A stretch of 64,000 nucleotides of DNA from Sphingobium sp. Z007 (GTDB lineage Bacteria > Pseudomonadota > Alphaproteobacteria > Sphingomonadales > Sphingomonadaceae): assembly GCF_900013425.1 (NCBI RefSeq), contig NZ_FBXK01000001.1, forward strand, positions 1,101,776 to 1,165,775, read 5' to 3'. Below are positions 1 to 64,000 of the stretch, piece after piece; positions within the stretch are counted from its first letter, which is position 1, and each line of letters starts with the position of its first letter. Both the position numbers and the translations under genes were made by a program. Below the pieces are notes generated by a model. That model did no database searches and was not told where the DNA came from. It saw only the letters and a list, made by a program, of their open reading frames with translations.

Positions 1-1303
1 CCCAGCTGTCATGGAATTGCGAGAAGCCGTAGGCGTTCTCGTTCATATTTTCATAGCTGTCGTAGAACCACTGGTTCTTCAGCTCGAAACCGCTGTCGGC
101 CGTGTAGATAGCATCGAAATAGAAGGTCGATCCCCGATTGACCAAACGATCGTCCTTGCCGGTCAGCACGTCGCGGCGGCTGAGCTTTGTCGTGCCGGTG
201 TTGGTCAGCGCCAGACTGGGATAGGTCGAGGTGAAGCAGGCGTCGGTAAAGCCGCTGGCGAAGGGGCTGAAGGTACTGTTCGGGCAGGAGAAGTTGCCGA
301 AAATCGAGAATCCGCCGGGCACCGAAGCCTTGATTTCCTGCTGCGAAATCTGCCCGTCGCCGCTGGTATCCAGCGGCTGCGCCTGGCCGGTGATATAGGT
401 GCCGTCATCGACCAGCGCCTGAGTCAGGCGGTTCCAGCCGCCATTTTGCTGGCCCTTGTAATTTTGATACTGGCCGCCGAACTCAATGCGGACATGGTCC
501 GACAGGTCGGTGTCGAAGGAACCTTGCAGGATGGTCTGCTTGGTCGACATGTTGCGATAATAGCTGCCGTCATCCTCATATTGGCCGAACAGGCTGTAGC
601 CGAATTCCTGCTCGCCGATTTTGAGCGGGCCGGAGACATTGCCCTTGACGACGTTCATGTCCCAGCTACCGCGGGTGTAGCTGATTTCGCCCGTTGCCTT
701 ATCGCGCAACTTGCCGTCCGCAACGCGCGCCGATTTCGGCACGAAATTCATGTAGCCGCCGGTCTTGGAGGGACCGAAAATGGGCGACGCCGGGCCGCGG
801 ACGATGTCGATGCGGTCCGATGCGCCGATGGGCGTGGGATAGTTGCCCGGATTGTCCAGGCGACGCATGCCGCGGAAATAGACTTCGCCGGGCGTGCCGC
901 GAATGTCGAGCGCCCCGCCGACGCCGAAGAAACTGTTAGTAAAGGTGCCAGGCGCCTGCGCGACCAGGTCATAAATGTCGGTGATCCCGAACCGCTCCAT
1001 CTGCTCGCTGCTGATGGTGGAGGCGGAGCGCGGGGTTTCGAGGATCGTCTTGTCGAAGCCGAAAATCGATCCGACATTTTTGATTGGCAGCGCGTCGAGC
1101 GCGCCGGTGACGACGATTTCGGCGGTCGGTTCCGGTGCATCCTCCGGCGCGGGCGTTTGTGCCCAGGCGGTGGAACTCAGCCCAGGACTTAGGGCGGTGC
1201 AGGACAGCAACGCCAGCGTGGCGATGGCGGTCGATCCAGGTCGCGAACGATGTTGCCGCGTAGCATTATTATTAGAACGATGAAAAGGCAGATGATGCGC
1301 CAT
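1..1303 (-). CDS. TonB-dependent outer-membrane receptor, N-terminal part (runs off the window)
   Basis: The frame is open from the ATG at 1303 to the window edge, so about 434 N-terminal residues are visible and the C-terminal barrel is missing. A long signal peptide ends near SSTAWA-QT. A TonB-box-like EIVVTG and a plug domain with IDIVRGPASPIFGP follow, as in siderophore-type receptors. The plug/barrel part also holds a perfect EF-hand-like loop, DTSGDGQISQQE (335-370). AAGGGGG sits six bases before the ATG. The gene lies 187 bases downstream of the exported deaminase gene on the same strand, so it may belong to the purine unit, but nothing in the protein proves the substrate. Siderophore uptake is the other possibility. 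Confidence 0.9.
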   Translation of the reverse strand, partial: MAHHLPFHRSNNNATRQHRSRPGSTAIATLALLSCTALSPGLSSTAWAQTPAPEDAPEPTAEIVVTGALDALPIKNVGSIFGFDKTILETPRSASTISSEQMERFGITDIYDLVAQAPGTFTNSFFGVGGALDIRGTPGEVYFRGMRRLDNPGNYPTPIGASDRIDIVRGPASPIFGPSKTGGYMNFVPKSARVADGKLRDKATGEISYTRGSWDMNVVKGNVSGPLKIGEQEFGYSLFGQYEDDGSYYRNMSTKQTILQGSFDTDLSDHVRIEFGGQYQNYKGQQNGGWNRLTQALVDDGTYITGQAQPLDTSGDGQISQQEIKASVPGGFSIFGNFSCPNSTFSPFASGFTDACFTSTYPSLALTNTGTTKLSRRDVLTGKDDRLVNRGSTFYFDAIYTADSGFELKNQWFYDSYENMNENAYGFSQFHDSW

Positions 1304-1325
1304 GTTGAGCCCCCTTAATGATGGC

Positions 1326-1354
1326 GGCGAAGCGTAAATCCCCACAGCTTCGCC
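1326..1354 (-). other. Hairpin in the leader of the TonB receptor gene
   Basis: GGCGAAGC (1326-1333) and GCTTCGCC (1347-1354) form an 8-bp perfect inverted repeat with a 13-base loop, about 23 bases upstream of the receptor ATG and just 5' of its ribosome binding site. No T-run follows, so it is not a classical terminator. It may affect mRNA stability or translation. Confidence 0.4.
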
Positions 1355-1490
1355 AGCCGGTTATCCCTGCTGTCTTCCTCTCCCATGGAAATTTCTCATG
1401 CTGCGATGCATGATGCTAATAGTCTTGACGCGCCGCAGCAAAGAAAATGTCATATTTTTTATCGTTGTTATTCCGGTCGTCTTCGGCCTT

Positions 1491-3020
1491 TTAGGGTCCG
1501 ATCGATTTATGAAGGCTGGAAACGGTAACGTCTTCGAAAGCCTGGAAATCTTCCTCTAATTGGATTTGAAGCGCAGCCTTGGAACTGGATCGTGCAAGGC
1601 TGCGACAACCATCGTCGGCCCAGCCTGCGGCGCAGGGCGGGGCGAGTGTGCCCACATGCCGGTCCGCCCAGATGCTGGCCCCGTCGATGAACGCCCGTTC
1701 CAGGCTGGTGCGTGCCATCTGCTTGAGATCCGCATAGCCCATGCCCTGTTCGCGCGCGGCGCGCAGATATTCCTGGGTCATGTCAGTGCGCAATATGCCC
1801 TGGTCGTCGGTCGATAGCAGCGTCGGGACGCCCGCCTTGCGATAAAGGCGCAGCGGATGATCGTCGCCCTTCACCCCCAATATCACTGCATTGCTGGTCA
1901 GGTTGATCTCCACTGCGACATCGTCGCGCGCCATCCGCGCCAGTGTGGCGACGGCGTCGTCTTCATAAGCGATGGCGGTGCCATGACCGATCCGTTCCGC
2001 CCCGGCGTCCAACGCCTGGGCGATATGGTCGCGCAGCGCAGCGGGCGGCACCAGACCGAACGCCAGTTCGCCTGCATGCAGGGTGCGATGCACGCGAGGA
2101 TGCCGTTCCGCCAGAAAACGGATCATCGCCATGTGCAGATCATAATCGCGCAGCGCGATCACCCAATCTTCCGGCTGGACGATGTTGATGCCGACATAGC
2201 GCGGATCGCGATCGGCGAGGGCAAAGGCGAGGATCAGCGAGGTGAAGGCCTGCGCGGGCGGCAGGTCGCGCCAGCCCCAGGCGAGATAGCGGATCGCAAC
2301 GCCGCAGCCCGGATCGGGGCTCGCACCGCCACAGGCCAGCGCCTTGGCCGCCGCCGCCTCGTTCGCATCCAGTTCCGCGATCGCCCGATCGATGACGGGC
2401 TTCGCTTCTTTGATCGTCCGGCTGTAGAAGGCGGCCAGGCCGCTGGCGTCCAACGGCGTGTCCGCCGCGCCCAGCGTCGAAGCGATCAGTGCGTCAGGAT
2501 TGTAGATCAGTTCCAGATAGCCGACCCGATCGCCCGCTGCGACCTGCCGCGCAACAACCAAGGCGCCGGCGTCCGCGGCCGGGCCAGTCGGGCCGAACCG
2601 TTCGAAACTGCCGAAAAACTGCGTATGGCCCGATGCGTCATTCGCGCCCACGCCGTGCTGGACGCCGCGCGTCGACATGGCATCGACCAGCCGGGCGAAG
2701 GCGAAGGGGGTCTGTTCGCCCACATGTTTGACCGTCCGCGATTCCGGGCAGGGCGGCGCGACGACGCGGGTGCCGCTATCGTCGACGCACAGGCCTGCCT
2801 GCGCTGCCCAGCGCAGATAATCTTCCGCATAGGGGGTGCCGCTCAGATGATTGTGCAGGTCGCCGCCCTTGGGCATCGCCTTGAGGAACAGCCGCAGCGC
2901 GGGCGGACTGTCCGCGAGCCGGTCGAAAAGGGCGGCCGCAGCCGCTTCTCCACTTGTCGTCTGCGCCGCAGCCGGCGACAGCACGGCCAGCGAGGTCATA
3001 AGGGCCAGGCCGTGCTTCAT
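1491..3020 (-). CDS. Exported adenosine deaminase-like amidohydrolase
   Basis: This 509-residue metal-dependent deaminase starts with a signal peptide (hydrophobic core, cleavage near SPAAA-Q), so it probably acts in the periplasm on adenosine or a related nucleoside. The N-terminal metal site HNHLSG (His56, His58) is present, as are the later HAGEL and STDDQG motifs that carry the metal- and catalysis-linked residues of the adenosine deaminase superfamily. It is longer than cytosolic Add (about 330-350 residues) and resembles the secreted ADA-like branch. Its ATG overlaps the stop codon of the NUP gene by four bases (ATGA), so the two are translationally coupled. Substrate preference is inferred from family and context. 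Confidence 0.87.
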   Translation of the reverse strand: MKHGLALMTSLAVLSPAAAQTTSGEAAAAALFDRLADSPPALRLFLKAMPKGGDLHNHLSGTPYAEDYLRWAAQAGLCVDDSGTRVVAPPCPESRTVKHVGEQTPFAFARLVDAMSTRGVQHGVGANDASGHTQFFGSFERFGPTGPAADAGALVVARQVAAGDRVGYLELIYNPDALIASTLGAADTPLDASGLAAFYSRTIKEAKPVIDRAIAELDANEAAAAKALACGGASPDPGCGVAIRYLAWGWRDLPPAQAFTSLILAFALADRDPRYVGINIVQPEDWVIALRDYDLHMAMIRFLAERHPRVHRTLHAGELAFGLVPPAALRDHIAQALDAGAERIGHGTAIAYEDDAVATLARMARDDVAVEINLTSNAVILGVKGDDHPLRLYRKAGVPTLLSTDDQGILRTDMTQEYLRAAREQGMGYADLKQMARTSLERAFIDGASIWADRHVGTLAPPCAAGWADDGCRSLARSSSKAALQIQLEEDFQAFEDVTVSSLHKSIGP

Positions 3021-4147
3021 TGCGGATCGGTTCCCGGCACATGATCCTTGTAGCTATCCCAATGGCTCAGCAATTCATGCACTACCGGCACGCCGACGCG
3101 ATAATTGGCTTCGAACGCAGCGACCTGGCCCGCGCCTTCATCGGCGACGCTTTCGACGGCTGATCGGCCCGGCGGCGGCATCGACGGATTGCTGCCGGTG
3201 CGCAGGACCAGCACGCGCCCCGGATCAACCAGCCCTTGTTTCGCGGCGATTGCCATGGCGCCGGCCAGCGACTGGCTTTCCATGTTGGTCATGGCGAAAC
3301 GGCCCTTGCCGCCAGTCCACAGCTTCACCCAGTCGCGCGCCCATTGGGTGCGCCCGGGGCCATGCCAGTAGCGGACTGACCCCAATGTTTCGCCCATCAG
3401 CACGAAGGGCGGCTTTTGCGCATTGGGATAGCCGGCCCAGGCCGCGCGCGCCTTTTGCAGCGCCGGACTGTCGGGAATGGTAACATCCTTGGTGCGATCA
3501 TAGGCCCATTGCGCCAGGCTCTGGTTCAGCTTCACCGACATGGTCAGCTTGCCGGTATCGGTGAAACCAGCGAAGTTCTCGGTATTCTGGGGCAGCTTGT
3601 TGGGCGCGTCGGCTCCGATCGCGAACAGGCCATAGGGCCAGTCCTTGCCCACTTCGCGATCGTCAAATTCCCGCAATGTGTCGCCCTGCACCACCCAGCG
3701 CGACCAGGCGGCGCTGCCGACGGATGCGATTTGCGGATCGACGCCCGATATGCCGGTAAACAGCCAATAGGTCTTGCTGAAATCGAAACGCGGATCGAGC
3801 AGCAGGCTCATCAACTGTTCGGCGACCCCGCCCAGCATCGTGTCCGGGCTGCCCCAGCACATGCCGTATAGTCCTGCCGCATTGCGGCGCAACGGGTGCA
3901 GCGCGCCCTTAATCGCGATGACCTCGGTCAGCTTCTCGCGCTCGGCCCAGAGCTGGAACTCGCCGGGCGCATCGCCCATATCCGCGCCCGGCTCGAAATT
4001 GGCGACGACGATGACCTTGACCGGGATCGGCTTGACCGACGGCAGCGCTGGCACTGGCGGTTCGGCGCCGCGGCCCAACGACGAGCAGGCCAGCGCCGCA
4101 ACCATCATGGCCATCGCCATCATCGTCTGTTTTGCGGACCCCGCCAT
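3017..4147 (-). CDS. NUP-family purine nucleoside protein (annotated 'permease'), exported
   Basis: A 376-residue protein of the purine nucleoside permease (NUP) family, with the typical opening VKVIVVANFEPGADMGDAPGEF shortened here to the family signature VANFEPG and the internal block YWLFTGISGVDP. An N-terminal hydrophobic segment ends near GRGAEPP and looks like a signal peptide. No other membrane span is visible, so a periplasmic nucleoside-binding or phosphorylase-like role fits better than a channel. It is the first gene of a unit with the exported deaminase and lies behind a promoter region that shares a 41-base element with the large purine operon. The biochemical activity of bacterial NUP proteins is poorly established. 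Confidence 0.85.
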   Translation of the reverse strand: MAGSAKQTMMAMAMMVAALACSSLGRGAEPPVPALPSVKPIPVKVIVVANFEPGADMGDAPGEFQLWAEREKLTEVIAIKGALHPLRRNAAGLYGMCWGSPDTMLGGVAEQLMSLLLDPRFDFSKTYWLFTGISGVDPQIASVGSAAWSRWVVQGDTLREFDDREVGKDWPYGLFAIGADAPNKLPQNTENFAGFTDTGKLTMSVKLNQSLAQWAYDRTKDVTIPDSPALQKARAAWAGYPNAQKPPFVLMGETLGSVRYWHGPGRTQWARDWVKLWTGGKGRFAMTNMESQSLAGAMAIAAKQGLVDPGRVLVLRTGSNPSMPPPGRSAVESVADEGAGQVAAFEANYRVGVPVVHELLSHWDSYKDHVPGTDPQ

Positions 4148-4200
4148 CCTTGCATCCCCACTATTTCACTCTGCGGTGCGAGTAAGGGCTTGACCTGATG

Positions 4201-4241
4201 CGATCAAACGCAATGAATCCTACGGAGTGTTGCAAAAATTA
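4201..4241. promoter_or_regulatory. Conserved 41-base element, copy 1 (purine regulon operator candidate)
   Basis: Read on the minus strand, this stretch matches 26447-26487 at 31 of 41 positions without gaps. The shared blocks are TTTTTGCAAC, TCCGT, TCATT and GATCG. It lies 54-94 bases upstream of the NUP start codon and immediately before the LysR gene, a typical position for a LysR-type autoregulatory and activating site. Confidence 0.65.
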
Positions 4242-4251
4242 GGGTGGGTCC

Positions 4252-5184
4252 ATGCCGGCATTTTCGCGTTTCCTGCGTTACTTCATGGCGGTCGGCCGAC
4301 TGGGGTCGATCCGCAAGGCGGCGGACGAACTCAATATCTCCGCGTCGGCCATCGACCGGCAGATTTTGAATGTGGAGGCGGACCTGGGGATGCCGCTGTT
4401 CGAGCGATTGCCGACCGGCTTGCGCCTGACGGCCGCGGGGGAGATCATGATGGCGGCGGGCGGGCGCTGGCAGAAAAATCTGGCCGACGTGCGCGCACAG
4501 ATAGAGGATTTGCGCGGTTTGAAGCGCGGCCATGTCGACATCGCCATCATCGACGCGCTGGCCAAGGGTTATATCCCCGGCGCCATCCGCGTGATCCAGA
4601 GCCGCTATCCCGGCATCACCATTGGCGTGCGAGTCCTGGAAAATGACCGGGTGCGCGACGCCATCGCGAGCGGCGAAGCAGATTTCGGCATCTTGTTCGA
4701 ACCGCAATCCTATCGCGACCTGACCGTGCGCTCCTTTGTCGAGGTCGTCCTGGGCTTCCTCACGCCCGCCGGCCACCCCTTTGGCGACCAGCGCGAGGCG
4801 CGCTTTTCCGCCTGCGCCGGATCGCCGCTGATCGTCCCGGCCGAGCCGCTGGCGGTGTGTCAGCAGATCGCCGTGCTAGAAGGGACTAGCGGCCTTCAGA
4901 TCGATCGCACCGCCAGTTCCGACAATATCCAGATGATTACCTCGCTAGTCATGCAGGGCGTCGGCATCGGCATATTGACCTCGCTCGACGTGATTACGGA
5001 GGTGCAACGCGGCACCCTGTCCTTCACCCGTATTTCCGATCCGATCCTGCGGCCGATGACGCTGGCGCTCTGCACCGCGGCGGCGCGCACCCCTTCTTAC
5101 GCAGCCGGAATCGTGCTGGGCGAAATAGAGAGCGGCTTTGCCCAGCTCAGCTACCCCGTCTCGATCAAGCGCGCCGACCTCTGA
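4252..5184 (+). CDS. LysR-family transcriptional regulator, probable purine regulator
   Basis: A 310-residue LysR-type protein. The N-terminal winged helix-turn-helix (about residues 4-62) contains SIRKAADELNISASAIDRQI and the typical LFERLPTGLRLTAAGE. The rest is a periplasmic-binding-protein-like effector domain, about residues 90-295. The gene diverges from the NUP/deaminase unit, with the conserved 41-base element ending 10 bases before its ATG. The same element precedes the 18-gene purine operon, so this protein is the best candidate for controlling both. The effector could be a purine or a pathway intermediate, which the sequence does not reveal. Confidence 0.9.
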   Translation: MPAFSRFLRYFMAVGRLGSIRKAADELNISASAIDRQILNVEADLGMPLFERLPTGLRLTAAGEIMMAAGGRWQKNLADVRAQIEDLRGLKRGHVDIAIIDALAKGYIPGAIRVIQSRYPGITIGVRVLENDRVRDAIASGEADFGILFEPQSYRDLTVRSFVEVVLGFLTPAGHPFGDQREARFSACAGSPLIVPAEPLAVCQQIAVLEGTSGLQIDRTASSDNIQMITSLVMQGVGIGILTSLDVITEVQRGTLSFTRISDPILRPMTLALCTAAARTPSYAAGIVLGEIESGFAQLSYPVSIKRADL

Positions 5185-5231
5185 TCCGCGTTACGGCCGA
5201 TTGCCCCCTTGGCGCGGGCGGGATAATCGGC

Positions 5232-5801
5232 ATGCTCATGTCCATTCCCGGCCAACTGGATTCGCTTTTCATGAGCAGCACCGCTGAACCCGAACTTTTC
5301 TACATCGGCTATGACGCCTTCCTCGCCGACGTGCAGACCGTCGCGCGCCAGGTGGGGGAGGGCGACTGGACGCCCGACTTCATCATCGGCATCGGCCGCG
5401 GCGGGCTGGTCCCGGCAGTCTATATCTCTCACCAGCTCAAGCTGCCGATGCTTTCGATCGACCATAGCAGCAAGGTGCCGGGCTTTGCCGACGAACTGCT
5501 GGGCAAGGTCGCGGCCAAGAGCGCAGCGGGGGTGAAACTGCTGTTCGTCGACGACATCAACGACAGCGGCGGCACGATCGACTATATTCGCAGCCTGCTC
5601 GCCGACAATCGCTGCGACGCCGGCAATCTGCGCTTCGCCGTGCTGATGTCCAACAGCCGATCGCGCCAGACCGTCGATTATTGGGCCAGCATGATCGATC
5701 GTGACAGCGACAAGCGCTGGTTCGTTTTCCCCTGGGAATCGGTCGGCGCCAGCGACGACATCGTGGAGGAGGCGCTGTCCGTGCCTGAGCGGCTGTCCTG
5801 A
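5232..5801 (+). CDS. Purine-type phosphoribosyltransferase
   Basis: A 189-residue type I phosphoribosyltransferase. The PRPP-binding signature is LLFVDDINDSGGT, and the nearby FIIGIGRGGLVPAVYISHQL matches the Gpt/xanthine-hypoxanthine branch. It should convert a purine base plus PRPP to the nucleoside monophosphate in the cytoplasm. The start is uncertain: ATG codons at 5232, 5238 and 5271 share the frame, and homologues suggest the first dozen residues may not be translated. It lies 47 bases after the LysR gene and just before a LOG-type phosphoribohydrolase, so salvage and base-release functions sit side by side. Confidence 0.85.
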   Translation: MLMSIPGQLDSLFMSSTAEPELFYIGYDAFLADVQTVARQVGEGDWTPDFIIGIGRGGLVPAVYISHQLKLPMLSIDHSSKVPGFADELLGKVAAKSAAGVKLLFVDDINDSGGTIDYIRSLLADNRCDAGNLRFAVLMSNSRSRQTVDYWASMIDRDSDKRWFVFPWESVGASDDIVEEALSVPERLS

Positions 5802-5830
5802 GCGCGCCCGAAATGCAGAGGGACAGGCGG

Positions 5831-6409
5831 ATGCGGATCTGCGTCTTCCTTGGTTCCTCGCCCGGGCGGCTGCCGGTCTATCGCGAAGCGGCGGAACAGT
5901 TTGGGACATTGCTGGCGCAGCGCGGCATCGGTCTCGTTTACGGCGGCGGCACGGTCGGGCTGATGGGCGTGGTCGCCGATGCGGCGTGCGCGGCGGGCGG
6001 CGAGGTGATCGGCGTTATCCCAGAAGCGCTGCGCGCGCGCGAGCATGACCATCAGGGGATCAGCGAACTGCATGTCGTTCAGACCATGCATGAGCGCAAG
6101 GCGCTCATGGCCAAGCTGGCGGACGGCTTCGTGACGCTGCCCGGCGGGATCGGCACCTTTGAAGAAATGTTCGAAGCCTGGTGCTGGTCGCAGCTGGGCT
6201 ATCATGAAAAGCCGGTCGGGATGTTGGACGTCAACGGCTTCTACAGCGGCATGTCGGGTTTCATCGACCATGTCGTGGCGGAGGGGTTCCTGAAACCAGA
6301 ACATCGCGCCATGCTGCTGATCGAGCGCGACCCAGACGTCATGCTCGATCGCATCGCCCAATATCTGCCGCCCCGGACCGAACATTGGCTAGGCGACGGT
6401 GATGTTTAG
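5831..6409 (+). CDS. LOG-family nucleoside 5'-monophosphate phosphoribohydrolase
   Basis: A 192-residue lysine-decarboxylase-like (LOG/TIGR00730) protein that hydrolyses nucleoside monophosphates to free base and ribose 5-phosphate. It carries the nucleotide-binding YGGGTVGLMG and the catalytic signature PGGIGTFEE. The ATG at 5831 was preferred over one 18 bases upstream because GAGGG stands eight bases before it and homologues begin MRICVFLGSS. Bacterial members are often annotated as cytokinin-activating, but in a purine locus a housekeeping role in releasing adenine, guanine or hypoxanthine from nucleotides is more likely. It ends convergently with the adenine deaminase gene across a short hairpin. 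Confidence 0.88.
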   Translation: MRICVFLGSSPGRLPVYREAAEQFGTLLAQRGIGLVYGGGTVGLMGVVADAACAAGGEVIGVIPEALRAREHDHQGISELHVVQTMHERKALMAKLADGFVTLPGGIGTFEEMFEAWCWSQLGYHEKPVGMLDVNGFYSGMSGFIDHVVAEGFLKPEHRAMLLIERDPDVMLDRIAQYLPPRTEHWLGDGDV

Positions 6410-6414
6410 CTAAG

Positions 6415-6442
6415 CCGTGTTCCGGCGAAGGCCGAAGCACGG
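6415..6442. terminator. Hairpin between convergent LOG and adenine deaminase genes
   Basis: CCGTGTTCCGGC and the facing GCCGAAGCACGG form an imperfect stem around GAAG in the 45-base gap between two convergent genes. It lacks a clear T-run in either direction. It may act as a weak bidirectional terminator or belong to a small dispersed repeat. Confidence 0.4.
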
Positions 6443-6454
6443 AAGCCCGCGATT

Positions 6455-7471
6455 TTAAGCCTTGTCTGCCAACCAGCCCTCCAGCCGCTCTAAATGCACC
6501 GCGACAGCCGCTTCCGGCAGGAACGAACCGGTAAAGCTGTTGCGGGCCAGCGTCGCCAGCGCCGCTCGGTCCAGCCCGCGCGCGCGCGCCACCGCGCGAT
6601 AATTGTCCGCGATATAGCCGCCGAAATAGGCGGGGTCGTCCGAATTGATCGTGGCTTTCAGGCCCAGTGCCAGCATGTGGTCGATCGGATGATCCCCGAT
6701 GGCGTCGATCACGCAGAGTTTAAGGTTGGACAGCGGGCAGACGGTCAGCGTCATGCCCTCGCGCGCCAGCCGTTCGACCAGCACTTTGTCTTCAAGCGCG
6801 CGATTGCCATGGTCGATCCGATCGACCTTCAGCAGGTCAAGCGCCTCATAAACATAGGCAGGCGGGCCTTCCTCCCCGGCGTGAGCCACCAGGCGCAGGC
6901 CCTTATCCCGCGCCACGGCGAAGACGCGCGCAAATTTCTCCGGCGGATGACCCATTTCAGAGGAATCGAGGCCGACCGCTGCGATCCGGTCGAGCCATGG
7001 GTCCGCCTCCGCCAGCGTCGCAAAAGCGTCCGCCTCGCTCAGATGGCGCAGGAAGCTCAGGATCAGCAGGCTGGTCATGCCATGCCGCGCCTCCGCCTCA
7101 GCGCAAGCGGAGAGCAGTCCCTCGATTACCTCGGCAAAGGGGATACCACGCGCGCTATGGGTCTGCGGATCGAACATGATTTCGGCATGGATCACGCCGT
7201 CGGCCGCCGCACGATCGAAATAGGCGGCGGCAAGGTCGTGGAAATCCTGCCGCGTCCGCAGCACGTCGGCACCGGCATAATAGATGTCGAGGAAATCCTG
7301 CAAGTTGCCGAACGCATAGGCGGCGCGCACCGCCTCCACATCCGCATAGGGGATTGCGACGCCATTGCGCCGGGCCAAGGCGAACATCAGTTCCGGCTCC
7401 AGGCTTCCCTCGATATGGAGATGAAGTTCGGCCTTGGGCAGGCCAGTGATGAAGCTGTCGAGATCGGTCAT
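6455..7471 (-). CDS. Adenine deaminase (adenosine deaminase superfamily type)
   Basis: A 338-residue cytosolic deaminase converting adenine to hypoxanthine. Metal-binding ELHLHIEGS, catalytic HAGEEG, and NSDDPAYF are all present. The motif [11 protein letters not shown], where adenosine deaminases usually have a glycine-rich GDE block, is typical of the adenine-specific branch (the Pseudomonas PA0148 type). The start at 7471 ([17 protein letters not shown]) was chosen because upstream in-frame codons add a non-conserved arginine/proline-rich stretch. It is the last gene of the 18-gene purine operon, 75 bases after the HAD gene, and feeds hypoxanthine to xanthine dehydrogenase. Confidence 0.88.
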
Positions 7472-7546
7472 GGCCCTGACTCTAGGCGGCCACGGCACGT
7501 CCCGCAAATGCAATCCCGGCGACGGCGTGTTGCCGCAATGCGCGCA

Positions 7547-8242
7547 TCAACGGATCAACCGCACCCAATCAGGCAGATCGCCCAGCCGTTCCAGCAGGCG
7601 GAAGCGCGGATGGTCCTCCGGCACTCGGCCCATTTCATGCGCCCAGGCGCCCTCCTGCGGGATATAGGCGGCCCATGCGCCCGCCTCCAGCGCGGGATGA
7701 ATGTCCGACCGCAGCGAATCGCCGGCCATGACAGCCTGCTCCGCCGCGACGCCATATTGGGCGAAGATGCGGGTGAAGGTATCCGGCCTCTTATCGCTCA
7801 CGATTTCGATCCCGCTGAACAGGTCGCCCAGCCCGGACGCCGCCAGCTTGCTTTCCTGGTGCAACAGGTCGCCCTTCGTGACCAAAACGACCTTGCCCAG
7901 ATGCGACAGCGCCTCCAGCGTTTCCAGCACATCGTCGAACAGTTCAACCGGATGGGCAAGCAGGGTGCGTCCGGCGGCCAAAATGTCGGACACCAGCGAC
8001 TTGGAGAGATTGTCGCCCGCCAATTCCACCGCCGTCTCGATCATCGACAAAGTGAAGCCCTTGGCCCCATAGCCATAAAGTTTGAGGTTGCGCGTTTCAC
8101 AGGCGATCAGCCGGTCGCGCGTGACATGGTCGTCGGCGAAGGGCTTGAGCATCGCCACCAGCGCTTCTTCGGTCGCATTGAAATGGCGCATATTGTGCCA
8201 GAGCGTGTCGTCGGCATCGAGGCAGATAAGCTTGATCGTCAT
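7547..8242 (-). CDS. HAD-superfamily hydrolase, possible nucleotidase
   Basis: A 231-residue haloacid dehalogenase-like phosphatase. The nucleophile motif is DADDTLW (Asp9, Asp11), motif II is LVTKGD, and the acidic motif is MAGDSLRSD. An all-alpha cap lies between motifs I and II, as in YjjG-like 5'-nucleotidases. It sits ten bases after guaD and before the adenine deaminase gene in the purine operon. A role in dephosphorylating purine nucleotides is therefore reasonable, but substrate specificity cannot be read from the sequence. Confidence 0.8.
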   Translation of the reverse strand: MTIKLICLDADDTLWHNMRHFNATEEALVAMLKPFADDHVTRDRLIACETRNLKLYGYGAKGFTLSMIETAVELAGDNLSKSLVSDILAAGRTLLAHPVELFDDVLETLEALSHLGKVVLVTKGDLLHQESKLAASGLGDLFSGIEIVSDKRPDTFTRIFAQYGVAAEQAVMAGDSLRSDIHPALEAGAWAAYIPQEGAWAHEMGRVPEDHPRFRLLERLGDLPDWVRLIR

Positions 8243-8252
8243 CGTCTGTCCA

Positions 8253-9533
8253 TCATGCGGGGTCTATGCGCTCGCCCATGATATAGGTGGCCGCGACGGC
8301 CCGGTCGTCCCCTAATATCTGCAACGCGAACAGCCGTTCGGCAAGATCCGCGCCAGCGGTGCGTCGCGCCAGCAGGGGCGTGGCGGTCGTGTCGAGCACA
8401 ACGAAGTCCGCTTCCTGCCCCGGCAGCAGCGCGCCGACCCGATCGCCGATATGCAGCAGCGCGGCGCTGCCTGCGGTCGCCAGATACAGCGCGCGGAACG
8501 GATCGAGCCGATACCCGCGCATCAGCCCCGCCTGATAGGCGATTCCGGCGGTGTGGAGCATCGAAAAGCTGGTGCCCGCCCCGACATCGGTGCCAAGGCC
8601 CAGCTTCATCCGATGCCGCGCCGCCTGGCTGAAATCGAAAAAGCCCGACCCCAGGAACAGGTTGGAGGTCGGGCATACAGCGATTCCCCCGCCGCTCTCG
8701 CGCATCCGGGCGCAGGCGCGGTCGGACAGGTGTACGCCATGGGCAAATACCGATCGCGACCCCACCAGCCCAAAGCGGTCATAGGCGTCGAGATAGTCGG
8801 CCGCATCGGGAAAACGCGCCGCAACTTGCGCGCATTCGCGTTCATTTTCCGCCAGATGGGTGTGGAGCAGCACATCAGGATGATCCGCCAGCAACGCACT
8901 GGCGACATGCATTTGCGCGTCGGACGAAGTCAGCGCGAAGCGCGGCGTCACCGCATAGCCGAGCCGCCCCTTGCCGCGCCACCGGCCGATCAGCGCCTCG
9001 CTCTCGCCACGCGCCGTTTCCGGCGTGTCGGCCAGCCCTTCCGGCCCCAAATCCATCAGCACCTTGCCGGAAATGATCCGCATATTCCGGGAAAGCGCCG
9101 CATCGAACAACGCGTCGACCGAATGGGCATGGACGGTCGGGAAGACCAGCGCGCTCGTCGTGCCGTTGCGCAGCAGTTCGCCAAGGAACGACCCGGCGAC
9201 CCGATCGGCATGGGCGCGATCGGCAAAAGCCTTTTCCGCCGGGAAGATATGCCGGTCAAGCCAGTCGAGTAACTGTTCGCCATGGGAGGCGATCCGGTCC
9301 ATCTGCGGATAATGGACATGAGCGTCGATAAAGCCCGGCACGATCAGCCCCGGCAGCGTTTCGACCTGGACATCGGCATGAACCGGCGCGAGATCGGCAT
9401 AGGCACCGCGCGCGACGACAATCCCATCCTCCACGACCAATAGCCCGTCCGGCTCATGCCGCACGGCTTTCGGTTGCGTCAGTGGATCATCCGCCACCGA
9501 CAGGATTTCGCCGCGAAACGCCCGGATGGTCAT
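8253..9533 (-). CDS. guaD: Guanine deaminase
   Basis: A 426-residue amidohydrolase that converts guanine to xanthine and ammonia. The metal site DAHVHYPQMD, the histidine motif HTHLAENERE, and GTDVGAGTSFSML are the signatures of GuaD, and the length matches the family. Its ATG overlaps the xdhC stop by four bases (ATGA), so the two are coupled. Xanthine produced here is the direct substrate of the neighbouring XdhAB. The enzyme is cytosolic, as no signal peptide is seen. Confidence 0.93.
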   Translation of the reverse strand: MTIRAFRGEILSVADDPLTQPKAVRHEPDGLLVVEDGIVVARGAYADLAPVHADVQVETLPGLIVPGFIDAHVHYPQMDRIASHGEQLLDWLDRHIFPAEKAFADRAHADRVAGSFLGELLRNGTTSALVFPTVHAHSVDALFDAALSRNMRIISGKVLMDLGPEGLADTPETARGESEALIGRWRGKGRLGYAVTPRFALTSSDAQMHVASALLADHPDVLLHTHLAENERECAQVAARFPDAADYLDAYDRFGLVGSRSVFAHGVHLSDRACARMRESGGGIAVCPTSNLFLGSGFFDFSQAARHRMKLGLGTDVGAGTSFSMLHTAGIAYQAGLMRGYRLDPFRALYLATAGSAALLHIGDRVGALLPGQEADFVVLDTTATPLLARRTAGADLAERLFALQILGDDRAVAATYIMGERIDPA

Positions 9534-10450
9534 GGCCGCTCCAGTTGCAGCAATTGGGCAAGGGCAGCGATGGCGATCACATCGGGTTCCTTGCCGGTCA
9601 CGCCGCTGACCCCGATTGGGCAGGTCAGCCGTGCACGCGCCGCTTGCGAAACACCGTCGCGTTCCAGCCGACTGTGGAAGCGCGCGCGCTTGGTCTGCGA
9701 TCCGATCAGGCCGACAAAGGCGATCGGGCCACGCTCCAGCGCTGCGCGGGTCAGCCGGTAATCGAGCGCATGGTCATGGGTCAGGATCAGCATCGCAGCG
9801 TCGTCGGGCGCTTGCGACACGCATTGAGCGATCGCATCCTCCGGCACCACTGCGACGCCGTTGATCGTCTCGAACAGCGGCCGCGTATCGAACCAGGCTA
9901 GGCAGAACGGCAGGGGCTGCGCATGGCGCGCGATCGCCTGGCCGACATGGCCCGCGCCGAACAGATAGAGCGGGCGGCGGCGCTGGCCGATCCTCTCGGC
10001 GAACGTCGCGCCCTCGCGCGGCCGGTCGCCCCGCGCCGACAGCGGGGCAGGTATGGCCTTGGCGCTGACATGGCGCTCGATCCGGCCCGGCGTCAGGGTC
10101 GATACCAGCACCTGCTCCTCCGCAGCGTCCGCCAGCCAGTCCAGCGCAGCAGGATCAACATGCTCGATCAGCAGCCGCACCCGCCCACCGCAACATTGGC
10201 CCAGCAATGGCCCCAGCGGATAATCCTGCACCCGCCAGCTGCCCGGCGGCAATGCCAACATGGCCTGCGCCTGTTCGATCGCGCGATGCTCCAGCTGGCC
10301 CCCGCCGATCGTCCCGAACAAGCGGTCGGCGCTCACCAGCATCCGCGTGCCCGCGCCCCGCGGCGCCGACCCTTCGCTCGCCAATATGCTGACCAATGCT
10401 GCCGGTTCGCTCGACGCGACATCCTTTATCCATGCCAGCCAGTCGCTCAT
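9530..10450 (-). CDS. xdhC: Xanthine dehydrogenase accessory protein XdhC
   Basis: A 306-residue molybdenum-cofactor chaperone that binds Mo-MPT and supports its sulfuration before insertion into XdhB. The N-terminal part carries EGSAPRGAGTRMLV, GTIGGGQLE and GQCCGGRV, conserved in XdhC. The C-terminal half is a Rossmann-like domain starting LYLFGAGHVGQAIA. The start at 10450 gives the usual opening and a four-base ATGA overlap with xdhB. A longer upstream extension in the same frame was rejected because it lies wholly inside xdhB and is not conserved. Confidence 0.93.
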   Translation of the reverse strand: MSDWLAWIKDVASSEPAALVSILASEGSAPRGAGTRMLVSADRLFGTIGGGQLEHRAIEQAQAMLALPPGSWRVQDYPLGPLLGQCCGGRVRLLIEHVDPAALDWLADAAEEQVLVSTLTPGRIERHVSAKAIPAPLSARGDRPREGATFAERIGQRRRPLYLFGAGHVGQAIARHAQPLPFCLAWFDTRPLFETINGVAVVPEDAIAQCVSQAPDDAAMLILTHDHALDYRLTRAALERGPIAFVGLIGSQTKRARFHSRLERDGVSQAARARLTCPIGVSGVTGKEPDVIAIAALAQLLQLERP

Positions 10451-12756
10451 GCGGGGCGATGATCCGCGATGGCGCGCAATATGCGTTCGGGCGTCGCCGG
10501 CGCATCGAGTGGGGGCAAGGCGCGCTTCTCCGGCGCGACGGCGGCGATCGCATGCGTCAGCGCCGAAAAAACCGAGATCGCCAGCATGAAGGGCGGCTCG
10601 CCCACCGCCTTGGACCGGTTGATCGTCGGCTGCACATTCTCCCCGTCCCACAGCCGGATCGACAGATGGCGCGGCCGGTCCGACGCGGTCGGAATCTTGT
10701 AGGTGGCGGGCGAATGGGTCAGCAGACGGCCCTTGTCGTCCCACACCAGTTCCTCGGTGGTGAGCCAGCCCTGGCCTTGCAGGAAGCCGCCCTCGATCTG
10801 GCCGATGTCGATGATTGGGTTCAGCGATGTGCCAACATCATGCAGGATATCGACCGCCAGCACCCGATGCTCGCCGGTCAGCGTGTCGATCGCCACCTCC
10901 GTCACCGCCGCGCCATAGGCGAAATAATAGAAGGGCCGACCTTTGTGCGCGGCCCGATCATAGGCGATGTCGGGCGTGGCGTAATAGCCGGTCGAGGAGA
11001 GCGAGACGCGCCCGATATGCGCCTTGCGGCAAAGGTCGCCGAAGCTCACCCGCTCCGTGCCGATCCGCACCGCACCGTCCGAGAAACGCACGGCTTCCTC
11101 TCCGCAACCAAAGCTGCGCGCGGCAAAGGCAGTCAGCCGGTCCCGGATCGTCATTGCGGCGTTGTAGGCCGCCATGCCATTCAAATCCGCGCCCGATGAC
11201 GCCGCCGTCGCGGATGTATTGGGCACCTTGTCCGTCCGCGTCGCGGTGATCCGCACTTGCCCCACCGGCACGGCGAACACATCGGCCACCACCTGCGCCA
11301 CCTTGATATAGAGACCCTGCCCCATCTCGGTGCCGCCATGATTGATCTGGATGCTGCCGTCGGCATAGACATGGACCAGCGCGCCGGCCTGATTGAGGTG
11401 GGTAGTGGTGAAGCTGATGCCGAACTTGACCGGGCTCAGCGCGATCCCTTTCTTCAGCACCGGACTCTGCGCATTGAAGGCAGCGATCGCCTGCCGCCGC
11501 GCGTCGTAGCGGGCATCGGCACGCAACCGGGCGATCAACTGCGGCGCGATATTGTCCGTGACCTGCATGGCATAGGGGGTGACGTCACGGCCGGGGCCAT
11601 AGAGGTTGGCGATCCGCACATCGAGCGGATCGATCCCCAGATGCGCGGCGACATCATCCATGACCCTTTCGATCGCGAGCATCCCCTGCGGCCCGCCGAA
11701 CCCGCGAAAGGCGGTGGCGGAAACCGTGTGCGTCTTCAGCCGCTCCGACAAAATCTCGATCGCGGGCAGATGATAGCAATTGTCGGCATGGAACATCGCC
11801 CGGTCGTTGATCGCGGGCGACAGATCCACGGTCGCGCCGCAGCGCGAGGCGAGCCCCAGCTTGAGCGCGAGTATGTGTCCCGCAGCGTCGAAACCCACTT
11901 CATAATCTACCCGAAAATCATGCCGCTTGCCGGTCATCACCATGTCGTCGTCGCGGTCGCAACGGAATTTGGCGGGGCGACCGGTCTTGTCCGCGACCAG
12001 GGCGGCGGCGGCGGCGAAAAGGGCGGCCTGAGTCTCCTTGCCCCCGAACGCGCCGCCCATCCGCCGCACCTCGACCGTCACGTCGGCGGAACGGCGACAG
12101 AGCATATGGGCGACCAGATGCTGCACTTCGCTGGGATGCTGGGTGGAGGACAGGACATGCATCTGCCCATCCTCACCCGGCGTCGCGATCGCGACCTGCC
12201 CCTCCAGATAGAAATGGTCCTGCCCGCCCATGTCGAAACCGCCCGTCAGGCGATGCGGGGCGTCGGCCAATGCAGCGGCGGCGTCGCCCCGCGCCATGCG
12301 CTGGGTCGGCTCGATCAGCGACGCGGCAGCGCGGGCGTCGGCGATGGTCAGATGGGCAGGCAAGGGTTCGTATGCGATCTCGCCCAGTCGGGCCGCCTGC
12401 CGCGCGGCGCGCTGGCTGGTGGCGGCGACCAGGAAGATGGGCTGGCCGACGCAGAGCACTTCGCCGTCGGCTAGCAGCCGATCGTCGCCCGCGACCGGGC
12501 TGACGTCGTTCGCACCGGGAATATCGGCTGCGGTATAGACAGCGACCACGCCGGGCGCGGCGCGCACCGCGGAGAGGTCCATCGCCATGATGCGCGCATG
12601 TGCCTCGCGGCTCTGGCCGAAGGCGAGATGTAGCATGGCGGCCGGTTCGGGCAGGTCGTCGGCATAGTGGGCACGACCGCTGACATGCAGCGCCGCGCTG
12701 TCATGCGGGTTGGAGGGTTTCGCCTGCGCCACCAAGCCGGGATCGCGCTCAGCCAT
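10447..12756 (-). CDS. xdhB: Xanthine dehydrogenase molybdenum-binding subunit
   Basis: A 769-residue large subunit that oxidises hypoxanthine and xanthine to urate at the Mo-pterin site. Visible cofactor and active-site motifs are YLEGQVA, GGAFGGKE, RGFGGPQGM, SSGADLNGMAAYNA and the C-terminal GEPPFMLA with the catalytic glutamate. The start at 12756 (MAERDPG) overlaps the xdhA stop by eight bases, and further upstream in-frame codons encode a non-conserved stretch. The length fits bacterial two-subunit XDH, where FeS/FAD and Mo domains are on separate chains. Confidence 0.94.
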   Translation of the reverse strand: MAERDPGLVAQAKPSNPHDSAALHVSGRAHYADDLPEPAAMLHLAFGQSREAHARIMAMDLSAVRAAPGVVAVYTAADIPGANDVSPVAGDDRLLADGEVLCVGQPIFLVAATSQRAARQAARLGEIAYEPLPAHLTIADARAAASLIEPTQRMARGDAAAALADAPHRLTGGFDMGGQDHFYLEGQVAIATPGEDGQMHVLSSTQHPSEVQHLVAHMLCRRSADVTVEVRRMGGAFGGKETQAALFAAAAALVADKTGRPAKFRCDRDDDMVMTGKRHDFRVDYEVGFDAAGHILALKLGLASRCGATVDLSPAINDRAMFHADNCYHLPAIEILSERLKTHTVSATAFRGFGGPQGMLAIERVMDDVAAHLGIDPLDVRIANLYGPGRDVTPYAMQVTDNIAPQLIARLRADARYDARRQAIAAFNAQSPVLKKGIALSPVKFGISFTTTHLNQAGALVHVYADGSIQINHGGTEMGQGLYIKVAQVVADVFAVPVGQVRITATRTDKVPNTSATAASSGADLNGMAAYNAAMTIRDRLTAFAARSFGCGEEAVRFSDGAVRIGTERVSFGDLCRKAHIGRVSLSSTGYYATPDIAYDRAAHKGRPFYYFAYGAAVTEVAIDTLTGEHRVLAVDILHDVGTSLNPIIDIGQIEGGFLQGQGWLTTEELVWDDKGRLLTHSPATYKIPTASDRPRHLSIRLWDGENVQPTINRSKAVGEPPFMLAISVFSALTHAIAAVAPEKRALPPLDAPATPERILRAIADHRPA

Positions 12757-14179
12757 GCTCGGCCTCCAGCGCCAGCAACGATACCGGCGCGCCGGACTCC
12801 CGGTGCCACAATCGCCAAAGCAGGCTGGCCGCCGCCTCAACCCGATAGACGGCGCTGCCGCGCACATCGCTCAATGGGCTGTAATCCTGGCGCAGCGCAA
12901 CGACGGCAGCGGCAATCGTCGCTTGCGTGAAAGACTGGCCCGTTAGCGCGCCTTCGCAAGCCGGTGCCCGGCGCGGCGTCGCCGCCATGCCGCCAAAGGC
13001 GACCCGCGCCTCCACGATCCGCTCGCCATCCATCCGTAGCCGGATCGCCCCGCACACCGCCGAAATATCGCTGTCGAACCGGCGGGACAATTTGCCGATC
13101 AGGATGATGTCGGTCGGGGCGGGGCGCGGCACGTGGATGCTTTCGACAAACTCGAACGGCCGCCGGTCCTGTTGCCCATAGGCCAGGAAATACTCCTCCA
13201 GCGCCATCGTCCGCCGCCCCATGGCGCTCCGCAGGGTCATCGACGCGCCCAGCGCGATCAGTGCGGGCGGCCCGTCGCCGATGGGCGATCCGTTGGCGAT
13301 ATTGCCGCCCACGGTTGCGGCGTTGCGCACCTGCAATCCGCCGATCCGTCGCACCAGTTCGCCCAGGTCCGGGTGCAACCGCGCGAACGCGGCATGGGCG
13401 TCGGCATAGCGCACCCCCGCGCCGATCGTCAGGCCATCCGGTCCTTCATTGATCGCCTGTAATTCCGCAATGTCACCGATGAAGATCAATGTCTCCAGCG
13501 TCTCCAGCCCCTTCGTCACCCACAGGCCGACATCTGTCGCCCCCGCCACCAGCCGGGCGTCGGGATGGGCGGCCAGCAGGTCGGCCAGCGCCTGCGTGGT
13601 GCGGGGGATGAACCAGCGCCGCGCACCATCGCCGCCCGCGACGGTCTGGTCCGATGCGATTCCCCGCAACGCGGCGACCGTGCCCGCATCGTCCTGAGGC
13701 AACGTCGGCACGCTTTCCGCCGCGTCCAATATCGGCCCATAGCCGGTGCAGCGGCACAAATTGCCCGCCAGCACGTCCGCCACCGGCAACGCATCGCCGC
13801 GCGCGCCGATGCACCGGCCATGCAGCGACATGACGAAACCGGGCGTGCAGAAGCCGCATTGCGAACTGCCGTTCGCCGCCATGCACGCCTGCAACCGGGT
13901 GAGCGCATCGTCCTTGCCCAGGCTCTCGACCGTCAGCAGCGCCTTGCCATGCAGCATCGGCAGGAAGAGGATGCAACTGTTGACCGCCCGCCACGCGATG
14001 CCGTCGCGATCCAGTTCGCCCACCAGTACGGTGCAGGCGCCGCAATCGCCCTCGGCGCAGCCCTCCTTCGTGCCCGTCCGGCCCAGGCGATAGCGCAGAT
14101 GGTCGAGCAGGGTGGCGGTGGGATCGACCTGCGCGATCTCCACCACGCCGCCGTCCAGCAGAAAGCGCACGCCGCTCAT
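12749..14179 (-). CDS. xdhA: Xanthine dehydrogenase small subunit, [2Fe-2S] and FAD domains
   Basis: A 476-residue subunit with an N-terminal plant-type ferredoxin domain (CAEGDCGACTV), a second [2Fe-2S] domain (QCGFCTPGF and LCRCTGYGPI), then an FAD-binding domain with LVAGATDVGL and NAATVGGNIANGSPIGD. It passes electrons from the Mo centre in XdhB to FAD and NAD+. The start at 14179 (MSGVRFLLDG) lies one base after the hiuH stop. The gene precedes xdhB and xdhC in the usual A-B-C order. Confidence 0.94.
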   Translation of the reverse strand: MSGVRFLLDGGVVEIAQVDPTATLLDHLRYRLGRTGTKEGCAEGDCGACTVLVGELDRDGIAWRAVNSCILFLPMLHGKALLTVESLGKDDALTRLQACMAANGSSQCGFCTPGFVMSLHGRCIGARGDALPVADVLAGNLCRCTGYGPILDAAESVPTLPQDDAGTVAALRGIASDQTVAGGDGARRWFIPRTTQALADLLAAHPDARLVAGATDVGLWVTKGLETLETLIFIGDIAELQAINEGPDGLTIGAGVRYADAHAAFARLHPDLGELVRRIGGLQVRNAATVGGNIANGSPIGDGPPALIALGASMTLRSAMGRRTMALEEYFLAYGQQDRRPFEFVESIHVPRPAPTDIILIGKLSRRFDSDISAVCGAIRLRMDGERIVEARVAFGGMAATPRRAPACEGALTGQSFTQATIAAAVVALRQDYSPLSDVRGSAVYRVEAAASLLWRLWHRESGAPVSLLALEAEHG

Positions 14180-14180
14180 C

Positions 14181-14510
14181 TCAACTCCCCCGATAGGTCG
14201 AATAGCCATAGGGCGAAACCAGCAACGGCACATGATAATGGCCATCGTCCGAGACACCGAAATGGACAGTTATAACGTCAAGAAAAGGCGGGTCAGCCAG
14301 CACGGTTCCGCGCGCCCGATAATAGGCCGCGACCGCGAATGTCAGCTGGTAGCAGCCGGGATCGATCGGGGGCAGGCCGGGGCAGCGCCCGTCCGCATTG
14401 GTGGCGCCTGCGAACAATAGCGCGCCGTCCTGCGACAGCAATTGGATCGCCACTCCGTCGGCCGGGCAGCCATGGGCGGTGTCGAGGACATGGGTGGACA
14501 GGATAGTCAT
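14181..14510 (-). CDS. hiuH: 5-hydroxyisourate hydrolase
   Basis: A 109-residue transthyretin-like protein that hydrolyses 5-hydroxyisourate to OHCU. It starts MTILSTHVLDTAHG, the usual opening with the active-site histidine, and ends with the diagnostic YRGS. HYHVPLLVSPYGYSTYRGS is a clear family C-terminus. The ATG at 14510 overlaps the hpyO stop by four bases, and homologues confirm that start. It works between the urate hydroxylase and OHCU decarboxylase encoded next to it. It is probably cytosolic. Confidence 0.94.
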   Translation of the reverse strand: MTILSTHVLDTAHGCPADGVAIQLLSQDGALLFAGATNADGRCPGLPPIDPGCYQLTFAVAAYYRARGTVLADPPFLDVITVHFGVSDDGHYHVPLLVSPYGYSTYRGS

Positions 14511-15925
14511 TCGGCCGCCTCCTGGCGCGGCCATTGGCCGATAAATTCCGCTTCATCATAGGCGATCAGGTCGGCGACCAGCGCGTCCTTATCGTCCAGG
14601 AACAGCTGGTCGGTAACGCCGCGGACCAGCCGGGGCAGGGCGGTCTGCAACCCCGACAGGGCCGAGGCGGACAGGCCCAGGCTGATGAGCGCCGAATAGT
14701 TGAAGGCGAACACGCCGTGCAGCGCTGCCTCGCCCGCCGCGTCGCGCGGCAGCAGTTGGAAGCCGGGGCCCAGATAGGGATGCGCGTCGATCAGCGCGTT
14801 GCGCTCGCCCGGCGGCGGGGTGAAGCGATCGGCCCAGCGCGCGATATGCGGCGCCAGCCCCGCCAGTTCGGGACGGAGGCCTGGATCGCTAATAAGCCCC
14901 GTCGATAGGACCGCGAAATCGAACATCTGTTCGCGCTGCGGCGTGGTCACGCAGACCTGTCCATCTTCTTGTCGCACATCCAGCCATGGCGCGCCCAGAT
15001 GCAGCGCGAAACCGGGCCAGGCCGCCGCGCGATCGAAGGTGTCGTTGGTGGGCGGCTGGTTATGGCCAAGGAAGCTCGCCATCACCCGATATTTGGTCGC
15101 ATCATCCAATGCGGGATAGCGGCCGGTGAAGCCGACCCTTTCCATGAAGCGAATGGGATTGATCCGCGGCAAGCTCTTGCGCCGGATGAAAACATGCGCT
15201 TCCGCGACGCCCAGGCGCATCGCCGCGTGGGCATTGTCGAACGCGGACGCGCCGCCGCCCAATATGCCGATTCGCTTGCCCGCCAGCGCGGCATAATCGA
15301 TCGGCTCGCTGGTATGAGCGTAGAGATGGCGGGGCAGGGCCTCGCGGATCATCGCGGGGGTATGCCATTGCCCGCCGCCCTGGATGCCGGTCGCGAGCAC
15401 CACCTTGCGCGCCAGCAATGGCGCTTGCCTGTCCAGATGCAACCGGTGCAGCCCGTCTCCGACCGGCTCGATCAGCGTCAACCGCGTATCATTACGCACC
15501 GGCAGCGCCAGCACCCGGCGATACCAGCGCAGATAGGCCATCCAGTCGCCGCGCGCGATCTTGTCGACAGCCTCCCAGCCAGCCGCGCCATGCTGCGCCT
15601 CCCACCAGGCGCGATAGGTGAGCGCGGGCACCCCGAAATCGATCGGGTTCAGCATCTTGGGCGTGCGCAGCGTAATCATCCGCGCATAGCTGTCCCATGG
15701 TCCCTCCAGACCCGCCGGGCTTTCGTCGATGACCAGGATATTGGACACGCGCTCGCGCATCAGGCCGAAGGCCGCGGCAAGCCCGCTCTGCCCGCCGCCC
15801 ACGATCGCCACATCGTACACATGCCCATCAGGATGAGCGCGCGGGCGCGTCCAGTCCGCGCCGCCGAAACCGATCAGCGTCAATTGGCGGGCGAGGTCCG
15901 CTTCCAGGGCGGGCAGGCCGATCAT
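14507..15925 (-). CDS. hpyO: FAD-dependent urate hydroxylase, HpyO type
   Basis: A 472-residue flavin monooxygenase-like protein with two Rossmann folds: VYDVAIVGGGQSGLAAAFGL (near residues 37-56) for FAD and GKRIGILGGGASAFDNA for NAD(P)H. It has no similarity to cofactor-free uricase or to HpxO, and no other urate-oxidising candidate is encoded. The HpyO family is an established non-homologous urate hydroxylase giving 5-hydroxyisourate. Position between uraD and hiuH, with ATGA overlaps on both sides, fits exactly. An ornithine-monooxygenase-like activity is the alternative on family grounds but does not fit the context. Confidence 0.85.
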   Translation of the reverse strand: MIGLPALEADLARQLTLIGFGGADWTRPRAHPDGHVYDVAIVGGGQSGLAAAFGLMRERVSNILVIDESPAGLEGPWDSYARMITLRTPKMLNPIDFGVPALTYRAWWEAQHGAAGWEAVDKIARGDWMAYLRWYRRVLALPVRNDTRLTLIEPVGDGLHRLHLDRQAPLLARKVVLATGIQGGGQWHTPAMIREALPRHLYAHTSEPIDYAALAGKRIGILGGGASAFDNAHAAMRLGVAEAHVFIRRKSLPRINPIRFMERVGFTGRYPALDDATKYRVMASFLGHNQPPTNDTFDRAAAWPGFALHLGAPWLDVRQEDGQVCVTTPQREQMFDFAVLSTGLISDPGLRPELAGLAPHIARWADRFTPPPGERNALIDAHPYLGPGFQLLPRDAAGEAALHGVFAFNYSALISLGLSASALSGLQTALPRLVRGVTDQLFLDDKDALVADLIAYDEAEFIGQWPRQEAAE

Positions 15926-16377
15926 GCCTCCATATCCTTCAGCCGCAGGCGCACGATCTCGCCGATCTGGGCGATGGCGGTCGCAATCTCCTCGCCCCGC
16001 TCGTGGGCGAGACGCTGTTCCATGGCCGCCAATATCCCCGCCTTGTCGGTCAGCCGCACGCAGATGATGAAGGGAAAACCGAAGCGCTCCTGATAGGCGG
16101 CGTTGAGCGCATGGAAGCGCGCATATTCTTGTGGAGTCAGCCGATCTAGCCCGGCCGATGCCTGTTCCGCTGCCGATGCGTCTGTCAATGTCCGGTCGAT
16201 CACCGCCTTGCCCGCCAGTTCGGGATGGGCGCGGATCAGGGCCAGTTGCTCCTCGCCGCTGGCGCTGCGGACCACCGCCATCAGGTCCGCCCAGCGGTCC
16301 CCACACGACGGGCGCGCGTCTGCCCGCGCCTCGATCCAGGGGCTATGTTCGAAAAAGGCTTGCGTGGGACCAGTCAA
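15922..16377 (-). CDS. uraD: OHCU decarboxylase
   Basis: A 151-residue 2-oxo-4-hydroxy-4-carboxy-5-ureidoimidazoline decarboxylase that yields S-allantoin. Family motifs FFEHSPWIEARA, IRAHPELAGKA and ERFGFPFIICVR are present. The start is TTG at 16377: it overlaps the hpxZ stop as TTGA, and GGAAGG stands nine bases upstream. No ATG gives a better protein. It is slightly shorter than typical members (about 160-170 residues), missing the first few non-catalytic residues. Confidence 0.92.
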   Translation of the reverse strand: MTGPTQAFFEHSPWIEARADARPSCGDRWADLMAVVRSASGEEQLALIRAHPELAGKAVIDRTLTDASAAEQASAGLDRLTPQEYARFHALNAAYQERFGFPFIICVRLTDKAGILAAMEQRLAHERGEEIATAIAQIGEIVRLRLKDMEA

Positions 16378-16754
16378 TGTGTGCTGCCTTCCAGCGAGAC
16401 ATGCGCCGATACGACTTTCCAGCCATCGGCGAACTTGACCCAGCTTTGCGTCTGGCGTCCGCGCCGGTCGCTATTCTCGCGGAAAAATTCGGCGTCGGCG
16501 GTGGCGAAGGCGTCGCCATAGACGGTGATCGAGACCTTCCCCAGTTTGCGCTGCGGCGATCCGCCGCGCCCCTTGCGAAATGCCCGTATCTCCTCGATGC
16601 CGTAAAGCACCTCGCCCACGCCATAGCGATTGGTCGTCGGCGCATCGTGGAACAGCGCCTCCATGGCGGGCACGTCGTCGGCCATCAGCGCCCGCTCATA
16701 GGCGACGAAGGCGGCGGTGATTTCGGCGAGCAGTACGGGATCGTCTATCGTCAT
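16374..16754 (-). CDS. hpxZ: HpxZ/AtzH-like NTF2-fold protein of oxalurate catabolism
   Basis: A 126-residue protein of the AtzH-like family (SnoaL/NTF2 fold). Motifs are FVAYERALMADDVPAMEALF, RYGVGEVLYG and the tail GWKVVSAHVSLEG. In the Klebsiella hpx locus, HpxZ accompanies HpxW, HpxX and HpxY in converting oxalurate to oxalate. All three partners have counterparts in this operon, including an HpxX-like tail fused to a transporter. Its exact biochemical role is not settled. It is ATGA-coupled to puuE upstream. Confidence 0.85.
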   Translation of the reverse strand: MTIDDPVLLAEITAAFVAYERALMADDVPAMEALFHDAPTTNRYGVGEVLYGIEEIRAFRKGRGGSPQRKLGKVSITVYGDAFATADAEFFRENSDRRGRQTQSWVKFADGWKVVSAHVSLEGSTH

Positions 16755-17626
16755 AGCGGGTGAACCTCCATCCAGTGGCGGGCGATGTCGATGCGGCGCG
16801 CGACCCAGGCGTCGCCGGACGCAACGACATGATCGAGGAAACGGGCAAGCGCGCGGGCGCGAGCGGGGCGCCCCGCGATGCGGCCATGCAGGCCGACCGA
16901 CATCATCCGCCCGCCTTCCTCCCGCAACTGGTCGAACGTGTCGCGCAGATAGCGGAAAAACTGCTCGCCCTCGGTAAAGCCGTTATAGGCGACCATCTTC
17001 ATGTCGTTGGCGTCGAGCGTGTAGGGGACGATCAACTGCCCGCGATCATAATAGGGCAGGTCGTCGGCATAGCTGTCCGCATCATAGACGAAACCGCCTT
17101 CCTCCCGCACCAGCCGGGCGGTGTTGGGCGACGTGCGGCCCTGATACCAACCCAAGGGGCGGCTGCCGGTCAGGCTGCTGTGCAGCGCGATCGCTTGGGT
17201 AATATGCGCGCGCTCGACGTCTTCGGGCACGGTTTGATAGTCGATCCATTTCAGGCCGTGGCTGGCGATTTCCCAGTCCGCCGCCAGCATCGCGGCGACC
17301 GCTTGCGGGTTCATCGCCATCGCCTGCGCCACGCCAAAGACCGTGACGGGCAGGGCGCGCTGCGTGAAGATGCGGTGCAGCCGCCAGAAACCGGCGCGGC
17401 TGCCATATTCATACAGGCTTTCCATCGCCATCGCCCGGTCGTCATGGCTCTGCGCGCCGACCATTTCGGACAGGAAGGCTTCGGACCCCTTGTCGCCGTT
17501 GAGGACGCTATTTTCCGCCCCTTCCTCATAATTGATGACGAACTGCACCGCGACTTTCGCACCGCCGGGCCAGCACGGATCGGGAGGGGAGGCGCCATAG
17601 CCGATGAGGTCGCGGGGCGGGGTCAC
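16751..17626 (-). CDS. puuE: Allantoinase, polysaccharide deacetylase-like
   Basis: A 291-residue PuuE-type allantoinase that opens allantoin to allantoate. It belongs to the polysaccharide-deacetylase fold and is unrelated to the metal amidohydrolase AllB. Characteristic blocks are RDLIGYG near the N-terminus, FVINYEEGAENSVLNGD, and EIASHGLKWIDYQ. The GTG at 17626 is chosen because it overlaps the pucG stop as GTGA, like the other junctions here. A second GTG at 17635 would add only three residues. Confidence 0.92.
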   Translation of the reverse strand: MTPPRDLIGYGASPPDPCWPGGAKVAVQFVINYEEGAENSVLNGDKGSEAFLSEMVGAQSHDDRAMAMESLYEYGSRAGFWRLHRIFTQRALPVTVFGVAQAMAMNPQAVAAMLAADWEIASHGLKWIDYQTVPEDVERAHITQAIALHSSLTGSRPLGWYQGRTSPNTARLVREEGGFVYDADSYADDLPYYDRGQLIVPYTLDANDMKMVAYNGFTEGEQFFRYLRDTFDQLREEGGRMMSVGLHGRIAGRPARARALARFLDHVVASGDAWVARRIDIARHWMEVHPL

Positions 17627-18861
17627 GCGTCCCACGCCGCCATCGCTGCATTGACAGCCTCACCGGCGGGGAGCGTAAATCCCTCCCGCCGCAGGCACGC
17701 CTCCAGCGCACCCAGCGTGCTCAGCACCTTATGCTGCATCGCATTATAACCCATCGCGCCGATCCGCCAGATCCGGCCCTGGAGCGGACCGAAGGCGGTG
17801 CCGATCTCGATCTCGAACGCATTGCGCATCATCGTGCGGACGCGTTCGCCGTCGACGCCCTGCGGGATGAAAACGCCCGTCACATTGGTCATGCGATGCG
17901 CGTCGTCGCCAAAGACGGTCAGCCCCATGGCGCGCAGCCCGGCGGTCATCGCGCGCCCGGCGGCTTCGTGGCGGGCGTAGCTGGCCTCCAGCCCTTCGCC
18001 CAGCATGATCCGCGCACATTCGCGCGCGGCGTAGAGCATCGACGTCGCTTCGGTATGATGATTGAGGCGCTTGTCGCTCCAATAATCCATAATCATGGCG
18101 AGGTCGAAATAGTTGGAGCCGATGCGCGGCCCCGCGCCGTCGCTGATGTCGTCGCGGCGGATGCCGGCTTCGACCCGCTTGCGGCCCTGGATCAGCGCCG
18201 CCGCCTGATCGGAGATGGTGATCGGCGCCGATCCCGATGGCCCGCCCAGGCATTTCTGCAAGCCGCCGGTGACGATGTCCGCGCCCCAGCGATCGGCGGC
18301 GATGGCCATGCCGCCGATCGTCGCAGTCGCATCGACATAGAGCAGCGCCCCCGCCGCCGCGCACAGCGCGCCCAGGCCGTCGAGCGGTTGCGCCATGGTG
18401 GTGGAGGTATCGCCATGGATGGTGGCGACCACCTTGGGCTGCACCCGTTCGATCCCAGCAGCGATGGCGTCCATCGGCACGACTTCGCCCCAGGTCGCCT
18501 CCACCGTTTCGACCCGCGCGCCGATGCGGCCCAATATTTCCGTGAGCAGCAGGCCGAAGCGACCGAAATTGACCACCAGCACGGTGTCGCCCGGCGCGAC
18601 CAGGCTGACCAGCGCCGCTTCGATCCCCGCCCGCGCGGTGCCATCGACCAGCATCGTCCACTGGTTCTGCGTGCCGAAGATCGGGCGATACAGCGCCATG
18701 ACCTGGTTCATATAGCCGGTCATTTCCGGGTCGAACTGGCCCAGCAGATCGGCGGACATGGCGCGCAGCACGCGGGGGTGGGCATTGACCGGCCCCGGCC
18801 CCATCAGCAGCCGCTGGGGCGGGTCGATCTCGCCGAATAAGTTCGGATCAAGCGGCAGCAA
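17623..18861 (-). CDS. pucG: (S)-ureidoglycine-glyoxylate aminotransferase
   Basis: A 412-residue class V PLP aminotransferase. It opens with the LLMGPGPVNAHPRVL pattern of alanine-glyoxylate aminotransferase relatives, and the PLP lysine lies in TGGLQKCLGGPSGSAP, as in PucG rather than AGT or serine-glyoxylate enzymes. It transaminates ureidoglycine with glyoxylate to oxalurate and glycine, which explains why an oxalurate/oxamate branch is in the same operon. The start is TTG at 18861, with GGGAG six bases upstream, overlapping allC by 14 bases. Confidence 0.9.
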   Translation of the reverse strand: MLPLDPNLFGEIDPPQRLLMGPGPVNAHPRVLRAMSADLLGQFDPEMTGYMNQVMALYRPIFGTQNQWTMLVDGTARAGIEAALVSLVAPGDTVLVVNFGRFGLLLTEILGRIGARVETVEATWGEVVPMDAIAAGIERVQPKVVATIHGDTSTTMAQPLDGLGALCAAAGALLYVDATATIGGMAIAADRWGADIVTGGLQKCLGGPSGSAPITISDQAAALIQGRKRVEAGIRRDDISDGAGPRIGSNYFDLAMIMDYWSDKRLNHHTEATSMLYAARECARIMLGEGLEASYARHEAAGRAMTAGLRAMGLTVFGDDAHRMTNVTGVFIPQGVDGERVRTMMRNAFEIEIGTAFGPLQGRIWRIGAMGYNAMQHKVLSTLGALEACLRREGFTLPAGEAVNAAMAAWDA

Positions 18862-20083
18862 TGAACTCTCCCAATCTCTCTATGAAGCCCAGCATAGCTT
18901 GCAATGCCGCTTCCGCATCGGCGGGATCGACATGTTCGGCCGGATGATGGCTGATCCCATGCCTGCACCGGATGAACAGCATGGCGGTCGGGCACAGCGC
19001 CGCCATCACCATCGCGTCATGACCCGCGCCGGATACGAGGCGGAAGGCGGACTGTCCGGTCTCGGCGATGGCGGCATCCATCAGTTTCATCAGTCGGGGA
19101 TCGCACGGGCTTGCGGGCAGGTCGTGGATCAGCGTCGTCGCCAAATCCAGCTCGCGCCGATCGGCGATCGCAGTGATCGCATCGATCATCGCCTCCGCCG
19201 CTTGGTTACGCCTGCCCTCTTCGCCGGACCGGACATCCAGCGTGAAGCGCACTTCGCCGGGGATGACATTGGCCGCGCCCGGCAGCGCCTCGATCCGCCC
19301 CACCGTGGCGACGAGGTCGGAGGCATCGTTGCGCGCGAGTCCCTCGATCGCCAGCATCGCCTCCGCCGCGCCTGCCAGCGCGTCGCGGCGCAAGGGCATC
19401 GACGTCGTGCCGGCATGGCCCGCCATCCCCCGCAGCGTCAGTTGATAGCGCAGTTGCGCGGCGATGCCGGTGACGGTGCCAAGCGCCAGCCCCTGCGCCT
19501 CCAGCACCGGCCCTTGTTCGATATGCGCTTCAAGATAGGCGAGGGTGGTGCGGGGCGCGCGCGCGGCGGAGAGATAGGCGCCGACATCGACACCGGCATC
19601 CGCCAATGCAATGCCGTCGCCATCGCTCAGCCATAGCGCCTCAGCCGCGAGCGTACCCGCTACCGCCCGGCTGGTCAGCATAGCGGCGGGAAAGCGCGAT
19701 CCTTCCTCGTCGCCAAAGGCGATCACCTCTATCGGGAAGCGCAGGCGTCGCCCGGCGCGATGCAGCGCCGCGACCGCCTCCACGCCCAGCATGATGCCCA
19801 GAAGCCCGTCATAGCGACCCGCATCTTTCACGCTGTCGAGATGGCTGCCGATCAGCAGCGCGGGCGCGGCCGGGTCCAGCCCTTCATAGCGGCCGATCAG
19901 GTTGGCAGCCGGGTCGCGCCGCGCAGCCATCCCGGCCTCTCCCATCCACCCCGCCAGCGCATCCTGTGCATGAACATAGGCCGGCGTCAGATAGCCGCGA
20001 TACAGGCCGTCCGCCATGTCGCTATAGGGCGCGACGCCCAACGCATCGCAGCGCGCCACCGCTCTTGCCCCGCCGCTCACCAT
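18848..20083 (-). CDS. allC: Allantoate amidohydrolase
   Basis: A 411-residue M20-family metallohydrolase giving ureidoglycine, CO2 and ammonia from allantoate. Metal-site motifs are GSHLDSV, FGDEEGSRF and EAHIEQGPVLE, followed by VSGAGHDAM and RCRHGISHHPAEHV. The same family includes N-carbamoyl-L-amino-acid and beta-ureidopropionate hydrolases, so the name depends partly on its place between puuE/pucG and hpxW. ATG at 20083 overlaps hpxW by seven bases. A GTG three bases inside is an equally coupled alternative. Confidence 0.9.
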   Translation of the reverse strand: MVSGGARAVARCDALGVAPYSDMADGLYRGYLTPAYVHAQDALAGWMGEAGMAARRDPAANLIGRYEGLDPAAPALLIGSHLDSVKDAGRYDGLLGIMLGVEAVAALHRAGRRLRFPIEVIAFGDEEGSRFPAAMLTSRAVAGTLAAEALWLSDGDGIALADAGVDVGAYLSAARAPRTTLAYLEAHIEQGPVLEAQGLALGTVTGIAAQLRYQLTLRGMAGHAGTTSMPLRRDALAGAAEAMLAIEGLARNDASDLVATVGRIEALPGAANVIPGEVRFTLDVRSGEEGRRNQAAEAMIDAITAIADRRELDLATTLIHDLPASPCDPRLMKLMDAAIAETGQSAFRLVSGAGHDAMVMAALCPTAMLFIRCRHGISHHPAEHVDPADAEAALQAMLGFIERLGEFIAAA

Positions 20084-21654
20084 GTCGCCACCGCGCCGTC
20101 GCTGCGCGGGTCTGTCGCGCCGTCCAGCCGCCCATCACTATGGCGCACGATCGCGCCGGCATGGCCCATAGTGCCGGTCGGCGGCCCCACCCGCTCGACA
20201 TCGTGACCAGCGGCGATCAGGTCGACATAAAGGCGCTCGTCGAACCCGTCCTCCAGCTTCAAGGTCGTGCTCTGGTCGCCCCAGGTCCGCCCCAACAACC
20301 ATCGCGGTCGGCTGATCGCCTCCTGCAAGTCCACACCATAGCGGGCGTAGCGCGTGAATAAGGCCGCCTGCGTCTGCGGCTGACCCTCGCCGCCCATCGT
20401 GCCATAGGCCATGACCCGCCCGTCAGCGAAACATGCGAGCGCGGGATTGAGCGTATGGAACGGCTTACGGCCGGGCTTGAGCGCATTCCAGCCGCTCTGC
20501 GCCAATCGGAAGCTGCTGCCGCGATTCTGCCAGGTGATGCCGGTGCGCGGCAGCACCAGGCCCGATCCGAACTCGAAATAGGTGGACTGGATGCAGGATA
20601 CGACGCGCCCGTCGCCATCGGCCGCCGCGAACCAGCAGGTGTCGCCCCATTGCGGCGGCTGCGGCCAGGGCAGGGCGCGGGCCGGATCGATCTTCGCCGC
20701 CAGCATCTCCAGCGCGGCGGGATCGTCCAGCAATCCCTGCCAGTCATAATCATGAAAGGCGGGATCGCCGACATGCATGTCGCGGATCAGGAAGGCCTGT
20801 TTGGTCGCTTCGACCAGCCCATGGACATGGTCGAACCCATCGGCGCTCCCAGCGCGCAGCCGGTCGAAAAGGGCGAGGATCAGCAGCGAGGCGAAACCCT
20901 GCGTGGGCGGCGCGCTGTTGTAGAGGGTCGCGCCACCGATCCCGACATGCAGCGGATCGGGGCGGGTCGCCTGATGCGCGGCCAGATCGGCGGCGGAAAC
21001 GGGGCTGCCCAGCGCGGCCAGATCGGCGGCGATGTCGGCCGCCAGCGCGCCGCTGTAAAAGCTCGCCAATCCCTCGTCCGCCAGCCGTTGCAGCGTGTCG
21101 GCTAATAGGGGCTGGCACAGCAGATCGCCCGCGCGCAGGGGTCGGCCTTCGGGTTCGAAGGTCGCCATATAGGCGCCGGGTTGTCCGCGCAACTCTTCGC
21201 CCTTGGCCGCCGCGATCTCCGCGCCGCCCGCCGTGACGGCCACGCCCGCCCGTGCATGGCCAATCGCATCGCGCAGCAGGCGATCGAGCGGCAACGTGCC
21301 GCCTTCCAGCGCCGCCGCCCAGCCCGAAACCGTGCCTGCCACCGTATTCGCTGCCAGCGGCCCGCGCGTCGGCACCGCTTCATGTCCCGCATAAAGCGAC
21401 AGGTCCGCCTTGGCCGCCGCGCCGCCGCAGCCATGGATGCCATGCACGCGCCCGTCTGACTCTCGAATGACCCAGAACCCATCGCCGCCGATGCCGGTCA
21501 TATGCGGATAGACCGCCGCCAGCGTCGCCGCCACCGCGACGCACGCCTCCACCGCGTTGCCGCCATCGCGCAGCACGCTGAGGCCCGCCGCGCTCGCCAA
21601 ATGATGCGGCGCGGTCACCATGCCGTGTCGGCCTGAGACGGTGGCCAGCGCCAT
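20077..21654 (-). CDS. hpxW: Oxamate amidohydrolase proenzyme, gamma-glutamyltransferase family
   Basis: A 525-residue Ntn-hydrolase related to gamma-glutamyltransferase. Self-cleavage is expected before Thr339 in QWGDTCWF, the HpxW-type nucleophile motif. Later blocks include GITWQNRGSSF, FHTLNPALACF and MGGEGQPQTQ. There is no signal peptide, unlike periplasmic glutathione-processing GGTs, and the context is purine catabolism. HpxW cleaves oxamate to oxalate and ammonia, the last step of the oxalurate branch. The stop and start codons of the neighbouring genes share one base (TGATG). Confidence 0.85.
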   Translation of the reverse strand: MALATVSGRHGMVTAPHHLASAAGLSVLRDGGNAVEACVAVAATLAAVYPHMTGIGGDGFWVIRESDGRVHGIHGCGGAAAKADLSLYAGHEAVPTRGPLAANTVAGTVSGWAAALEGGTLPLDRLLRDAIGHARAGVAVTAGGAEIAAAKGEELRGQPGAYMATFEPEGRPLRAGDLLCQPLLADTLQRLADEGLASFYSGALAADIAADLAALGSPVSAADLAAHQATRPDPLHVGIGGATLYNSAPPTQGFASLLILALFDRLRAGSADGFDHVHGLVEATKQAFLIRDMHVGDPAFHDYDWQGLLDDPAALEMLAAKIDPARALPWPQPPQWGDTCWFAAADGDGRVVSCIQSTYFEFGSGLVLPRTGITWQNRGSSFRLAQSGWNALKPGRKPFHTLNPALACFADGRVMAYGTMGGEGQPQTQAALFTRYARYGVDLQEAISRPRWLLGRTWGDQSTTLKLEDGFDERLYVDLIAAGHDVERVGPPTGTMGHAGAIVRHSDGRLDGATDPRSDGAVATW

Positions 21655-22568
21655 CAGTCAGGCAGCGCCGCGACGAAGGCGCGCACGACATGGGCGCTGT
21701 TGACCGACGCCAAGGCCATGAAGGCGACCATCTGATTCTCGCCCGCATCGCCGCCGGCCAGGTCCGACAGGCTGCGGAAGACGATGACCGGCACGCCATT
21801 GGCATAGGCGACCTGCGCGACCGCCGCGCTTTCCATGTCCAGCACCCGCGCCTTCCACGCGCTGGCCAGATAATCGCGAAACTCGGCATTGTCGGCGAAT
21901 ACGCCGGCGCTGACACCAGTCCCGCCGACCACGATCTTGGGATCATGCGGCAGGCAGGCGGACGCTGCGCCCTGGCCCTGGATGCAGCGTTCCAGCTTCA
22001 CGTCGCCCGCCACTTTCTGCGCCAGTTGCAGCAGGGCGGGATCGACGCCGAAACTATAGTGACGCTTTACCGCCTCGCGCGCATTGCCAACGCGCACCCC
22101 GCGCGGGAACATCATGCCCCAATTGGCCGGCGCGTTGGCGTCCACCGCTTCGGGGACGGTCCATCCGTCGCCATTTTTGCGGGCGAAGGAGACTTCGAGA
22201 TATTGCGCCCAGTCCTGCGGCACGATGACGTCGCCGATCGACAGGCCGGGATCGACGCCGCCAGCGATGCCGGAAAAGACGATGCGCCGCACGGTGAAGT
22301 GATCCAGCACCAGTTGCGTATTCATCGCAGCGTTCACCATGCTAACGCCGCTCTGCATCAGCAGCACCGGCTTGCCGGCCATCCGGCCGGTCAGGAAGGT
22401 CATGCCGTTGATCTGGTGGCGCTTGGGCCTGTCCACCGACTTCACCAGCGCATCCCATTCGGGCAGGAAGGCGGTCATGACCACGGTGCGCGGCGTGCTG
22501 TCCATTTTGCGCGCGAGGGCTTGAGAGGGAAGGGCAAGCGCCAGCAGCGCGAGGGCGATAAAACGCAT
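21654..22568 (-). CDS. Exported nucleosidase of the PNP/MTAN superfamily
   Basis: A 304-residue nucleoside phosphorylase/nucleosidase-fold protein. A clear signal peptide (MRFIALALLALALPSQALA) sends it to the periplasm. Fold motifs are VFSGIAGGVDPGLSIGDVIVP and, near the end, VLDMESAAVAQVAYANGVPV, whose MESAA glutamate binds ribose in MTAN/PNP enzymes. It probably splits purine nucleosides outside the cytoplasm so that the adjacent AzgA-type permease can import the free base. The exact nucleoside and whether it is hydrolytic or phosphorolytic are not visible. It overlaps azgA by one base. Confidence 0.85.
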   Translation of the reverse strand: MRFIALALLALALPSQALARKMDSTPRTVVMTAFLPEWDALVKSVDRPKRHQINGMTFLTGRMAGKPVLLMQSGVSMVNAAMNTQLVLDHFTVRRIVFSGIAGGVDPGLSIGDVIVPQDWAQYLEVSFARKNGDGWTVPEAVDANAPANWGMMFPRGVRVGNAREAVKRHYSFGVDPALLQLAQKVAGDVKLERCIQGQGAASACLPHDPKIVVGGTGVSAGVFADNAEFRDYLASAWKARVLDMESAAVAQVAYANGVPVIVFRSLSDLAGGDAGENQMVAFMALASVNSAHVVRAFVAALPD

Positions 22569-23935
22569 CAGGCGGCTCCCATCCAGACGAAGCGAATGAC
22601 GAAAAGGCCGGCCAGCAGGAACAGGAACCAGTCTTTGCGGGTGGCCGTCCCGCGCAGCGCCTTGAGCGCCGCATGAGCGGTGATGCCAAAGGCCAGGCCG
22701 TTGGCGATCGAGAAGGTCAGCGGGATCATCGCCACGGTCAGGAAGGCGGGAATCGCCGACATCGGGTCTTCCCACTCAACCTCCGTCAGCGGCACCAGCA
22801 TCAGGCCCCCGACGATGATGAGCGCGGGTGCCGTCGCCGCCAGCGGCACCAGTTGCGCATAGGGGGCAACGAACATCGTCAACAGGAACAGGATGCCGGT
22901 GACGACCGCCGTCAGTCCGGTGCGCCCGCCCGCCTGCACGCCCGCGGCACTTTCGACATAGGAGGTGACGGTGCTGGTCCCCGCCATCGACCCGACGATG
23001 GTGGCGACCGCGTCGGTAATCAATATGCGGTTGAGGCCCGGAATCTTGCCCGCCGCGTCCATTAGCCCGGCGCGCTTGGTCACCGCCACCAGCGTCCCGA
23101 TATTGTCGAACAGATCCACGAACAGGAACACGAACAGGATTTCGAGCAGACCGAGGCCATGGCTGCCGGTCAGCCCGAACACGCCAGGCAGGTCCAGTTG
23201 GAACGCCGTGCCGGTCAGCGCATCCAGACTATAGGGTTCGGGCTTGACCGTCACCATGCCGGTCAGCCAGCCGACGATCGTGGTCGCGACGATGCCGATC
23301 AGCATTGCGCCGCGCACATTCCAGACACTGAGCGTGCCGATCACCAACAGCCCCAGCAACGCCAGCGCCGCGCCGGGGGCTTTGAGGTCGCCCAGCGCCA
23401 CGAAGGTCGCCGGATTGGCACCCACGATCCCGGCATTTTTCAGGCCGATGAAACCGATGAACAGGCCGATGCCGCCCGCCACGGCGGCAAAAAGATAGGT
23501 GGGGATGACCGCCACGATCAATTGCCGCACCCCGGTCAGCGTCAGGATCAGGAACGCGACGCCGGACAGGAAGACGCAGCCCAGCGCGATCGGCCAGGGC
23601 ACGCCCATCTGCCCGACCACGGTAAAGGCGAAATAGGCGTTCAATCCCATGCCCGGCGCCAGCGCCAAAGGCACATTGGCGGTCAGGCCCATCAGGATCG
23701 AAGCAAAGGCAGCCGCAAAGCAGGTGGCTGCCGCTACCGCCGCCACCGGCATCCCGGCCGCGCCCAGGATCGCCGGGTTGACCAGCACGATATAGGCCAT
23801 GGTCAGGAAGGTGGTGACCCCCGCCAAAACCTCCGTCCGCACCGACGTGCCGCGCTGGTTGAGGGCGAAATAGCGGTCCAGCCGGCTTGTCGGCGCTTCT
23901 GGCGGATGGTGATCCGCGACCTGCGATGGCGTCAT
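22568..23935 (-). CDS. AzgA-type purine base permease (NCS2 family)
   Basis: A 455-residue inner-membrane transporter with about 12-14 hydrophobic segments. ALAPGMGLNAYFAFTVV and STVTSYVESAAGVQAGGRTG are signatures of the AzgA/GhxP adenine-guanine-hypoxanthine branch of NCS2, distinct from the xanthine/uracil branch. It should import purine bases by proton symport. It overlaps the amidase gene upstream by ATGA and the exported nucleosidase downstream by one base, which makes a nucleoside-cleaving and base-importing pair. Confidence 0.9.
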   Translation of the reverse strand: MTPSQVADHHPPEAPTSRLDRYFALNQRGTSVRTEVLAGVTTFLTMAYIVLVNPAILGAAGMPVAAVAAATCFAAAFASILMGLTANVPLALAPGMGLNAYFAFTVVGQMGVPWPIALGCVFLSGVAFLILTLTGVRQLIVAVIPTYLFAAVAGGIGLFIGFIGLKNAGIVGANPATFVALGDLKAPGAALALLGLLVIGTLSVWNVRGAMLIGIVATTIVGWLTGMVTVKPEPYSLDALTGTAFQLDLPGVFGLTGSHGLGLLEILFVFLFVDLFDNIGTLVAVTKRAGLMDAAGKIPGLNRILITDAVATIVGSMAGTSTVTSYVESAAGVQAGGRTGLTAVVTGILFLLTMFVAPYAQLVPLAATAPALIIVGGLMLVPLTEVEWEDPMSAIPAFLTVAMIPLTFSIANGLAFGITAHAALKALRGTATRKDWFLFLLAGLFVIRFVWMGAA

Positions 23936-25272
23936 GCGATGTCCCCCGAATGTTGATGTCCCGGCATGGTGACGCCGGTGATGCCCCGTTGCTCCAGCAT
24001 GGCGGCCAGACGGAACAATGTCGGCTCGCTACTTGGCTTGCCGATCAGTTGCAGCCCCAATGGCAGCCGCCCCGGACGATAGAGCGGAACACTGAGCGAA
24101 GGAAAGCCCGTGAAACTGATCGGCTGGGTATGAATGCCCAGGTCCGCGCGCGCCGCCGTCATCGCCCCGTCGATCAGGATGCGGGGATCGTCCACCAGCG
24201 GCGCGGTGCAGGGCGTGGCCGGCGCGATCAGCACGTCATAGGGCGCGATCAGGTCCAGCATCGTGGCGCGGAAGCTGGCGCGGAACGCCTGCGCGTCGTC
24301 ATACAGGCCATCGGGCAACAAGGCCCCGGCGATCAGCCGGTCACGCACCTGCGGATCGAAAGCCATGGCGTCGCGCGCCAGCGCCGCGCGGTGCAGTCGC
24401 CCGCCTTCGCTGGCCGTAATCAGGAAGGCGGCCGACCGCGCGCGGGCGATGTCTGGCACAGTTACGACCGGCGCATCCGGCGCAATGGCGTCTATCGCTG
24501 CGCTCTGATCGGGATCGATGTTCTGCGCAAAGCGGCCGCCCAGCCGCGCAAGGCGGATCGGCGTGTCGTGCGGCTGGGCGGATCGCCCGCTCAGTATTGC
24601 CCAGATCGTCACCATGTCGGCCAGCGACGCGGTGAACGGGCCGATATCGTCAAAACTGTCGGCGAAGGGAAAGACGCCACCCATCGGCAGGTCGCCATGC
24701 GTTGGTTTCAACCCGTAAAGGCCGGTCAGGCTGGCCGGCACCCGGATCGACCCGTTGGTGTCGGACCCCAGCGAAAAGGGCAGAAGGCCGGCCGCGACCG
24801 CCGCCGCCGACCCGCCCGACGACCCGCCCGCCAGCCGGGTCGGGTCATGCGGATTGCGCGTCGTGCCATGCAGCGCGTTGATGGTCGCAAAGCCATAGGC
24901 GAACTCGTCCATGTTGAGGCTCGCCACCAGCACTGCGCCTGCGGCTTTCAGGCGACGGATCGCTTCGGCATCTTCGGCCGCCGGGGGCGCGTCGGCATAA
25001 ACACGCGATCCGGCGGCGGTGGGCAGGCCGGCAATGTCGAACAGATCCTTCACACCAAAGGGCACGCCCGCCAGCGCGCCTGGATCGCGTCCGGCGGCGA
25101 CCAGCGCATCCACCCTCTGCGCATCCTCGCGCGCCGGTCCGGCCAGGATGCGGGTCACGGCGCAAAGCGGCGCATATTCTTTCGCCAGCGTCGCCAGGCA
25201 CTGATCGAGCATATGCGTGGCGGACAGTCGGCCGCTGCGCACGGACTGGGCGATAGCCATGGCTCCCATCAT
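23932..25272 (-). CDS. hpxY: AtzE/HpxY-type amidase
   Basis: A 446-residue amidase-signature enzyme. The Ser-cisSer-Lys triad is visible as Lys75 ([12 protein letters not shown]), the GGSSGGS loop near residue 151, and the nucleophile Ser175 in [11 protein letters not shown]. The sequence follows the AtzE/HpxY group that pairs with a small AtzG/HpxX subunit in s-triazine and hpx loci. Here the AtzG-like segment is the C-terminal tail of the protein encoded just upstream, whose stop overlaps this ATG by ATGA. It probably acts on oxalurate or a related carbamoyl compound. That assignment is inference. Confidence 0.85.
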
Positions 25273-26417
25273 GGCGCGGCGCTTTCATCACGGCTGAGCA
25301 ACAGTCCGGCATGGCGATCGAGCAGCGCCATGTTCGCGACCACGCCGGGCATACAGGCGGCATCGATCGGCAGGCCGATGGCGTCTGCCGCCCGATGAAT
25401 GTCCGCTTCGCTTCGGGGCAGTGGCGGGATGGTCGCCAAAGTCGCCGCCTGCCGCGCGAACCGGGCGGCCAGCGCCGCGCACAGCAGCAGTTGCAGCTGA
25501 TGAAATATCATGAGCGGCAGAATCAGCAGGCCGACCTGCGCGGGCGGGAACAGCGCGCCAGCCATCGGTACGCCGGATACCAGGCTTTTCTTCGATCCGC
25601 AGAACAGCAGCACGATCGCGTCCGGGCGCGGCAATCGGGCAAGCCGCGCAACGCCCATATTGACCCCCATGACGAAGGCCAGGATGAGCATACTCAGGAC
25701 CAACAGTAGCATTAGGTCGCCCACGCCGACCTGAGTCCAAATGCCGCCCGCGACGGCGGCGCTGAAAGCGGCATAGACCACCAACAATATCGCGCCGCGA
25801 TCCACGGGCATCAACAGTCCCTTATGCCGGTCGATGAAGCCGCCGATATAGGGGCGCAGCAGATGGCCCGCGACGAAGGGGATCAGCAGTTGAAGGGCGA
25901 TAGTCTGGACCGAATGGATCGTAGCGGAGCCGCCATGTCCCTCCACATTCAGGGTTAAGGTGACGAGGAGCGGCGTCAGCAGGATGCCGATCAGGTTGGA
26001 CAGCGACGCGCTGCACAGGGCGGCGGCGACATTGCCGCCCGCCATCGCGGTAAAGGCGATCGATGATTGGACGGTGGAGGGCAAAAGAGTCAGATAGAGC
26101 AGCCCCGACATGAGCACCGGATCAGCCCAGCCCCGCATCAGCGACGTCAGCGCGATGCCGACAGCAGGAAACACCATGTAGGTCGAAGCAAAGACCAGCA
26201 AATGCAGCCGCCAATTTCCCGCCCCCTGGAGTATCGCCGCACGTGACAGTTTTGCGCCATGAAGGAAGAACAGCAGCGCGATGGCGATGTCGGCCAGCAT
26301 ATCGACCCAGCCGGCGGCCTGTCCGCTGGCCGGCAATAGCGACGCCACGCCCACAGTCGCGACCAGCCATAGCAGAAAGGGGTCAATTCGCAGGATAGCA
26401 AGGGTCGGGCGCGCCAT
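25269..26417 (-). CDS. SBF-like (bile acid:Na+ symporter family) transporter fused to an AtzG/HpxX-like tail
   Basis: A 382-residue protein in one uninterrupted frame. Residues 1-325 resemble SBF-like transporters (YfeH type), with about ten hydrophobic spans and the motifs LLPSTVQSSIAFTAMAGGN and FCGSKKSLVSG. Residues 335-382 read as an AtzG-like (DUF4089) segment: ADAIGLPID, then PGVVANMALLDRHAGLLL. Such segments normally form a separate subunit of about 65 residues for an AtzE/HpxY amidase, and the next gene encodes that amidase. The tail is slightly short at its end. This is the first gene of the purine operon. The start at 26417 was chosen because the transporter fold begins there. Confidence 0.82.
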   Translation of the reverse strand: MARPTLAILRIDPFLLWLVATVGVASLLPASGQAAGWVDMLADIAIALLFFLHGAKLSRAAILQGAGNWRLHLLVFASTYMVFPAVGIALTSLMRGWADPVLMSGLLYLTLLPSTVQSSIAFTAMAGGNVAAALCSASLSNLIGILLTPLLVTLTLNVEGHGGSATIHSVQTIALQLLIPFVAGHLLRPYIGGFIDRHKGLLMPVDRGAILLVVYAAFSAAVAGGIWTQVGVGDLMLLLVLSMLILAFVMGVNMGVARLARLPRPDAIVLLFCGSKKSLVSGVPMAGALFPPAQVGLLILPLMIFHQLQLLLCAALAARFARQAATLATIPPLPRSEADIHRAADAIGLPIDAACMPGVVANMALLDRHAGLLLSRDESAAP

Positions 26418-26446
26418 GGCGGGCCTTATGCGCGCCTTGCCCCTAC

Positions 26447-26487
26447 CGATCCAATAGAATGACTTCAACGGATCGTTGCAAAAAATA
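26447..26487. promoter_or_regulatory. Conserved 41-base element, copy 2 (purine operon operator candidate)
   Basis: This matches 4201-4241 at 31 of 41 positions in the same orientation relative to the downstream minus-strand gene. It contains the near-perfect inverted repeat CAACG-GAT-CGTTG (26466-26478). It lies 30-70 bases upstream of the first gene of the 18-gene operon and within the 225-base divergent region to the MFS gene, where a LysR activator would bind. Confidence 0.65.
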
Positions 26488-26642
26488 GAGCGGTGGGATC
26501 GGGCAGGACGCATTTGTTTCCGTCTGGGAATGGCGATCCGTATGTATTCGTATGCATAGCTTGCCCTGTCCGCCGCGTCATGCAAGCGGTCGGGGGGTGA
26601 CGCAGGCGGGCGGCAGGCCGGTCGCGACGGGAGGGGACAGGC

Positions 26643-28118
26643 ATGGAAAAGCCGAAACAGGGCTTTGCCGGATTGTGGAATATCAGTTTCGGCTTTTTCG
26701 GCATCCAGATCGGCTTTGCGCTGCAAAATGCCAATATGAGCCGTGTCTTTCAATCGCTCGGTTCCAGCATCGATGACCTGTCCGCCCTGTGGGTCGCCGC
26801 TCCCCTGACAGGATTGCTGGTCCAGCCCATCGTCGGGCATCTCTCCGATCGGACCTGGTTTGGCCGGCTGGGCCGCCGCCGTCCCTATTTTCTGGCCGGC
26901 GCGATCCTTTCGGCACTGGCGCTGGTGGGCATGCCGCAGAGCGACGGGCTGTTGATGGCGGCGTTGCTGCTGTGGATGCTTGACGCCAGCCTCAACATCT
27001 CAATGGAGCCGTTTCGCGCTTTCGTCGGCGATATGCTGCGCAAGGACCAGCATATCATGGGCTATGCGGTGCAGACCGCCTTCATCGGCGCGGGCGCGGT
27101 GGTGGGGTCGCTCTTTCCCTATGCCCTCGATCACTTGGGCGTCGCGAACGTCGCGGCGGCGGGGCAGGTGCCCGATACCGTCCGCTACAGCTTCTGGGCT
27201 GGCGGCGCGGCGTTGCTGGCGGCGGTGCTCTGGACAGTGCTGACGACGCGCGAATATGCGCCGGACCAGATGCGCACCTTTGGCGACGGCGACGTCGTCC
27301 CTGATACAGGGGCCGATCTGGCATATCGCTCCATCGGCACATGCTTCATCTGGATCGGGGCCGGTGCGGTGGTCGCGCTGCTGGTCGCCCTGTGGACGAT
27401 GGAAAAGGAAGTCTATCTGCTCGCCGCCTTGCTGGCGGGGTACGGCTTTGCCAGCCTGACCGCGATCCTGTTGGCGCGCGCGGGGCGAAGCACGCATATG
27501 CTGGCGCATATCGTGGGCGATATAGGCGGCATGCCGCCGATCATGCGGCGGCTGGCCTTGATCCAGTTCTTCAGCTGGTCGGCGCTCTTCATCATGTGGA
27601 TTCACACGACGCCGGTCGTCGCGCAATATATGTTCGGCTCGGCCGATCCCGCCAGCGCCGCCTATCAGGCCGGCGGCAATTGGGTGGGGGTGCTTTTTTC
27701 AGTGTATAACGGGGTCGCGGCGGTGGCGGCGATGACGCTGCTGCCCTGGGTCGCGGCACGGATCGGCAAGGCGCGGGCGCATGCGCTGTGTCTGGTCGCG
27801 GGCGGGGCGGGCTTCGCCAGCTTCCTGGTCGTGCGCGATCCCGACCTGCTTGTGCTCAGCGAAGTGGGCATCGGCATCGCCTGGGCCTCGATCCTCGCCA
27901 TGCCCTATGCCATGCTCGCGTCCAGCCTGCCGCAGGCCAAGCTGGGCGTTTACATGGGCGTGTTCAACATCTTCGTCGTGTTGCCGCAACTGCTGGTGGC
28001 GACGGCGATGGGATCGGTCATGAAGGCCTTCTTCCCAGGCGACCCGATCTGGACCATGGCCTTCGCCGCGGCCACGCTGCTGCTGGCGGCGTTGGCCACA
28101 TTGCGCATCAAAGCGTGA
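26643..28118 (+). CDS. MFS transporter, SLC45/GPH-like
   Basis: A 491-residue major facilitator with about 12 membrane spans. The opening FAGLWNISFGFFGIQIGFALQNANMSRVF and the VGHLSDRTWFGRLGRRRPYF loop are shared with the SLC45-like/sucrose-maltose-type carriers common in sphingomonads; only the loop core GHLSDRTW is needed for the call. GGAGGGGACAGGC before the ATG is a strong ribosome binding site. It diverges from the purine operon and shares its regulatory region, so it could carry a purine-related compound or a nucleoside. On family grounds alone a sugar is more likely. Confidence 0.85.
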   Translation: MEKPKQGFAGLWNISFGFFGIQIGFALQNANMSRVFQSLGSSIDDLSALWVAAPLTGLLVQPIVGHLSDRTWFGRLGRRRPYFLAGAILSALALVGMPQSDGLLMAALLLWMLDASLNISMEPFRAFVGDMLRKDQHIMGYAVQTAFIGAGAVVGSLFPYALDHLGVANVAAAGQVPDTVRYSFWAGGAALLAAVLWTVLTTREYAPDQMRTFGDGDVVPDTGADLAYRSIGTCFIWIGAGAVVALLVALWTMEKEVYLLAALLAGYGFASLTAILLARAGRSTHMLAHIVGDIGGMPPIMRRLALIQFFSWSALFIMWIHTTPVVAQYMFGSADPASAAYQAGGNWVGVLFSVYNGVAAVAAMTLLPWVAARIGKARAHALCLVAGGAGFASFLVVRDPDLLVLSEVGIGIAWASILAMPYAMLASSLPQAKLGVYMGVFNIFVVLPQLLVATAMGSVMKAFFPGDPIWTMAFAAATLLLAALATLRIKA

Positions 28119-28285
28119 AAATTACTGGTAGCCTGTCGATAGCCGATCACCGATTCTTCCAACAATGAAGGTCGCATTTCGGCCCGGATGCAATTTCTGC
28201 AATCGCACAATGGCCGTTCGCACTTGCGGAAATTCACCCATTGGCAGACAAAGAATGCGCCTTTCAGGCATCCTCTCCTAAATCT

Positions 28286-28543
28286 TTACGGGCTGGTCTT
28301 CGGATCGGCCCTTTTTTTATCTTCGTCGGATGGCGTATCGTCCAGCCCCTGCGGCATGGTCCAGGCGATGCCTTCATCCAGATAGGCTTCCAGTTCGCGC
28401 CAATGCCGGTCCCATCCCGGTCCCCGGCGGGCCGGGGGCACCTCCTGCTCCACCATCAATCTCGCGCGACGTATCGGATTGGACGACCGCTGCTCCATCC
28501 GCGCTACGATATCGCGTACATCCTGGGGCCGATCCTTGCTCAT
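28286..28543 (-). CDS. Small hypothetical protein
   Basis: An 85-residue hydrophilic protein rich in charged residues. It begins MSKDRPQDVRDIVARMEQR and contains a tryptophan-rich middle (WDRHWRELEAYLDEGIAW). I do not recognise a family. GGAGG stands six bases before the ATG at 28543, which supports this start over a GTG twelve bases upstream. It has no membrane span or signal peptide. The last codons overlap a hairpin with a T-run that reads as a terminator on the other strand. Confidence 0.65.
   Translation of the reverse strand: MSKDRPQDVRDIVARMEQRSSNPIRRARLMVEQEVPPARRGPGWDRHWRELEAYLDEGIAWTMPQGLDDTPSDEDKKRADPKTSP
28290..28318 (+). terminator. Rho-independent terminator
   Basis: A nine-pair stem (GGGCTGGTC facing GATCGGCCC, with G-T wobbles) closed by a TTCG tetraloop is followed by seven T residues. 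It is 170 bases beyond the MFS gene stop and should end that transcript. It overlaps the 3' end of the opposing small gene. Confidence 0.75.
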
Positions 28544-28670
28544 AGGGTCCTCCACGGGTCATCCACCCGATCGATCGCCTTTGGCCCGGAAGGCGGCAGA
28601 CAGGCAATGGCCTTGTAAAGTGGGACGCAAGGAATATTGTGTATTTGTCATCCTTCCGTCATAAAGCGCC

Positions 28671-29363
28671 ATGTCATTGCCTTCCGGCCCGTCGGCCCCA
28701 CCCATCGCCCGTATCCAGCAAAATGTCCTAGCCGTAGCGGAACGGCGCCTGCTCAACTGGCTGTGCGCGCATATGCCGCGCTGGTTGACGCCGGACATGC
28801 TTACCGCGCTGGGCATGGTCGGCGCTTTCGCCATTTTTGCGGGCTATGCCGCCAGCAATTGGGGCGTCGATTGGCTGTGGCTGGCGATCGCCGGCTATGC
28901 GCTGCAATGGTTCGGCGATTCCCTGGACGGCAGCCTTGCGCGGTTTCGCCATATCGAACGGCCGTCCTACGGCTATTTCATCGACCATAGCTGTGATGGC
29001 CTGGCAACCCTGCTGATTCTCGCGGGCATGGGGGCCAGCCCCTATATCCGCATGGACGTCGCGCTGGTCGCGCTGGCGGGCTATCTGCTGCTGTCGATCC
29101 ATGCCTATCTGTCGGCGCGGGTGCTTGGTGAGTTCAAACTGTCCTATCTTGCCGCCGGGCCGACCGAATTGCGTCTGCTGCTGATCGGACTGACCATCGC
29201 GATGATGCTGCTGGGCTACGCCCCCGGCTGGTTCGGCGCGGTGTCAGGGTTCGACCTGTTCGTGGGCGTGATCGGCGCCATTCTGGTGCTGCTGTTCATT
29301 GCCCAGACGCTGACGACGGCCAAGCGGCTGGCGTCGGCGGAGCGGCCCGGCATACCCCGGTAA
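28671..29363 (+). CDS. CDP-alcohol phosphatidyltransferase family protein
   Basis: A 230-residue integral membrane enzyme with about six spans. The family motif D-x2-DG-x2-AR-x8-G-x3-D-x3-D is complete: GDSLDGSLARF, then GYFIDHSCD. It transfers a phosphatidyl or related phospho-group from a CDP-activated lipid to an alcohol acceptor. The acceptor (glycerophosphate, inositol, choline or another) cannot be read. It stands alone, followed directly by a hairpin that probably ends its transcript. Confidence 0.9.
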   Translation: MSLPSGPSAPPIARIQQNVLAVAERRLLNWLCAHMPRWLTPDMLTALGMVGAFAIFAGYAASNWGVDWLWLAIAGYALQWFGDSLDGSLARFRHIERPSYGYFIDHSCDGLATLLILAGMGASPYIRMDVALVALAGYLLLSIHAYLSARVLGEFKLSYLAAGPTELRLLLIGLTIAMMLLGYAPGWFGAVSGFDLFVGVIGAILVLLFIAQTLTTAKRLASAERPGIPR

Positions 29364-29399
29364 AGCGGCTTGCGATCCGATTGCATCGGATAAGCCGCT
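29364..29399 (+). terminator. Two-part hairpin after the phosphatidyltransferase gene
   Basis: AGCGGCTT (29364-29371) pairs with AAGCCGCT (29392-29399), and inside it ATCCGAT pairs with ATCGGAT around a TGC loop. The hairpin starts at the stop codon. No long T-run follows, so it may be a terminator or an mRNA 3'-end stabiliser. Confidence 0.6.
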
Positions 29400-29496
29400 C
29401 TAGATCATTGACGTTACGCGAATTAGCGGCGCTGATTTTCGGCTCCGAGTCATCAGACGGCTCCATCTGATGAGAAACCGCCCCAGGCCGATGCCG

Positions 29497-29625
29497 TCAG
29501 GGGTGGCGCGGCCTATGGTCGCGCGCGCCGCAGCGCGATATCAATTGGTTGAGGCGCACTTCGTCCTGCGCGCCCGACGCAAATAATTGGCAGAGCCAAT
29601 CCAGACACCGTGCCAATAACAGCAT
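29497..29625 (-). CDS. Possible small protein (42 residues)
   Basis: In the 302 bases between the hairpin and the efflux gene, a short frame starts at an ATG (29625) preceded by GGGAGAGGAACC, a good ribosome binding site. It encodes MLLLARCLDWLCQLFASG and a basic tail. The N-terminal half is amphipathic and hydrophobic. No family is recognised and codon evidence is slight at this length. The rest of this interval shows nothing convincing. Confidence 0.35.
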   Translation of the reverse strand: MLLLARCLDWLCQLFASGAQDEVRLNQLISRCGARDHRPRHP

Positions 29626-29701
29626 GGTTCCTCTCCCTTATTATCCCGGCATGATAACAGATTCGCGCCGCAGGAGAAGAGGGAGAAATCGCGATGTCGA
29701 G

Positions 29702-31069
29702 TTACTGATCCGCCCCGACCACGCGATAGAGCAACACGCGGTTGCTCACCAGGGCAAGGTCCGTGGCGATGGCCGATTGCTGCGCGCTATACAGCGCCCG
29801 CTGGCTGGTCAGCGCCGTCAGGAACGTATCGATCCCCGACCGATAGCGCTGGTCCGCCAGGTCAAAGGCGCGCTGGCTGGCGATCACCAGCCGTCGTTGG
29901 GCCGCCTGCTGCGCATCGATCGTCCCTTCACGCGCCAGTCCGTCGGCCACTTCGCGAAAGGCGGTCTGCACCGTCTTTTCATATTGGGCGACATAGAGGT
30001 CGCGCTGCGCCTTGCTATAGTCCAGATTGCCGCGGTTGGGTCCGCCAAAGATCGGCAGGCTGGCGGACGGGCTGGCCGACCAGGCGAAGCCGCTGCCGGT
30101 GAAGAGCGACGACAGGGCCGAACTGGCCACGCCGATCGCAGACGTCAGGCTGATCGTGGGAAACATCGCCGCGCGCGCCGCGCCGATATCGGCGTTGGCG
30201 GCCTTGAGCTGATGCTCCGCCTGCAGCATGTCGGGCCGCTGGAGCAGCACATCCGATGACAGGCCGGCCGGCACCTTCGCCACGCCAGCGATCAGGCTGT
30301 CGAGCGAGTGGGGCAGCAGCGCCTCTTCCACCGGGGCGCCCACCAGCAGGTCGAGTGCGTTGCGATCCTGCGCGACCTGGGTGATGTTGGCGGCGACGTC
30401 GGATGCCGCCTGCTCCACGGTCGTCTGGGCCTGATAGACGTCGAGCTTGCCGATCAGACCGGCGCCGTTGAGTTGGCGGGTAATGTCCAAAGAGCGCTGG
30501 GCGCTGGCCTCAGTCTGGCGCGCAACCGCCAGCAGTTCCTGGTCGGCGGCCAGCGTCGCATAGGCGGTCGCCGTTTCGGCGATCAGCGCGATCCGCGTCG
30601 ATCGTGCGCCTTCCTCGGTCGCTAGGTAGGTTTCCAGCGCCGATTGGGTGAGGTTGCGGACGCGGCCGAACAGGTCGATCTCGAAGGCGCTGAAACCAAC
30701 GTCGGCGCTATAGCTGTTCTGCCGGTTGTCATTCTGACGGATGAAACTGGCCCCGCCGTCGATCGTGACGGTGGGCAACTGCGCCGCACGCTGCACCCTA
30801 TATAGCGCCCGCGCCGACTGGATGTTGGCGATCGCGACGCGCAGGTCGCGATTGTTTGCCAGCGCGCGTTCGATAACCGTGCGCAGCGTGGCGTCACCGA
30901 CCAGCTCGGTCCATGCCAGGCCCGCCTTTTGTCCGGCCTGTCCAACTGCGTAGGCTTCACCGCTGGGCAGGGTGGCAGGGACTGGCGCGGCCGGTCGCAC
31001 ATAGGTCGGCGCCATATTGCATCCGGCCAGCGCCATCAGGGACACGGCCGACAGGGATAGACGGATCAT
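29702..31069 (-). CDS. Outer-membrane efflux lipoprotein (NodT/OprM type)
   Basis: A 455-residue outer-membrane factor of a tripartite pump. The lipoprotein signal ends in the lipobox LAGC (Cys17). The body shows the two repeated coiled-coil and barrel halves of TolC-like proteins, with FEIDLFGRVRN and LLQRPDMLQAEHQLKAANADIGAARAAMFP. It would form the outer channel for the RND pump encoded immediately upstream, whose stop overlaps this ATG by four bases. Confidence 0.93.
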   Translation of the reverse strand: MIRLSLSAVSLMALAGCNMAPTYVRPAAPVPATLPSGEAYAVGQAGQKAGLAWTELVGDATLRTVIERALANNRDLRVAIANIQSARALYRVQRAAQLPTVTIDGGASFIRQNDNRQNSYSADVGFSAFEIDLFGRVRNLTQSALETYLATEEGARSTRIALIAETATAYATLAADQELLAVARQTEASAQRSLDITRQLNGAGLIGKLDVYQAQTTVEQAASDVAANITQVAQDRNALDLLVGAPVEEALLPHSLDSLIAGVAKVPAGLSSDVLLQRPDMLQAEHQLKAANADIGAARAAMFPTISLTSAIGVASSALSSLFTGSGFAWSASPSASLPIFGGPNRGNLDYSKAQRDLYVAQYEKTVQTAFREVADGLAREGTIDAQQAAQRRLVIASQRAFDLADQRYRSGIDTFLTALTSQRALYSAQQSAIATDLALVSNRVLLYRVVGADQ

Positions 31070-34000
31070 GCCGGAACTCCTGCGTCGGGCGCCGGGGCGG
31101 GCGGCGTGACCTTCTTTGTGCCGCCGCCGAAAAAGCCCGCAATCGTGACGAAGAACAGCGGCACGTAGAAGATGGCGAGCACCGTTGCGGTCGTCATGCC
31201 GCCGACGACCGCCGTGCCGATCGCAACCCGGCTCTGCGCGCCTGCGCCCGTCGCGATCGCCAGCGGAATGACGCCGGCGATGAAGGCAAGGCTGGTCATC
31301 AGGATCGGGCGAAAGCGCAATCGTGCGGCTTCCAGCGCGGCGGACAAAGGGTCCTTGCCCTGCTTGTGCGCCAGTTCGGCGAACTCGACGATCAGGATCG
31401 CATTCTTCGCCGCCAGCCCCATGGTGGTAAGCAGACCGACTTGGAAGAAGATATTATTCTCCAGGCCGCGCGCCCACACCGCGATCACCGCGCCTACCAG
31501 ACCGAGGGGGATGACCAGCAGCACCGCCAGCGGGATCGACCAGCTTTCATAGAGCGCCGCAAGGCACAGGAACACGACCAGCACCGACAGGCCATAGAGC
31601 AGCGGCGCCTGGCCGCCGGACAATTGCTCCTGATAGGACAGGCCGCTCCACGCATAGCTGGTGCCGGCGGGCAGTTGCTTTTGCAACTCGACCATCCGGT
31701 CCATCGCATCGCCCGAACTGGCGCCGCTGCCTGCCTGACCCTGAATTTCGAACGAAGACAGGCCGTTGAAGCGCGCCATGGTGCTCGGCCCCATTGTCCA
31801 ATGCGTCTTCGCAAAGGCGGAGAAGGGCACCATTTGGCCCGTGCTGCTGGACCGCACCATCCAGTTGTCGATATCGGTTGGCAGCGCGCGATAGGCCGCA
31901 TCGGCCTGCATATAGACGCGCTTCACCCGGCCGCGATCCACAAAGTCGTTGATATAGGTGCTGCCCCAGGCGGAACTCAGCACATCGTCCACGTCGCTCT
32001 GCGTCAGGCCCAGCACCGCCAGCTTCTCATTGTCGATATCGACCTTGAGCTGGGGCGTGTCCTCCAGCGATGCGGCGCGCACGCCGGCCAGCACCGGGTC
32101 TTTGGACGCCGCGTCGATCAACTGGTCGCGCAACTCCAGAAAGCGCGCACGGCTGTGGCTGCCATTATTGAGCAATTCGAAGGTGAAGCCATTCGATTGA
32201 CCCAGGCCGCGGATGGCGGGCGGCGTCATGCCCAGCACCTTGGCGTCGCGGATCGCCGCGAGCTGTTTTGTCGCGCGTCCGGCAATGGTCCCGGCCGTGT
32301 TCGCTGTCCCTTTACGCTCATCCCATGGCGCCAGGTTGATGAAGCCCTGCCCGACATTCTCGCCCTGACCCTGGAAACTGAATCCGGTCATGATGAAGGC
32401 GTAGGCGACATTGTCCTTCTCATCATTCAGGAAATAATTCTGCACCTGATCGATGACGGCGTTGGTCCGGCTGGATTTGGCGCCAGCGGGCAGGGTAACC
32501 TGCACCATCACCTGCCCCTGATCCTCTACCGGCAGGAAGCTGGACGGCAGGCGCACGAAGATCAGGACAAGTACCGCCAGCACGAGGACATACAAGCCCC
32601 AGAACAGTTTGCGCCGTCCCAGCATCTGCTGTGTGCGGCGGACATAACCGTTCGTCAGCTTTTCAAACCAGCGGTTGAACTTGCCGGCCCAGCCCTTGTC
32701 GCGATGCTCTTCGCTCGCGGATTTGAGGATGGTGGCGCAAAGCGCGGGCGAGAGGATGAGTGCGACCACCACCGACAGCATCATCGATGACACGATGGTT
32801 ATGGAAAACTGGCGATAGATGACGCCGGTCGATCCACCGAAAAAGGCCATGGGCAGCAGCACAGCCGACAGCACGAGCGCAATGCCGACCAATGCGCTGC
32901 CGATCTCCTCCATTGACTTGATCGTCGCTTCACGTGGAGACAGCCCTTCCTCCTCCATGATGCGCTCGACATTTTCCACCACCACGATCGCGTCATCGAC
33001 CAGCAGGCCGATGGACAGGACCATGCCGAACAGCGTCAGCGTGTTGATGGAATAGCCGAACAAGGCGAGGATGCCGAACGTGCCAAGCAGCACCACCGGC
33101 ACCGCGATGGCCGGAATCAGCGTCGCACGCCAGCTCTGCAGGAAGACGAACATCACCACGACGACCAGCGCCACCGCTTCGATCAGCGTCTTGATGACCT
33201 CTTCTACCGATAACTGAATGAACGGCGTGGTGTCGCGCGGATAGACGACCTTGTAGCCGGGGGGCAGGCTGCCGGACAGTTCGGCGACCTTGGCCTTCAC
33301 AAGTTCGGCGGTCTTGAGCGCGTCGGCACCCGGCGCGAGTTGCAGCGCGACGCCGGATGCGGGATGGCCGTTCAGTCGCGCCGCAGTGGTATAGCTTTCA
33401 TTGCCCAGTTCGACCCGCGCCACATCGGACAGATGGACGATCGATCCGTCGGTCTGCGTCTTGACGATGATGTTGCGGAATTGTTCGGGCGTTTGCAGCC
33501 GCGCGCGCGCCGTCACCGTCGCATTGATCTGCTGCCCGGCGGGCGCTGGATCGGCGCCGATCTGGCCGGCCGACACTTCGACATTCTGCGCCGCAATCGC
33601 ACTTTGCACGTCGGACGGCATCAGTTTGACGGCGGCCAGCTTATAGGGGTCCAGCCACACCCGCATCGCATATTGCGACCCGAAGATCTGGGTCGCGCCG
33701 ATGCCGTCTATGCGGGCGATCGGGTCCTGGAAATTATTCACCAGATAGTCGGCGATATCCGCCTGCGTCGCGGTATCCGTCTCATCATAGAGACCCACCA
33801 GCATCAGGAAGTCGGTCTGCTGCTTGGTGACGGACAGCCCCTGCTGCTGAACAGCGTTGGGCAGGCGGCTCAAGGCTTGCTGCACCCGGTTCTGCACCTG
33901 CACCTGCGCGGTGTCGGGGTCGGTGCCTTTCTGGAACGTTACGGTGATCCGTGCCTGCCCCGTCGCAGACGAGGAAGAGGAAAAATACATCAGCCCGTCG

Positions 34001-34218
34001 ATGCCGGTCAGCTGCTGCTCCAGCACCTGTGTCACGCTCGTCTCGACCGTTTCGGCGGACGCGCCGGGATAGGTCGCACTGATGCCGACGCCGGGCGGGG
34101 CGATGTCGGGATATTGGGCGATGGGAAGCGACAGCATCGCACCCAGGCCCGCGAGCATGATGCCGATGGCGATGACCCAGGCGAAAATGGGCCGTTCGAT
34201 GAAATAGCGGCTGAGCAA
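31066..34218 (-). CDS. RND multidrug efflux transporter (HAE1 family)
   Basis: A 1050-residue inner-membrane proton antiporter of the AcrB/MexB type. It opens MLSRYFIERPIFAWVIAIGI, carries the proton-relay aspartates in GLLVDDAIVVVENVERIM in TM4, and has the usual duplicated 6+6 membrane spans with two large periplasmic loops. The length is exactly that of the family. It works with the membrane fusion protein (upstream, 10-base gap) and the outer-membrane factor (downstream, ATGA overlap). Substrates are likely hydrophobic toxicants, antibiotics or solvents. Confidence 0.95.
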   Translation of the reverse strand: MLSRYFIERPIFAWVIAIGIMLAGLGAMLSLPIAQYPDIAPPGVGISATYPGASAETVETSVTQVLEQQLTGIDGLMYFSSSSSATGQARITVTFQKGTDPDTAQVQVQNRVQQALSRLPNAVQQQGLSVTKQQTDFLMLVGLYDETDTATQADIADYLVNNFQDPIARIDGIGATQIFGSQYAMRVWLDPYKLAAVKLMPSDVQSAIAAQNVEVSAGQIGADPAPAGQQINATVTARARLQTPEQFRNIIVKTQTDGSIVHLSDVARVELGNESYTTAARLNGHPASGVALQLAPGADALKTAELVKAKVAELSGSLPPGYKVVYPRDTTPFIQLSVEEVIKTLIEAVALVVVVMFVFLQSWRATLIPAIAVPVVLLGTFGILALFGYSINTLTLFGMVLSIGLLVDDAIVVVENVERIMEEEGLSPREATIKSMEEIGSALVGIALVLSAVLLPMAFFGGSTGVIYRQFSITIVSSMMLSVVVALILSPALCATILKSASEEHRDKGWAGKFNRWFEKLTNGYVRRTQQMLGRRKLFWGLYVLVLAVLVLIFVRLPSSFLPVEDQGQVMVQVTLPAGAKSSRTNAVIDQVQNYFLNDEKDNVAYAFIMTGFSFQGQGENVGQGFINLAPWDERKGTANTAGTIAGRATKQLAAIRDAKVLGMTPPAIRGLGQSNGFTFELLNNGSHSRARFLELRDQLIDAASKDPVLAGVRAASLEDTPQLKVDIDNEKLAVLGLTQSDVDDVLSSAWGSTYINDFVDRGRVKRVYMQADAAYRALPTDIDNWMVRSSSTGQMVPFSAFAKTHWTMGPSTMARFNGLSSFEIQGQAGSGASSGDAMDRMVELQKQLPAGTSYAWSGLSYQEQLSGGQAPLLYGLSVLVVFLCLAALYESWSIPLAVLLVIPLGLVGAVIAVWARGLENNIFFQVGLLTTMGLAAKNAILIVEFAELAHKQGKDPLSAALEAARLRFRPILMTSLAFIAGVIPLAIATGAGAQSRVAIGTAVVGGMTTATVLAIFYVPLFFVTIAGFFGGGTKKVTPPAPAPDAGVPA

Positions 34219-34228
34219 AGGTCGGCTC

Positions 34229-35362
34229 CTACTTCGTCGACTTGACGGCGACAGGCTTCACGACATCGTCGGCCTTCACCTTGTCGGTGCCCTCGACAAT
34301 CAGGCGGTCACCGGCCTTGAGGCCAGCGGTAATCAGCCATTTGTCGCCGATCGCCTGGCCAGCGGTGACCGTACGACGCTCGACCTTGTTCGCCTTGTTC
34401 ACGACCAGCGCCGTCGCGTTGCCCTTGGGATCGCGGTTGATCCCCTGTTGCGGGGCCAGGATCGCGCCGGGCACCACCGACTGCGGCGCGACCACGCGCA
34501 CGAACATGCCGGGCATCAACAGCCCGTCGGGATTGGGAAAGCGCGCGCGCAACGTCACCGTGCCGCTATTGACGTCCACGATCGGTTCGGCGAACTCGAT
34601 CCGGCCTTCCTGGGGATAATCAGTGCCGTCCTCCAATTTCAGCCGGATGGTGGCGCTCGCCGGCAGCGTCTTGCCCGCCGCTAGCGACCGGCGCAGCGCC
34701 AGCAATTGCGAACTGGACTGGGTCACGTCGACATAAATGGGGTCGAGCTGCTGGATGGTCGTCAGCGGATCGGCCTGGCTGGTCGTCACCAGCGCGCCGG
34801 GGGTGAACAACGTGCGGCCGATACGACCGCTGATCGGCGCCCGGACCAGCGTGAAGTCCAGATTGACGCTGCTGGTCTGCAGGCTGGCGCGCGCCTGCTG
34901 CACCGCGGCGCTCGCCTGCCGCGCGGTCGCGATCACATCGTCGCGGTCCTGCGCGCTGACCGCTTCGGTATCGCCCAGACTGCGATAGCGTTGCGCCTTG
35001 GCCTGCGCCGCCGCAGCCGTCGCTTGCGCGCTCGCCAGGCTGGCCTGCGCCTCGTCGCGCGACGCGCGATAGAGGCGGGCGTCGATCTGATAGAGCGGCT
35101 GGCCGGCACTGACCATCGACCCTTCGGTGAACAACCGCTTCTGGATCAGCCCCGCCACCTGCGGGCGCACTTCCGACATCATCGTCGATACGGTGCGGCC
35201 GGGCAATTCGCTGGACAAGGTGGCGTCCTGGGTGTTCAGCGTGACCACGCCCACTTCCACCGGCCCTTTTTGCGGCGGCTTTTGTTGCCCACAGGCCGCA
35301 AGCGACAGGCCAAGAGCGATCGATGCGACCCGAAGGCTGCGCAAAGTGGCGGAAATAGGCAT
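34229..35362 (-). CDS. RND efflux membrane fusion protein
   Basis: A 377-residue periplasmic adaptor. The lipoprotein signal ends LAAC-GQQ. The beta-barrel, lipoyl and alpha-hairpin order is visible: PQVAGLIQKRLFTEGSMV, a long alanine/glutamine-rich hairpin, then VRAPISGRIGR. The start at 35362 (MPISATLRS) was chosen because it gives a complete lipoprotein signal. A longer upstream frame encodes a non-conserved proline- and arginine-rich stretch. It is first in the pump operon and diverges from the two-component genes. Confidence 0.92.
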   Translation of the reverse strand: MPISATLRSLRVASIALGLSLAACGQQKPPQKGPVEVGVVTLNTQDATLSSELPGRTVSTMMSEVRPQVAGLIQKRLFTEGSMVSAGQPLYQIDARLYRASRDEAQASLASAQATAAAAQAKAQRYRSLGDTEAVSAQDRDDVIATARQASAAVQQARASLQTSSVNLDFTLVRAPISGRIGRTLFTPGALVTTSQADPLTTIQQLDPIYVDVTQSSSQLLALRRSLAAGKTLPASATIRLKLEDGTDYPQEGRIEFAEPIVDVNSGTVTLRARFPNPDGLLMPGMFVRVVAPQSVVPGAILAPQQGINRDPKGNATALVVNKANKVERRTVTAGQAIGDKWLITAGLKAGDRLIVEGTDKVKADDVVKPVAVKSTK

Positions 35363-35648
35363 GGTCTGACGCTTATCCTCGAAGACGTGCCAAGCAGGCC
35401 CCTGCGATGCCCGCCGACGCATGAAGGAAACCGGACCGGGCGCACGAGGGGGAGGGGGAAGGGACGCGCGTGATCGATTCGGCCCGCTGCACCGGGGTTC
35501 CAGCCAGGATGGCAGGGTTAGGCATCGCAAGGACTCCGTTGGCGTCGGCAGGGAGGGCCGACCCGGCCCTCATCGCGGCTTTACGGGCATCATTGTAGAG
35601 GGAGTGTTTTTCCCAATGCGGCGATGCGTTGCATCAGGGTTCATCTTC

Positions 35649-35674
35649 GTATCGCTTTGTATCGGCCTGTATCG
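35649..35674. promoter_or_regulatory. Three GTATCG repeats at 10-base spacing (response-regulator site candidate)
   Basis: GTATCG occurs at 35649, 35659 and 35669, one DNA turn apart, in the 360-base region between the pump operon and the response regulator gene. OmpR-family regulators commonly bind such phased direct repeats. The sites lie about 50-75 bases upstream of the regulator ATG, which suggests autoregulation and pump control. The rest of the region shows no gene. Confidence 0.6.
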
Positions 35675-35722
35675 ACCAACAAGAAGCGCAGACTTTTGAC
35701 GCGCCACACGCTAGGACAGGCC

Positions 35723-36451
35723 ATGGCCGATGCTGTATCCTTCCGTCCCGCCACGGTGCTGGTGGTCGATGACGACGCCGATATACGCGACCTGATCGTC
35801 GGCCAATTGCGGCAGGAAAATTACCGCTTGCTGGCTGCCGCCAACCTGGCCGACCTGCGCCAGACGTTGCGCGACGAGGCGGTGGACCTTATCGTGCTGG
35901 ACCTCAACCTGCCCGATGGCGACGGCCTGTCGCTGTGCCGTGAATTGCGGGCGGAGGGATCGGACGTGCAGATCATCATGGTGACTGCGCGCGGCACCGC
36001 GATCGACCGGGTATTGGGTCTGGAACTGGGCGCGGACGACTATCTGACCAAGCCGTTCGAACCGCGCGAACTGCTGGTGCGCATCCGCAACCTGCTGCGC
36101 CGTGCGCGCAGCGGGCCGGCCGCGCGCACCGGCGCGATGCGCTACGCCCATATCGGACCCTGGCGCGTCGACCTGGTCCAACGCCGGCTGGTCGCGCCCG
36201 ACGATCGGCTAGTGATGTTGTCCTCAGCCGAATTTCGCCTGCTCAGCCGCTTCATAGACGAACCCAATGTCGTGCTGGACCGCGAGACATTGCTGCCCGA
36301 ACGCCGCGCTACCGCGGCGTTCGACCGCTCGATCGATTTGCAGATCAGCCGCTTGCGGCACAAATTGTCAAGCCTGCCGGGCGGCGAGGATCTGATCCTG
36401 ACAGTGCGCGGCGAAGGCTATGTCCTCGCCTGTTCGGTCGATCATTCATGA
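35723..36451 (+). CDS. OmpR-family response regulator
   Basis: A 242-residue two-component regulator. The receiver domain (residues 10-125) has the acidic pair VVDDDAD, phospho-acceptor Asp in LIVLDLNLPDGDG and the lysine in DYLTKPFEP. The C-terminal winged helix ends with the RSIDLQISRLRHKL and TVRGEGYVL motifs. The start at 35723 has AGGA six bases upstream. It is coupled to the kinase gene by ATGA and diverges from an RND pump operon, its likely target. Confidence 0.93.
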   Translation: MADAVSFRPATVLVVDDDADIRDLIVGQLRQENYRLLAAANLADLRQTLRDEAVDLIVLDLNLPDGDGLSLCRELRAEGSDVQIIMVTARGTAIDRVLGLELGADDYLTKPFEPRELLVRIRNLLRRARSGPAARTGAMRYAHIGPWRVDLVQRRLVAPDDRLVMLSSAEFRLLSRFIDEPNVVLDRETLLPERRATAAFDRSIDLQISRLRHKLSSLPGGEDLILTVRGEGYVLACSVDHS

Positions 36452-37815
36452 TCGGCAAGCCGTTCCGGCGCGCCCGCGCTTTCTTCCGGTCCATGGCGGG
36501 ACAGATTTTCCTGATCCTGACGCTGGGCATGTCGGTCGCCGCGATCATCGCGCTGTTGGTGGCGGAACAGACGCGCCATCATGATTTCGAACGGGTCCGC
36601 CGTCAGCGCGTCGTCGCAAGCGCCACCGACATTATGGACCGCTTGCAGCATGATCCCGCGCGTATCGAACCGATGCTGGCGGCGCGGCGCATCATGGGCG
36701 CCTATGTCGCGCCGGAGGGCGTGTCGCTGACCGATCAAGACAGCGCCATGGAAGCCATGCTGGTCGCCCGGCTGGGCGAATCTGCCGATCCGGAGGCGGG
36801 GCAGGTGCCCATCGGCCTTTGCTTCCCGCGCCATTCCGACGTGGAGCAGAAGGCGGCCGGCCTGATCGGCGCGCCGCGGCCGGACTGCTGGATCGTGCGT
36901 CTGACCGACGCCCATGGTCAGCGCCGGTCGATGGCGCTCAGCTTCCCGCGCCTTGCCAAGCCGCCCAGCACATTGTTCAATCCGCTCTACCTGATCGTCA
37001 TCATCGCCGCATCGGCCGGACTAGCCATCTTGGTCGCGCGCTTTGTGTCCAAGCCGCTGCGCCGCCTGGAACGAGCGGCCGAAGCCTTTTCGGTGTCGCT
37101 CGACCCTGAGGAGATCCCCGAACGTGGGCCGGAGGAGGTGCGCGCGGCGCTTTCTACCTTCAACCTGATGCAGCGTCGCGCCCGCGCGGGCTTTGCCGAA
37201 CGGACGCAATTGCTTGCCGCGATCAGCCATGATCTTCAGACGCCGCTCACCCGCCTGCGCCTGCGCCTGGAACTGGTCGAGAATGAGGAACTGCGCGCCC
37301 GCCTGCTGCAGGATCATCAGGCGATGCAGACGCTGGTGCGCGAGGGGCTGGACCTCGCCAGCAGCATCGAGGCGCGCGAGGAATGGTCCTGGCTCGACAT
37401 CGATTCCCTGTTGACCAGCATGGCGGAGGACGCTGAGGAACTGGGCGCGCCCGTCCGCTTTTTAACCGGTTGCGGCGGCACGGTGCGGGTCAAGCCCAAC
37501 GCGCTGACCCGCTGCATCGCCAATCTGGTGGACAATGCCGTGCGCTATGGCGGCAGCGCGGACATCAGTTGCGCGCGATCGGGCGGCAGGCTGCTGATCC
37601 ATGTGCGCGATCATGGCCCCGGCATCCCCGTCGACCAGCTCGACCAGATGTTCGAACCCTTCACCCGCGGCGCCAGCAGCCAACCGGGGGGGCGTCACGG
37701 CACCGGCATTGGCCTGACCATCAGCCGGTCGCTGGCGATGAGTTTCGAGGCGTCCGTCCGCCTGCGCAATGCCGATGATGGCGGCCTGATCGCCACCATC
37801 GACATAAAGGCCTAA
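36448..37815 (+). CDS. Sensor histidine kinase
   Basis: A 455-residue membrane kinase. Two transmembrane segments (near residues 18-38 and 178-196) flank a periplasmic sensor loop. A HAMP region, the phospho-acceptor helix SHDLQTPLTR, N-box NLVDNAVRYG, and ATP-lid motifs DHGPGIP and HGTGIGL follow. It would phosphorylate the response regulator encoded upstream. The kinase stop overlaps the convergent DUF3325 stop by four bases. The signal sensed is unknown. Confidence 0.93.
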   Translation: MIGKPFRRARAFFRSMAGQIFLILTLGMSVAAIIALLVAEQTRHHDFERVRRQRVVASATDIMDRLQHDPARIEPMLAARRIMGAYVAPEGVSLTDQDSAMEAMLVARLGESADPEAGQVPIGLCFPRHSDVEQKAAGLIGAPRPDCWIVRLTDAHGQRRSMALSFPRLAKPPSTLFNPLYLIVIIAASAGLAILVARFVSKPLRRLERAAEAFSVSLDPEEIPERGPEEVRAALSTFNLMQRRARAGFAERTQLLAAISHDLQTPLTRLRLRLELVENEELRARLLQDHQAMQTLVREGLDLASSIEAREEWSWLDIDSLLTSMAEDAEELGAPVRFLTGCGGTVRVKPNALTRCIANLVDNAVRYGGSADISCARSGGRLLIHVRDHGPGIPVDQLDQMFEPFTRGASSQPGGRHGTGIGLTISRSLAMSFEASVRLRNADDGGLIATIDIKA

Positions 37816-38135
37816 ACCGCTAGCAACCCGGCGATCGTCAACGCAGCCGCGACCGGCACAACCGTCCGCGGCACCGCCGGGCGATAGGTCATGCCGAGCA
37901 TCACGACTGCGCCCAATACCGGCAGCAGCCCGATCCAGGCGATAAGCGCCATGCCGGCGTCCGCCCACAGCAGCAGGCTGAGCAGCGACAGAGCAAGCAG
38001 CATCCATCCCGCCCATTCCAGATGGGCGACCCATGGACGACGCTGCCATCTTAGAAGCAGCACCGGTCGATGCCGCTGCATCCGCCCGGCCAGAGCGAAC
38101 AGGGCGAGGTAGAGCAGGCCGATGGTGAGCATCAT
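37812..38135 (-). CDS. DUF3325 membrane protein
   Basis: A 107-residue hydrophobic protein with three or four membrane spans, ending TYRPAVPRTVVPVAAALTIA. It matches the DUF3325 family that travels with PepSY-domain reductase-like proteins and DUF3649 in iron-uptake loci. It is ATGA-coupled to the PepSY gene. The function is unknown. A role in reductive release of iron from imported siderophores is a context-based guess. Confidence 0.8.
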   Translation of the reverse strand: MMLTIGLLYLALFALAGRMQRHRPVLLLRWQRRPWVAHLEWAGWMLLALSLLSLLLWADAGMALIAWIGLLPVLGAVVMLGMTYRPAVPRTVVPVAAALTIAGLLAV

Positions 38136-39640
38136 GCTGGCGCCATCCGGCGGCGAACCAGCCTGGGCACGCTGCGGCGGCGCAGCTGCTTCCAGACCAG
38201 CAGTGCCAATCCGACCGCCGTCGCCGTCAGTAGCATATTGCCCGTCATGATCATCGCATCCCCCGCCCAGATCGGTCCCAGTGCAGCGGCCAGCGCGCAT
38301 AGCAGCGCCAGCAGGCCCAGCAGGAGCGGCCAGCCCAACGCGGGTGGCAGGAGCAGCCCCAGCACCAGCGCCGCGGCCGCGCTCCACAGGGCGACCGACA
38401 CCTCCTGCTGCGCGCGCGCCTCCAAACCCAGTGGCAACAGGCGATTGGCGATGAGGTATGCCGCCATGCCGATTGGCACGCCCGCAAGGCCACCGACGTT
38501 CAGCCGCTCCAGCAACCGGTTGCCGATCGACAGCGGCGCGCGTTCCCGCCGCTTGACGATCCACAGGACCATGCCGCTCGCAATGGCGAGCGTTAGCATC
38601 GCACCACCCAGAAAATAGAGCCAGCGCGTCAACAGCGGCGCGAAATGGGCCATGTGCAGGCCATATATGGTTTGATAGGCGCGCAGCATCGGCCGTGTTT
38701 CGGTCCAGGCTTTCAGCAGCTTGCCTGTCGCACCGTCGAAGCTGATCTCGGCAGGCAGAGTGCCGATCGCGGCCGTCTCGACCGGATAGACGGTTACCAC
38801 AGCCGCCGCGTCGCCGGGGTTGAAGATGTAGACGCGACTGATCGGTGCGCCGCCGAAATAATCCTGCGCCTGCGCCAGCATCGGAGCGACCGGGGCCAAT
38901 GGCGTCTTGGTTCCGGTGGCCGCGCGCGTCACCGCGGCGGGAACCAGATCGCTATAGAGTGTCGCGACATCATCGCCATAGCCCGCGGCGATTCCCCACG
39001 GCATGTTGAGCGACGCCAGCGTCAGCAAGCCGGTGAAGGTAATCATGATGTGGAAGGGCAGGGACAGCACTCCCAGCGCATTATGCCCGTCCAGCCAAGA
39101 CCTTTGGCCCTTGGCCGGGCGGAAGGTGAAGATATCCTTGAAGAAACGCTTGTGCGCGATGATGCCGGTCACGATCGCCACCAGCATCAGCATCGCGGCC
39201 AGCGAGGCCAGCAATCGCCCCCAGGGATAGGGCAGCTCCAGCTCGAAATGCAGGCGGTAGAAAAATTCCCCGCCCAGCGTGTCGCGCGCCACCGGGGCGC
39301 CGCTGACCGGATCAAGTGCGCGGCTGATATAAGCGCCGCCGCTGTCATAGCTGGCCTCTACGACATTGGAACGACCGTCAGGCGCGGACAGATACCAGCC
39401 CGTCGACCCGGTCGTATTAGATGACAGCCAGTCGATCGCGGAGATGATCGCGCGGTTCGGATCAGCCTGCCCGCTGATTTCCGGGCGCATCCAGCGACTG
39501 ATCTCCGGCTTGAAAACGCTCAGCGTCCCGGCGAGGCACATGATGAACAGAATATGGCCGAGCAACAGTCCGGTCCAGCCATGCAGCCAGGCCATCGCCT
39601 GCCGCGCCCCATCACGCACCGTGGCTTTCGCCTTTGTCAT
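38132..39640 (-). CDS. PepSY-domain membrane protein (iron-regulated type)
   Basis: A 502-residue protein with PepSY-associated membrane helices. It opens with a LHGWTGLLLGHILFIMCLAGTLSVF helix; the LHGWTGLLLG block is diagnostic. Further spans include conserved histidines (LHFELELPYPWGR, GHNALGVLSLPFH, YGLHMAHFAPL) that may bind haem, as in ferric reductase-like family members. The start at 39640 (MTKAKATVRDG) gives an ATGA overlap with the DUF3649 gene. It probably helps reduce or release imported iron. Confidence 0.87.
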   Translation of the reverse strand: MTKAKATVRDGARQAMAWLHGWTGLLLGHILFIMCLAGTLSVFKPEISRWMRPEISGQADPNRAIISAIDWLSSNTTGSTGWYLSAPDGRSNVVEASYDSGGAYISRALDPVSGAPVARDTLGGEFFYRLHFELELPYPWGRLLASLAAMLMLVAIVTGIIAHKRFFKDIFTFRPAKGQRSWLDGHNALGVLSLPFHIMITFTGLLTLASLNMPWGIAAGYGDDVATLYSDLVPAAVTRAATGTKTPLAPVAPMLAQAQDYFGGAPISRVYIFNPGDAAAVVTVYPVETAAIGTLPAEISFDGATGKLLKAWTETRPMLRAYQTIYGLHMAHFAPLLTRWLYFLGGAMLTLAIASGMVLWIVKRRERAPLSIGNRLLERLNVGGLAGVPIGMAAYLIANRLLPLGLEARAQQEVSVALWSAAAALVLGLLLPPALGWPLLLGLLALLCALAAALGPIWAGDAMIMTGNMLLTATAVGLALLVWKQLRRRSVPRLVRRRMAPA

Positions 39641-39942
39641 GCCGGTCGCCCCGCGATCCAGGCGATACCGCCTAAAGCGACTGCCGCTAGAATCACGCCC
39701 GCGATCGCGCGCCATGGCCCACGCGCCAGAAAGGCCCAGATGGTGACGCCGGGCGCGACCAGATAAGCGATCATCGTCGCAAAAGTCACCGCCTCCACCC
39801 GCGCCATCGGCAGGGTGCGGGCCAGCGCCGCAGCGGCGAGCGCGGCGACGCCATAGGCGCCCACGCTGCCGGCGACCGTGCGCAAGGCGACATTGGCGCG
39901 GTATCGCCGGCTGCTCGCCCGATGATGGATGGGCGTGGCCAT
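39637..39942 (-). CDS. DUF3649 membrane protein
   Basis: A 101-residue protein with three membrane spans. The motif TFATMIAYLVAPGVTIWAF is typical of DUF3649, often labelled an iron-uptake-associated protein. GAGGAG stands seven bases before the ATG at 39942. It is the first gene of a three-gene unit with the PepSY and DUF3325 proteins, downstream of a Fur-like site. Confidence 0.8.
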   Translation of the reverse strand: MATPIHHRASSRRYRANVALRTVAGSVGAYGVAALAAAALARTLPMARVEAVTFATMIAYLVAPGVTIWAFLARGPWRAIAGVILAAVALGGIAWIAGRPA

Positions 39943-39987
39943 CGAAACACTCCTCGTCAAAACGATGATGCGATTATCCGACGCTTA

Positions 39988-40012
39988 TGATGCAAGTCAA
40001 TCGCATTAGCAT
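39988..40012. promoter_or_regulatory. Fur-box-like site upstream of the iron-associated unit
   Basis: The stretch GCAAGTCAATCGCATTAGC, with an ATGC/GCAT frame around it, resembles the GCAAATCATTCGCATT type of proteobacterial Fur box. On the minus strand it includes TTGACT, a possible -35 hexamer. It lies 46-70 bases upstream of the DUF3649 ATG. Repression by iron-loaded Fur is inferred. Confidence 0.5.
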
Positions 40013-40167
40013 TTTTGATGGATAATTCCCAGCCGCGAAAAAGCCTGCCGGACGTCGCTGCCTCAGCCGTTCGGCACCATGGCCGTGCGGCACGGCAAAG
40101 GCTTTATTCTCCCTGTTTCATCGTCCACGCCGTAAGCTGCCGGGCAAGAATGACAGGAGCGGATGCA

Positions 40168-41661
40168 ATGGACATGATCGTGCCGACAGCGGCTGGGCTG
40201 GTGCGCGGGGCCGTGGCCGATGGCGTCGCCCGCTTTCTGGGCATTCCCTATGCCGCGCCGCCCATCGGCGACCGCCGCTTCGCCCCGCCGCGCCCGACCC
40301 TGGGCTGGGATGGCGTGCGCGATGCCCTCGATCCCGGCGCCAGCGCACCGCAGCGGGTTCGCGGTGTGCCGGGCGTGAATGTCGAATCGCTGGTGGGCAA
40401 GGGCTGGCTTCCGGGCGACGATTATCTGACGCTCAACATCTGGAAACCCGCTGATGATCGGACCGCGTTGCCGGTGATGGTCTTCATCCATGGCGGCGGC
40501 TTCGTCCTGGGCAGCAAGGATGCGCCGGTGCAGGACGGCAGCGCCTTTGCCCGCGACGGCGTGCTGATGGTGGCGATCAACTATCGGCTGGGCGTCGAAG
40601 GATTCCTGCCCATCCCCGGCATCCCGACCAATCTGGGCCTGCGCGACCAGATTTTCGCGCTGATATGGGTGCGGGATAACATTGCGGCTTTTGGCGGTGA
40701 TCCCGCCAACGTGACCGTTTTTGGCGAATCGGCAGGCGCTATGTCGGTCGCCAACCTGATCGCCTCACCGCTGGCCAAAGGGCTGTTCCGCCGCGCCATC
40801 GTCCAAAGCGGCCATGGCGCGATGACTCGCGATATCCCCGTCGCGCAGCAACTGGTCAAGGCGCTGGCGAAGCGGCTGAAAATCACGCCCGACGCCGCCG
40901 GCTTCCGATCGGTCGCGCCAGGCGACATGCTGGACGCGATGGAGAAGGTCAGTCGGCCGACCGCCCGGCTCGACCTGCGCGACGCCGAAGGGCGGGAACC
41001 GGTGTTCGGCATCAGTCGCTTCGTGCCCGTCCATGGCGACGATGTGCTGCCGCAAAAGCCGCTCGACGCGCTCAAGGCCGGGGTGGGGGCGGAGGTAGAC
41101 CTGCTGATCGGGACCAATGCGGAGGAAATGAACCTCTATTTCGTGCCGACCGGCGTGCGGGAGAGGATCGGCCGCCTGCTCGCGACTTGGTTCATCCATA
41201 AGCATCAACCCCAGGCACGTAAGCTGCTCAAGGCCTATGGCATGGGGGCGAAGGGCGTGAAGCCCGGCCATGCGTTCACCAATGCCTTGCACGATCTGGT
41301 GTTCCGCTGGCCCGCCCGCCGCTTTGCCGAAGCGCATCGCGGACGCACGCATATGTATGAATTTGCATGGCGTTCACCCTTGTTTGCCACCCCAACGTCG
41401 ATCGGGCTGGGCGCGGCGCATGGGATGGAACTGCCGTTCGTCTTCGATACGCTCGCCAGCACGACCGGCCCTGAGGGCCTGTGCGGTGAAGCGCCGCCTC
41501 AGGCGCTGTCCGACCGGGTGCACCGCATCTGGGTCGATTTCGCCACCGACGGCCGCCTGCCCTGGGACGCGTTCACCCGCGACAATCGGCTGGTTTATCA
41601 GCTTGCGCAGGGGAAGGCGGCCTATGAACCGCCCATGCCCTGCGCGCCTTACCTGCCTTGA
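40168..41661 (+). CDS. Carboxylesterase type B
   Basis: A 497-residue alpha/beta hydrolase. The oxyanion-hole block FIHGGGF (about residues 106-112) and the nucleophile Ser188 in VTVFGESAGAMS are clear. The catalytic histidine is probably in GAAHGMELPFVF. There is no signal peptide, so it acts in the cytoplasm. AGGAG lies eight bases before the ATG at 40168, and an in-frame ATG 18 bases upstream is less likely. It is followed after 13 bases by an SDR gene and then a TonB receptor gene, which suggests hydrolysis of an imported ester. Confidence 0.92.
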   Translation: MDMIVPTAAGLVRGAVADGVARFLGIPYAAPPIGDRRFAPPRPTLGWDGVRDALDPGASAPQRVRGVPGVNVESLVGKGWLPGDDYLTLNIWKPADDRTALPVMVFIHGGGFVLGSKDAPVQDGSAFARDGVLMVAINYRLGVEGFLPIPGIPTNLGLRDQIFALIWVRDNIAAFGGDPANVTVFGESAGAMSVANLIASPLAKGLFRRAIVQSGHGAMTRDIPVAQQLVKALAKRLKITPDAAGFRSVAPGDMLDAMEKVSRPTARLDLRDAEGREPVFGISRFVPVHGDDVLPQKPLDALKAGVGAEVDLLIGTNAEEMNLYFVPTGVRERIGRLLATWFIHKHQPQARKLLKAYGMGAKGVKPGHAFTNALHDLVFRWPARRFAEAHRGRTHMYEFAWRSPLFATPTSIGLGAAHGMELPFVFDTLASTTGPEGLCGEAPPQALSDRVHRIWVDFATDGRLPWDAFTRDNRLVYQLAQGKAAYEPPMPCAPYLP

Positions 41662-41674
41662 AGGACGCAAGCCC

Positions 41675-42436
41675 ATGTATCTGGAACGACTAAGGCTGGA
41701 TGGCCGCCGCGCGTTGGTCACCGGAGGGGCGAGCGGCATTGGCCTTGCCTGCGTCGAAGCTTTGAGTGAAATGGGCGCGGTCGTGACGATCGCGGATATC
41801 CACCCTGCCACGATCGACGCGGCCGTCGCGGCAATGACGGCGAAGGGGCTGACCGTCGAGAGTGTCGTGATGGACGTAACCGACAGTCAGGCGGTAGATG
41901 CCGTCGCCGACCGGATCGGGGCGATCGACATTCTGGTCAACAATGCCGGCATCGCGCGCAGCGATACGCCCGCAGAATCAGTGACCGACGAACAGTGGCG
42001 CAACGTCATCGACGTCAACCTGAACGGCACCTTCTGGTGCGCCCGCGCCTTTGGCCGACATATGCTGGAACGCGGCCAGGGCAGCATCGTCAATGTGGGG
42101 TCGATGAGCGGATTCATCATCAACCGGCCGCAGCCGCAAAGCTATTATAATGCGTCCAAGGCGGCGGTGCATCAATTGACGAAGAGTCTGGCGGCCGAAT
42201 GGGCGGATCGCGGCGTGCGGGTCAATGCAGTCGCGCCGACCTATATCCGCACGCCCTTGAACGCCTTTGCGGACAAGGAAAGTCCCATGTATCGGCGCTG
42301 GATCGATTCGACGCCCATGGCGCGCCTGGGCGAGGTAGAGGAAGTGGCGTCGGTCGTCGCCTTCCTCGCATCCGACGCGGCCAGCCTGATGACCGGCAGC
42401 ATCGTGTTGGCCGACGGCGGCTATAGTTGCTGGTAA
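41675..42436 (+). CDS. SDR-family dehydrogenase, polyol type
   Basis: A 253-residue short-chain dehydrogenase. NAD(P)-binding TGGASGIG (16-23), NNAG (89-92), and catalytic Ser143, Tyr158 and Lys162 (YNASK) are all present. The stretch INRPQPQSYYNASKAAVHQL is characteristic of polyol and sugar-alcohol dehydrogenases. It probably oxidises an alcohol released by the adjacent esterase. AAGGA stands nine bases before the ATG. Confidence 0.9.
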   Translation: MYLERLRLDGRRALVTGGASGIGLACVEALSEMGAVVTIADIHPATIDAAVAAMTAKGLTVESVVMDVTDSQAVDAVADRIGAIDILVNNAGIARSDTPAESVTDEQWRNVIDVNLNGTFWCARAFGRHMLERGQGSIVNVGSMSGFIINRPQPQSYYNASKAAVHQLTKSLAAEWADRGVRVNAVAPTYIRTPLNAFADKESPMYRRWIDSTPMARLGEVEEVASVVAFLASDAASLMTGSIVLADGGYSCW

Positions 42437-42535
42437 CGCATGAATGAGACGACGAGTCAGACAGCTTTTGCGCTATGCGCAATCCGATCGGCGAAGCGAT
42501 CGACCCGGACGGCATAATGGTCTATCTCCCCAAAC

Positions 42536-42563
42536 CTATCTGAAAGCTGTACCTATCAGATAG
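42536..42563. promoter_or_regulatory. Tandem palindromes CTATC-N-GATAG upstream of the TonB receptor gene
   Basis: CTATCTGAAAG (42536-42546, one mismatch) and the perfect palindrome CTATCAGATAG (42553-42563) lie 17 bases apart, centre to centre. The same pair occurs before the AraC gene at 47578-47612. Odd-centred palindromes of this length are typical of FCD-domain GntR regulators, and one is encoded in this cluster. Confidence 0.65.
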
Positions 42564-42617
42564 GCCCATGGGCGATCCGCAGGACATGATCCACCGGACG
42601 CCGGGAGGAGAGACAGG

Positions 42618-44774
42618 ATGACGTTGAAGGCCCTCTTATCTGCCGGTGTCGCGATCGCCGCACCGCTTCCCCTCGCCGCGCAGGCGCAGCAGGCGCCTGT
42701 CGCCGACGCGGGATCATCCGACATCATCGTCACTGCGCGCAAGCGGCAGGAAACGCTGCTCGACGTGCCGGTCGCGGTGACGGCGATCAGCGGCGACACG
42801 CTCGCCCGGCGTAATATCAATTCGGTGCGCGAAGCCGCGGCCTTGTCGCCCGGCCTCAACATCTCCAGCGACGGCGCCGGCCGCGCGTTCGTCTCGATCC
42901 GCGGCGTCGGCGTCACCCTGGTCTCGTCGGTGCAACCGGGCGTCGGCCTGTTCGTCGATGGCATCTATCGCCCCAACACCGCCTATCTCAACAACCCGCT
43001 GCTCGATGTCGAGCGGATCGAGGTGCTGCGCGGACCACAGGGCACGCTCTATGGCAAGAATACACTGGGCGGCGCGATCAACGTCATTACTCGCCAGCCG
43101 GGCAATGATTTCGAGGCGCGCGGGTCGGCAAGCTATGCCGGGCCGGATAATAGCTGGCTGCTGTCCGGTTCGGTGTCCGCCCCGATCGTGCAGGACAAGC
43201 TGGCGATCCGTATCGGCGGGTCGCACCGCGAGCAGGACGGTTTCATCAACAATATAAATATCGGCGGCAAGGCGAACCGCTTCAACACCGACTCGCTCAG
43301 CACCACCATCCGCGCCACGCCCAGCGAAGAGCTGACCATCGTCGTGAACGGCTATTATGACTGGGTGAAGGGCGCCAACGTCCCCTATGCCCGCGTCACA
43401 GGGCCAACCGACTATTCGCGCAACAACCAGTTCGATACGCTGGGGACCACCCGCTACAAATATCGCGGCGTAAACGCCCGGATCGAAACGCCGATTGACG
43501 CGATCAACACTAAGGTGTCGCTGCTGGCCGCCTATGACGCGCGCGACACCAGCGCGCCCGACACCGACGGCGATTTCGGTCCCAGCGATGCGACCACGCC
43601 CGTCCCCGCCGTGCGGCAGAGCAGCAGCGACCGCCTGCGCACCAAGACGGTCGAACTGCGTTTCGACACCGAATATAGCGACCAGTTCTCCACCCTGGTT
43701 GGCCTGTTCTACAGCCGCGAGACGACGCGCGCGAACCAGCTGACCAATATTCAGCTGACCTTGCCGCTGCCGACCGGGCCGTTCCCGGTCGCGATCAACA
43801 ACCGTGCCCAGAATGCGACCAAGGCGGATACCTATGCCGCCTTCGGCACCGCTTTCTGGAAACCCAATGCGGACTGGGAAGTCGCGCTGGGCTTGCGTTA
43901 CGATCATGAGGATCGCTCGTCCGTCGGCTTCGTCAATGGCGGAACGCCGTCGCCGGTCGGCCTGAAATCCAACGAAGTCGAACCGCGCCTGTCGGTCACC
44001 CGCCACTGGAACCGCGAGTTGATGACCTATGCCTCGGTCGCGCGCGGCTATCGTGGCGGCGGCTTCAACGCCGTGACCGCGCCGGTGCGCGTCTATAAGG
44101 GCGATTCCGCCTGGACCTATGAAATCGGCACCAAATATGCCTCGGCCGATCGCCGCGTGACGCTGTCTGGCGAAATATTCTATAATGATTATAAGGATTA
44201 TATCGGTCTCAACTCTATCGCTCCGGCCTCCACCGGCGGCCTTGTGACCGTCGATCTCAACAGCGGGGACGTGGAAAGCTATGGCGCCGAGGTCGAATTT
44301 TCCTTCAAGCCGGTGGAGCAATGGACGCTGTCGGGCGGCCTGACCTATATGCACGCCCGCCTGACCGACAGTTCGCCTTATACCGCCATCACCGGCCGGA
44401 TGCTGTCGAGCGACCGGCTGACGTTCCAGCCCGACTGGATGCTCAGTCTGTCGAGCGACTATGTCGTGCCGCTGGGCGATGAGAACAGCCTGACCTTCAA
44501 CGCAGGCCTCACCGGCAAGGGCAAGCGGCTGGCCGGCACGCTCAACGAGACGACGCCGACATTCCTGAAATCCTATATTTTGGCCAACGGGTCGATCACT
44601 TATCGCAGCGGCAGCATCGAACTGGCGCTGTTCGGCACCAACCTGTTCAACAAGAAATATTTCGACGCCTATATCGAAAAAACGACGCTCATCCTCGCTG
44701 GTCTGCCCGCATCGGACCTGGGCATCATCGGCGACAGACGCCGCTATGGCGTGCGCGCCAGCTTTCGATTCTGA
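42618..44774 (+). CDS. TonB-dependent outer-membrane receptor
   Basis: A complete 718-residue receptor. A signal peptide ends near AQAQQ, the TonB box is DIIVTARKRQET, the plug domain holds RIEVLRGPQGTLYGKNTLGG, and the C-terminus is aromatic (YGVRASFRF) as needed for barrel insertion. Such receptors import bulky substrates across the outer membrane, and this one sits in a catabolic cluster rather than an iron locus. GGGAGGAGAGACAGG precedes the ATG. Expression is probably controlled by the palindromes at 42536-42563. Confidence 0.95.
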   Translation: MTLKALLSAGVAIAAPLPLAAQAQQAPVADAGSSDIIVTARKRQETLLDVPVAVTAISGDTLARRNINSVREAAALSPGLNISSDGAGRAFVSIRGVGVTLVSSVQPGVGLFVDGIYRPNTAYLNNPLLDVERIEVLRGPQGTLYGKNTLGGAINVITRQPGNDFEARGSASYAGPDNSWLLSGSVSAPIVQDKLAIRIGGSHREQDGFINNINIGGKANRFNTDSLSTTIRATPSEELTIVVNGYYDWVKGANVPYARVTGPTDYSRNNQFDTLGTTRYKYRGVNARIETPIDAINTKVSLLAAYDARDTSAPDTDGDFGPSDATTPVPAVRQSSSDRLRTKTVELRFDTEYSDQFSTLVGLFYSRETTRANQLTNIQLTLPLPTGPFPVAINNRAQNATKADTYAAFGTAFWKPNADWEVALGLRYDHEDRSSVGFVNGGTPSPVGLKSNEVEPRLSVTRHWNRELMTYASVARGYRGGGFNAVTAPVRVYKGDSAWTYEIGTKYASADRRVTLSGEIFYNDYKDYIGLNSIAPASTGGLVTVDLNSGDVESYGAEVEFSFKPVEQWTLSGGLTYMHARLTDSSPYTAITGRMLSSDRLTFQPDWMLSLSSDYVVPLGDENSLTFNAGLTGKGKRLAGTLNETTPTFLKSYILANGSITYRSGSIELALFGTNLFNKKYFDAYIEKTTLILAGLPASDLGIIGDRRRYGVRASFRF

Positions 44775-44778
44775 TCCG

Positions 44779-46179
44779 ATGAGCGCGCTCACCTTTCCAC
44801 CCCGCAAAGCCCTGCCGGACGGCTTCCTCGACCAGCTTGCCGCCGCCTTTGGCGACAATTTGGCGCTGGGCGAAGCGGTGCGCAGCCAGCATGGTCAGAG
44901 CGAGACGCATTTCGCGCCCGTCTTGCCGGACGCGGTCGTCTTCGCCCGTTCGACGCAAGATGTCGTGACGCTGGTCAATCTATGCGTCGCTGCCGATGTG
45001 CCGATCATCCCCTTTGGTGCGGGCACCTCGATCGAGGGCAACACCCTGCCGGTACGGGGCGGGGTGACGGTCGATCTTAGTCGGATGGACGCCATCTTGG
45101 CAGTGAATGTCGAGGATTTCGACTGCACCGTGCAGGCGGGCGTGCGGCGCGAACAGTTGAACGAGCATCTGCGCGATCAGGGCCTGTTCTTCCCGATCGA
45201 TCCGGGCGCCAATGCGACGCTGGGCGGCATGGCGTCGACCCGCGCGTCGGGCACCAACGCGGTGCGTTACGGCACGATGCGCGAGGCGATCCTGTCGCTG
45301 CGCATCGTGACGCCCGACGGCCGCGACATCCGCACCGCCCGGCGCGCGCGCAAGTCGGCCGCGGGCTATGACCTCACCCGGTTGATGATCGGCAGCGAAG
45401 GCACGCTGGGCATCATCACGGAGGTGACTCTGCGCCTCCACGCCATTCCCGAAGCCATATCCTCGGCCGTATGCAGTTTCGACAGCCTGGAAGGGGCGGT
45501 CGATACGGTGGTGCAGTCGATCCAGATCGGGGTGCCGCTGGCGCGGGTCGAGATATTGGACGATGCGCAGATGCGCGCGGTCAATCGCTGGTCGAAGCTG
45601 GACTATCCCGAACAGACCACGCTCTTCTTCGAATTTCACGGCTCCCCAACCTATGTCGAGGAACAGGTGCGCACGGTGGAGGCAATCGCCGGGATGAACG
45701 GCGGCGGGCAATTCAGCTGGTCGAACCTGCCGGAGGAACGCTCCAAATTATGGAAGGCCCGGCATGAGGCCTATTATGCCGCGGTCAACCAGCGCCCCGG
45801 CGCGATCGGTTGGGCGACGGACGTGTGCGTGCCGATCAGTCGCTTGGCCGAATGCATCACCCAGACCAAGGCCGACTTGGCGACGACCAGCGTGCCGGGC
45901 ACGATATTGGGCCATGTCGGCGACGGCAATTTCCACGTTATCTTCTCCATCGACCCAGGCGCGCCGGAGGAGATGGCGGAGGTGGAGGCGCTCAACCAGC
46001 GACTGGTCGACCGGGCGCTGGCGATGGACGGCACCTGCACCGGCGAACATGGCATCGGCATCGGCAAGCAGCATTGCCTGGTCGAGGAACTGGGCGAGGC
46101 GGTCGACCTGATGCGCGTCATCAAGCGCGCGATCGACCCGAAGAACCTGTTCAATCCGGGCAAGATCTTCACGCTCTGA
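44779..46179 (+). CDS. FAD-linked 2-hydroxyacid dehydrogenase (D-lactate dehydrogenase-like)
   Basis: A 466-residue GlcD/LDHD-family flavoenzyme. The PCMH FAD-binding domain shows PFGAGTSIEGN and ANATLGGMASTRASGTNAVRYG, where the family motif core is GGMASTRASGT. The C-terminal substrate domain has HVGDGNFH and GEHGIGIGK. It oxidises a D-2-hydroxyacid to the 2-oxoacid and passes electrons to quinone or cytochrome. The specific acid is unknown. The start at 44779 is four bases after the receptor gene. Confidence 0.9.
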   Translation: MSALTFPPRKALPDGFLDQLAAAFGDNLALGEAVRSQHGQSETHFAPVLPDAVVFARSTQDVVTLVNLCVAADVPIIPFGAGTSIEGNTLPVRGGVTVDLSRMDAILAVNVEDFDCTVQAGVRREQLNEHLRDQGLFFPIDPGANATLGGMASTRASGTNAVRYGTMREAILSLRIVTPDGRDIRTARRARKSAAGYDLTRLMIGSEGTLGIITEVTLRLHAIPEAISSAVCSFDSLEGAVDTVVQSIQIGVPLARVEILDDAQMRAVNRWSKLDYPEQTTLFFEFHGSPTYVEEQVRTVEAIAGMNGGGQFSWSNLPEERSKLWKARHEAYYAAVNQRPGAIGWATDVCVPISRLAECITQTKADLATTSVPGTILGHVGDGNFHVIFSIDPGAPEEMAEVEALNQRLVDRALAMDGTCTGEHGIGIGKQHCLVEELGEAVDLMRVIKRAIDPKNLFNPGKIFTL

Positions 46180-46188
46180 CATCACGCC

Positions 46189-46208
46189 GTTTAGCCGGGG
46201 GGCTAAAC
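46189..46208 (+). terminator. Hairpin after the hydroxyacid dehydrogenase gene
   Basis: GTTTAGCC (46189-46196) and GGCTAAAC (46201-46208) form a perfect eight-pair stem with a GGGG loop, ten bases after the stop codon. There is no T-run, so it may only partly terminate transcription before the MFS gene. Confidence 0.5.
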
Positions 46209-46292
46209 TGTCCGGTCGCGTCGACTCCCCTTGGCGCGGCCGGGCATCATGACTGGCACATGGCGTGCCATGCCGCAGAAAGGATCGCCCCG

Positions 46293-47585
46293 ATGACCGC
46301 CACCCCCGCTCACACCCCATCTTTCCTGCACCAGTTGCCGCCGCTGCTGATCCTGGCGCTGGCGATGGGGGCAGGCTTCACCATGATGGGGTCGTTCAGC
46401 ATGGTGCAGGAAGGCGCGAAGGCGGAAATGGGCCTGAGCGATTTCCAATTGTCGCTGGTCCAGGGCGTCGCCGCCGCCGTGCCATTGCTGCTGTTTTCCA
46501 TACCCATTGGGTTATTGGTTGACCGAACCAACCGTTTGCGCCTGTTCATCGGGCTGGCGATGATCTGGACGCTGGGTACTTTCCTTACCGCAACGGCGCA
46601 AAGCGTGCCCACGCTGTTCGTGGCCCGCATGTTCGCCGGGATCGGGACCACCGGCGCGCTCACCGCGGCGCTGTCACTGTGCGCCGATCTGTGTCCGCCG
46701 CACCAGCGGGGCAGGGCGCTGCTGGTCGTGACCCTGGGCAAGGCGCTGGGGCAGGCCGGGGCGTTCGCGCTGGCGGGCTGGCTGCTCAGCCTGTTCCTGC
46801 GCCAGAGGGCAGGCGGGGGATCGCTGGCGGATGTCGCCCCCTGGCGCGCGGTGCATTTCGCCTTGGCCGCGTTGAGTGCAGCGCTCGTCCTGCCCCTATT
46901 GCTGCTGCGCGAACCGACGAGGCGAGAGGTAGCGGCAGGCATTCATGCGCCCTGGCGCGTGGTTCTGGGCGAACTCTGGTCGCGCCGCGCCTTTCTTGGT
47001 CCGCTGTTCATCGGGCAGGTCAGCGTGGTGATGGCCGACGCAGCCGCCGCGATCTGGGCATCCCCCGTCCTGTCGCGCAGCTACGGCCTGTCGCCGCCCG
47101 ATTTTGCCGGTTGGATGGGCATCCTCATCTTCCTGACCGGGGTCGCGGGATCGGTGCTGGGCGGAGTCGCGGCCGATATCGGGCAGAAGAGCGGGCGGCA
47201 AGGCGGCCTGCTGATCGGTGCGGTCATCGCCGCGGCGCTGGGTATCCCGGCCGCGCTCTTCCCGATCATGCCCGGCGTCCCGTCCTTCGCCGTGGCGCTG
47301 GGCGCGCTGATGTTGTGCGGCACCGTCACCGGCCTCATCACCTCCGTCGCGCTCACGGTGATGCTGCCCAACGAGTTGCGCGGCCTGTGCATCGGCGCCT
47401 TCATCGCCATAGCCGGGCTGATCGGCTTCGGCGTAGCACCGACATTGGTGACCGCGATCAGTGGCCTTCTCGGCGGCGAAGCGCATCTGGGCGAGGGCCT
47501 CGCCACCGTCGGCGTATCGGTCAGCATCCTGTCCGTCGGCGCCTTCTGGCTGGCCATGCGTCGCGCGCCTGCCAGACCTATCTGA
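46293..47585 (+). CDS. MFS transporter
   Basis: A 430-residue major facilitator with 12 predicted spans. The GLLVDRTNRLRLFIGL loop after TM2 and ARMFAGIGTTGALTAA are family features of the anion/organic-acid type. In this cluster it probably carries the substrate or a breakdown product across the inner membrane. AAAGGA lies eight bases before the ATG. The stop codon overlaps the left palindrome of the next promoter region. Confidence 0.88.
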   Translation: MTATPAHTPSFLHQLPPLLILALAMGAGFTMMGSFSMVQEGAKAEMGLSDFQLSLVQGVAAAVPLLLFSIPIGLLVDRTNRLRLFIGLAMIWTLGTFLTATAQSVPTLFVARMFAGIGTTGALTAALSLCADLCPPHQRGRALLVVTLGKALGQAGAFALAGWLLSLFLRQRAGGGSLADVAPWRAVHFALAALSAALVLPLLLLREPTRREVAAGIHAPWRVVLGELWSRRAFLGPLFIGQVSVVMADAAAAIWASPVLSRSYGLSPPDFAGWMGILIFLTGVAGSVLGGVAADIGQKSGRQGGLLIGAVIAAALGIPAALFPIMPGVPSFAVALGALMLCGTVTGLITSVALTVMLPNELRGLCIGAFIAIAGLIGFGVAPTLVTAISGLLGGEAHLGEGLATVGVSVSILSVGAFWLAMRRAPARPI

Positions 47586-47612
47586 TAGCTATTGCCAAAA
47601 GCTGTCAGATAG
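47578..47612. promoter_or_regulatory. Tandem palindromes CTATC-N-GATAG upstream of the AraC gene
   Basis: The perfect palindrome CTATCTGATAG (47578-47588) overlaps the MFS stop codon, and CTGTCAGATAG (47602-47612, one mismatch) follows. Together the two form a 15-base inverted repeat matching at 14 positions. The same palindrome pair lies before the TonB receptor gene. It lies 30-64 bases before the AraC ATG. Confidence 0.65.
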
Positions 47613-47641
47613 GTAAGGATAGGGCTAAGGAGACGATGCCC

Positions 47642-48409
47642 ATGGACCGAATCAGTGTGTCGCCGGAGATGATTGCGCTGGTCGGGCCGGGCATCGCTAC
47701 GCCCGCCAATGATATGGGACTTTCCGCCGCTTTGCTGTTCGGCTTCGGCGCAGTGGGGCAGGCAGCGTCGGTGCGACTGATCGAGCAACCCACGCTCGCC
47801 GACCTGAACGACGATCCCGGCAGCCGCCTCATCCTGCTGGTCGCGCCCGAAGCCTGCGCGCGGGTAGCGGACGGCGTGGTGCCGCTCACGCCGGGCGTCG
47901 CTTATTATCTGCCCGCGCCGCTGCGTGCGATCGCGATCGCCATCCGCGACTGTCGGCTGCACGACGCGGCGGCAGCGCCCTATCGGCTGGCCAAGAGCAT
48001 CGAGCTGTTTTGCGAGCTTCTGCGCACCGGGCGCGAAGACGGGTTCGTGCCGATCGGGCAGGATGCGCTGCTGTCGCGTGCCGACAGCGAAAGGCTGCTG
48101 ACGGCGCGGCGCATGATCGAAGATCGCTGGGCGGAGAAGCTGACGCTGGACGGCATCGCCCGCGCCTGCGGCCTCAATCGCGCCAAGCTCACTCGCGGCT
48201 TTCGCGATATGTTCGGCAGTTCGGTCGCCGACGCGATCACGGCGCAGCGGCTCGACCGGGCAGGGGAGATGCTGGTCGCGACCGAACTACCGGTGTCCTC
48301 GATCGGCTATCGCTGCGGCTATCTCAACAATGCCAGCTTCACCCGCGCCTTCGCCCGTCATTTCGGCGTCGCGCCAACGCTCTATCGCGCCGAAAGGCTG
48401 GCGGCATGA
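47642..48409 (+). CDS. AraC-family transcriptional regulator
   Basis: A 255-residue protein whose C-terminal AraC/XylS domain has two helix-turn-helix motifs: LDGIARACGLNRAKLTRGF and VSSIGYRCGYLNNASFTRAF. The latter includes the family's conserved GY...S.F.RAF pattern. The N-terminal 130 residues are a variable sensor domain. AAGGAG stands nine bases before the ATG at 47642; a second ATG six bases upstream is closer than usual. It is coupled to the GntR gene by ATGA. Confidence 0.88.
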   Translation: MDRISVSPEMIALVGPGIATPANDMGLSAALLFGFGAVGQAASVRLIEQPTLADLNDDPGSRLILLVAPEACARVADGVVPLTPGVAYYLPAPLRAIAIAIRDCRLHDAAAAPYRLAKSIELFCELLRTGREDGFVPIGQDALLSRADSERLLTARRMIEDRWAEKLTLDGIARACGLNRAKLTRGFRDMFGSSVADAITAQRLDRAGEMLVATELPVSSIGYRCGYLNNASFTRAFARHFGVAPTLYRAERLAA

Positions 48410-49107
48410 CGAGCCGGGCGATCGACGATGGCGGCTCGTTGGTCGAACGCGCGATCCAGGCGGTGCGCGATCATATCCGCGCTCATAGCTTGCGGGTCGG
48501 TGACACGCTGCCCGGCGAAGGCGCCTTCGCCACCAGCCTGGGCGTCAGCCGGGCTGTGATGCGCGAGGCGTTCGGCGCGCTCGCCGCCTTACACCTGATA
48601 GACGTCGGCAATGGCCGTCGCGCGCGGGTGGGGGCGATCGACGGAGCGGTTATGGGGGCCTCGCTCGACCATGCGGTATCGACCGAGCAGGTCAGCGTCG
48701 CCGATGTGTGGGACGTGCGGCGCACGCTGGAGTTGCGGATCGTCGCGCTTGCAGCGCAACGCCGCACCGACGCGCAGGCGGCTGAGATTTTGGCCATTGC
48801 TCAGGCGATGGCGAAGGATTGCGACGACATGGTCCAGGTGACCCGGCTCGACATCGCGCTACACAATGCGATCGCCGAGGCGGCGTCGAACCTGCTCTTT
48901 GCGCAGATCATGCGGTCCTTCGCGCCGCTGATGGAAACCGCGGTGCCCCGCGCCTGGGAAACGCGCCGGACCGATGAACAGCGCCAGCAGATCATCGCCT
49001 GCCATCTCGACCTGGCCCAGGCGATCGCGGACCGTGACGCTGTCGCCGCCGCTGCGGCGATCGACCGGCATTTCGACAGTTCGATCGGGCAGATGCTGGC
49101 GACATGA
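48406..49107 (+). CDS. GntR-family regulator, FadR/FCD subfamily
   Basis: A 233-residue regulator. The N-terminal winged HTH carries the GntR pattern LPGEGAFATSLGVSRAVMREA. The C-terminal FCD domain keeps the metal-binding residues in DIALHNAI, ACHLDL and DRHFD, which often bind carboxylate ligands. It is the likely binder of the CTATC-N-GATAG palindromes, and the ligand may be the 2-hydroxyacid or oxoacid handled by the cluster. It starts inside the AraC stop (ATGA). Confidence 0.88.
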   Translation: MTSRAIDDGGSLVERAIQAVRDHIRAHSLRVGDTLPGEGAFATSLGVSRAVMREAFGALAALHLIDVGNGRRARVGAIDGAVMGASLDHAVSTEQVSVADVWDVRRTLELRIVALAAQRRTDAQAAEILAIAQAMAKDCDDMVQVTRLDIALHNAIAEAASNLLFAQIMRSFAPLMETAVPRAWETRRTDEQRQQIIACHLDLAQAIADRDAVAAAAAIDRHFDSSIGQMLAT

Positions 49108-49122
49108 GACTGGCTTGCCGCG

Positions 49123-50208
49123 TCAGGCGATCGCCAGCACGCTGCTCAGGATGATGCGCACCAGTTCGGCCTGGCCGCGCGCGCCCATCTTGGCGTAGAT
49201 TTTCTTGGAATAGTTGCGCGCCGTTTCGACCGTCAGATGGAGATTGGCCGCGGCTTGCGCGATCGGGATACCTTGGCCCATTTCCCAGGCAAGCCGGGCT
49301 TCGCTGGGCAATAATCCGAACAGATCGACCAGCTGCTCGCACCGGTCCGCCTGCGACGATCGGTCGCCGCTCAGATAGACGATCGCCACTGGCGTCCCGC
49401 CCGCCGCCACCGACTGTCCGCGGAACGGCGCGACCAGCATGTCCATCCACGGATCGCGGCTCAGATTGATCGCGCGCGGCCGCGCCTCCGCATCCTGCGC
49501 GAACGCCTTGACCAGCGCCGTCAGCTCACGGTCCAGCCCTGGCGATGTCGGGGTCAATCGGTCATAGCGCCCACGCCGCAGGATGGTGTTGCGCTGGAAT
49601 AGCTGTTCCACATGGGGCGTCATGTCCAGGATGCGGCATTGGGCGTCCAGCGTCAGCCAGCCGAAATTCAGCCGGCCAAAGGCTTCGGACGTCAGGGTCG
49701 ATCGCAACTTCTCCCGCTCCAGCGCCACGAAGCCGCGCAACGCCGTGCGCAGATGTGGAGCAAGCGCGGTCAGCAACGCCGTCGCCGAAGAGGATATGCG
49801 CACGCCTGCGAGGCTCAGCCAGGCATCCACCCCGCTGCTCTCCGTCACCCGCACCGATCGTATGTCCTCGACGCCCATGCCATGCAGGAAGTCGCTCCGA
49901 TAGGATTGCAGCGCGGCATTGTCCGGCGGGATCAGCTCGGCGAGCGCATAGACCCGCCCCTCCCGCATGTTGCGATAGGGCAGGGGATCGTGACCATATT
50001 TCTCGGCGAACAACCGGTTCAGATGTGGCGGCGCCGCAGGGCCGGCATAGAGTTCGACGATATTCTTCTCGTCGACCGGGCGAAAGGCCAGGCTGACGTA
50101 GCGGACCTGCGTCCGGCTCCGCAGCCGTTCGAGAAAATCATGCCAGAGCGGCTGCTGGAACATGCCTTCGCTCAGGCTGACCAGCAGGCCGGAATCATCC
50201 AATCGCAT
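49123..50208 (-). CDS. LuxR-type transcriptional regulator
   Basis: A 361-residue protein with a C-terminal LuxR/GerE helix-turn-helix (about residues 290-350): LLPSEARLAWEMGQGIPI, then LHLTVETARNYSKKIYAKMG. The N-terminal 280 residues form a sensor region without a recognised domain, perhaps PAS-like around SEAFGRLNFGWLTLDAQCRIL; the core there is GWLTLDAQCRIL. It diverges from cysD across an 84-base gap with a 16-base palindrome. Regulation of sulfate assimilation is possible but unproven. It may instead belong to the preceding cluster. Confidence 0.85.
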   Translation of the reverse strand: MRLDDSGLLVSLSEGMFQQPLWHDFLERLRSRTQVRYVSLAFRPVDEKNIVELYAGPAAPPHLNRLFAEKYGHDPLPYRNMREGRVYALAELIPPDNAALQSYRSDFLHGMGVEDIRSVRVTESSGVDAWLSLAGVRISSSATALLTALAPHLRTALRGFVALEREKLRSTLTSEAFGRLNFGWLTLDAQCRILDMTPHVEQLFQRNTILRRGRYDRLTPTSPGLDRELTALVKAFAQDAEARPRAINLSRDPWMDMLVAPFRGQSVAAGGTPVAIVYLSGDRSSQADRCEQLVDLFGLLPSEARLAWEMGQGIPIAQAAANLHLTVETARNYSKKIYAKMGARGQAELVRIILSSVLAIA

Positions 50209-50223
50209 GACGCGATCCTACAC

Positions 50224-50239
50224 CCTCCCATTTGGGAGG
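50224..50239. promoter_or_regulatory. 16-base palindrome between the LuxR-type gene and cysD
   Basis: CCTCCCA and TGGGAGG form perfect seven-base arms around TT. It lies 54-69 bases upstream of the cysD ATG and 16-31 bases upstream of the regulator ATG. This is a plausible operator for autoregulation or control of the sulfate genes. Confidence 0.5.
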
Positions 50240-50292
50240 TCCAATATTAGTTGCTTGCTGCCAAAGCTACGCGCAACAAGATTGCGAGGACC

Positions 50293-51204
50293 ATGGTGGA
50301 CGTAAAGACCCTGACTCATCTGGAGCGGCTGGAAGCTGAAAGCATCCACATCCTGCGGGAAGTGGTGGCCGAGGCGGAAAAGCCGGTGATGCTCTATTCC
50401 GTCGGCAAGGACAGCGCGGTGATGCTGCATCTGGCGCGCAAGGCCTTCTATCCTTCGCCGCCGCCCTTCCCCTTGCTGCATGTCGATACGACCTGGAAAT
50501 TCCAGGAAATGTACAAGCTGCGCGACCGGATGGCGCAGGAAAGCGGCATGGAATTGCTGGTCTATCAGAACCAGGAAGCCAAGGACCGGGGCATCAACCC
50601 GTTCGACCATGGCGCGCTGCACACCGATATGTGGAAGACGGAGGGGTTGAAGCAGGCGCTTAATCTTTACGGCTTCGACGCGGCCTTTGGCGGTGCGCGG
50701 CGCGACGAGGAAAAAAGCCGGGCGAAGGAGCGCATCTTCTCCTTCCGCACTGCCAGCCACGGTTGGGACCCCAAGAATCAGCGGCCCGAACTATGGAACC
50801 TCTACAATGCCCGCAAGAATAAGGGCGAAAGCATCCGCATCTTCCCGATCAGCAACTGGACCGAGCTGGATATCTGGCAATATATCCACCTGAACGATGT
50901 GCCGATCGTGCCGCTCTATTTCGCGGACGAACGCCCGACGGTGGAGCGCGACGGCATGTTGCTGATGGTCGATGACGACCGCTTCCCCCTGATGCCGGGC
51001 GAAACGCCGGTGATGCGATCGATCCGTTTCCGCACGCTGGGCTGCTATCCGCTGACCGGCGCGGTCGAAAGCACGGCCAAGACGCTGCCGGAGGTGATCC
51101 AGGAAACGCTGCTGACAACCACGTCCGAACGGCAGGGCCGCGCGATCGACAAGGATGCCGGCGGCGCGGGCATGGAGAAGAAGAAGCAGGAAGGCTACTT
51201 CTGA
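50293..51204 (+). CDS. cysD: Sulfate adenylyltransferase subunit 2
   Basis: A 303-residue PP-loop ATP pyrophosphatase subunit making APS from sulfate and ATP. The PP-loop is [36 protein letters not shown] and the closing KKKQEGYF are hallmarks of CysD, with the core [15 protein letters not shown] lies just before the ATG at 50293. It works as a heterodimer with the CysN part of the next protein. Confidence 0.95.
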
Positions 51205-51219
51205 ACCCGCGCGCTCCCA

Positions 51220-51313
51220 CCGTTCGCCCTGAGCCTGTCGAAGGGCTCGGCCGACCGAAGGGAGGCACTTCGCTTCGCTCAGTGGAGGGCTTCGACAAGC
51301 TCAGCCCGAACGG
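51220..51313. repeat. Palindromic dispersed repeat (sphingomonad REP-like)
   Basis: The left arm (51220-51246) and right arm (51287-51313) are inverted copies sharing CCGTTCG, CTGAGC, TGTCGAAG cores with a few changes, separated by about 40 bases. The TTCGACAAGCTCAG-type core is widely repeated in sphingomonad genomes. It lies between cysD and cysNC and would form a stable hairpin in the mRNA. Confidence 0.75.
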
Positions 51314-51325
51314 GGAATTTAGATT

Positions 51326-53239
51326 ATGACTGACGTTTCCACAGACCCCATCTACAAGACCGACGCCCTCATCGCCGAAGATATCGATCAATATCTCAAG
51401 GTTCACGAGCATAAGACGATGCTGCGCTTTATCACCTGCGGGTCGGTGGACGATGGCAAATCGACGCTGATCGGCCGACTGCTCTATGACAGCAAGATGA
51501 TCTTCGAGGATCAGTTGGCCGCGCTGGAGGCGGACAGCAAGAAGGTCGGCACGCATGGGCAGGAGATCGATTTCGCCCTGCTGGTCGATGGCCTGGCCGC
51601 GGAGCGGGAGCAGGGCATCACGATCGACGTCGCCTATCGTTTCTTCGGCACCGAAAAGCGCAAGTTCATCGTGGCCGACACGCCCGGCCACGAACAATAT
51701 ACCCGCAACATGGTGACCGGCGCGTCGACCGCGGACCTGGCCGTCATCCTGATCGACGCGCGCAAGGGCATCCTGACGCAAACCCGCCGCCACAGCTATC
51801 TCGCCCACCTCATCGGCATCCGCAACATCGTGCTGGCCGTCAACAAGATGGACCTGGTCGGTTATGATCAGGCGGTGTTCGACAGTATCGTTAGCGATTA
51901 TGCCGCGTTCGCTCGTTCGATCGGCATTACCGCCTTCACGCCGATGCCGATTTCCGGCTTTAAGGGCGACAATATCACCGGTCCCAGTGCCAATACGCCC
52001 TGGTACACCGGCCCGGCGCTGATCGAGCATTTGGAAACGGTCGAGGTGAACAGCGCGGCCGATGCGGACAAGCCGTTCCGCATGGCGGTCCAGTGGGTCA
52101 ACCGCCCCAATCTCGATTTCCGCGGCTTTTCCGGCCAGATCGCAACCGGATCGGTGCGGCCCGGCGACGCCATTCGCGTGCTGCCATCGGGCAAGACCAG
52201 CGCCATCACGCGTATCGTAACCCTTAATGGCGACCTGGACGAAGCCGTCGCCGGTCAGTCGGTCACGCTCTGCTTCGCCGATGAGGTCGATTGTTCGCGC
52301 GGCGACGTGATCGCGGCGTCCGACAATCCACCCCAGGTCGCGGACCAGTTTGAAGTGACGATCGTGTGGATGGCGGACGAGGAAATGCTGCCGGGCCGCT
52401 CCTACTGGCTCAAGATCGGCACCCAGACGGTGACGGCGACGGTGCAGCAGCCGAAATATCAGGTCAACGTCAACACGATGGAGCAGCTGGCGGCCAAGAC
52501 GCTGGAGCTGAACGCCATCGGCGTCGCCAATCTGTCGACGGACAAGCAGATCGTGTTTGAACCCTATGCCGACAACCGGACGCTGGGCGGTTTCATCCTG
52601 ATCGACAAGATCACCAACGCCACCGTGGCCGCCGGGATGCTGCATTTCAGCCTGCGCCGCGCCCAGAATGTCCATTGGCAGGCGACCGACGTCAGCCGCG
52701 ATTTCCATGCGGGGCTGAAGAATCAGAAGCCGGCCGTCCTCTGGTTCACAGGGTTGTCGGGGGCAGGCAAATCGACCATCGCCAATCTGGTCGAAAAGAA
52801 ACTGGCGCGCATGAACCGTCACACCTTCCTGCTGGACGGCGACAATGTCCGCCATGGCCTGAACAAGGATCTTGGCTTCACCGACGCCGACCGGGTGGAA
52901 AATATCCGCCGCGTGGGCGAAGTGGCGAAGCTGATGACCGATGCGGGCCTGATCGTCATCACCGCCTTCATCTCCCCCTTCCGCGCCGAACGCGACATGG
53001 TGCGGCAGATGATGCAGCCGGGCGAGTTCATCGAAGTGCATATCGACTCTACGCTCGCCGATGCCGAGGCGCGCGACGTCAAGGGCCTCTACAAGAAGGC
53101 GCGAGCGGGCCAGCTGAAGAATTTCACCGGCATCGACAGTCCCTATGAAGCGCCCGAAGACCCGGAGATTCGGATCGACACGGCGGAGATGACGGCGGAG
53201 GAGGCGGCCGAGGCGATCGTCGCCAGGCTGATCCCATGA
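51326..53239 (+). CDS. cysNC: Bifunctional sulfate adenylyltransferase subunit 1 / adenylylsulfate kinase
   Basis: A 637-residue fusion. Residues 1-440 are the CysN GTPase, with P-loop GSVDDGKST, switch [12 protein letters not shown] and NKMDLVGY, which drives APS synthesis by CysD. Residues 450-637 are the CysC kinase, with P-loop [15 protein letters not shown] and [15 protein letters not shown], which phosphorylates APS to PAPS. Fusion of CysN and CysC is common in alphaproteobacteria. The stop overlaps cysQ by ATGA. Confidence 0.95.
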
Positions 53240-53988
53240 GCCTGGACCTGTCCGACGCGAAGCTGGCTGCCTATCTCGCCGAGATCGCCGGCCGACTGCT
53301 GCTCGACGTGCGCGCCTCCGGCCTGTTCAGCCCCAAGGCGCTGGGTAAGGCGGGGGACCAGACCGCCAACCAGTTCCTATGCCACGCCCTGCGCGAACAG
53401 CGCCCGGACGACGGGCTGTTGTCGGAGGAGGAAAAGGATAACGCCGATCGCCTGGCCAAAAGCCGGGTATGGATCGTCGATCCGGTCGATGGCACGCGCG
53501 AATATGGCGAGGAGCGGGCCGACTGGGCGGTGCATGTTGGGCTGGCGATCGATGGCCGCCCCGCCATCGGCGCGGTCGGGTTGCCGGGCATGGACGGCGT
53601 AGGGGGCGGGCGTGGCCTCGTCCTGCGGTCCGACCAGCCCATCCCGTTACCCTCCGCACCCGACCGGCTGCGCATGGTCGTCAGCCGCACCCGCCCGGCG
53701 GCCGAAGCGATCGAAGTCGCCGCGCATCTCGGCGCGGAACTGGTGCCGATGGGTTCGGCGGGGGCCAAGGCGATGGCGATCATCCTGGGCCAGGCCGACA
53801 TCTACCTGCATTCGGGCGGCCAATATGAATGGGACAGCATGGCCCCGGTCGCCGTCGCGCTGGCCCACGGCCTCCATTGCTCGCGAATCGACGGATCGCC
53901 GCTCGTCTATAACCAGGCCGATGTCTATCTGCCCGACCTGCTCATCTGTCGGCCCGAACATGCCGACATGGTGCTCAAGCTGATCTAG
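53236..53988 (+). CDS. cysQ: 3'(2'),5'-bisphosphate nucleotidase
   Basis: A 250-residue member of the inositol monophosphatase superfamily that recycles PAP formed by PAPS reduction. Metal-site motifs are [20 protein letters not shown] and the C-terminal [12 protein letters not shown]. The N-terminal [12 protein letters not shown] region fits CysQ rather than SuhB. It is translationally coupled to cysNC. It ends convergently with the next gene at a shared CTAG. Confidence 0.9.
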
Positions 53989-54632
53989 AGCACGGCGGCG
54001 CGTGCGATATCTGCCGCCGTTATGACATGCGTGCCTGGCTGCCCGTCCAGCGCCGCCGCGACCAACAGCTGCGCCACCGTCGCGGCCGGGCTGATCCTGG
54101 CGCTGGCCGGCAGGATCGGGCCGGCGATCCTCAGCAACCGGCCCATGATCCGTTCCATCGGCCGATGCTCCGTCCGATCGCCGCCCAACAGCCCCGGCCG
54201 CAGGATCGTCAGCGATGGAAAGGCGAGCTGGCGTACCGCCGCTTCGACCTCGCCCTTGGTCCGCGGATAGAGAAAGGGCGAGTGGCTGTCCGCCCCCATG
54301 GAGGAGGTCAGCGCAAAGCGACGCGCGCCGCTGCGCCGCACCTGCGCGGCGATCGCCAGGACATAATCATGATCGACCGCACGGAACGCCTCCGCCGATC
54401 CGGCCTTTTTGCGCGTCGTACCCAGCGCGCAAATCGCGGCATCGACTGTCCACCATGGCGCGTCGCGGGGCAGGGTGCGGCTGTCCACCAGCGGATTGAG
54501 CAATTTGGGATGGGGCGCGAGTGGCCGCCGCGTCGGCGCGACGACCTGCGTCACGCGATCATCGTCCAGTAGTCGCGCCAGCGCCGCGCCACCGACCAGG
54601 CCGGTAGCGCCTGCAAGGAGGATATGGGTCAT
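53985..54632 (-). CDS. NAD(P)-binding Rossmann-fold protein
   Basis: A 215-residue atypical SDR/NmrA-like protein. The dinucleotide-binding glycine motif is LLAGATGLVGGA, and the middle ALTSSMGADSHSPFLYPRTKGEVE has the YxxxK-like pattern of oxidoreductase relatives; the core there is SSMGADSHS. Similar proteins (YwnB or HTATIP2-like) have no firm function. It overlaps cysQ tail-to-tail and has no clear partner. Confidence 0.8.
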   Translation of the reverse strand: MTHILLAGATGLVGGAALARLLDDDRVTQVVAPTRRPLAPHPKLLNPLVDSRTLPRDAPWWTVDAAICALGTTRKKAGSAEAFRAVDHDYVLAIAAQVRRSGARRFALTSSMGADSHSPFLYPRTKGEVEAAVRQLAFPSLTILRPGLLGGDRTEHRPMERIMGRLLRIAGPILPASARISPAATVAQLLVAAALDGQPGTHVITAADIARAAVL

Positions 54633-54669
54633 CCGCCCGGCGTAACGCGGTTTCTGCTGGACGGGAAGC

Positions 54670-54702
54670 GGGGAGAGGGGAGAGGGGAGAGGGGAGAGGG
54701 GA
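54670..54702 (+). repeat. GGGGAGA tandem repeat with quadruplex potential
   Basis: The 7-base unit GGGGAGA repeats about 4.7 times, giving five G4 tracts with AGA loops on the plus strand. It lies in the 107-base gap between the NAD(P)-binding protein gene and the end of mmsA. Repeat number may vary between strains. Confidence 0.85.
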
Positions 54703-54739
54703 CGGGCGATGGCCGCAGCGATCGCCCGCCCAGAAGCGC

Positions 54740-56239
54740 TTACTTCATCGTCGGAATGACGAAGCTCTGGTCCACCACCGCGCCGCCGGTCGGCCAGCGC
54801 TGCGTGATCTTCTTGGTGCGGGTGTAGAAGCGCACGCCATCCTCGCCATATTGGTCGAGATCGCCGAAGCCCGAACGCTTCCAGCCGCCAAAGCTGTGAT
54901 AGGCGACCGGCACCGGGATCGGCACGTTGATGCCGACCATGCCGACTTCGACCTCCGCGGCGAACTTGCGGGCATAATCGCCATTGCGGGTGAAGATCGC
55001 GACGCCATTGCCATATTGATGTTTGCTCGGATAGCTTAGCGCCTCCTCGAACGTCTCGGCGCGCAGGATCTGGAGCACCGGGCCGAAGATTTCGTCCTGA
55101 TAGCTTTTCATCTGCGGCGTGACCCGGTCGATCAGCGTGGGGGCAAGGTAGAAACCGTCCTCATAGCCCTGCAACTGGAAGCCGCGGCCATCGACCACAA
55201 TTTCAGCGCCCTCATCGGCCGCCATCTGGATGTAGGATTCGACCCGCGCCTTGTGCTGGCCGGTGACGAGCGGACCATATTGCGCATCGGGATCGGTCGG
55301 GATGCCGGGGCGCAGCGTCTCGATCGCGGCGATCAGCTTGGTGCGGAAGATTTCCGCCGTCGCCTCGCCCACCGGGGTCACGACCGGCAACGCCATGCAG
55401 CGTTCGCCCGCCGAACCATAGGCCGCGCCCACGATATCGGCGACCGCCTGGTCCATGTCCGCGTCGGGCAGGATGATGCCGTGATTCTTCGCGCCGCCCA
55501 TGCATTGCGCCCGTTTGCCGTTCGCGGCGGCGCGCTGATAGACATAATTGGCGATGTCGGACGATCCGACGAAGCTGACCGCCTTGATATCGGGATGGTC
55601 GAGAATGGCGTCGACCATTTCCTTGTCGCCATGGACGACGTTCAGGATGCCGGCGGGCAGGCCCGCTTCCAGCGCCAGTTCCGCCAGGCGGACCGGCACG
55701 GACGGATCGCGCTCCGACGGCTTGAGGATGAAGGCGTTCCCGCACGCGATCGCCATCGCGCTCATCCACAGCGGGATCATGGCCGGGAAGTTGAACGGAG
55801 TGATGCCCGACACGATGCCCAGCGGCTGGCGCATCGAATAGACGTCGATGCCGGGGCCGGCGCCCTGGGTATAATCGCCTTTCAGCAGGTGCGGGATGCC
55901 GCAGGCGAATTCCACGACTTCCAGCCCACGCTGGATGTCGCCTCTTGAGTCGGCCAGCACCTTGCCATGTTCGGACGACAGCATCCGCGCCAATTCGTCC
56001 ATATTGGCTTCGATCAGTTCCTTGAATTTGAACATCACGCGGGCGCGGCGTTGTGGGTTGGTCCCGGCCCAGTCGGGCTGGGCCGACAGCGCGGAATCGA
56101 TCGCCTTCTGGAGCAGGTCGGCATTGCCTAGTTCGACCTGCGCCTGGACCGCGCCGGTGGACGGATCGAGAATGTCGGATAGGCGCGCGCCGGACAGAGA
56201 CGCGGACGTGCCATGGATGAAATGGGTGACGGTGGTCAT
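54740..56239 (-). CDS. mmsA: Methylmalonate-semialdehyde dehydrogenase (CoA-acylating)
   Basis: A 499-residue aldehyde dehydrogenase converting methylmalonate or malonate semialdehyde to propionyl- or acetyl-CoA, in valine and pyrimidine/inositol catabolism. The catalytic Cys281 is in AGERCMALP. GGAKNHGIILPDA carries the asparagine typical of MMSDH in place of the usual glutamate. It ends the CoA-acylating-type way with RFYTRTKKITQRWP. It diverges from a LysR gene across 89 bases. Confidence 0.94.
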   Translation of the reverse strand: MTTVTHFIHGTSASLSGARLSDILDPSTGAVQAQVELGNADLLQKAIDSALSAQPDWAGTNPQRRARVMFKFKELIEANMDELARMLSSEHGKVLADSRGDIQRGLEVVEFACGIPHLLKGDYTQGAGPGIDVYSMRQPLGIVSGITPFNFPAMIPLWMSAMAIACGNAFILKPSERDPSVPVRLAELALEAGLPAGILNVVHGDKEMVDAILDHPDIKAVSFVGSSDIANYVYQRAAANGKRAQCMGGAKNHGIILPDADMDQAVADIVGAAYGSAGERCMALPVVTPVGEATAEIFRTKLIAAIETLRPGIPTDPDAQYGPLVTGQHKARVESYIQMAADEGAEIVVDGRGFQLQGYEDGFYLAPTLIDRVTPQMKSYQDEIFGPVLQILRAETFEEALSYPSKHQYGNGVAIFTRNGDYARKFAAEVEVGMVGINVPIPVPVAYHSFGGWKRSGFGDLDQYGEDGVRFYTRTKKITQRWPTGGAVVDQSFVIPTMK

Positions 56240-56299
56240 ATTAGATCCTCTCCTGATCGGAACGCGCTTTTCATAGACTAGGCAGCTTGGCAGGGATAT

Positions 56300-56332
56300 G
56301 CATATAACGACACATTGGTTGTGCAGTTATGC
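56300..56332. promoter_or_regulatory. Imperfect palindrome between mmsA and its LysR gene
   Basis: GCATATAACGACACA and TTGTGCAGTTATGC face each other with one extra base in the left arm. The site overlaps the proposed LysR start codon at 56329. It lies 61-93 bases upstream of mmsA. It is a good candidate for the LysR binding site and autorepression. Confidence 0.5.
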
Positions 56333-57219
56333 CTATGCTGAATTCCGACGATCTCCGCCTATTCCTGGCCGTCATGCGCGAAGGCAACATGCTAGCGGCG
56401 TCGCGCCGTGTCGGTGTCGACCATAGCACTGTTGCGCGGCGGATCACCAGCTTGGAAGCGACACTGGGCGCGCGCCTGTTCGATCGTTCCCCGCGCGGCG
56501 TCACGCCGACCCAGGCCGCCTTCGCGCTCGTGGGTCATGCCGAACGGATCGAGAGCGAATTGCTGGCGGCGGTCGGCAGCGTGTCCGGCCGGGACAGCGA
56601 AGTCGAAGGGACGGTGCGCCTGGCAACGCCCGAAGCCTGCGCCAGCTATCTGGTTGCGCCCCATGTCGCCGCTTTGCGCGCCCGGCATCCGCGGCTGACG
56701 CTGGAACTGGCGTCCGAAAGCCGGGTGGCCAGCCTGTCCAAGCGTGAAGCCGACATTGCGGTGATGCTGAAACCACCGCCCAAGGGGCGGCTGGTGACCC
56801 GCAAGCTGGTGGACTATCGCCTGGGTCTCTACGCGTCGCGCGACTATCTGGCCAGCCATGGCGAACCGGTGGTGCGCGCCGACCTCAACCGTCATGCCTT
56901 CATATCCTATATCGAGGAACTGGCCGGATTCCCCGAAATGATCGCGCTGGACCAGATCTTGCCCGGCGCGCCGATCGGCTTCCGGTCCAGTTCCAGCGCG
57001 GCGCAACATGCCGCGGTCGTGGCAGGCATGGGCATTGGCGTGCTCCACATCTTTGCCGCGGGTGAGGATGAACGACTGGTACGGATATTGCCGCAGGAGA
57101 TCGAAGTATGGCGTAGCTACTGGTTGGTGATGCACGCCGATTTGCAACGGCTGACTCGGATCAGGGCCACGGTCGATTTCATGGACGAGGTGATACGGAC
57201 GATGCGAGACCGGCTGTAG
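56329..57219 (+). CDS. LysR-family transcriptional regulator
   Basis: A 296-residue LysR protein. The HTH is in MLAASRRVGVDHSTVARRI, followed by LFDRSPRGVTPTQAAFAL. The effector domain extends to the end. It probably controls the divergent mmsA. No clear ribosome binding site precedes ATG 56329 or the in-frame ATG at 56335, so the start may be either. The first insertion sequence begins 11 bases after its stop. Confidence 0.88.
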   Translation: MPMLNSDDLRLFLAVMREGNMLAASRRVGVDHSTVARRITSLEATLGARLFDRSPRGVTPTQAAFALVGHAERIESELLAAVGSVSGRDSEVEGTVRLATPEACASYLVAPHVAALRARHPRLTLELASESRVASLSKREADIAVMLKPPPKGRLVTRKLVDYRLGLYASRDYLASHGEPVVRADLNRHAFISYIEELAGFPEMIALDQILPGAPIGFRSSSSAAQHAAVVAGMGIGVLHIFAAGEDERLVRILPQEIEVWRSYWLVMHADLQRLTRIRATVDFMDEVIRTMRDRL

Positions 57220-57230
57220 CGGATGGCATA

Positions 57231-58918
57231 TGTTACTGCTGATTAGAGAAGACACTATCTCCGCTAGATAGAAATGACACCATTTATAGCAGCAGGGTCG
57301 GCGCGGAGCCATCGGCCTAGCGCAGCGCAGACCCTGCTGATACGCTGACCTTGGGGTGGTGAACCATGGACCCGCTGCTCTGCAGTGGGCCCGCTCATGT
57401 CTTCTGAACGAACCTGAGCGTGCCGCGTTCGCGCAACTCTGCATCGCTCAGCCTGGGACCGCGCTTGAGCTTCGAACCACCCAGTTTGCGGCGATCGATC
57501 TTCGTGGGTGGTTCTGGCTCGGGGAACATATGCATGGGCTGGTCACGGCGGGCAGGGGCGTCGTTGTTGCGCTTGCGGTGATGGGGCATGATCGCCTGCA
57601 TCTGCTTTGCCAGCAGCAACGCCGCGTCCAGATGCTTGTTCTCGACAATGGCAGGCTGGTTCACCTGCCGCATCTTGTCGAACTGGCGATAGGGCAGGAC
57701 ATGGCCCTCATGCTCGATCTCCAGTCGGCCGTCGGGATATTCACAGACCGTCACCCGCTTGCGCGCCAGATTCAGGCTCACATCGTTCGGCTCCAGAATG
57801 AACATCGCCTTGTTGTAATGCAGCGTCAGCGCCGCCGTCACGGTCCGCTGCTCCCGCCAGACCATGATCGCGCGCAGATCGTCATGCGGGGCGAGGGGGC
57901 GGTGCAGATCGCGGACATCGAAGGCGGGTCGGGCGAACCGCTCGTTGTGCCTGACCATATAGCTGTCGAGAAAGGCGTTGGCGTCCATGATCGACGAGAT
58001 GCCTTCCAGGCGCATCGCTTTCACCAGACGATCCTGCAAGGTGGCATTGGCCCGTTCGACCCGGCCCTTGGCCTGCGGCGAGTTGGCGCAGATGATCTCG
58101 ATGTTCAGAGCATCCAGCGCGCGGCCAAAATGCGTCATGCCGTCGCCACGAGCGGCGCTGGCCCGCGCGTTCCGGAAAACGCTGTGCTTATCGGAATAAA
58201 AGGCCACCGGCTTGCCGTGTTGCTCGATGTACGCCCGGGTCGCCTCCATATAGGCGAAGGTGCTCTCGCTCTCGACCATCCTGAGGTGCATCAACTCGCT
58301 GGTCGCGTCGTCGATATACACCAGCAGGGTGCATTGCGGCCCGCGATCTTCGAACCAGCAATGTTTTGAGCCGTCGATCTGGATCAGCTCGCCTCGGCAA
58401 TCCCGGCGATAGCGAGGCTGATACGGGCGAGGGCGACGGGCCTGACAATCCTTCCAAAGACCGGCGTCCATCATCAACTTGCGCAGTGTCTCGCAGCCGA
58501 TCCTGATGCCATGGCGCTCAGCCAGATACTCACGCGCCAATGTCGGTCCGAAATCCGCATAATGCTCCCGGACCAGCGCAACGACCTTTTCGCGGAAGGC
58601 ATCGCTGTGCCGGCGTTACCCGGGCGGCCGCGCTTGCGGGACATGAGGCCGGCGGCACCATCTTCGCGGAGCCGGCCCAGCAGCCGGAATATCTGCCGGC
58701 GCTTCAGTCCAAGCAGCGTCGCCGCATCCTCAATCCGAAGTTCGCCGCGCTCAACGCGCATCAGTGTATCAAATCTCGATAGCTCGCCTTGGCTCATCGC
58801 CAGCACCGTCATAGTCTGATCCTCCCGTGGGAAGACCATGAACACCGCGTTCGCCGCCAAGGCCAAAGAGTGTCATCTCTATCTAGCGGAGGGGTGTCAT
58901 TTCTAAATGGCACCTACA
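57231..58918 (-). mobile_element. Insertion sequence, copy 1 (ISNCY-like, about 1.69 kb)
   Basis: The ends are imperfect inverted repeats of about 50 bases, starting TGTTACTGC (57231) and, on the other strand, TGTAGGTGC. Each end contains two TAGANATGACAC-like boxes and CTCCGCTAGATAGA. One transposase gene fills the element. The right flank CGACTA is repeated after copy 2, but the left flank (GGCATA) does not match, so no target duplication brackets this copy. A second copy follows after six bases. Confidence 0.88.
57395..58812 (-). pseudogene. ISNCY-like transposase, frameshifted (copy 1)
   Basis: The full protein would be about 472 residues: an N-terminal HTH (IEDAATLLGLKRRQIFRLL), then a DDE catalytic core with QIDGSKHCWFEDRG, FYSDKHSVFR and SPQAKGRVERANATLQ. 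The ATG at 58812 has GGGAGG eight bases upstream. One base is missing near 58613, where copy 2 has an extra G in CCGGCGG, so the HTH part is out of frame with the rest. Everything else reads normally, which may mean a sequencing error. Confidence 0.85.
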
Positions 58919-58924
58919 CGACTA

Positions 58925-60609
58925 TGTTACTGCTGATTAGAGAAGACACTATCTCCGCTAGATAGAAATGACACCATTTATAGCAGCAGGGTCGGCGCGG
59001 AGCCATCGGCCTAGCGCAGCGCAGACCCTGCTGATACGCTGACCTTGGGGTGGTGAACCATGGACCCGCTGCTCTGCAGTGGGCCCGCTCATGTCTTCTG
59101 AACGAACCTGAGCGTGCCGCGTTCGCGCAACTCTGCATCGCTCAGCCTGGGACCGCGCTTGAGCTTCGAACCACCCAGTTTGCGGCGATCGATCTTCGTG
59201 GGTGGTTCTGGCTCGGGGAACATATGCATGGGCTGGTCACGGCGGGCAGGGGCGTCGTTGTTGCGCTTGCGGTGATGGGGCATGATCGCCTGCATCTGCT
59301 TTGCCAGCAGCAACGCCGCGTCCAGATGCTTGTTCTCGACAATGGCAGGCTGGTTCACCTGCCGCATCTTGTCGAACTGGCGATAGGGCAGGACATGGCC
59401 CTCATGCTCGATCTCCAGTCGGCCGTCGGGATATTCACAGACCGTCACCCGCTTGCGCGCCAGATTCAGGCTCACATCGTTCGGCTCCAGAATGAACATC
59501 GCCTTGTTGTAATGCAGCGTCAGCGCCGCCGTCACGGTCCGCTGCTCCCGCCAGACCATGATCGCGCGCAGATCGTCATGCGGGGCGAGGGGGCGGTGCA
59601 GATCGCGGACATCGAAGGCGGGTCGGGCGAACCGCTCGTTGTGCCTGACCATATAGCTGTCGAGAAAGGCGTTGGCGTCCATGATCGACGAGATGCCTTC
59701 CAGGCGCATCGCTTTCACCAGACGATCCTGCAAGGTGGCATTGGCCCGTTCGACCCGGCCTTGGCCTGCGGCGAGTTGGCGCAGATGATCTCGATGTTCA
59801 GAGCATCCAGCGCGCGGCCAAAATGCGTCATGCCGTCGCCACGAGCGGCGCTGGCCCGCGCGTTCCGGAAAACGCTGTGCTTATCGGAATAAAAGGCCAC
59901 CGGCTTGCCGTGTTGCTCGATGTACGCCCGGGTCGCCTCCATATAGGCGAAGGTGCTCTCGCTCTCGACCATCCTGAGGTGCATCAACTCGCTGGTCGCG
60001 TCGTCGATATACACCAGCAGGGTGCATTGCGGCCCGCGATCTTCGAACCAGCAATGTTTTGAGCCGTCGATCTGGATCAGCTCGCCTCGGCAATCCCGGC
60101 GATAGCGAGGCTGATACGGGCGAGGGCGACGGGCCTGACAATCCTTCCAAAGACCGGCGTCCATCATCAACTTGCGCAGTGTCTCGCAGCCGATCCTGAT
60201 GCCATGGCGCTCAGCCAGATACTCACGCGCCAATGTCGGTCCGAAATCCGCATAATGCTCCCGGACCAGCGCAACGACCTTTTCGCGGAAGGCATCGCTG
60301 TGCCGGCGGTTACCCGGCGGCGCGCTTGCGGGACATGAGGCCGGCGGCACCATCTTCGCGGAGCCGGCCAGCAGCCGGAATATCTGCCGGCGCTTCAGTC
60401 CAAGCAGCGTCGCCGCATCCTCAATCCGAAGTTCGCCGCGCTCAACGCGCATCAGTGTATCAAATCTCGATAGCTCGCCTTGGCTCATCGCCAGCACCGT
60501 CATAGTCTGATCCTCCCGTGGGAAGACCATGAACACCGCGTTCGCCGCCAAGGCCAAAGAGTGTCATCTCTATCTAGCGGAGGGGTGTCATTTCTAAATG
60601 GCACCTACA
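58925..60609 (-). mobile_element. Insertion sequence, copy 2 (ISNCY-like), directly repeated
   Basis: This is nearly identical to copy 1 and in the same orientation, with a period of 1694 bases. CGACTA stands on both sides (58919-58924 and 60610-60615), consistent with a six-base target duplication or a tandem unit of element plus six bases. It differs from copy 1 only by single-base gains and losses around 59760, 60310 and 60367, giving a net length difference of three. Confidence 0.88.
59089..60503 (-). pseudogene. ISNCY-like transposase, frameshifted (copy 2)
   Basis: This is the same transposase as in copy 1. Missing bases near 60367 and 60310-60323 scramble about 20 residues after the HTH and then restore frame. 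A further loss near 59760 (CCGGCCTTGG where copy 1 has CCGGCCCTTGG) breaks the C-terminal third after SPQAK. The breaks fall at different places from copy 1, so a consensus of the two would encode an intact protein. Confidence 0.85.
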
Positions 60610-60697
60610 CGACTAAATGTCCGATAATATATCTTATGTTAAATACATATCGTCTCACGAATTGCGTATAGCTGTCCAACTCGCTGTCGCACGCAGC

Positions 60698-62006
60698 TCA
60701 ATCCTCCTGGATCATGCTGTGCTTGGCGGTGTCGCGCATCCGCACATAGACGATCAGCGATATGGCGATCATCACCGTGACATAGATGTAGAATGCCTGC
60801 TCCATGCCCGCCTGTTTGAACCACAGCGCCACGAATTCCGCCGTCCCGCCGAACAAAGTATTGGCCAACGCATAAGGCAGCGCCACGCCTAGCGCGCGGA
60901 TATGCGTGGGAAACAGCTCCGCCTTCACGACTGCGTTGATCGACGTATAGCCGGTGACGATCACCAGGCCCGCCATCACCAGCAGCCCCGCGATCAGCGG
61001 GTCTTTCGTCACCGCCAAGGTCGCGAAGATCGGATAGGTGCAGATCACCCCCATGACGCCAAAGCCGATCATCAGCGGCTTGCGCCCGATCCGGTCCGAA
61101 AGCGCGCCCGCGGCCGGCTGCAACAGCATGAAGACAAACAGCGTCGCCGCATTGATCTGCGACGCGACTTCACGGCTGAGGCCACTGGTGTTGACCAGGA
61201 ATTTCTGCATGTAGATGCTGTAGGCATAGAAAGCGATCGTCCCGCCCGCGGTCAGCAGCATCACCGTCAGCGTCTCGCGCGGATGATTGGTCATCAGCTC
61301 CATGAAGCCGGACTTGGGCGCGCCCGCCGCTTTGGCCACGCTAAAGCTCTGCGTCTCGGCCAGCCCGCGCCGCAGCCAGAACACCACGATCGCCAGCAGT
61401 CCGCCGATAAAGAACGGAATGCGCCATCCCCAGGCGTCAAGCTGCGCTTCGGTCAGCGTCGCCTGCAACAGCAACAGCACGCAGATCGCGACCAGCTGCC
61501 CGGCGATCAGCGTCACATATTGGAAGCTGGAAAAGAAGCCGCGGCGGTTCTTGCCGGCCATTTCAGACAGATAAGTCGCACTCGCCCCATATTCGCCGCC
61601 GATCGACAACCCCTGCATCAACCGCGCCAGCACCAGCAGCGCCGGGGCGGCGACCCCGATCGTCTCATAGCCCGGTGTCACCGCGATCAGCAGCGACCCC
61701 GCGCACATCAGCGCGACCGACAGGGTCAGGCCACTTTTGCGCCCATGGCGATCGGCATAGACGCCCATCAGCCAGGCGCCGATCGGCCGCATCAGGAAAC
61801 CACGGCGAAGACGCCCGCAGTGCTCAGCAACTGGGCGGTACGATCGCCGCCCGGAAAGAAATGCGGCGCGAAATAGAGGGTGAAGGCCGCATAGGCATAC
61901 CAGTCATACCATTCGACCAGATTGCGGTGGACCCGCCGATAATGGCCTTGAGCCGCTGCGCCTGCGTCGGCGCACGCACCTCGGTCGAAGCGGTCTGGTC
62001 GGTCAT
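60698..62006 (-). pseudogene. MHS-family MFS transporter, two frameshifts (probably sequence errors)
   Basis: A metabolite:H+ symporter-type carrier of about 435 residues. The N-terminus reads [19 protein letters not shown], then [10 protein letters not shown] lost base near 61925 and another near 61800 shift the frame; with both restored, the expected [14 protein letters not shown] and [17 protein letters not shown] motifs appear. From 61792 on, the protein is normal, with ADRHGRKSGL and LMQGLSIGGEYGASATYLSE. The likely substrate is an organic acid or betaine-like compound. It overlaps the protease gene by ATGA. The 88 bases after the insertion sequence are AT-rich and hold no gene. Confidence 0.82.
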
Positions 62007-62629
62007 GGCGTCAGCACCATCGCGCCATCCTGCACGCCCCAGCTTTTCAGGCGCGACAACATGTTCATGCCGATCACATTGACCTCCCCGAAGGCGGGCG
62101 ACACGACCACAGGTAGGTCGCTCGCCGAAATGGGACGATGGCCAGCGTAGCGATGCTTGACCGCTTGGCCGTGACCTTGCCGTTGGCGGTGGTCATAATG
62201 ACCCCCGGTTCGCCGACATCATAGTTGAGGCCCGCGGCCCGCGCCGTATTTTCGGACAGCGCCGTGACGGTTGCGCCGCTGTCGATCAGGAACCGGGCCG
62301 ACGTACCGTTGATCGTCGCCTCGACCCAATAATGGCCGTCCGGCGCGACCGGGATGCGCAGCGCCTGCCCTTCAGTCCGGCCTTGGGCAGTGCCGACGGC
62401 GCTTCGTCGGGCCAACGACCGTCCCCTCCTCCGCCCACCGTCCGGTCAGATAGCCTTGGCTCTGCGCGCATTTGAACAGCCCTAGCAACCCGGCGAAGAT
62501 CGCGACCCACAGCAATGCCATGCGCAGCACGCTGCCCCAGGCCATCTGCCGTCCGACTAAAGCGGACCCGACAAGGACGAGCGCTAGCACGTACCAGAGG
62601 GTCGATGCCGCCTGATCCGTGCCGTCCAT
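62003..62629 (-). pseudogene. Retropepsin-like clan AA aspartic protease, three frameshifts (probably sequence errors)
   Basis: A membrane-anchored protein with two N-terminal hydrophobic segments (WYVLALVLVGSALVG and MALLWVAIFAGLLGLF). A single-domain aspartic protease follows: FLIDSGATVTALSENTARAAGL holds the catalytic D-S-G-A, with the core FLIDSGATVTALS. With bases restored near 62410, 62366 and 62142, the chain ends with the family's VVVSPAFGEVNVIGMNMLSRL block (core VNVIGMNMLS). It resembles the TIGR02281 family. Its role is unknown. Confidence 0.78.
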
Positions 62630-63418
62630 CAGGCCCCCTGCTCTTTCGCGTCCAGTTCCACCACCATGCCGTCATAGCCCGGTTCGACGCCTTGGGGAGC
62701 GTGCGACACAATGTCGCATAATCCATGCTCTGATCCATATGGGTCAGGATCGCCCGCCCCGGTCCCGTCGCCGCGATGCCGTCCAGTGTCAGCGCCAGAT
62801 GCGGATGGGTCGGATGCGGTTTCTCCCGCAGCGCATCGACCACCCAAACGTCCAGCCCATCGTACAGCGTCAGCATGTCCGGCGTCAGTATATGAAAATC
62901 GGTGGCATAGCCGATCGAGCGGCACCATGGCTGAACCGAAAGCCGGTGGAGTAGATGTCGCCATGGGGCTGGTCGACGCAGGCGATGTCGATGTCGCCGA
63001 TCCGCAGCCCGTCAGGCAGGACATGGCCGTCGATCGTCGGGTGATAGCCGTTGCGCCCTTCAAAGGCATAGCCGAAGCGCTCTTTCAACAGCTTGAGCGT
63101 CTGCGCCCGCGCATAGCCAGGAACCGGCGTGCGGCGATGATGGAAAAGTTGGCGGACATCGTCGATGCCATGGCTGTGATCGGCATGGTCATGCGTCCAC
63201 AGGATCGCATCGATTTGGATCACATCGGCGGCCAGCAACTGCGCGCGCATGTCGGGCGATGTATCGACCAGGATGCGCGTTGTCGGGCTTTCCACCAGGA
63301 TGGACACGCGCGTCCGCCGGTTTTTCGGCTCGGCGGGATCGCATGTCCCCCAATCATTGCCGATCCGCGGCACGCCGGACGATGTGCCGCTGCCCAGGAC
63401 GGTCAGCTTCAGGCTCAT
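62629..63418 (-). pseudogene. MBL-fold metallo-hydrolase, two frameshifts (probably sequence errors)
   Basis: A metallo-beta-lactamase-fold phosphodiesterase-like protein of about 260 residues, opening LKLTVLGSGTSSGVPRIG. The metal motif is WTHDHADHSHGIDD. The frame breaks near 62935 and near 62695; restored, it includes RSIGYATDFH and ends VEPGYDGMVVELDAKEQGA. It lies directly after tatD (ATGA overlap), a common pairing in alphaproteobacteria. The activity may be cyclic nucleotide or RNA-related hydrolysis. Confidence 0.82.
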
Positions 63419-64000
63419 GCGACCTTGCTGAACAAAGCGCGGAAATTGGCGGACGTCGCCGCCGCCAGTTCTTCAACGCTTTCACCGCGCAGATGGGCCA
63501 GGAATTGGCCGTGTCCGCGACGAAGGCGGGCTCGCACGGCCGCCCCGATGCGGCACCGGCGCCAGGAAGGGCGAGTCCGTCTCAACCAGCAGCCGGTCCA
63601 GCGGCAACCGCGCCGCCGTTGCCTGCAAATCCTTCGCGCTTTTGAATGTCACGATGCCTGAAATGCTGATGTAGAAACCCAGCTCTATCGCTGCGTCAGC
63701 AAAGGCGCCGCTGGCGGTGAAACAGTGAATGACGCCGGAGTAGGCCCCCTTCCCCATCTCGTCGCGCATGATGGCCAGCGTATCTTCTTCCGCATCGCGG
63801 GTATGGACGATCAGCGGCAGGCCGGTGTCGCGCGCCGCGACGATGTGCGATCGGAAGCTCTTCTGCTGCCGATCGCGGTCGCTATGGTCGTAATAATAAT
63901 CCAGCCCCGTCTCGCCGATGCCGACCACGCGGGATGCGCCGCACGCTCCACCAGCTTGGCGGTATCGATATGGGGATGCTCGTCCGCTTCATGCGGATGG
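63415..64000 (-). pseudogene. TatD-family hydrolase, C-terminal part, frameshifted and cut by the window end
   Basis: A metal-dependent DNase/amidohydrolase fragment. VVGIGETGLDYYYDHS, LIVHTRDAEEDTL and GVIHCFTAS are TatD motifs, and LLVETDSPFLAPVPHRG carries the C-terminal metal aspartate (core VETDSPFLAP). Single-base losses near 63931, 63541 and 63501 break the frame; restored, the protein ends SANFRALFSKVA. The N-terminus lies beyond the window. It probably forms one operon with the MBL, protease and MHS genes. Confidence 0.82.

Follow-up and report, generated by a model that had tools for sequence, protein, structure and literature searches.

An SBF-like transporter gene with an AtzG/HpxX-like C-terminal tail next to the AtzE amidase in a Sphingobium purine operon

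Why should the subunit that an amidase needs be encoded as the tail of a membrane transporter? The question is raised by a gene of Sphingobium sp. Z007, within a 64,000-nucleotide stretch of DNA that we call the window (all features below lie on its minus strand). The open reading frame at 25269-26417 encoded 382 residues and a stop codon without interruption, and Pfam recognized an SBF-like transporter in it and, when the tail was scored alone, AtzG, in agreement with an earlier note that had read the gene as a single fused frame. Residues 12-322 (25452-26384) matched the Pfam family SBF_like (PF13593) with 321.9 bits against a cut-off of 25, and this part was found to have the BASS fold. A linker variable in length and sequence (residues 323-336, 25410-25451) led into the tail (residues 325-382, 25272-25445), which comprised helices 337-346 and 353-379. 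The dN/dS value of about 0.22 in the transporter part indicated purifying selection; for linker residues 323-338 it was roughly 0.69. The motif GSKKS was observed at residues 274-278 (25584-25598), in the second broken-helix region. In ASBT, this region presumably holds the glutamate and the glutamine of the sodium site, so the SBF-like family may not couple to sodium in the manner of ASBT.

A sequencing artefact could be ruled out as the origin of the fusion, because the tail was present in every one of the 120 top-scoring homologues (7996 were scored), and the fused coding sequences included 25 distinct ones. In six of these 120 homologues, the precomputed Pfam annotation also placed both domains on one protein. 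Relatives with the two parts as separate genes, which had been proposed as a sign of an artefact, do exist (G179, G234 and G405), but they are other genomes and do not indicate one here.

The identity of the tail as an AtzG/HpxX subunit was supported by profile comparisons. Residues 325-382 alone reached 26.1 bits (E 1.1e-5) with the AtzG-like family PF13318, over the cut-off of 24, while the whole protein fell just under it at 22.0 bits; the predicted profile match was thus obtained with the isolated tail but not with the full-length protein, and it spanned only positions 2-35 of the 50 in the profile. An hhalign comparison of 12 free AtzGs from outside the AtzE clade of the fusion with 121 fusion-protein tails scored 99.1% (E 1.9e-18), and 20 column-shuffled controls in the same comparison did not exceed 6.4%. 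Together with the PF13318 match, this upheld the assignment made from the window sequence. Residues G358 and L366 were invariant in the 121 tails, and N362 was present in 119. The EPAPVFRP-like C-terminal stretch of other AtzGs, which appears from the alignments to be a mark of the family, was absent from the fusion tails; the clade's free AtzGs and those of closely related sphingomonads lacked it as well. Another alignment comparison (A3 against A2) was set aside as circular, as A3 contains the window tail. The AtzG HMM used for the locus scans was built from these tails and the 12 free AtzGs, and is not an independent test of them.

When the fold of the tail was compared with solved structures, GatC chains stood near the top of the VIA list, where the unrelated chain 9ynu_E, scoring 4.5, was level with them. 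In Foldseek, every match of the tail had an E value of at least 2.9. By sequence, the tail alone gave one chance match among the solved chains, and a phmmer search with the fusion protein found no solved chain. A 24-row AtzG profile recovered no AtzG chain among the solved structures; its 31 matches were weak and mostly ferredoxins. A search of the protein database with the tail residues, which reaches close relatives only, returned nine proteins, all SBF-like; AtzG may be fused to other proteins beyond that reach.

The gene following the fusion (23932-25272) overlapped it by ATGA and matched the AtzE/HpxY amidase model NF006631 with 538 bits (cut-off 461), so the coupled AtzE neighbour described in the earlier note was confirmed. 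The closest solved chain to this amidase was 6c62_A, listed as biuret hydrolase, which we take to be AtzE. The studied relative of this amidase was insoluble without AtzG (PMC6219798). A tail-bearing SBF was found in 18 of 94 Sphingobium genomes, with AtzE directly downstream in all 18, and in five of 397 genomes of a family sample, with AtzE adjacent in all five. The two surveys contained 21 distinct tail-bearing genomes, and AtzE lay directly downstream of the fusion in every one. An AtzG profile (E 0.01) found the fused AtzG in all 21 genomes and nothing else in 17; the other four (G192, G214, G232 and G421) had a second AtzG, each beside a second AtzE. In the genome of strain Z007, PF13318 had one match, and a wider AtzG profile, with 150 of 169 first-look candidates scored, also had one at E 0.01; both were this tail. 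A free AtzG gene was thus not found in this genome with either profile, consistent with the earlier note, which gave it as missing.

The tail could instead serve a partner other than AtzE, an idea that arose because SBF genes were far commoner than AtzE in 149 family genomes (97 with SBF at E 1e-40, and eight with an AtzE match below 1e-100). We rejected it, as the common SBF of the family is the tail-less form. Several other SBF alignments extended past residue 340, running through stop codons, and the AtzG model detected no AtzG in 13 such or neighbouring SBF loci while finding three positive controls. One genome, G408, had a tail-less SBF inside the tail clade, and its best-scoring AtzE match was only 35% identical; it was the single case in which the tail and AtzE were both missing. 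Separately, AtzE frames of Stenotrophomonas, Xanthomonas and Pseudoxanthomonas (L167, L170, L173, L183, L202 and L204) appeared to bear an AtzG-like segment with a motif like GIxRNxxLL at their own N-terminus, which would be a fusion of AtzG to the amidase itself. Three of these frames were compared with the Pfam AtzG-like family (cut-off 24); two gave 14.9 and 18.7 bits and the third no score. At L148, an AtzG match ended a 382-residue open frame, the upstream part of which looked like a spurious reading, and we rejected this locus as a second fusion.

The genes following AtzE described a purine operon. They encoded an NCS2-type purine/xanthine permease (22568-23935, PF00860), a PNP_UDP_1 phosphorylase/nucleosidase-like protein (21654-22775, PF01048) whose true start is probably near 22580, and an HpxW-like member of the gamma-glutamyltransferase family, a candidate oxamate amidohydrolase (20077-21654, PF01019), with 5hft, presumably the Klebsiella HpxW, as its closest solved chain. 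Allantoate amidohydrolase (18848-20083; NF006775, 576 bits, cut-off 479), a relative of ureidoglycine-glyoxylate aminotransferase (17623-18861; closest to 3nnk with 511 bits, then to PucG 3isl with 425 bits), the allantoinase PuuE (16751-17635; TIGR03212, 497 bits, cut-off 424.6) and OHCU decarboxylase (15922-16377; TIGR03164, 170 bits, cut-off 96.25) followed. Beside the decarboxylase gene lay that of a flavoprotein (14507-16306; NAD_binding_9 and Pyr_redox_3), also seen in several related purine clusters, which possibly carries out the urate oxidation step. The small and large subunits of xanthine dehydrogenase (10447-14257; TIGR02963 and TIGR02965, over cut-off), the accessory protein XdhC (9530-10744; PF13478 and PF02625) and an amidohydrolase that by context would be guanine deaminase (8253-9533, PF01979) completed the set. 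The clade loci from GTDB had the same gene order 3' of AtzE as far as their flanks reached, except that a few lacked the NCS2 or phosphorylase gene, whereas the SBF stretch was present in some and absent from others.

By similarity, these genes fit a route from purine through oxalurate and oxamate to oxalate. Because the operon appears to lead from purine to oxamate, oxalurate hydrolysis is the likely reaction of AtzE, with oxalurate as its likely substrate. The oxalurate-like compound named in the earlier note is in keeping with an operon whose enzymes would make and use oxalurate and oxamate. The aminotransferase relative would produce oxalurate in the cytosol.

These features led us to a model in which the oxalurate amidohydrolase of the purine operon is docked on a membrane transporter through the AtzG tail, which we consider likely. 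The fusion gene would give a BASS-fold transporter with its C-terminal AtzG/HpxX tail on the cytosolic side, and AtzE/HpxY would assemble on it, at the cytoplasmic face of the membrane. Counting against the model are the whole-protein AtzG score below the cut-off, the weak structural matches of the tail, its missing EPAPVFRP-like stretch, and the AtzE loci, within the clade and outside it, that have no SBF in the cluster or in the flanks covered. The enzyme would thus be held on the transporter and hydrolyse oxalurate there, while the transporter would move an organic anion of the same purine pathway. In a transport-coupled form of the model, a non-catalytic subunit, once captured, would have brought the enzyme to a secondary transporter. 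Transporter and HpxXY might then be united in a single membrane complex, with oxalurate or its product handed over between active site and transport path; we propose this extension only tentatively and think it rather doubtful. Uptake-linked hydrolysis, as originally suggested, has at least one competing reading, because enzymes of the operon could also produce oxalurate intracellularly; of that suggestion it is the substrate that fits.

The region in front of the fusion gene bears on how the fusion arose. A conserved leader of 36 nt with the inverted repeat CGATCC...GGATCG, a candidate promoter or operator, lay at 26447-26482. Of 41 clade loci, 37 had its sequence TTTGCAACGATCCGT...TTGGATCG with no more than two of the 15 positions mismatched (23 of the 25 loci with the fused gene, 12 of the 14 with AtzG free of the transporter, and both with separate genes), and the genome of strain Z007 contained a single match at up to three mismatches. 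The start codon was positioned 64-67 nt past the leader in 22 of the 25 fused loci, and the other three had an in-frame ATG at 64-65. The conservation of this distance in most relatives supports the start ATG at 26417. Eight of the 14 free loci also started 64-67 nt past the leader (five as printed and three via an in-frame ATG), and in the remaining six the start was later or not resolved. Given the fixed distance, the transporter stretch fills the interval between leader and AtzG in most loci.

When all of GTDB was scanned with an AtzE alignment, at least 80 loci were retained, and nine of the 80 were fused. The records of these nine belonged to Sphingobium, Novosphingobium, Sphingomonas or uncultured Sphingomonadales, with one exception; it is titled Actinobacteria bacterium and falls inside the same AtzE clade. 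The bacteria that carry the fusion form a group living in soil and water. No SBF was found within the available flanks (up to 6 kb) of the other 71 loci. An AtzE tree with 51 rows placed 44 of them in a single clade (support 100/100), made up of 28 fused, 14 free and two separate forms, and the starred branches of this tree implied at least five changes of the fused state, a count that alone cannot tell gain of the transporter stretch from its loss. In the SBF trees, the tail-bearing and separate forms made up one clade (98, or 99 in the tree with G408 inside), with the separate pair nested within it at weaker support (84 and 77). In G405, from a neighbouring group, SBF, AtzG and AtzE were three genes, the first two overlapping by ATGA, so that little would have to change for a fusion to arise. 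The simplest reading would be one fusion from ATGA-coupled separate genes, followed by repeated in-frame loss of the transporter. At L140 (Novosphingobium Leaf2) and L133, N-terminal segments that might be remnants of the first transporter helix were unconvincing, as 40 and 116 of 200 shuffles, respectively, reached the same score; for the other loci the numbers were 26 (G213), 10 (G199), 8 (L118), 72 (L137), 42 (L143) and 105 (L146). As none of the eight protein-level scars was convincing, what speaks for loss is the leader, the start distance and the trees.

Outside the clade, tail-less SBF genes were found in some AtzE purine clusters. Among 21 AtzE loci assessed there, seven had a tail-less SBF in the cluster (G405, G021, G153, G155, G192, G232 and G094; in the last five more than 6 kb from AtzE), one was uncertain (G214) and 13 had none, a count made with differing thresholds on draft genomes, where SBF may lie on other contigs. 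These loci came from the genus survey (eight), the family surveys (12) and the second copy in G421; G262, G375 and G280 were left out. In a set of 15 tail-less SBF loci, 14 had no cluster gene nearby and one had an NCS2 permease. A tail-less SBF directly followed by an NCS2 purine permease was observed at L254 (G377), in a genome with no AtzE-like match at 1e-30. Strain Z007 itself has a tail-less paralogue with 57% identity (G000:C5:477097-478074), with no purine-cluster gene within about 8 kb.

This history leaves room for a passive origin, in which two adjacent ATGA-coupled genes fused by chance and the tethered AtzG works as usual. There would then be no coupling of transport to hydrolysis, and the link would only fix stoichiometry or location. 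The precursor-like genes of G405, the changes of fused state in the tree and the two genomes with separate genes are all consistent with this. The transporter link is evidently not essential, since 14 of the 44 clade members keep AtzG-AtzE without the transporter stretch and two have it separate; the former also argue against obligatory transport-hydrolysis coupling. However, the fused state has been kept in 28 of the 44 members over wide divergence, purifying selection acts on the transporter part, and the SBF genes in the seven purine clusters above stand there without any fusion. We regard a purely passive fusion as a serious possibility, although not the probable one.

The docked amidase could also sit at an exit rather than an entrance, with the transporter exporting oxalate, oxamate or surplus oxalurate. 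The 3nnk-like aminotransferase would supply oxalurate internally and the product of the HpxW-like enzyme would be oxalate, which may be a dead end, since none of the 94 Sphingobium genomes had an oxalyl-CoA decarboxylase (TIGR03254) over the cut-off, with six weaker matches at 1e-60. For the same reason, exporting an end product is no less plausible a role than uptake, although this enzyme was the only oxalate-using route looked for. On the other hand, BASS relatives are importers in most descriptions, and the product of HpxY would be oxamate, so that there is no obvious benefit in docking it to a transporter that exports oxalate. Efflux is therefore a tentative proposal that we would not favor as it stands.

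A third possibility is that the fusion gene yields a free AtzG by internal initiation or proteolysis, so that AtzE is soluble and the fusion merely ensures co-expression. In the window, residue 327 is encoded by TTG, preceded by a stretch that resembles a Shine-Dalgarno sequence at 5 of 6 positions, but this codon is not conserved, and 10 of the 25 fused genes contain no in-frame ATG, GTG or TTG at reference residues 312-346. No internal start is conserved across the 25 genes, and internal initiation is not supported as a general rule. For these reasons the partner of AtzE is probably produced solely within a membrane protein, and release of a free AtzG seems improbable. Equally improbable is regulation in the style of SbtB and SbtA, in which AtzE on the tail would sense substrate and gate transport, a proposal prompted by SbtA-SbtB complexes among the fold matches of the model, with a cytosolic partner on a related fold, and otherwise an analogy only.

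Docking of the amidase on the transporter, the reading we prefer, can be compared with several known systems. The oxalurate genes of Klebsiella are hpxWXYZ. Enteric clusters have been described as ggt-atzG-atzE-atzH (PMC6219798), and both arrangements share with the window the HpxW-like, HpxY and HpxX functions in one cluster, whereas here HpxX is fused to a transporter and the gene order is different. As in AtzEG/HpxXY (6c62), the AtzG motif is present in the tail, together with a putative hairpin of helices, and the next gene encodes an AtzE-family amidase; in contrast, AtzG is here the C-terminal tail of a transporter and does not have the EPAPVFRP-like stretch. The fold matches recall GatCA of the GatCAB transamidosomes, but here a membrane tether would be involved and no tRNA role is expected. 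ASBT_NM, other BASS-fold transporters and the SBF_like family (DUF4137, SLC10A7-like) differ from the fusion by its C-terminal AtzG tail. The SbtA-SbtB bicarbonate transporter complex likewise joins a related fold to a cytosolic partner protein, but SbtB is a separate PII-like regulator and not a fused enzyme subunit.

Among the papers listed by searches of open-licence PubMed Central, none was on a transporter that carries an enzyme-complex subunit as its tail. The component families are known. In related strains, fused, separate and transporter-less versions of one operon stand behind the same leader, itself a candidate for a specific operator or promoter. Because some SBF-like genes sit in purine clusters without any fusion, these loci also offer a handle on the cargo of bacterial SBF-like (SLC10A7-type) transporters. 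A transporter that covalently carries the needed subunit of an enzyme would provide a clean test of metabolic channelling.
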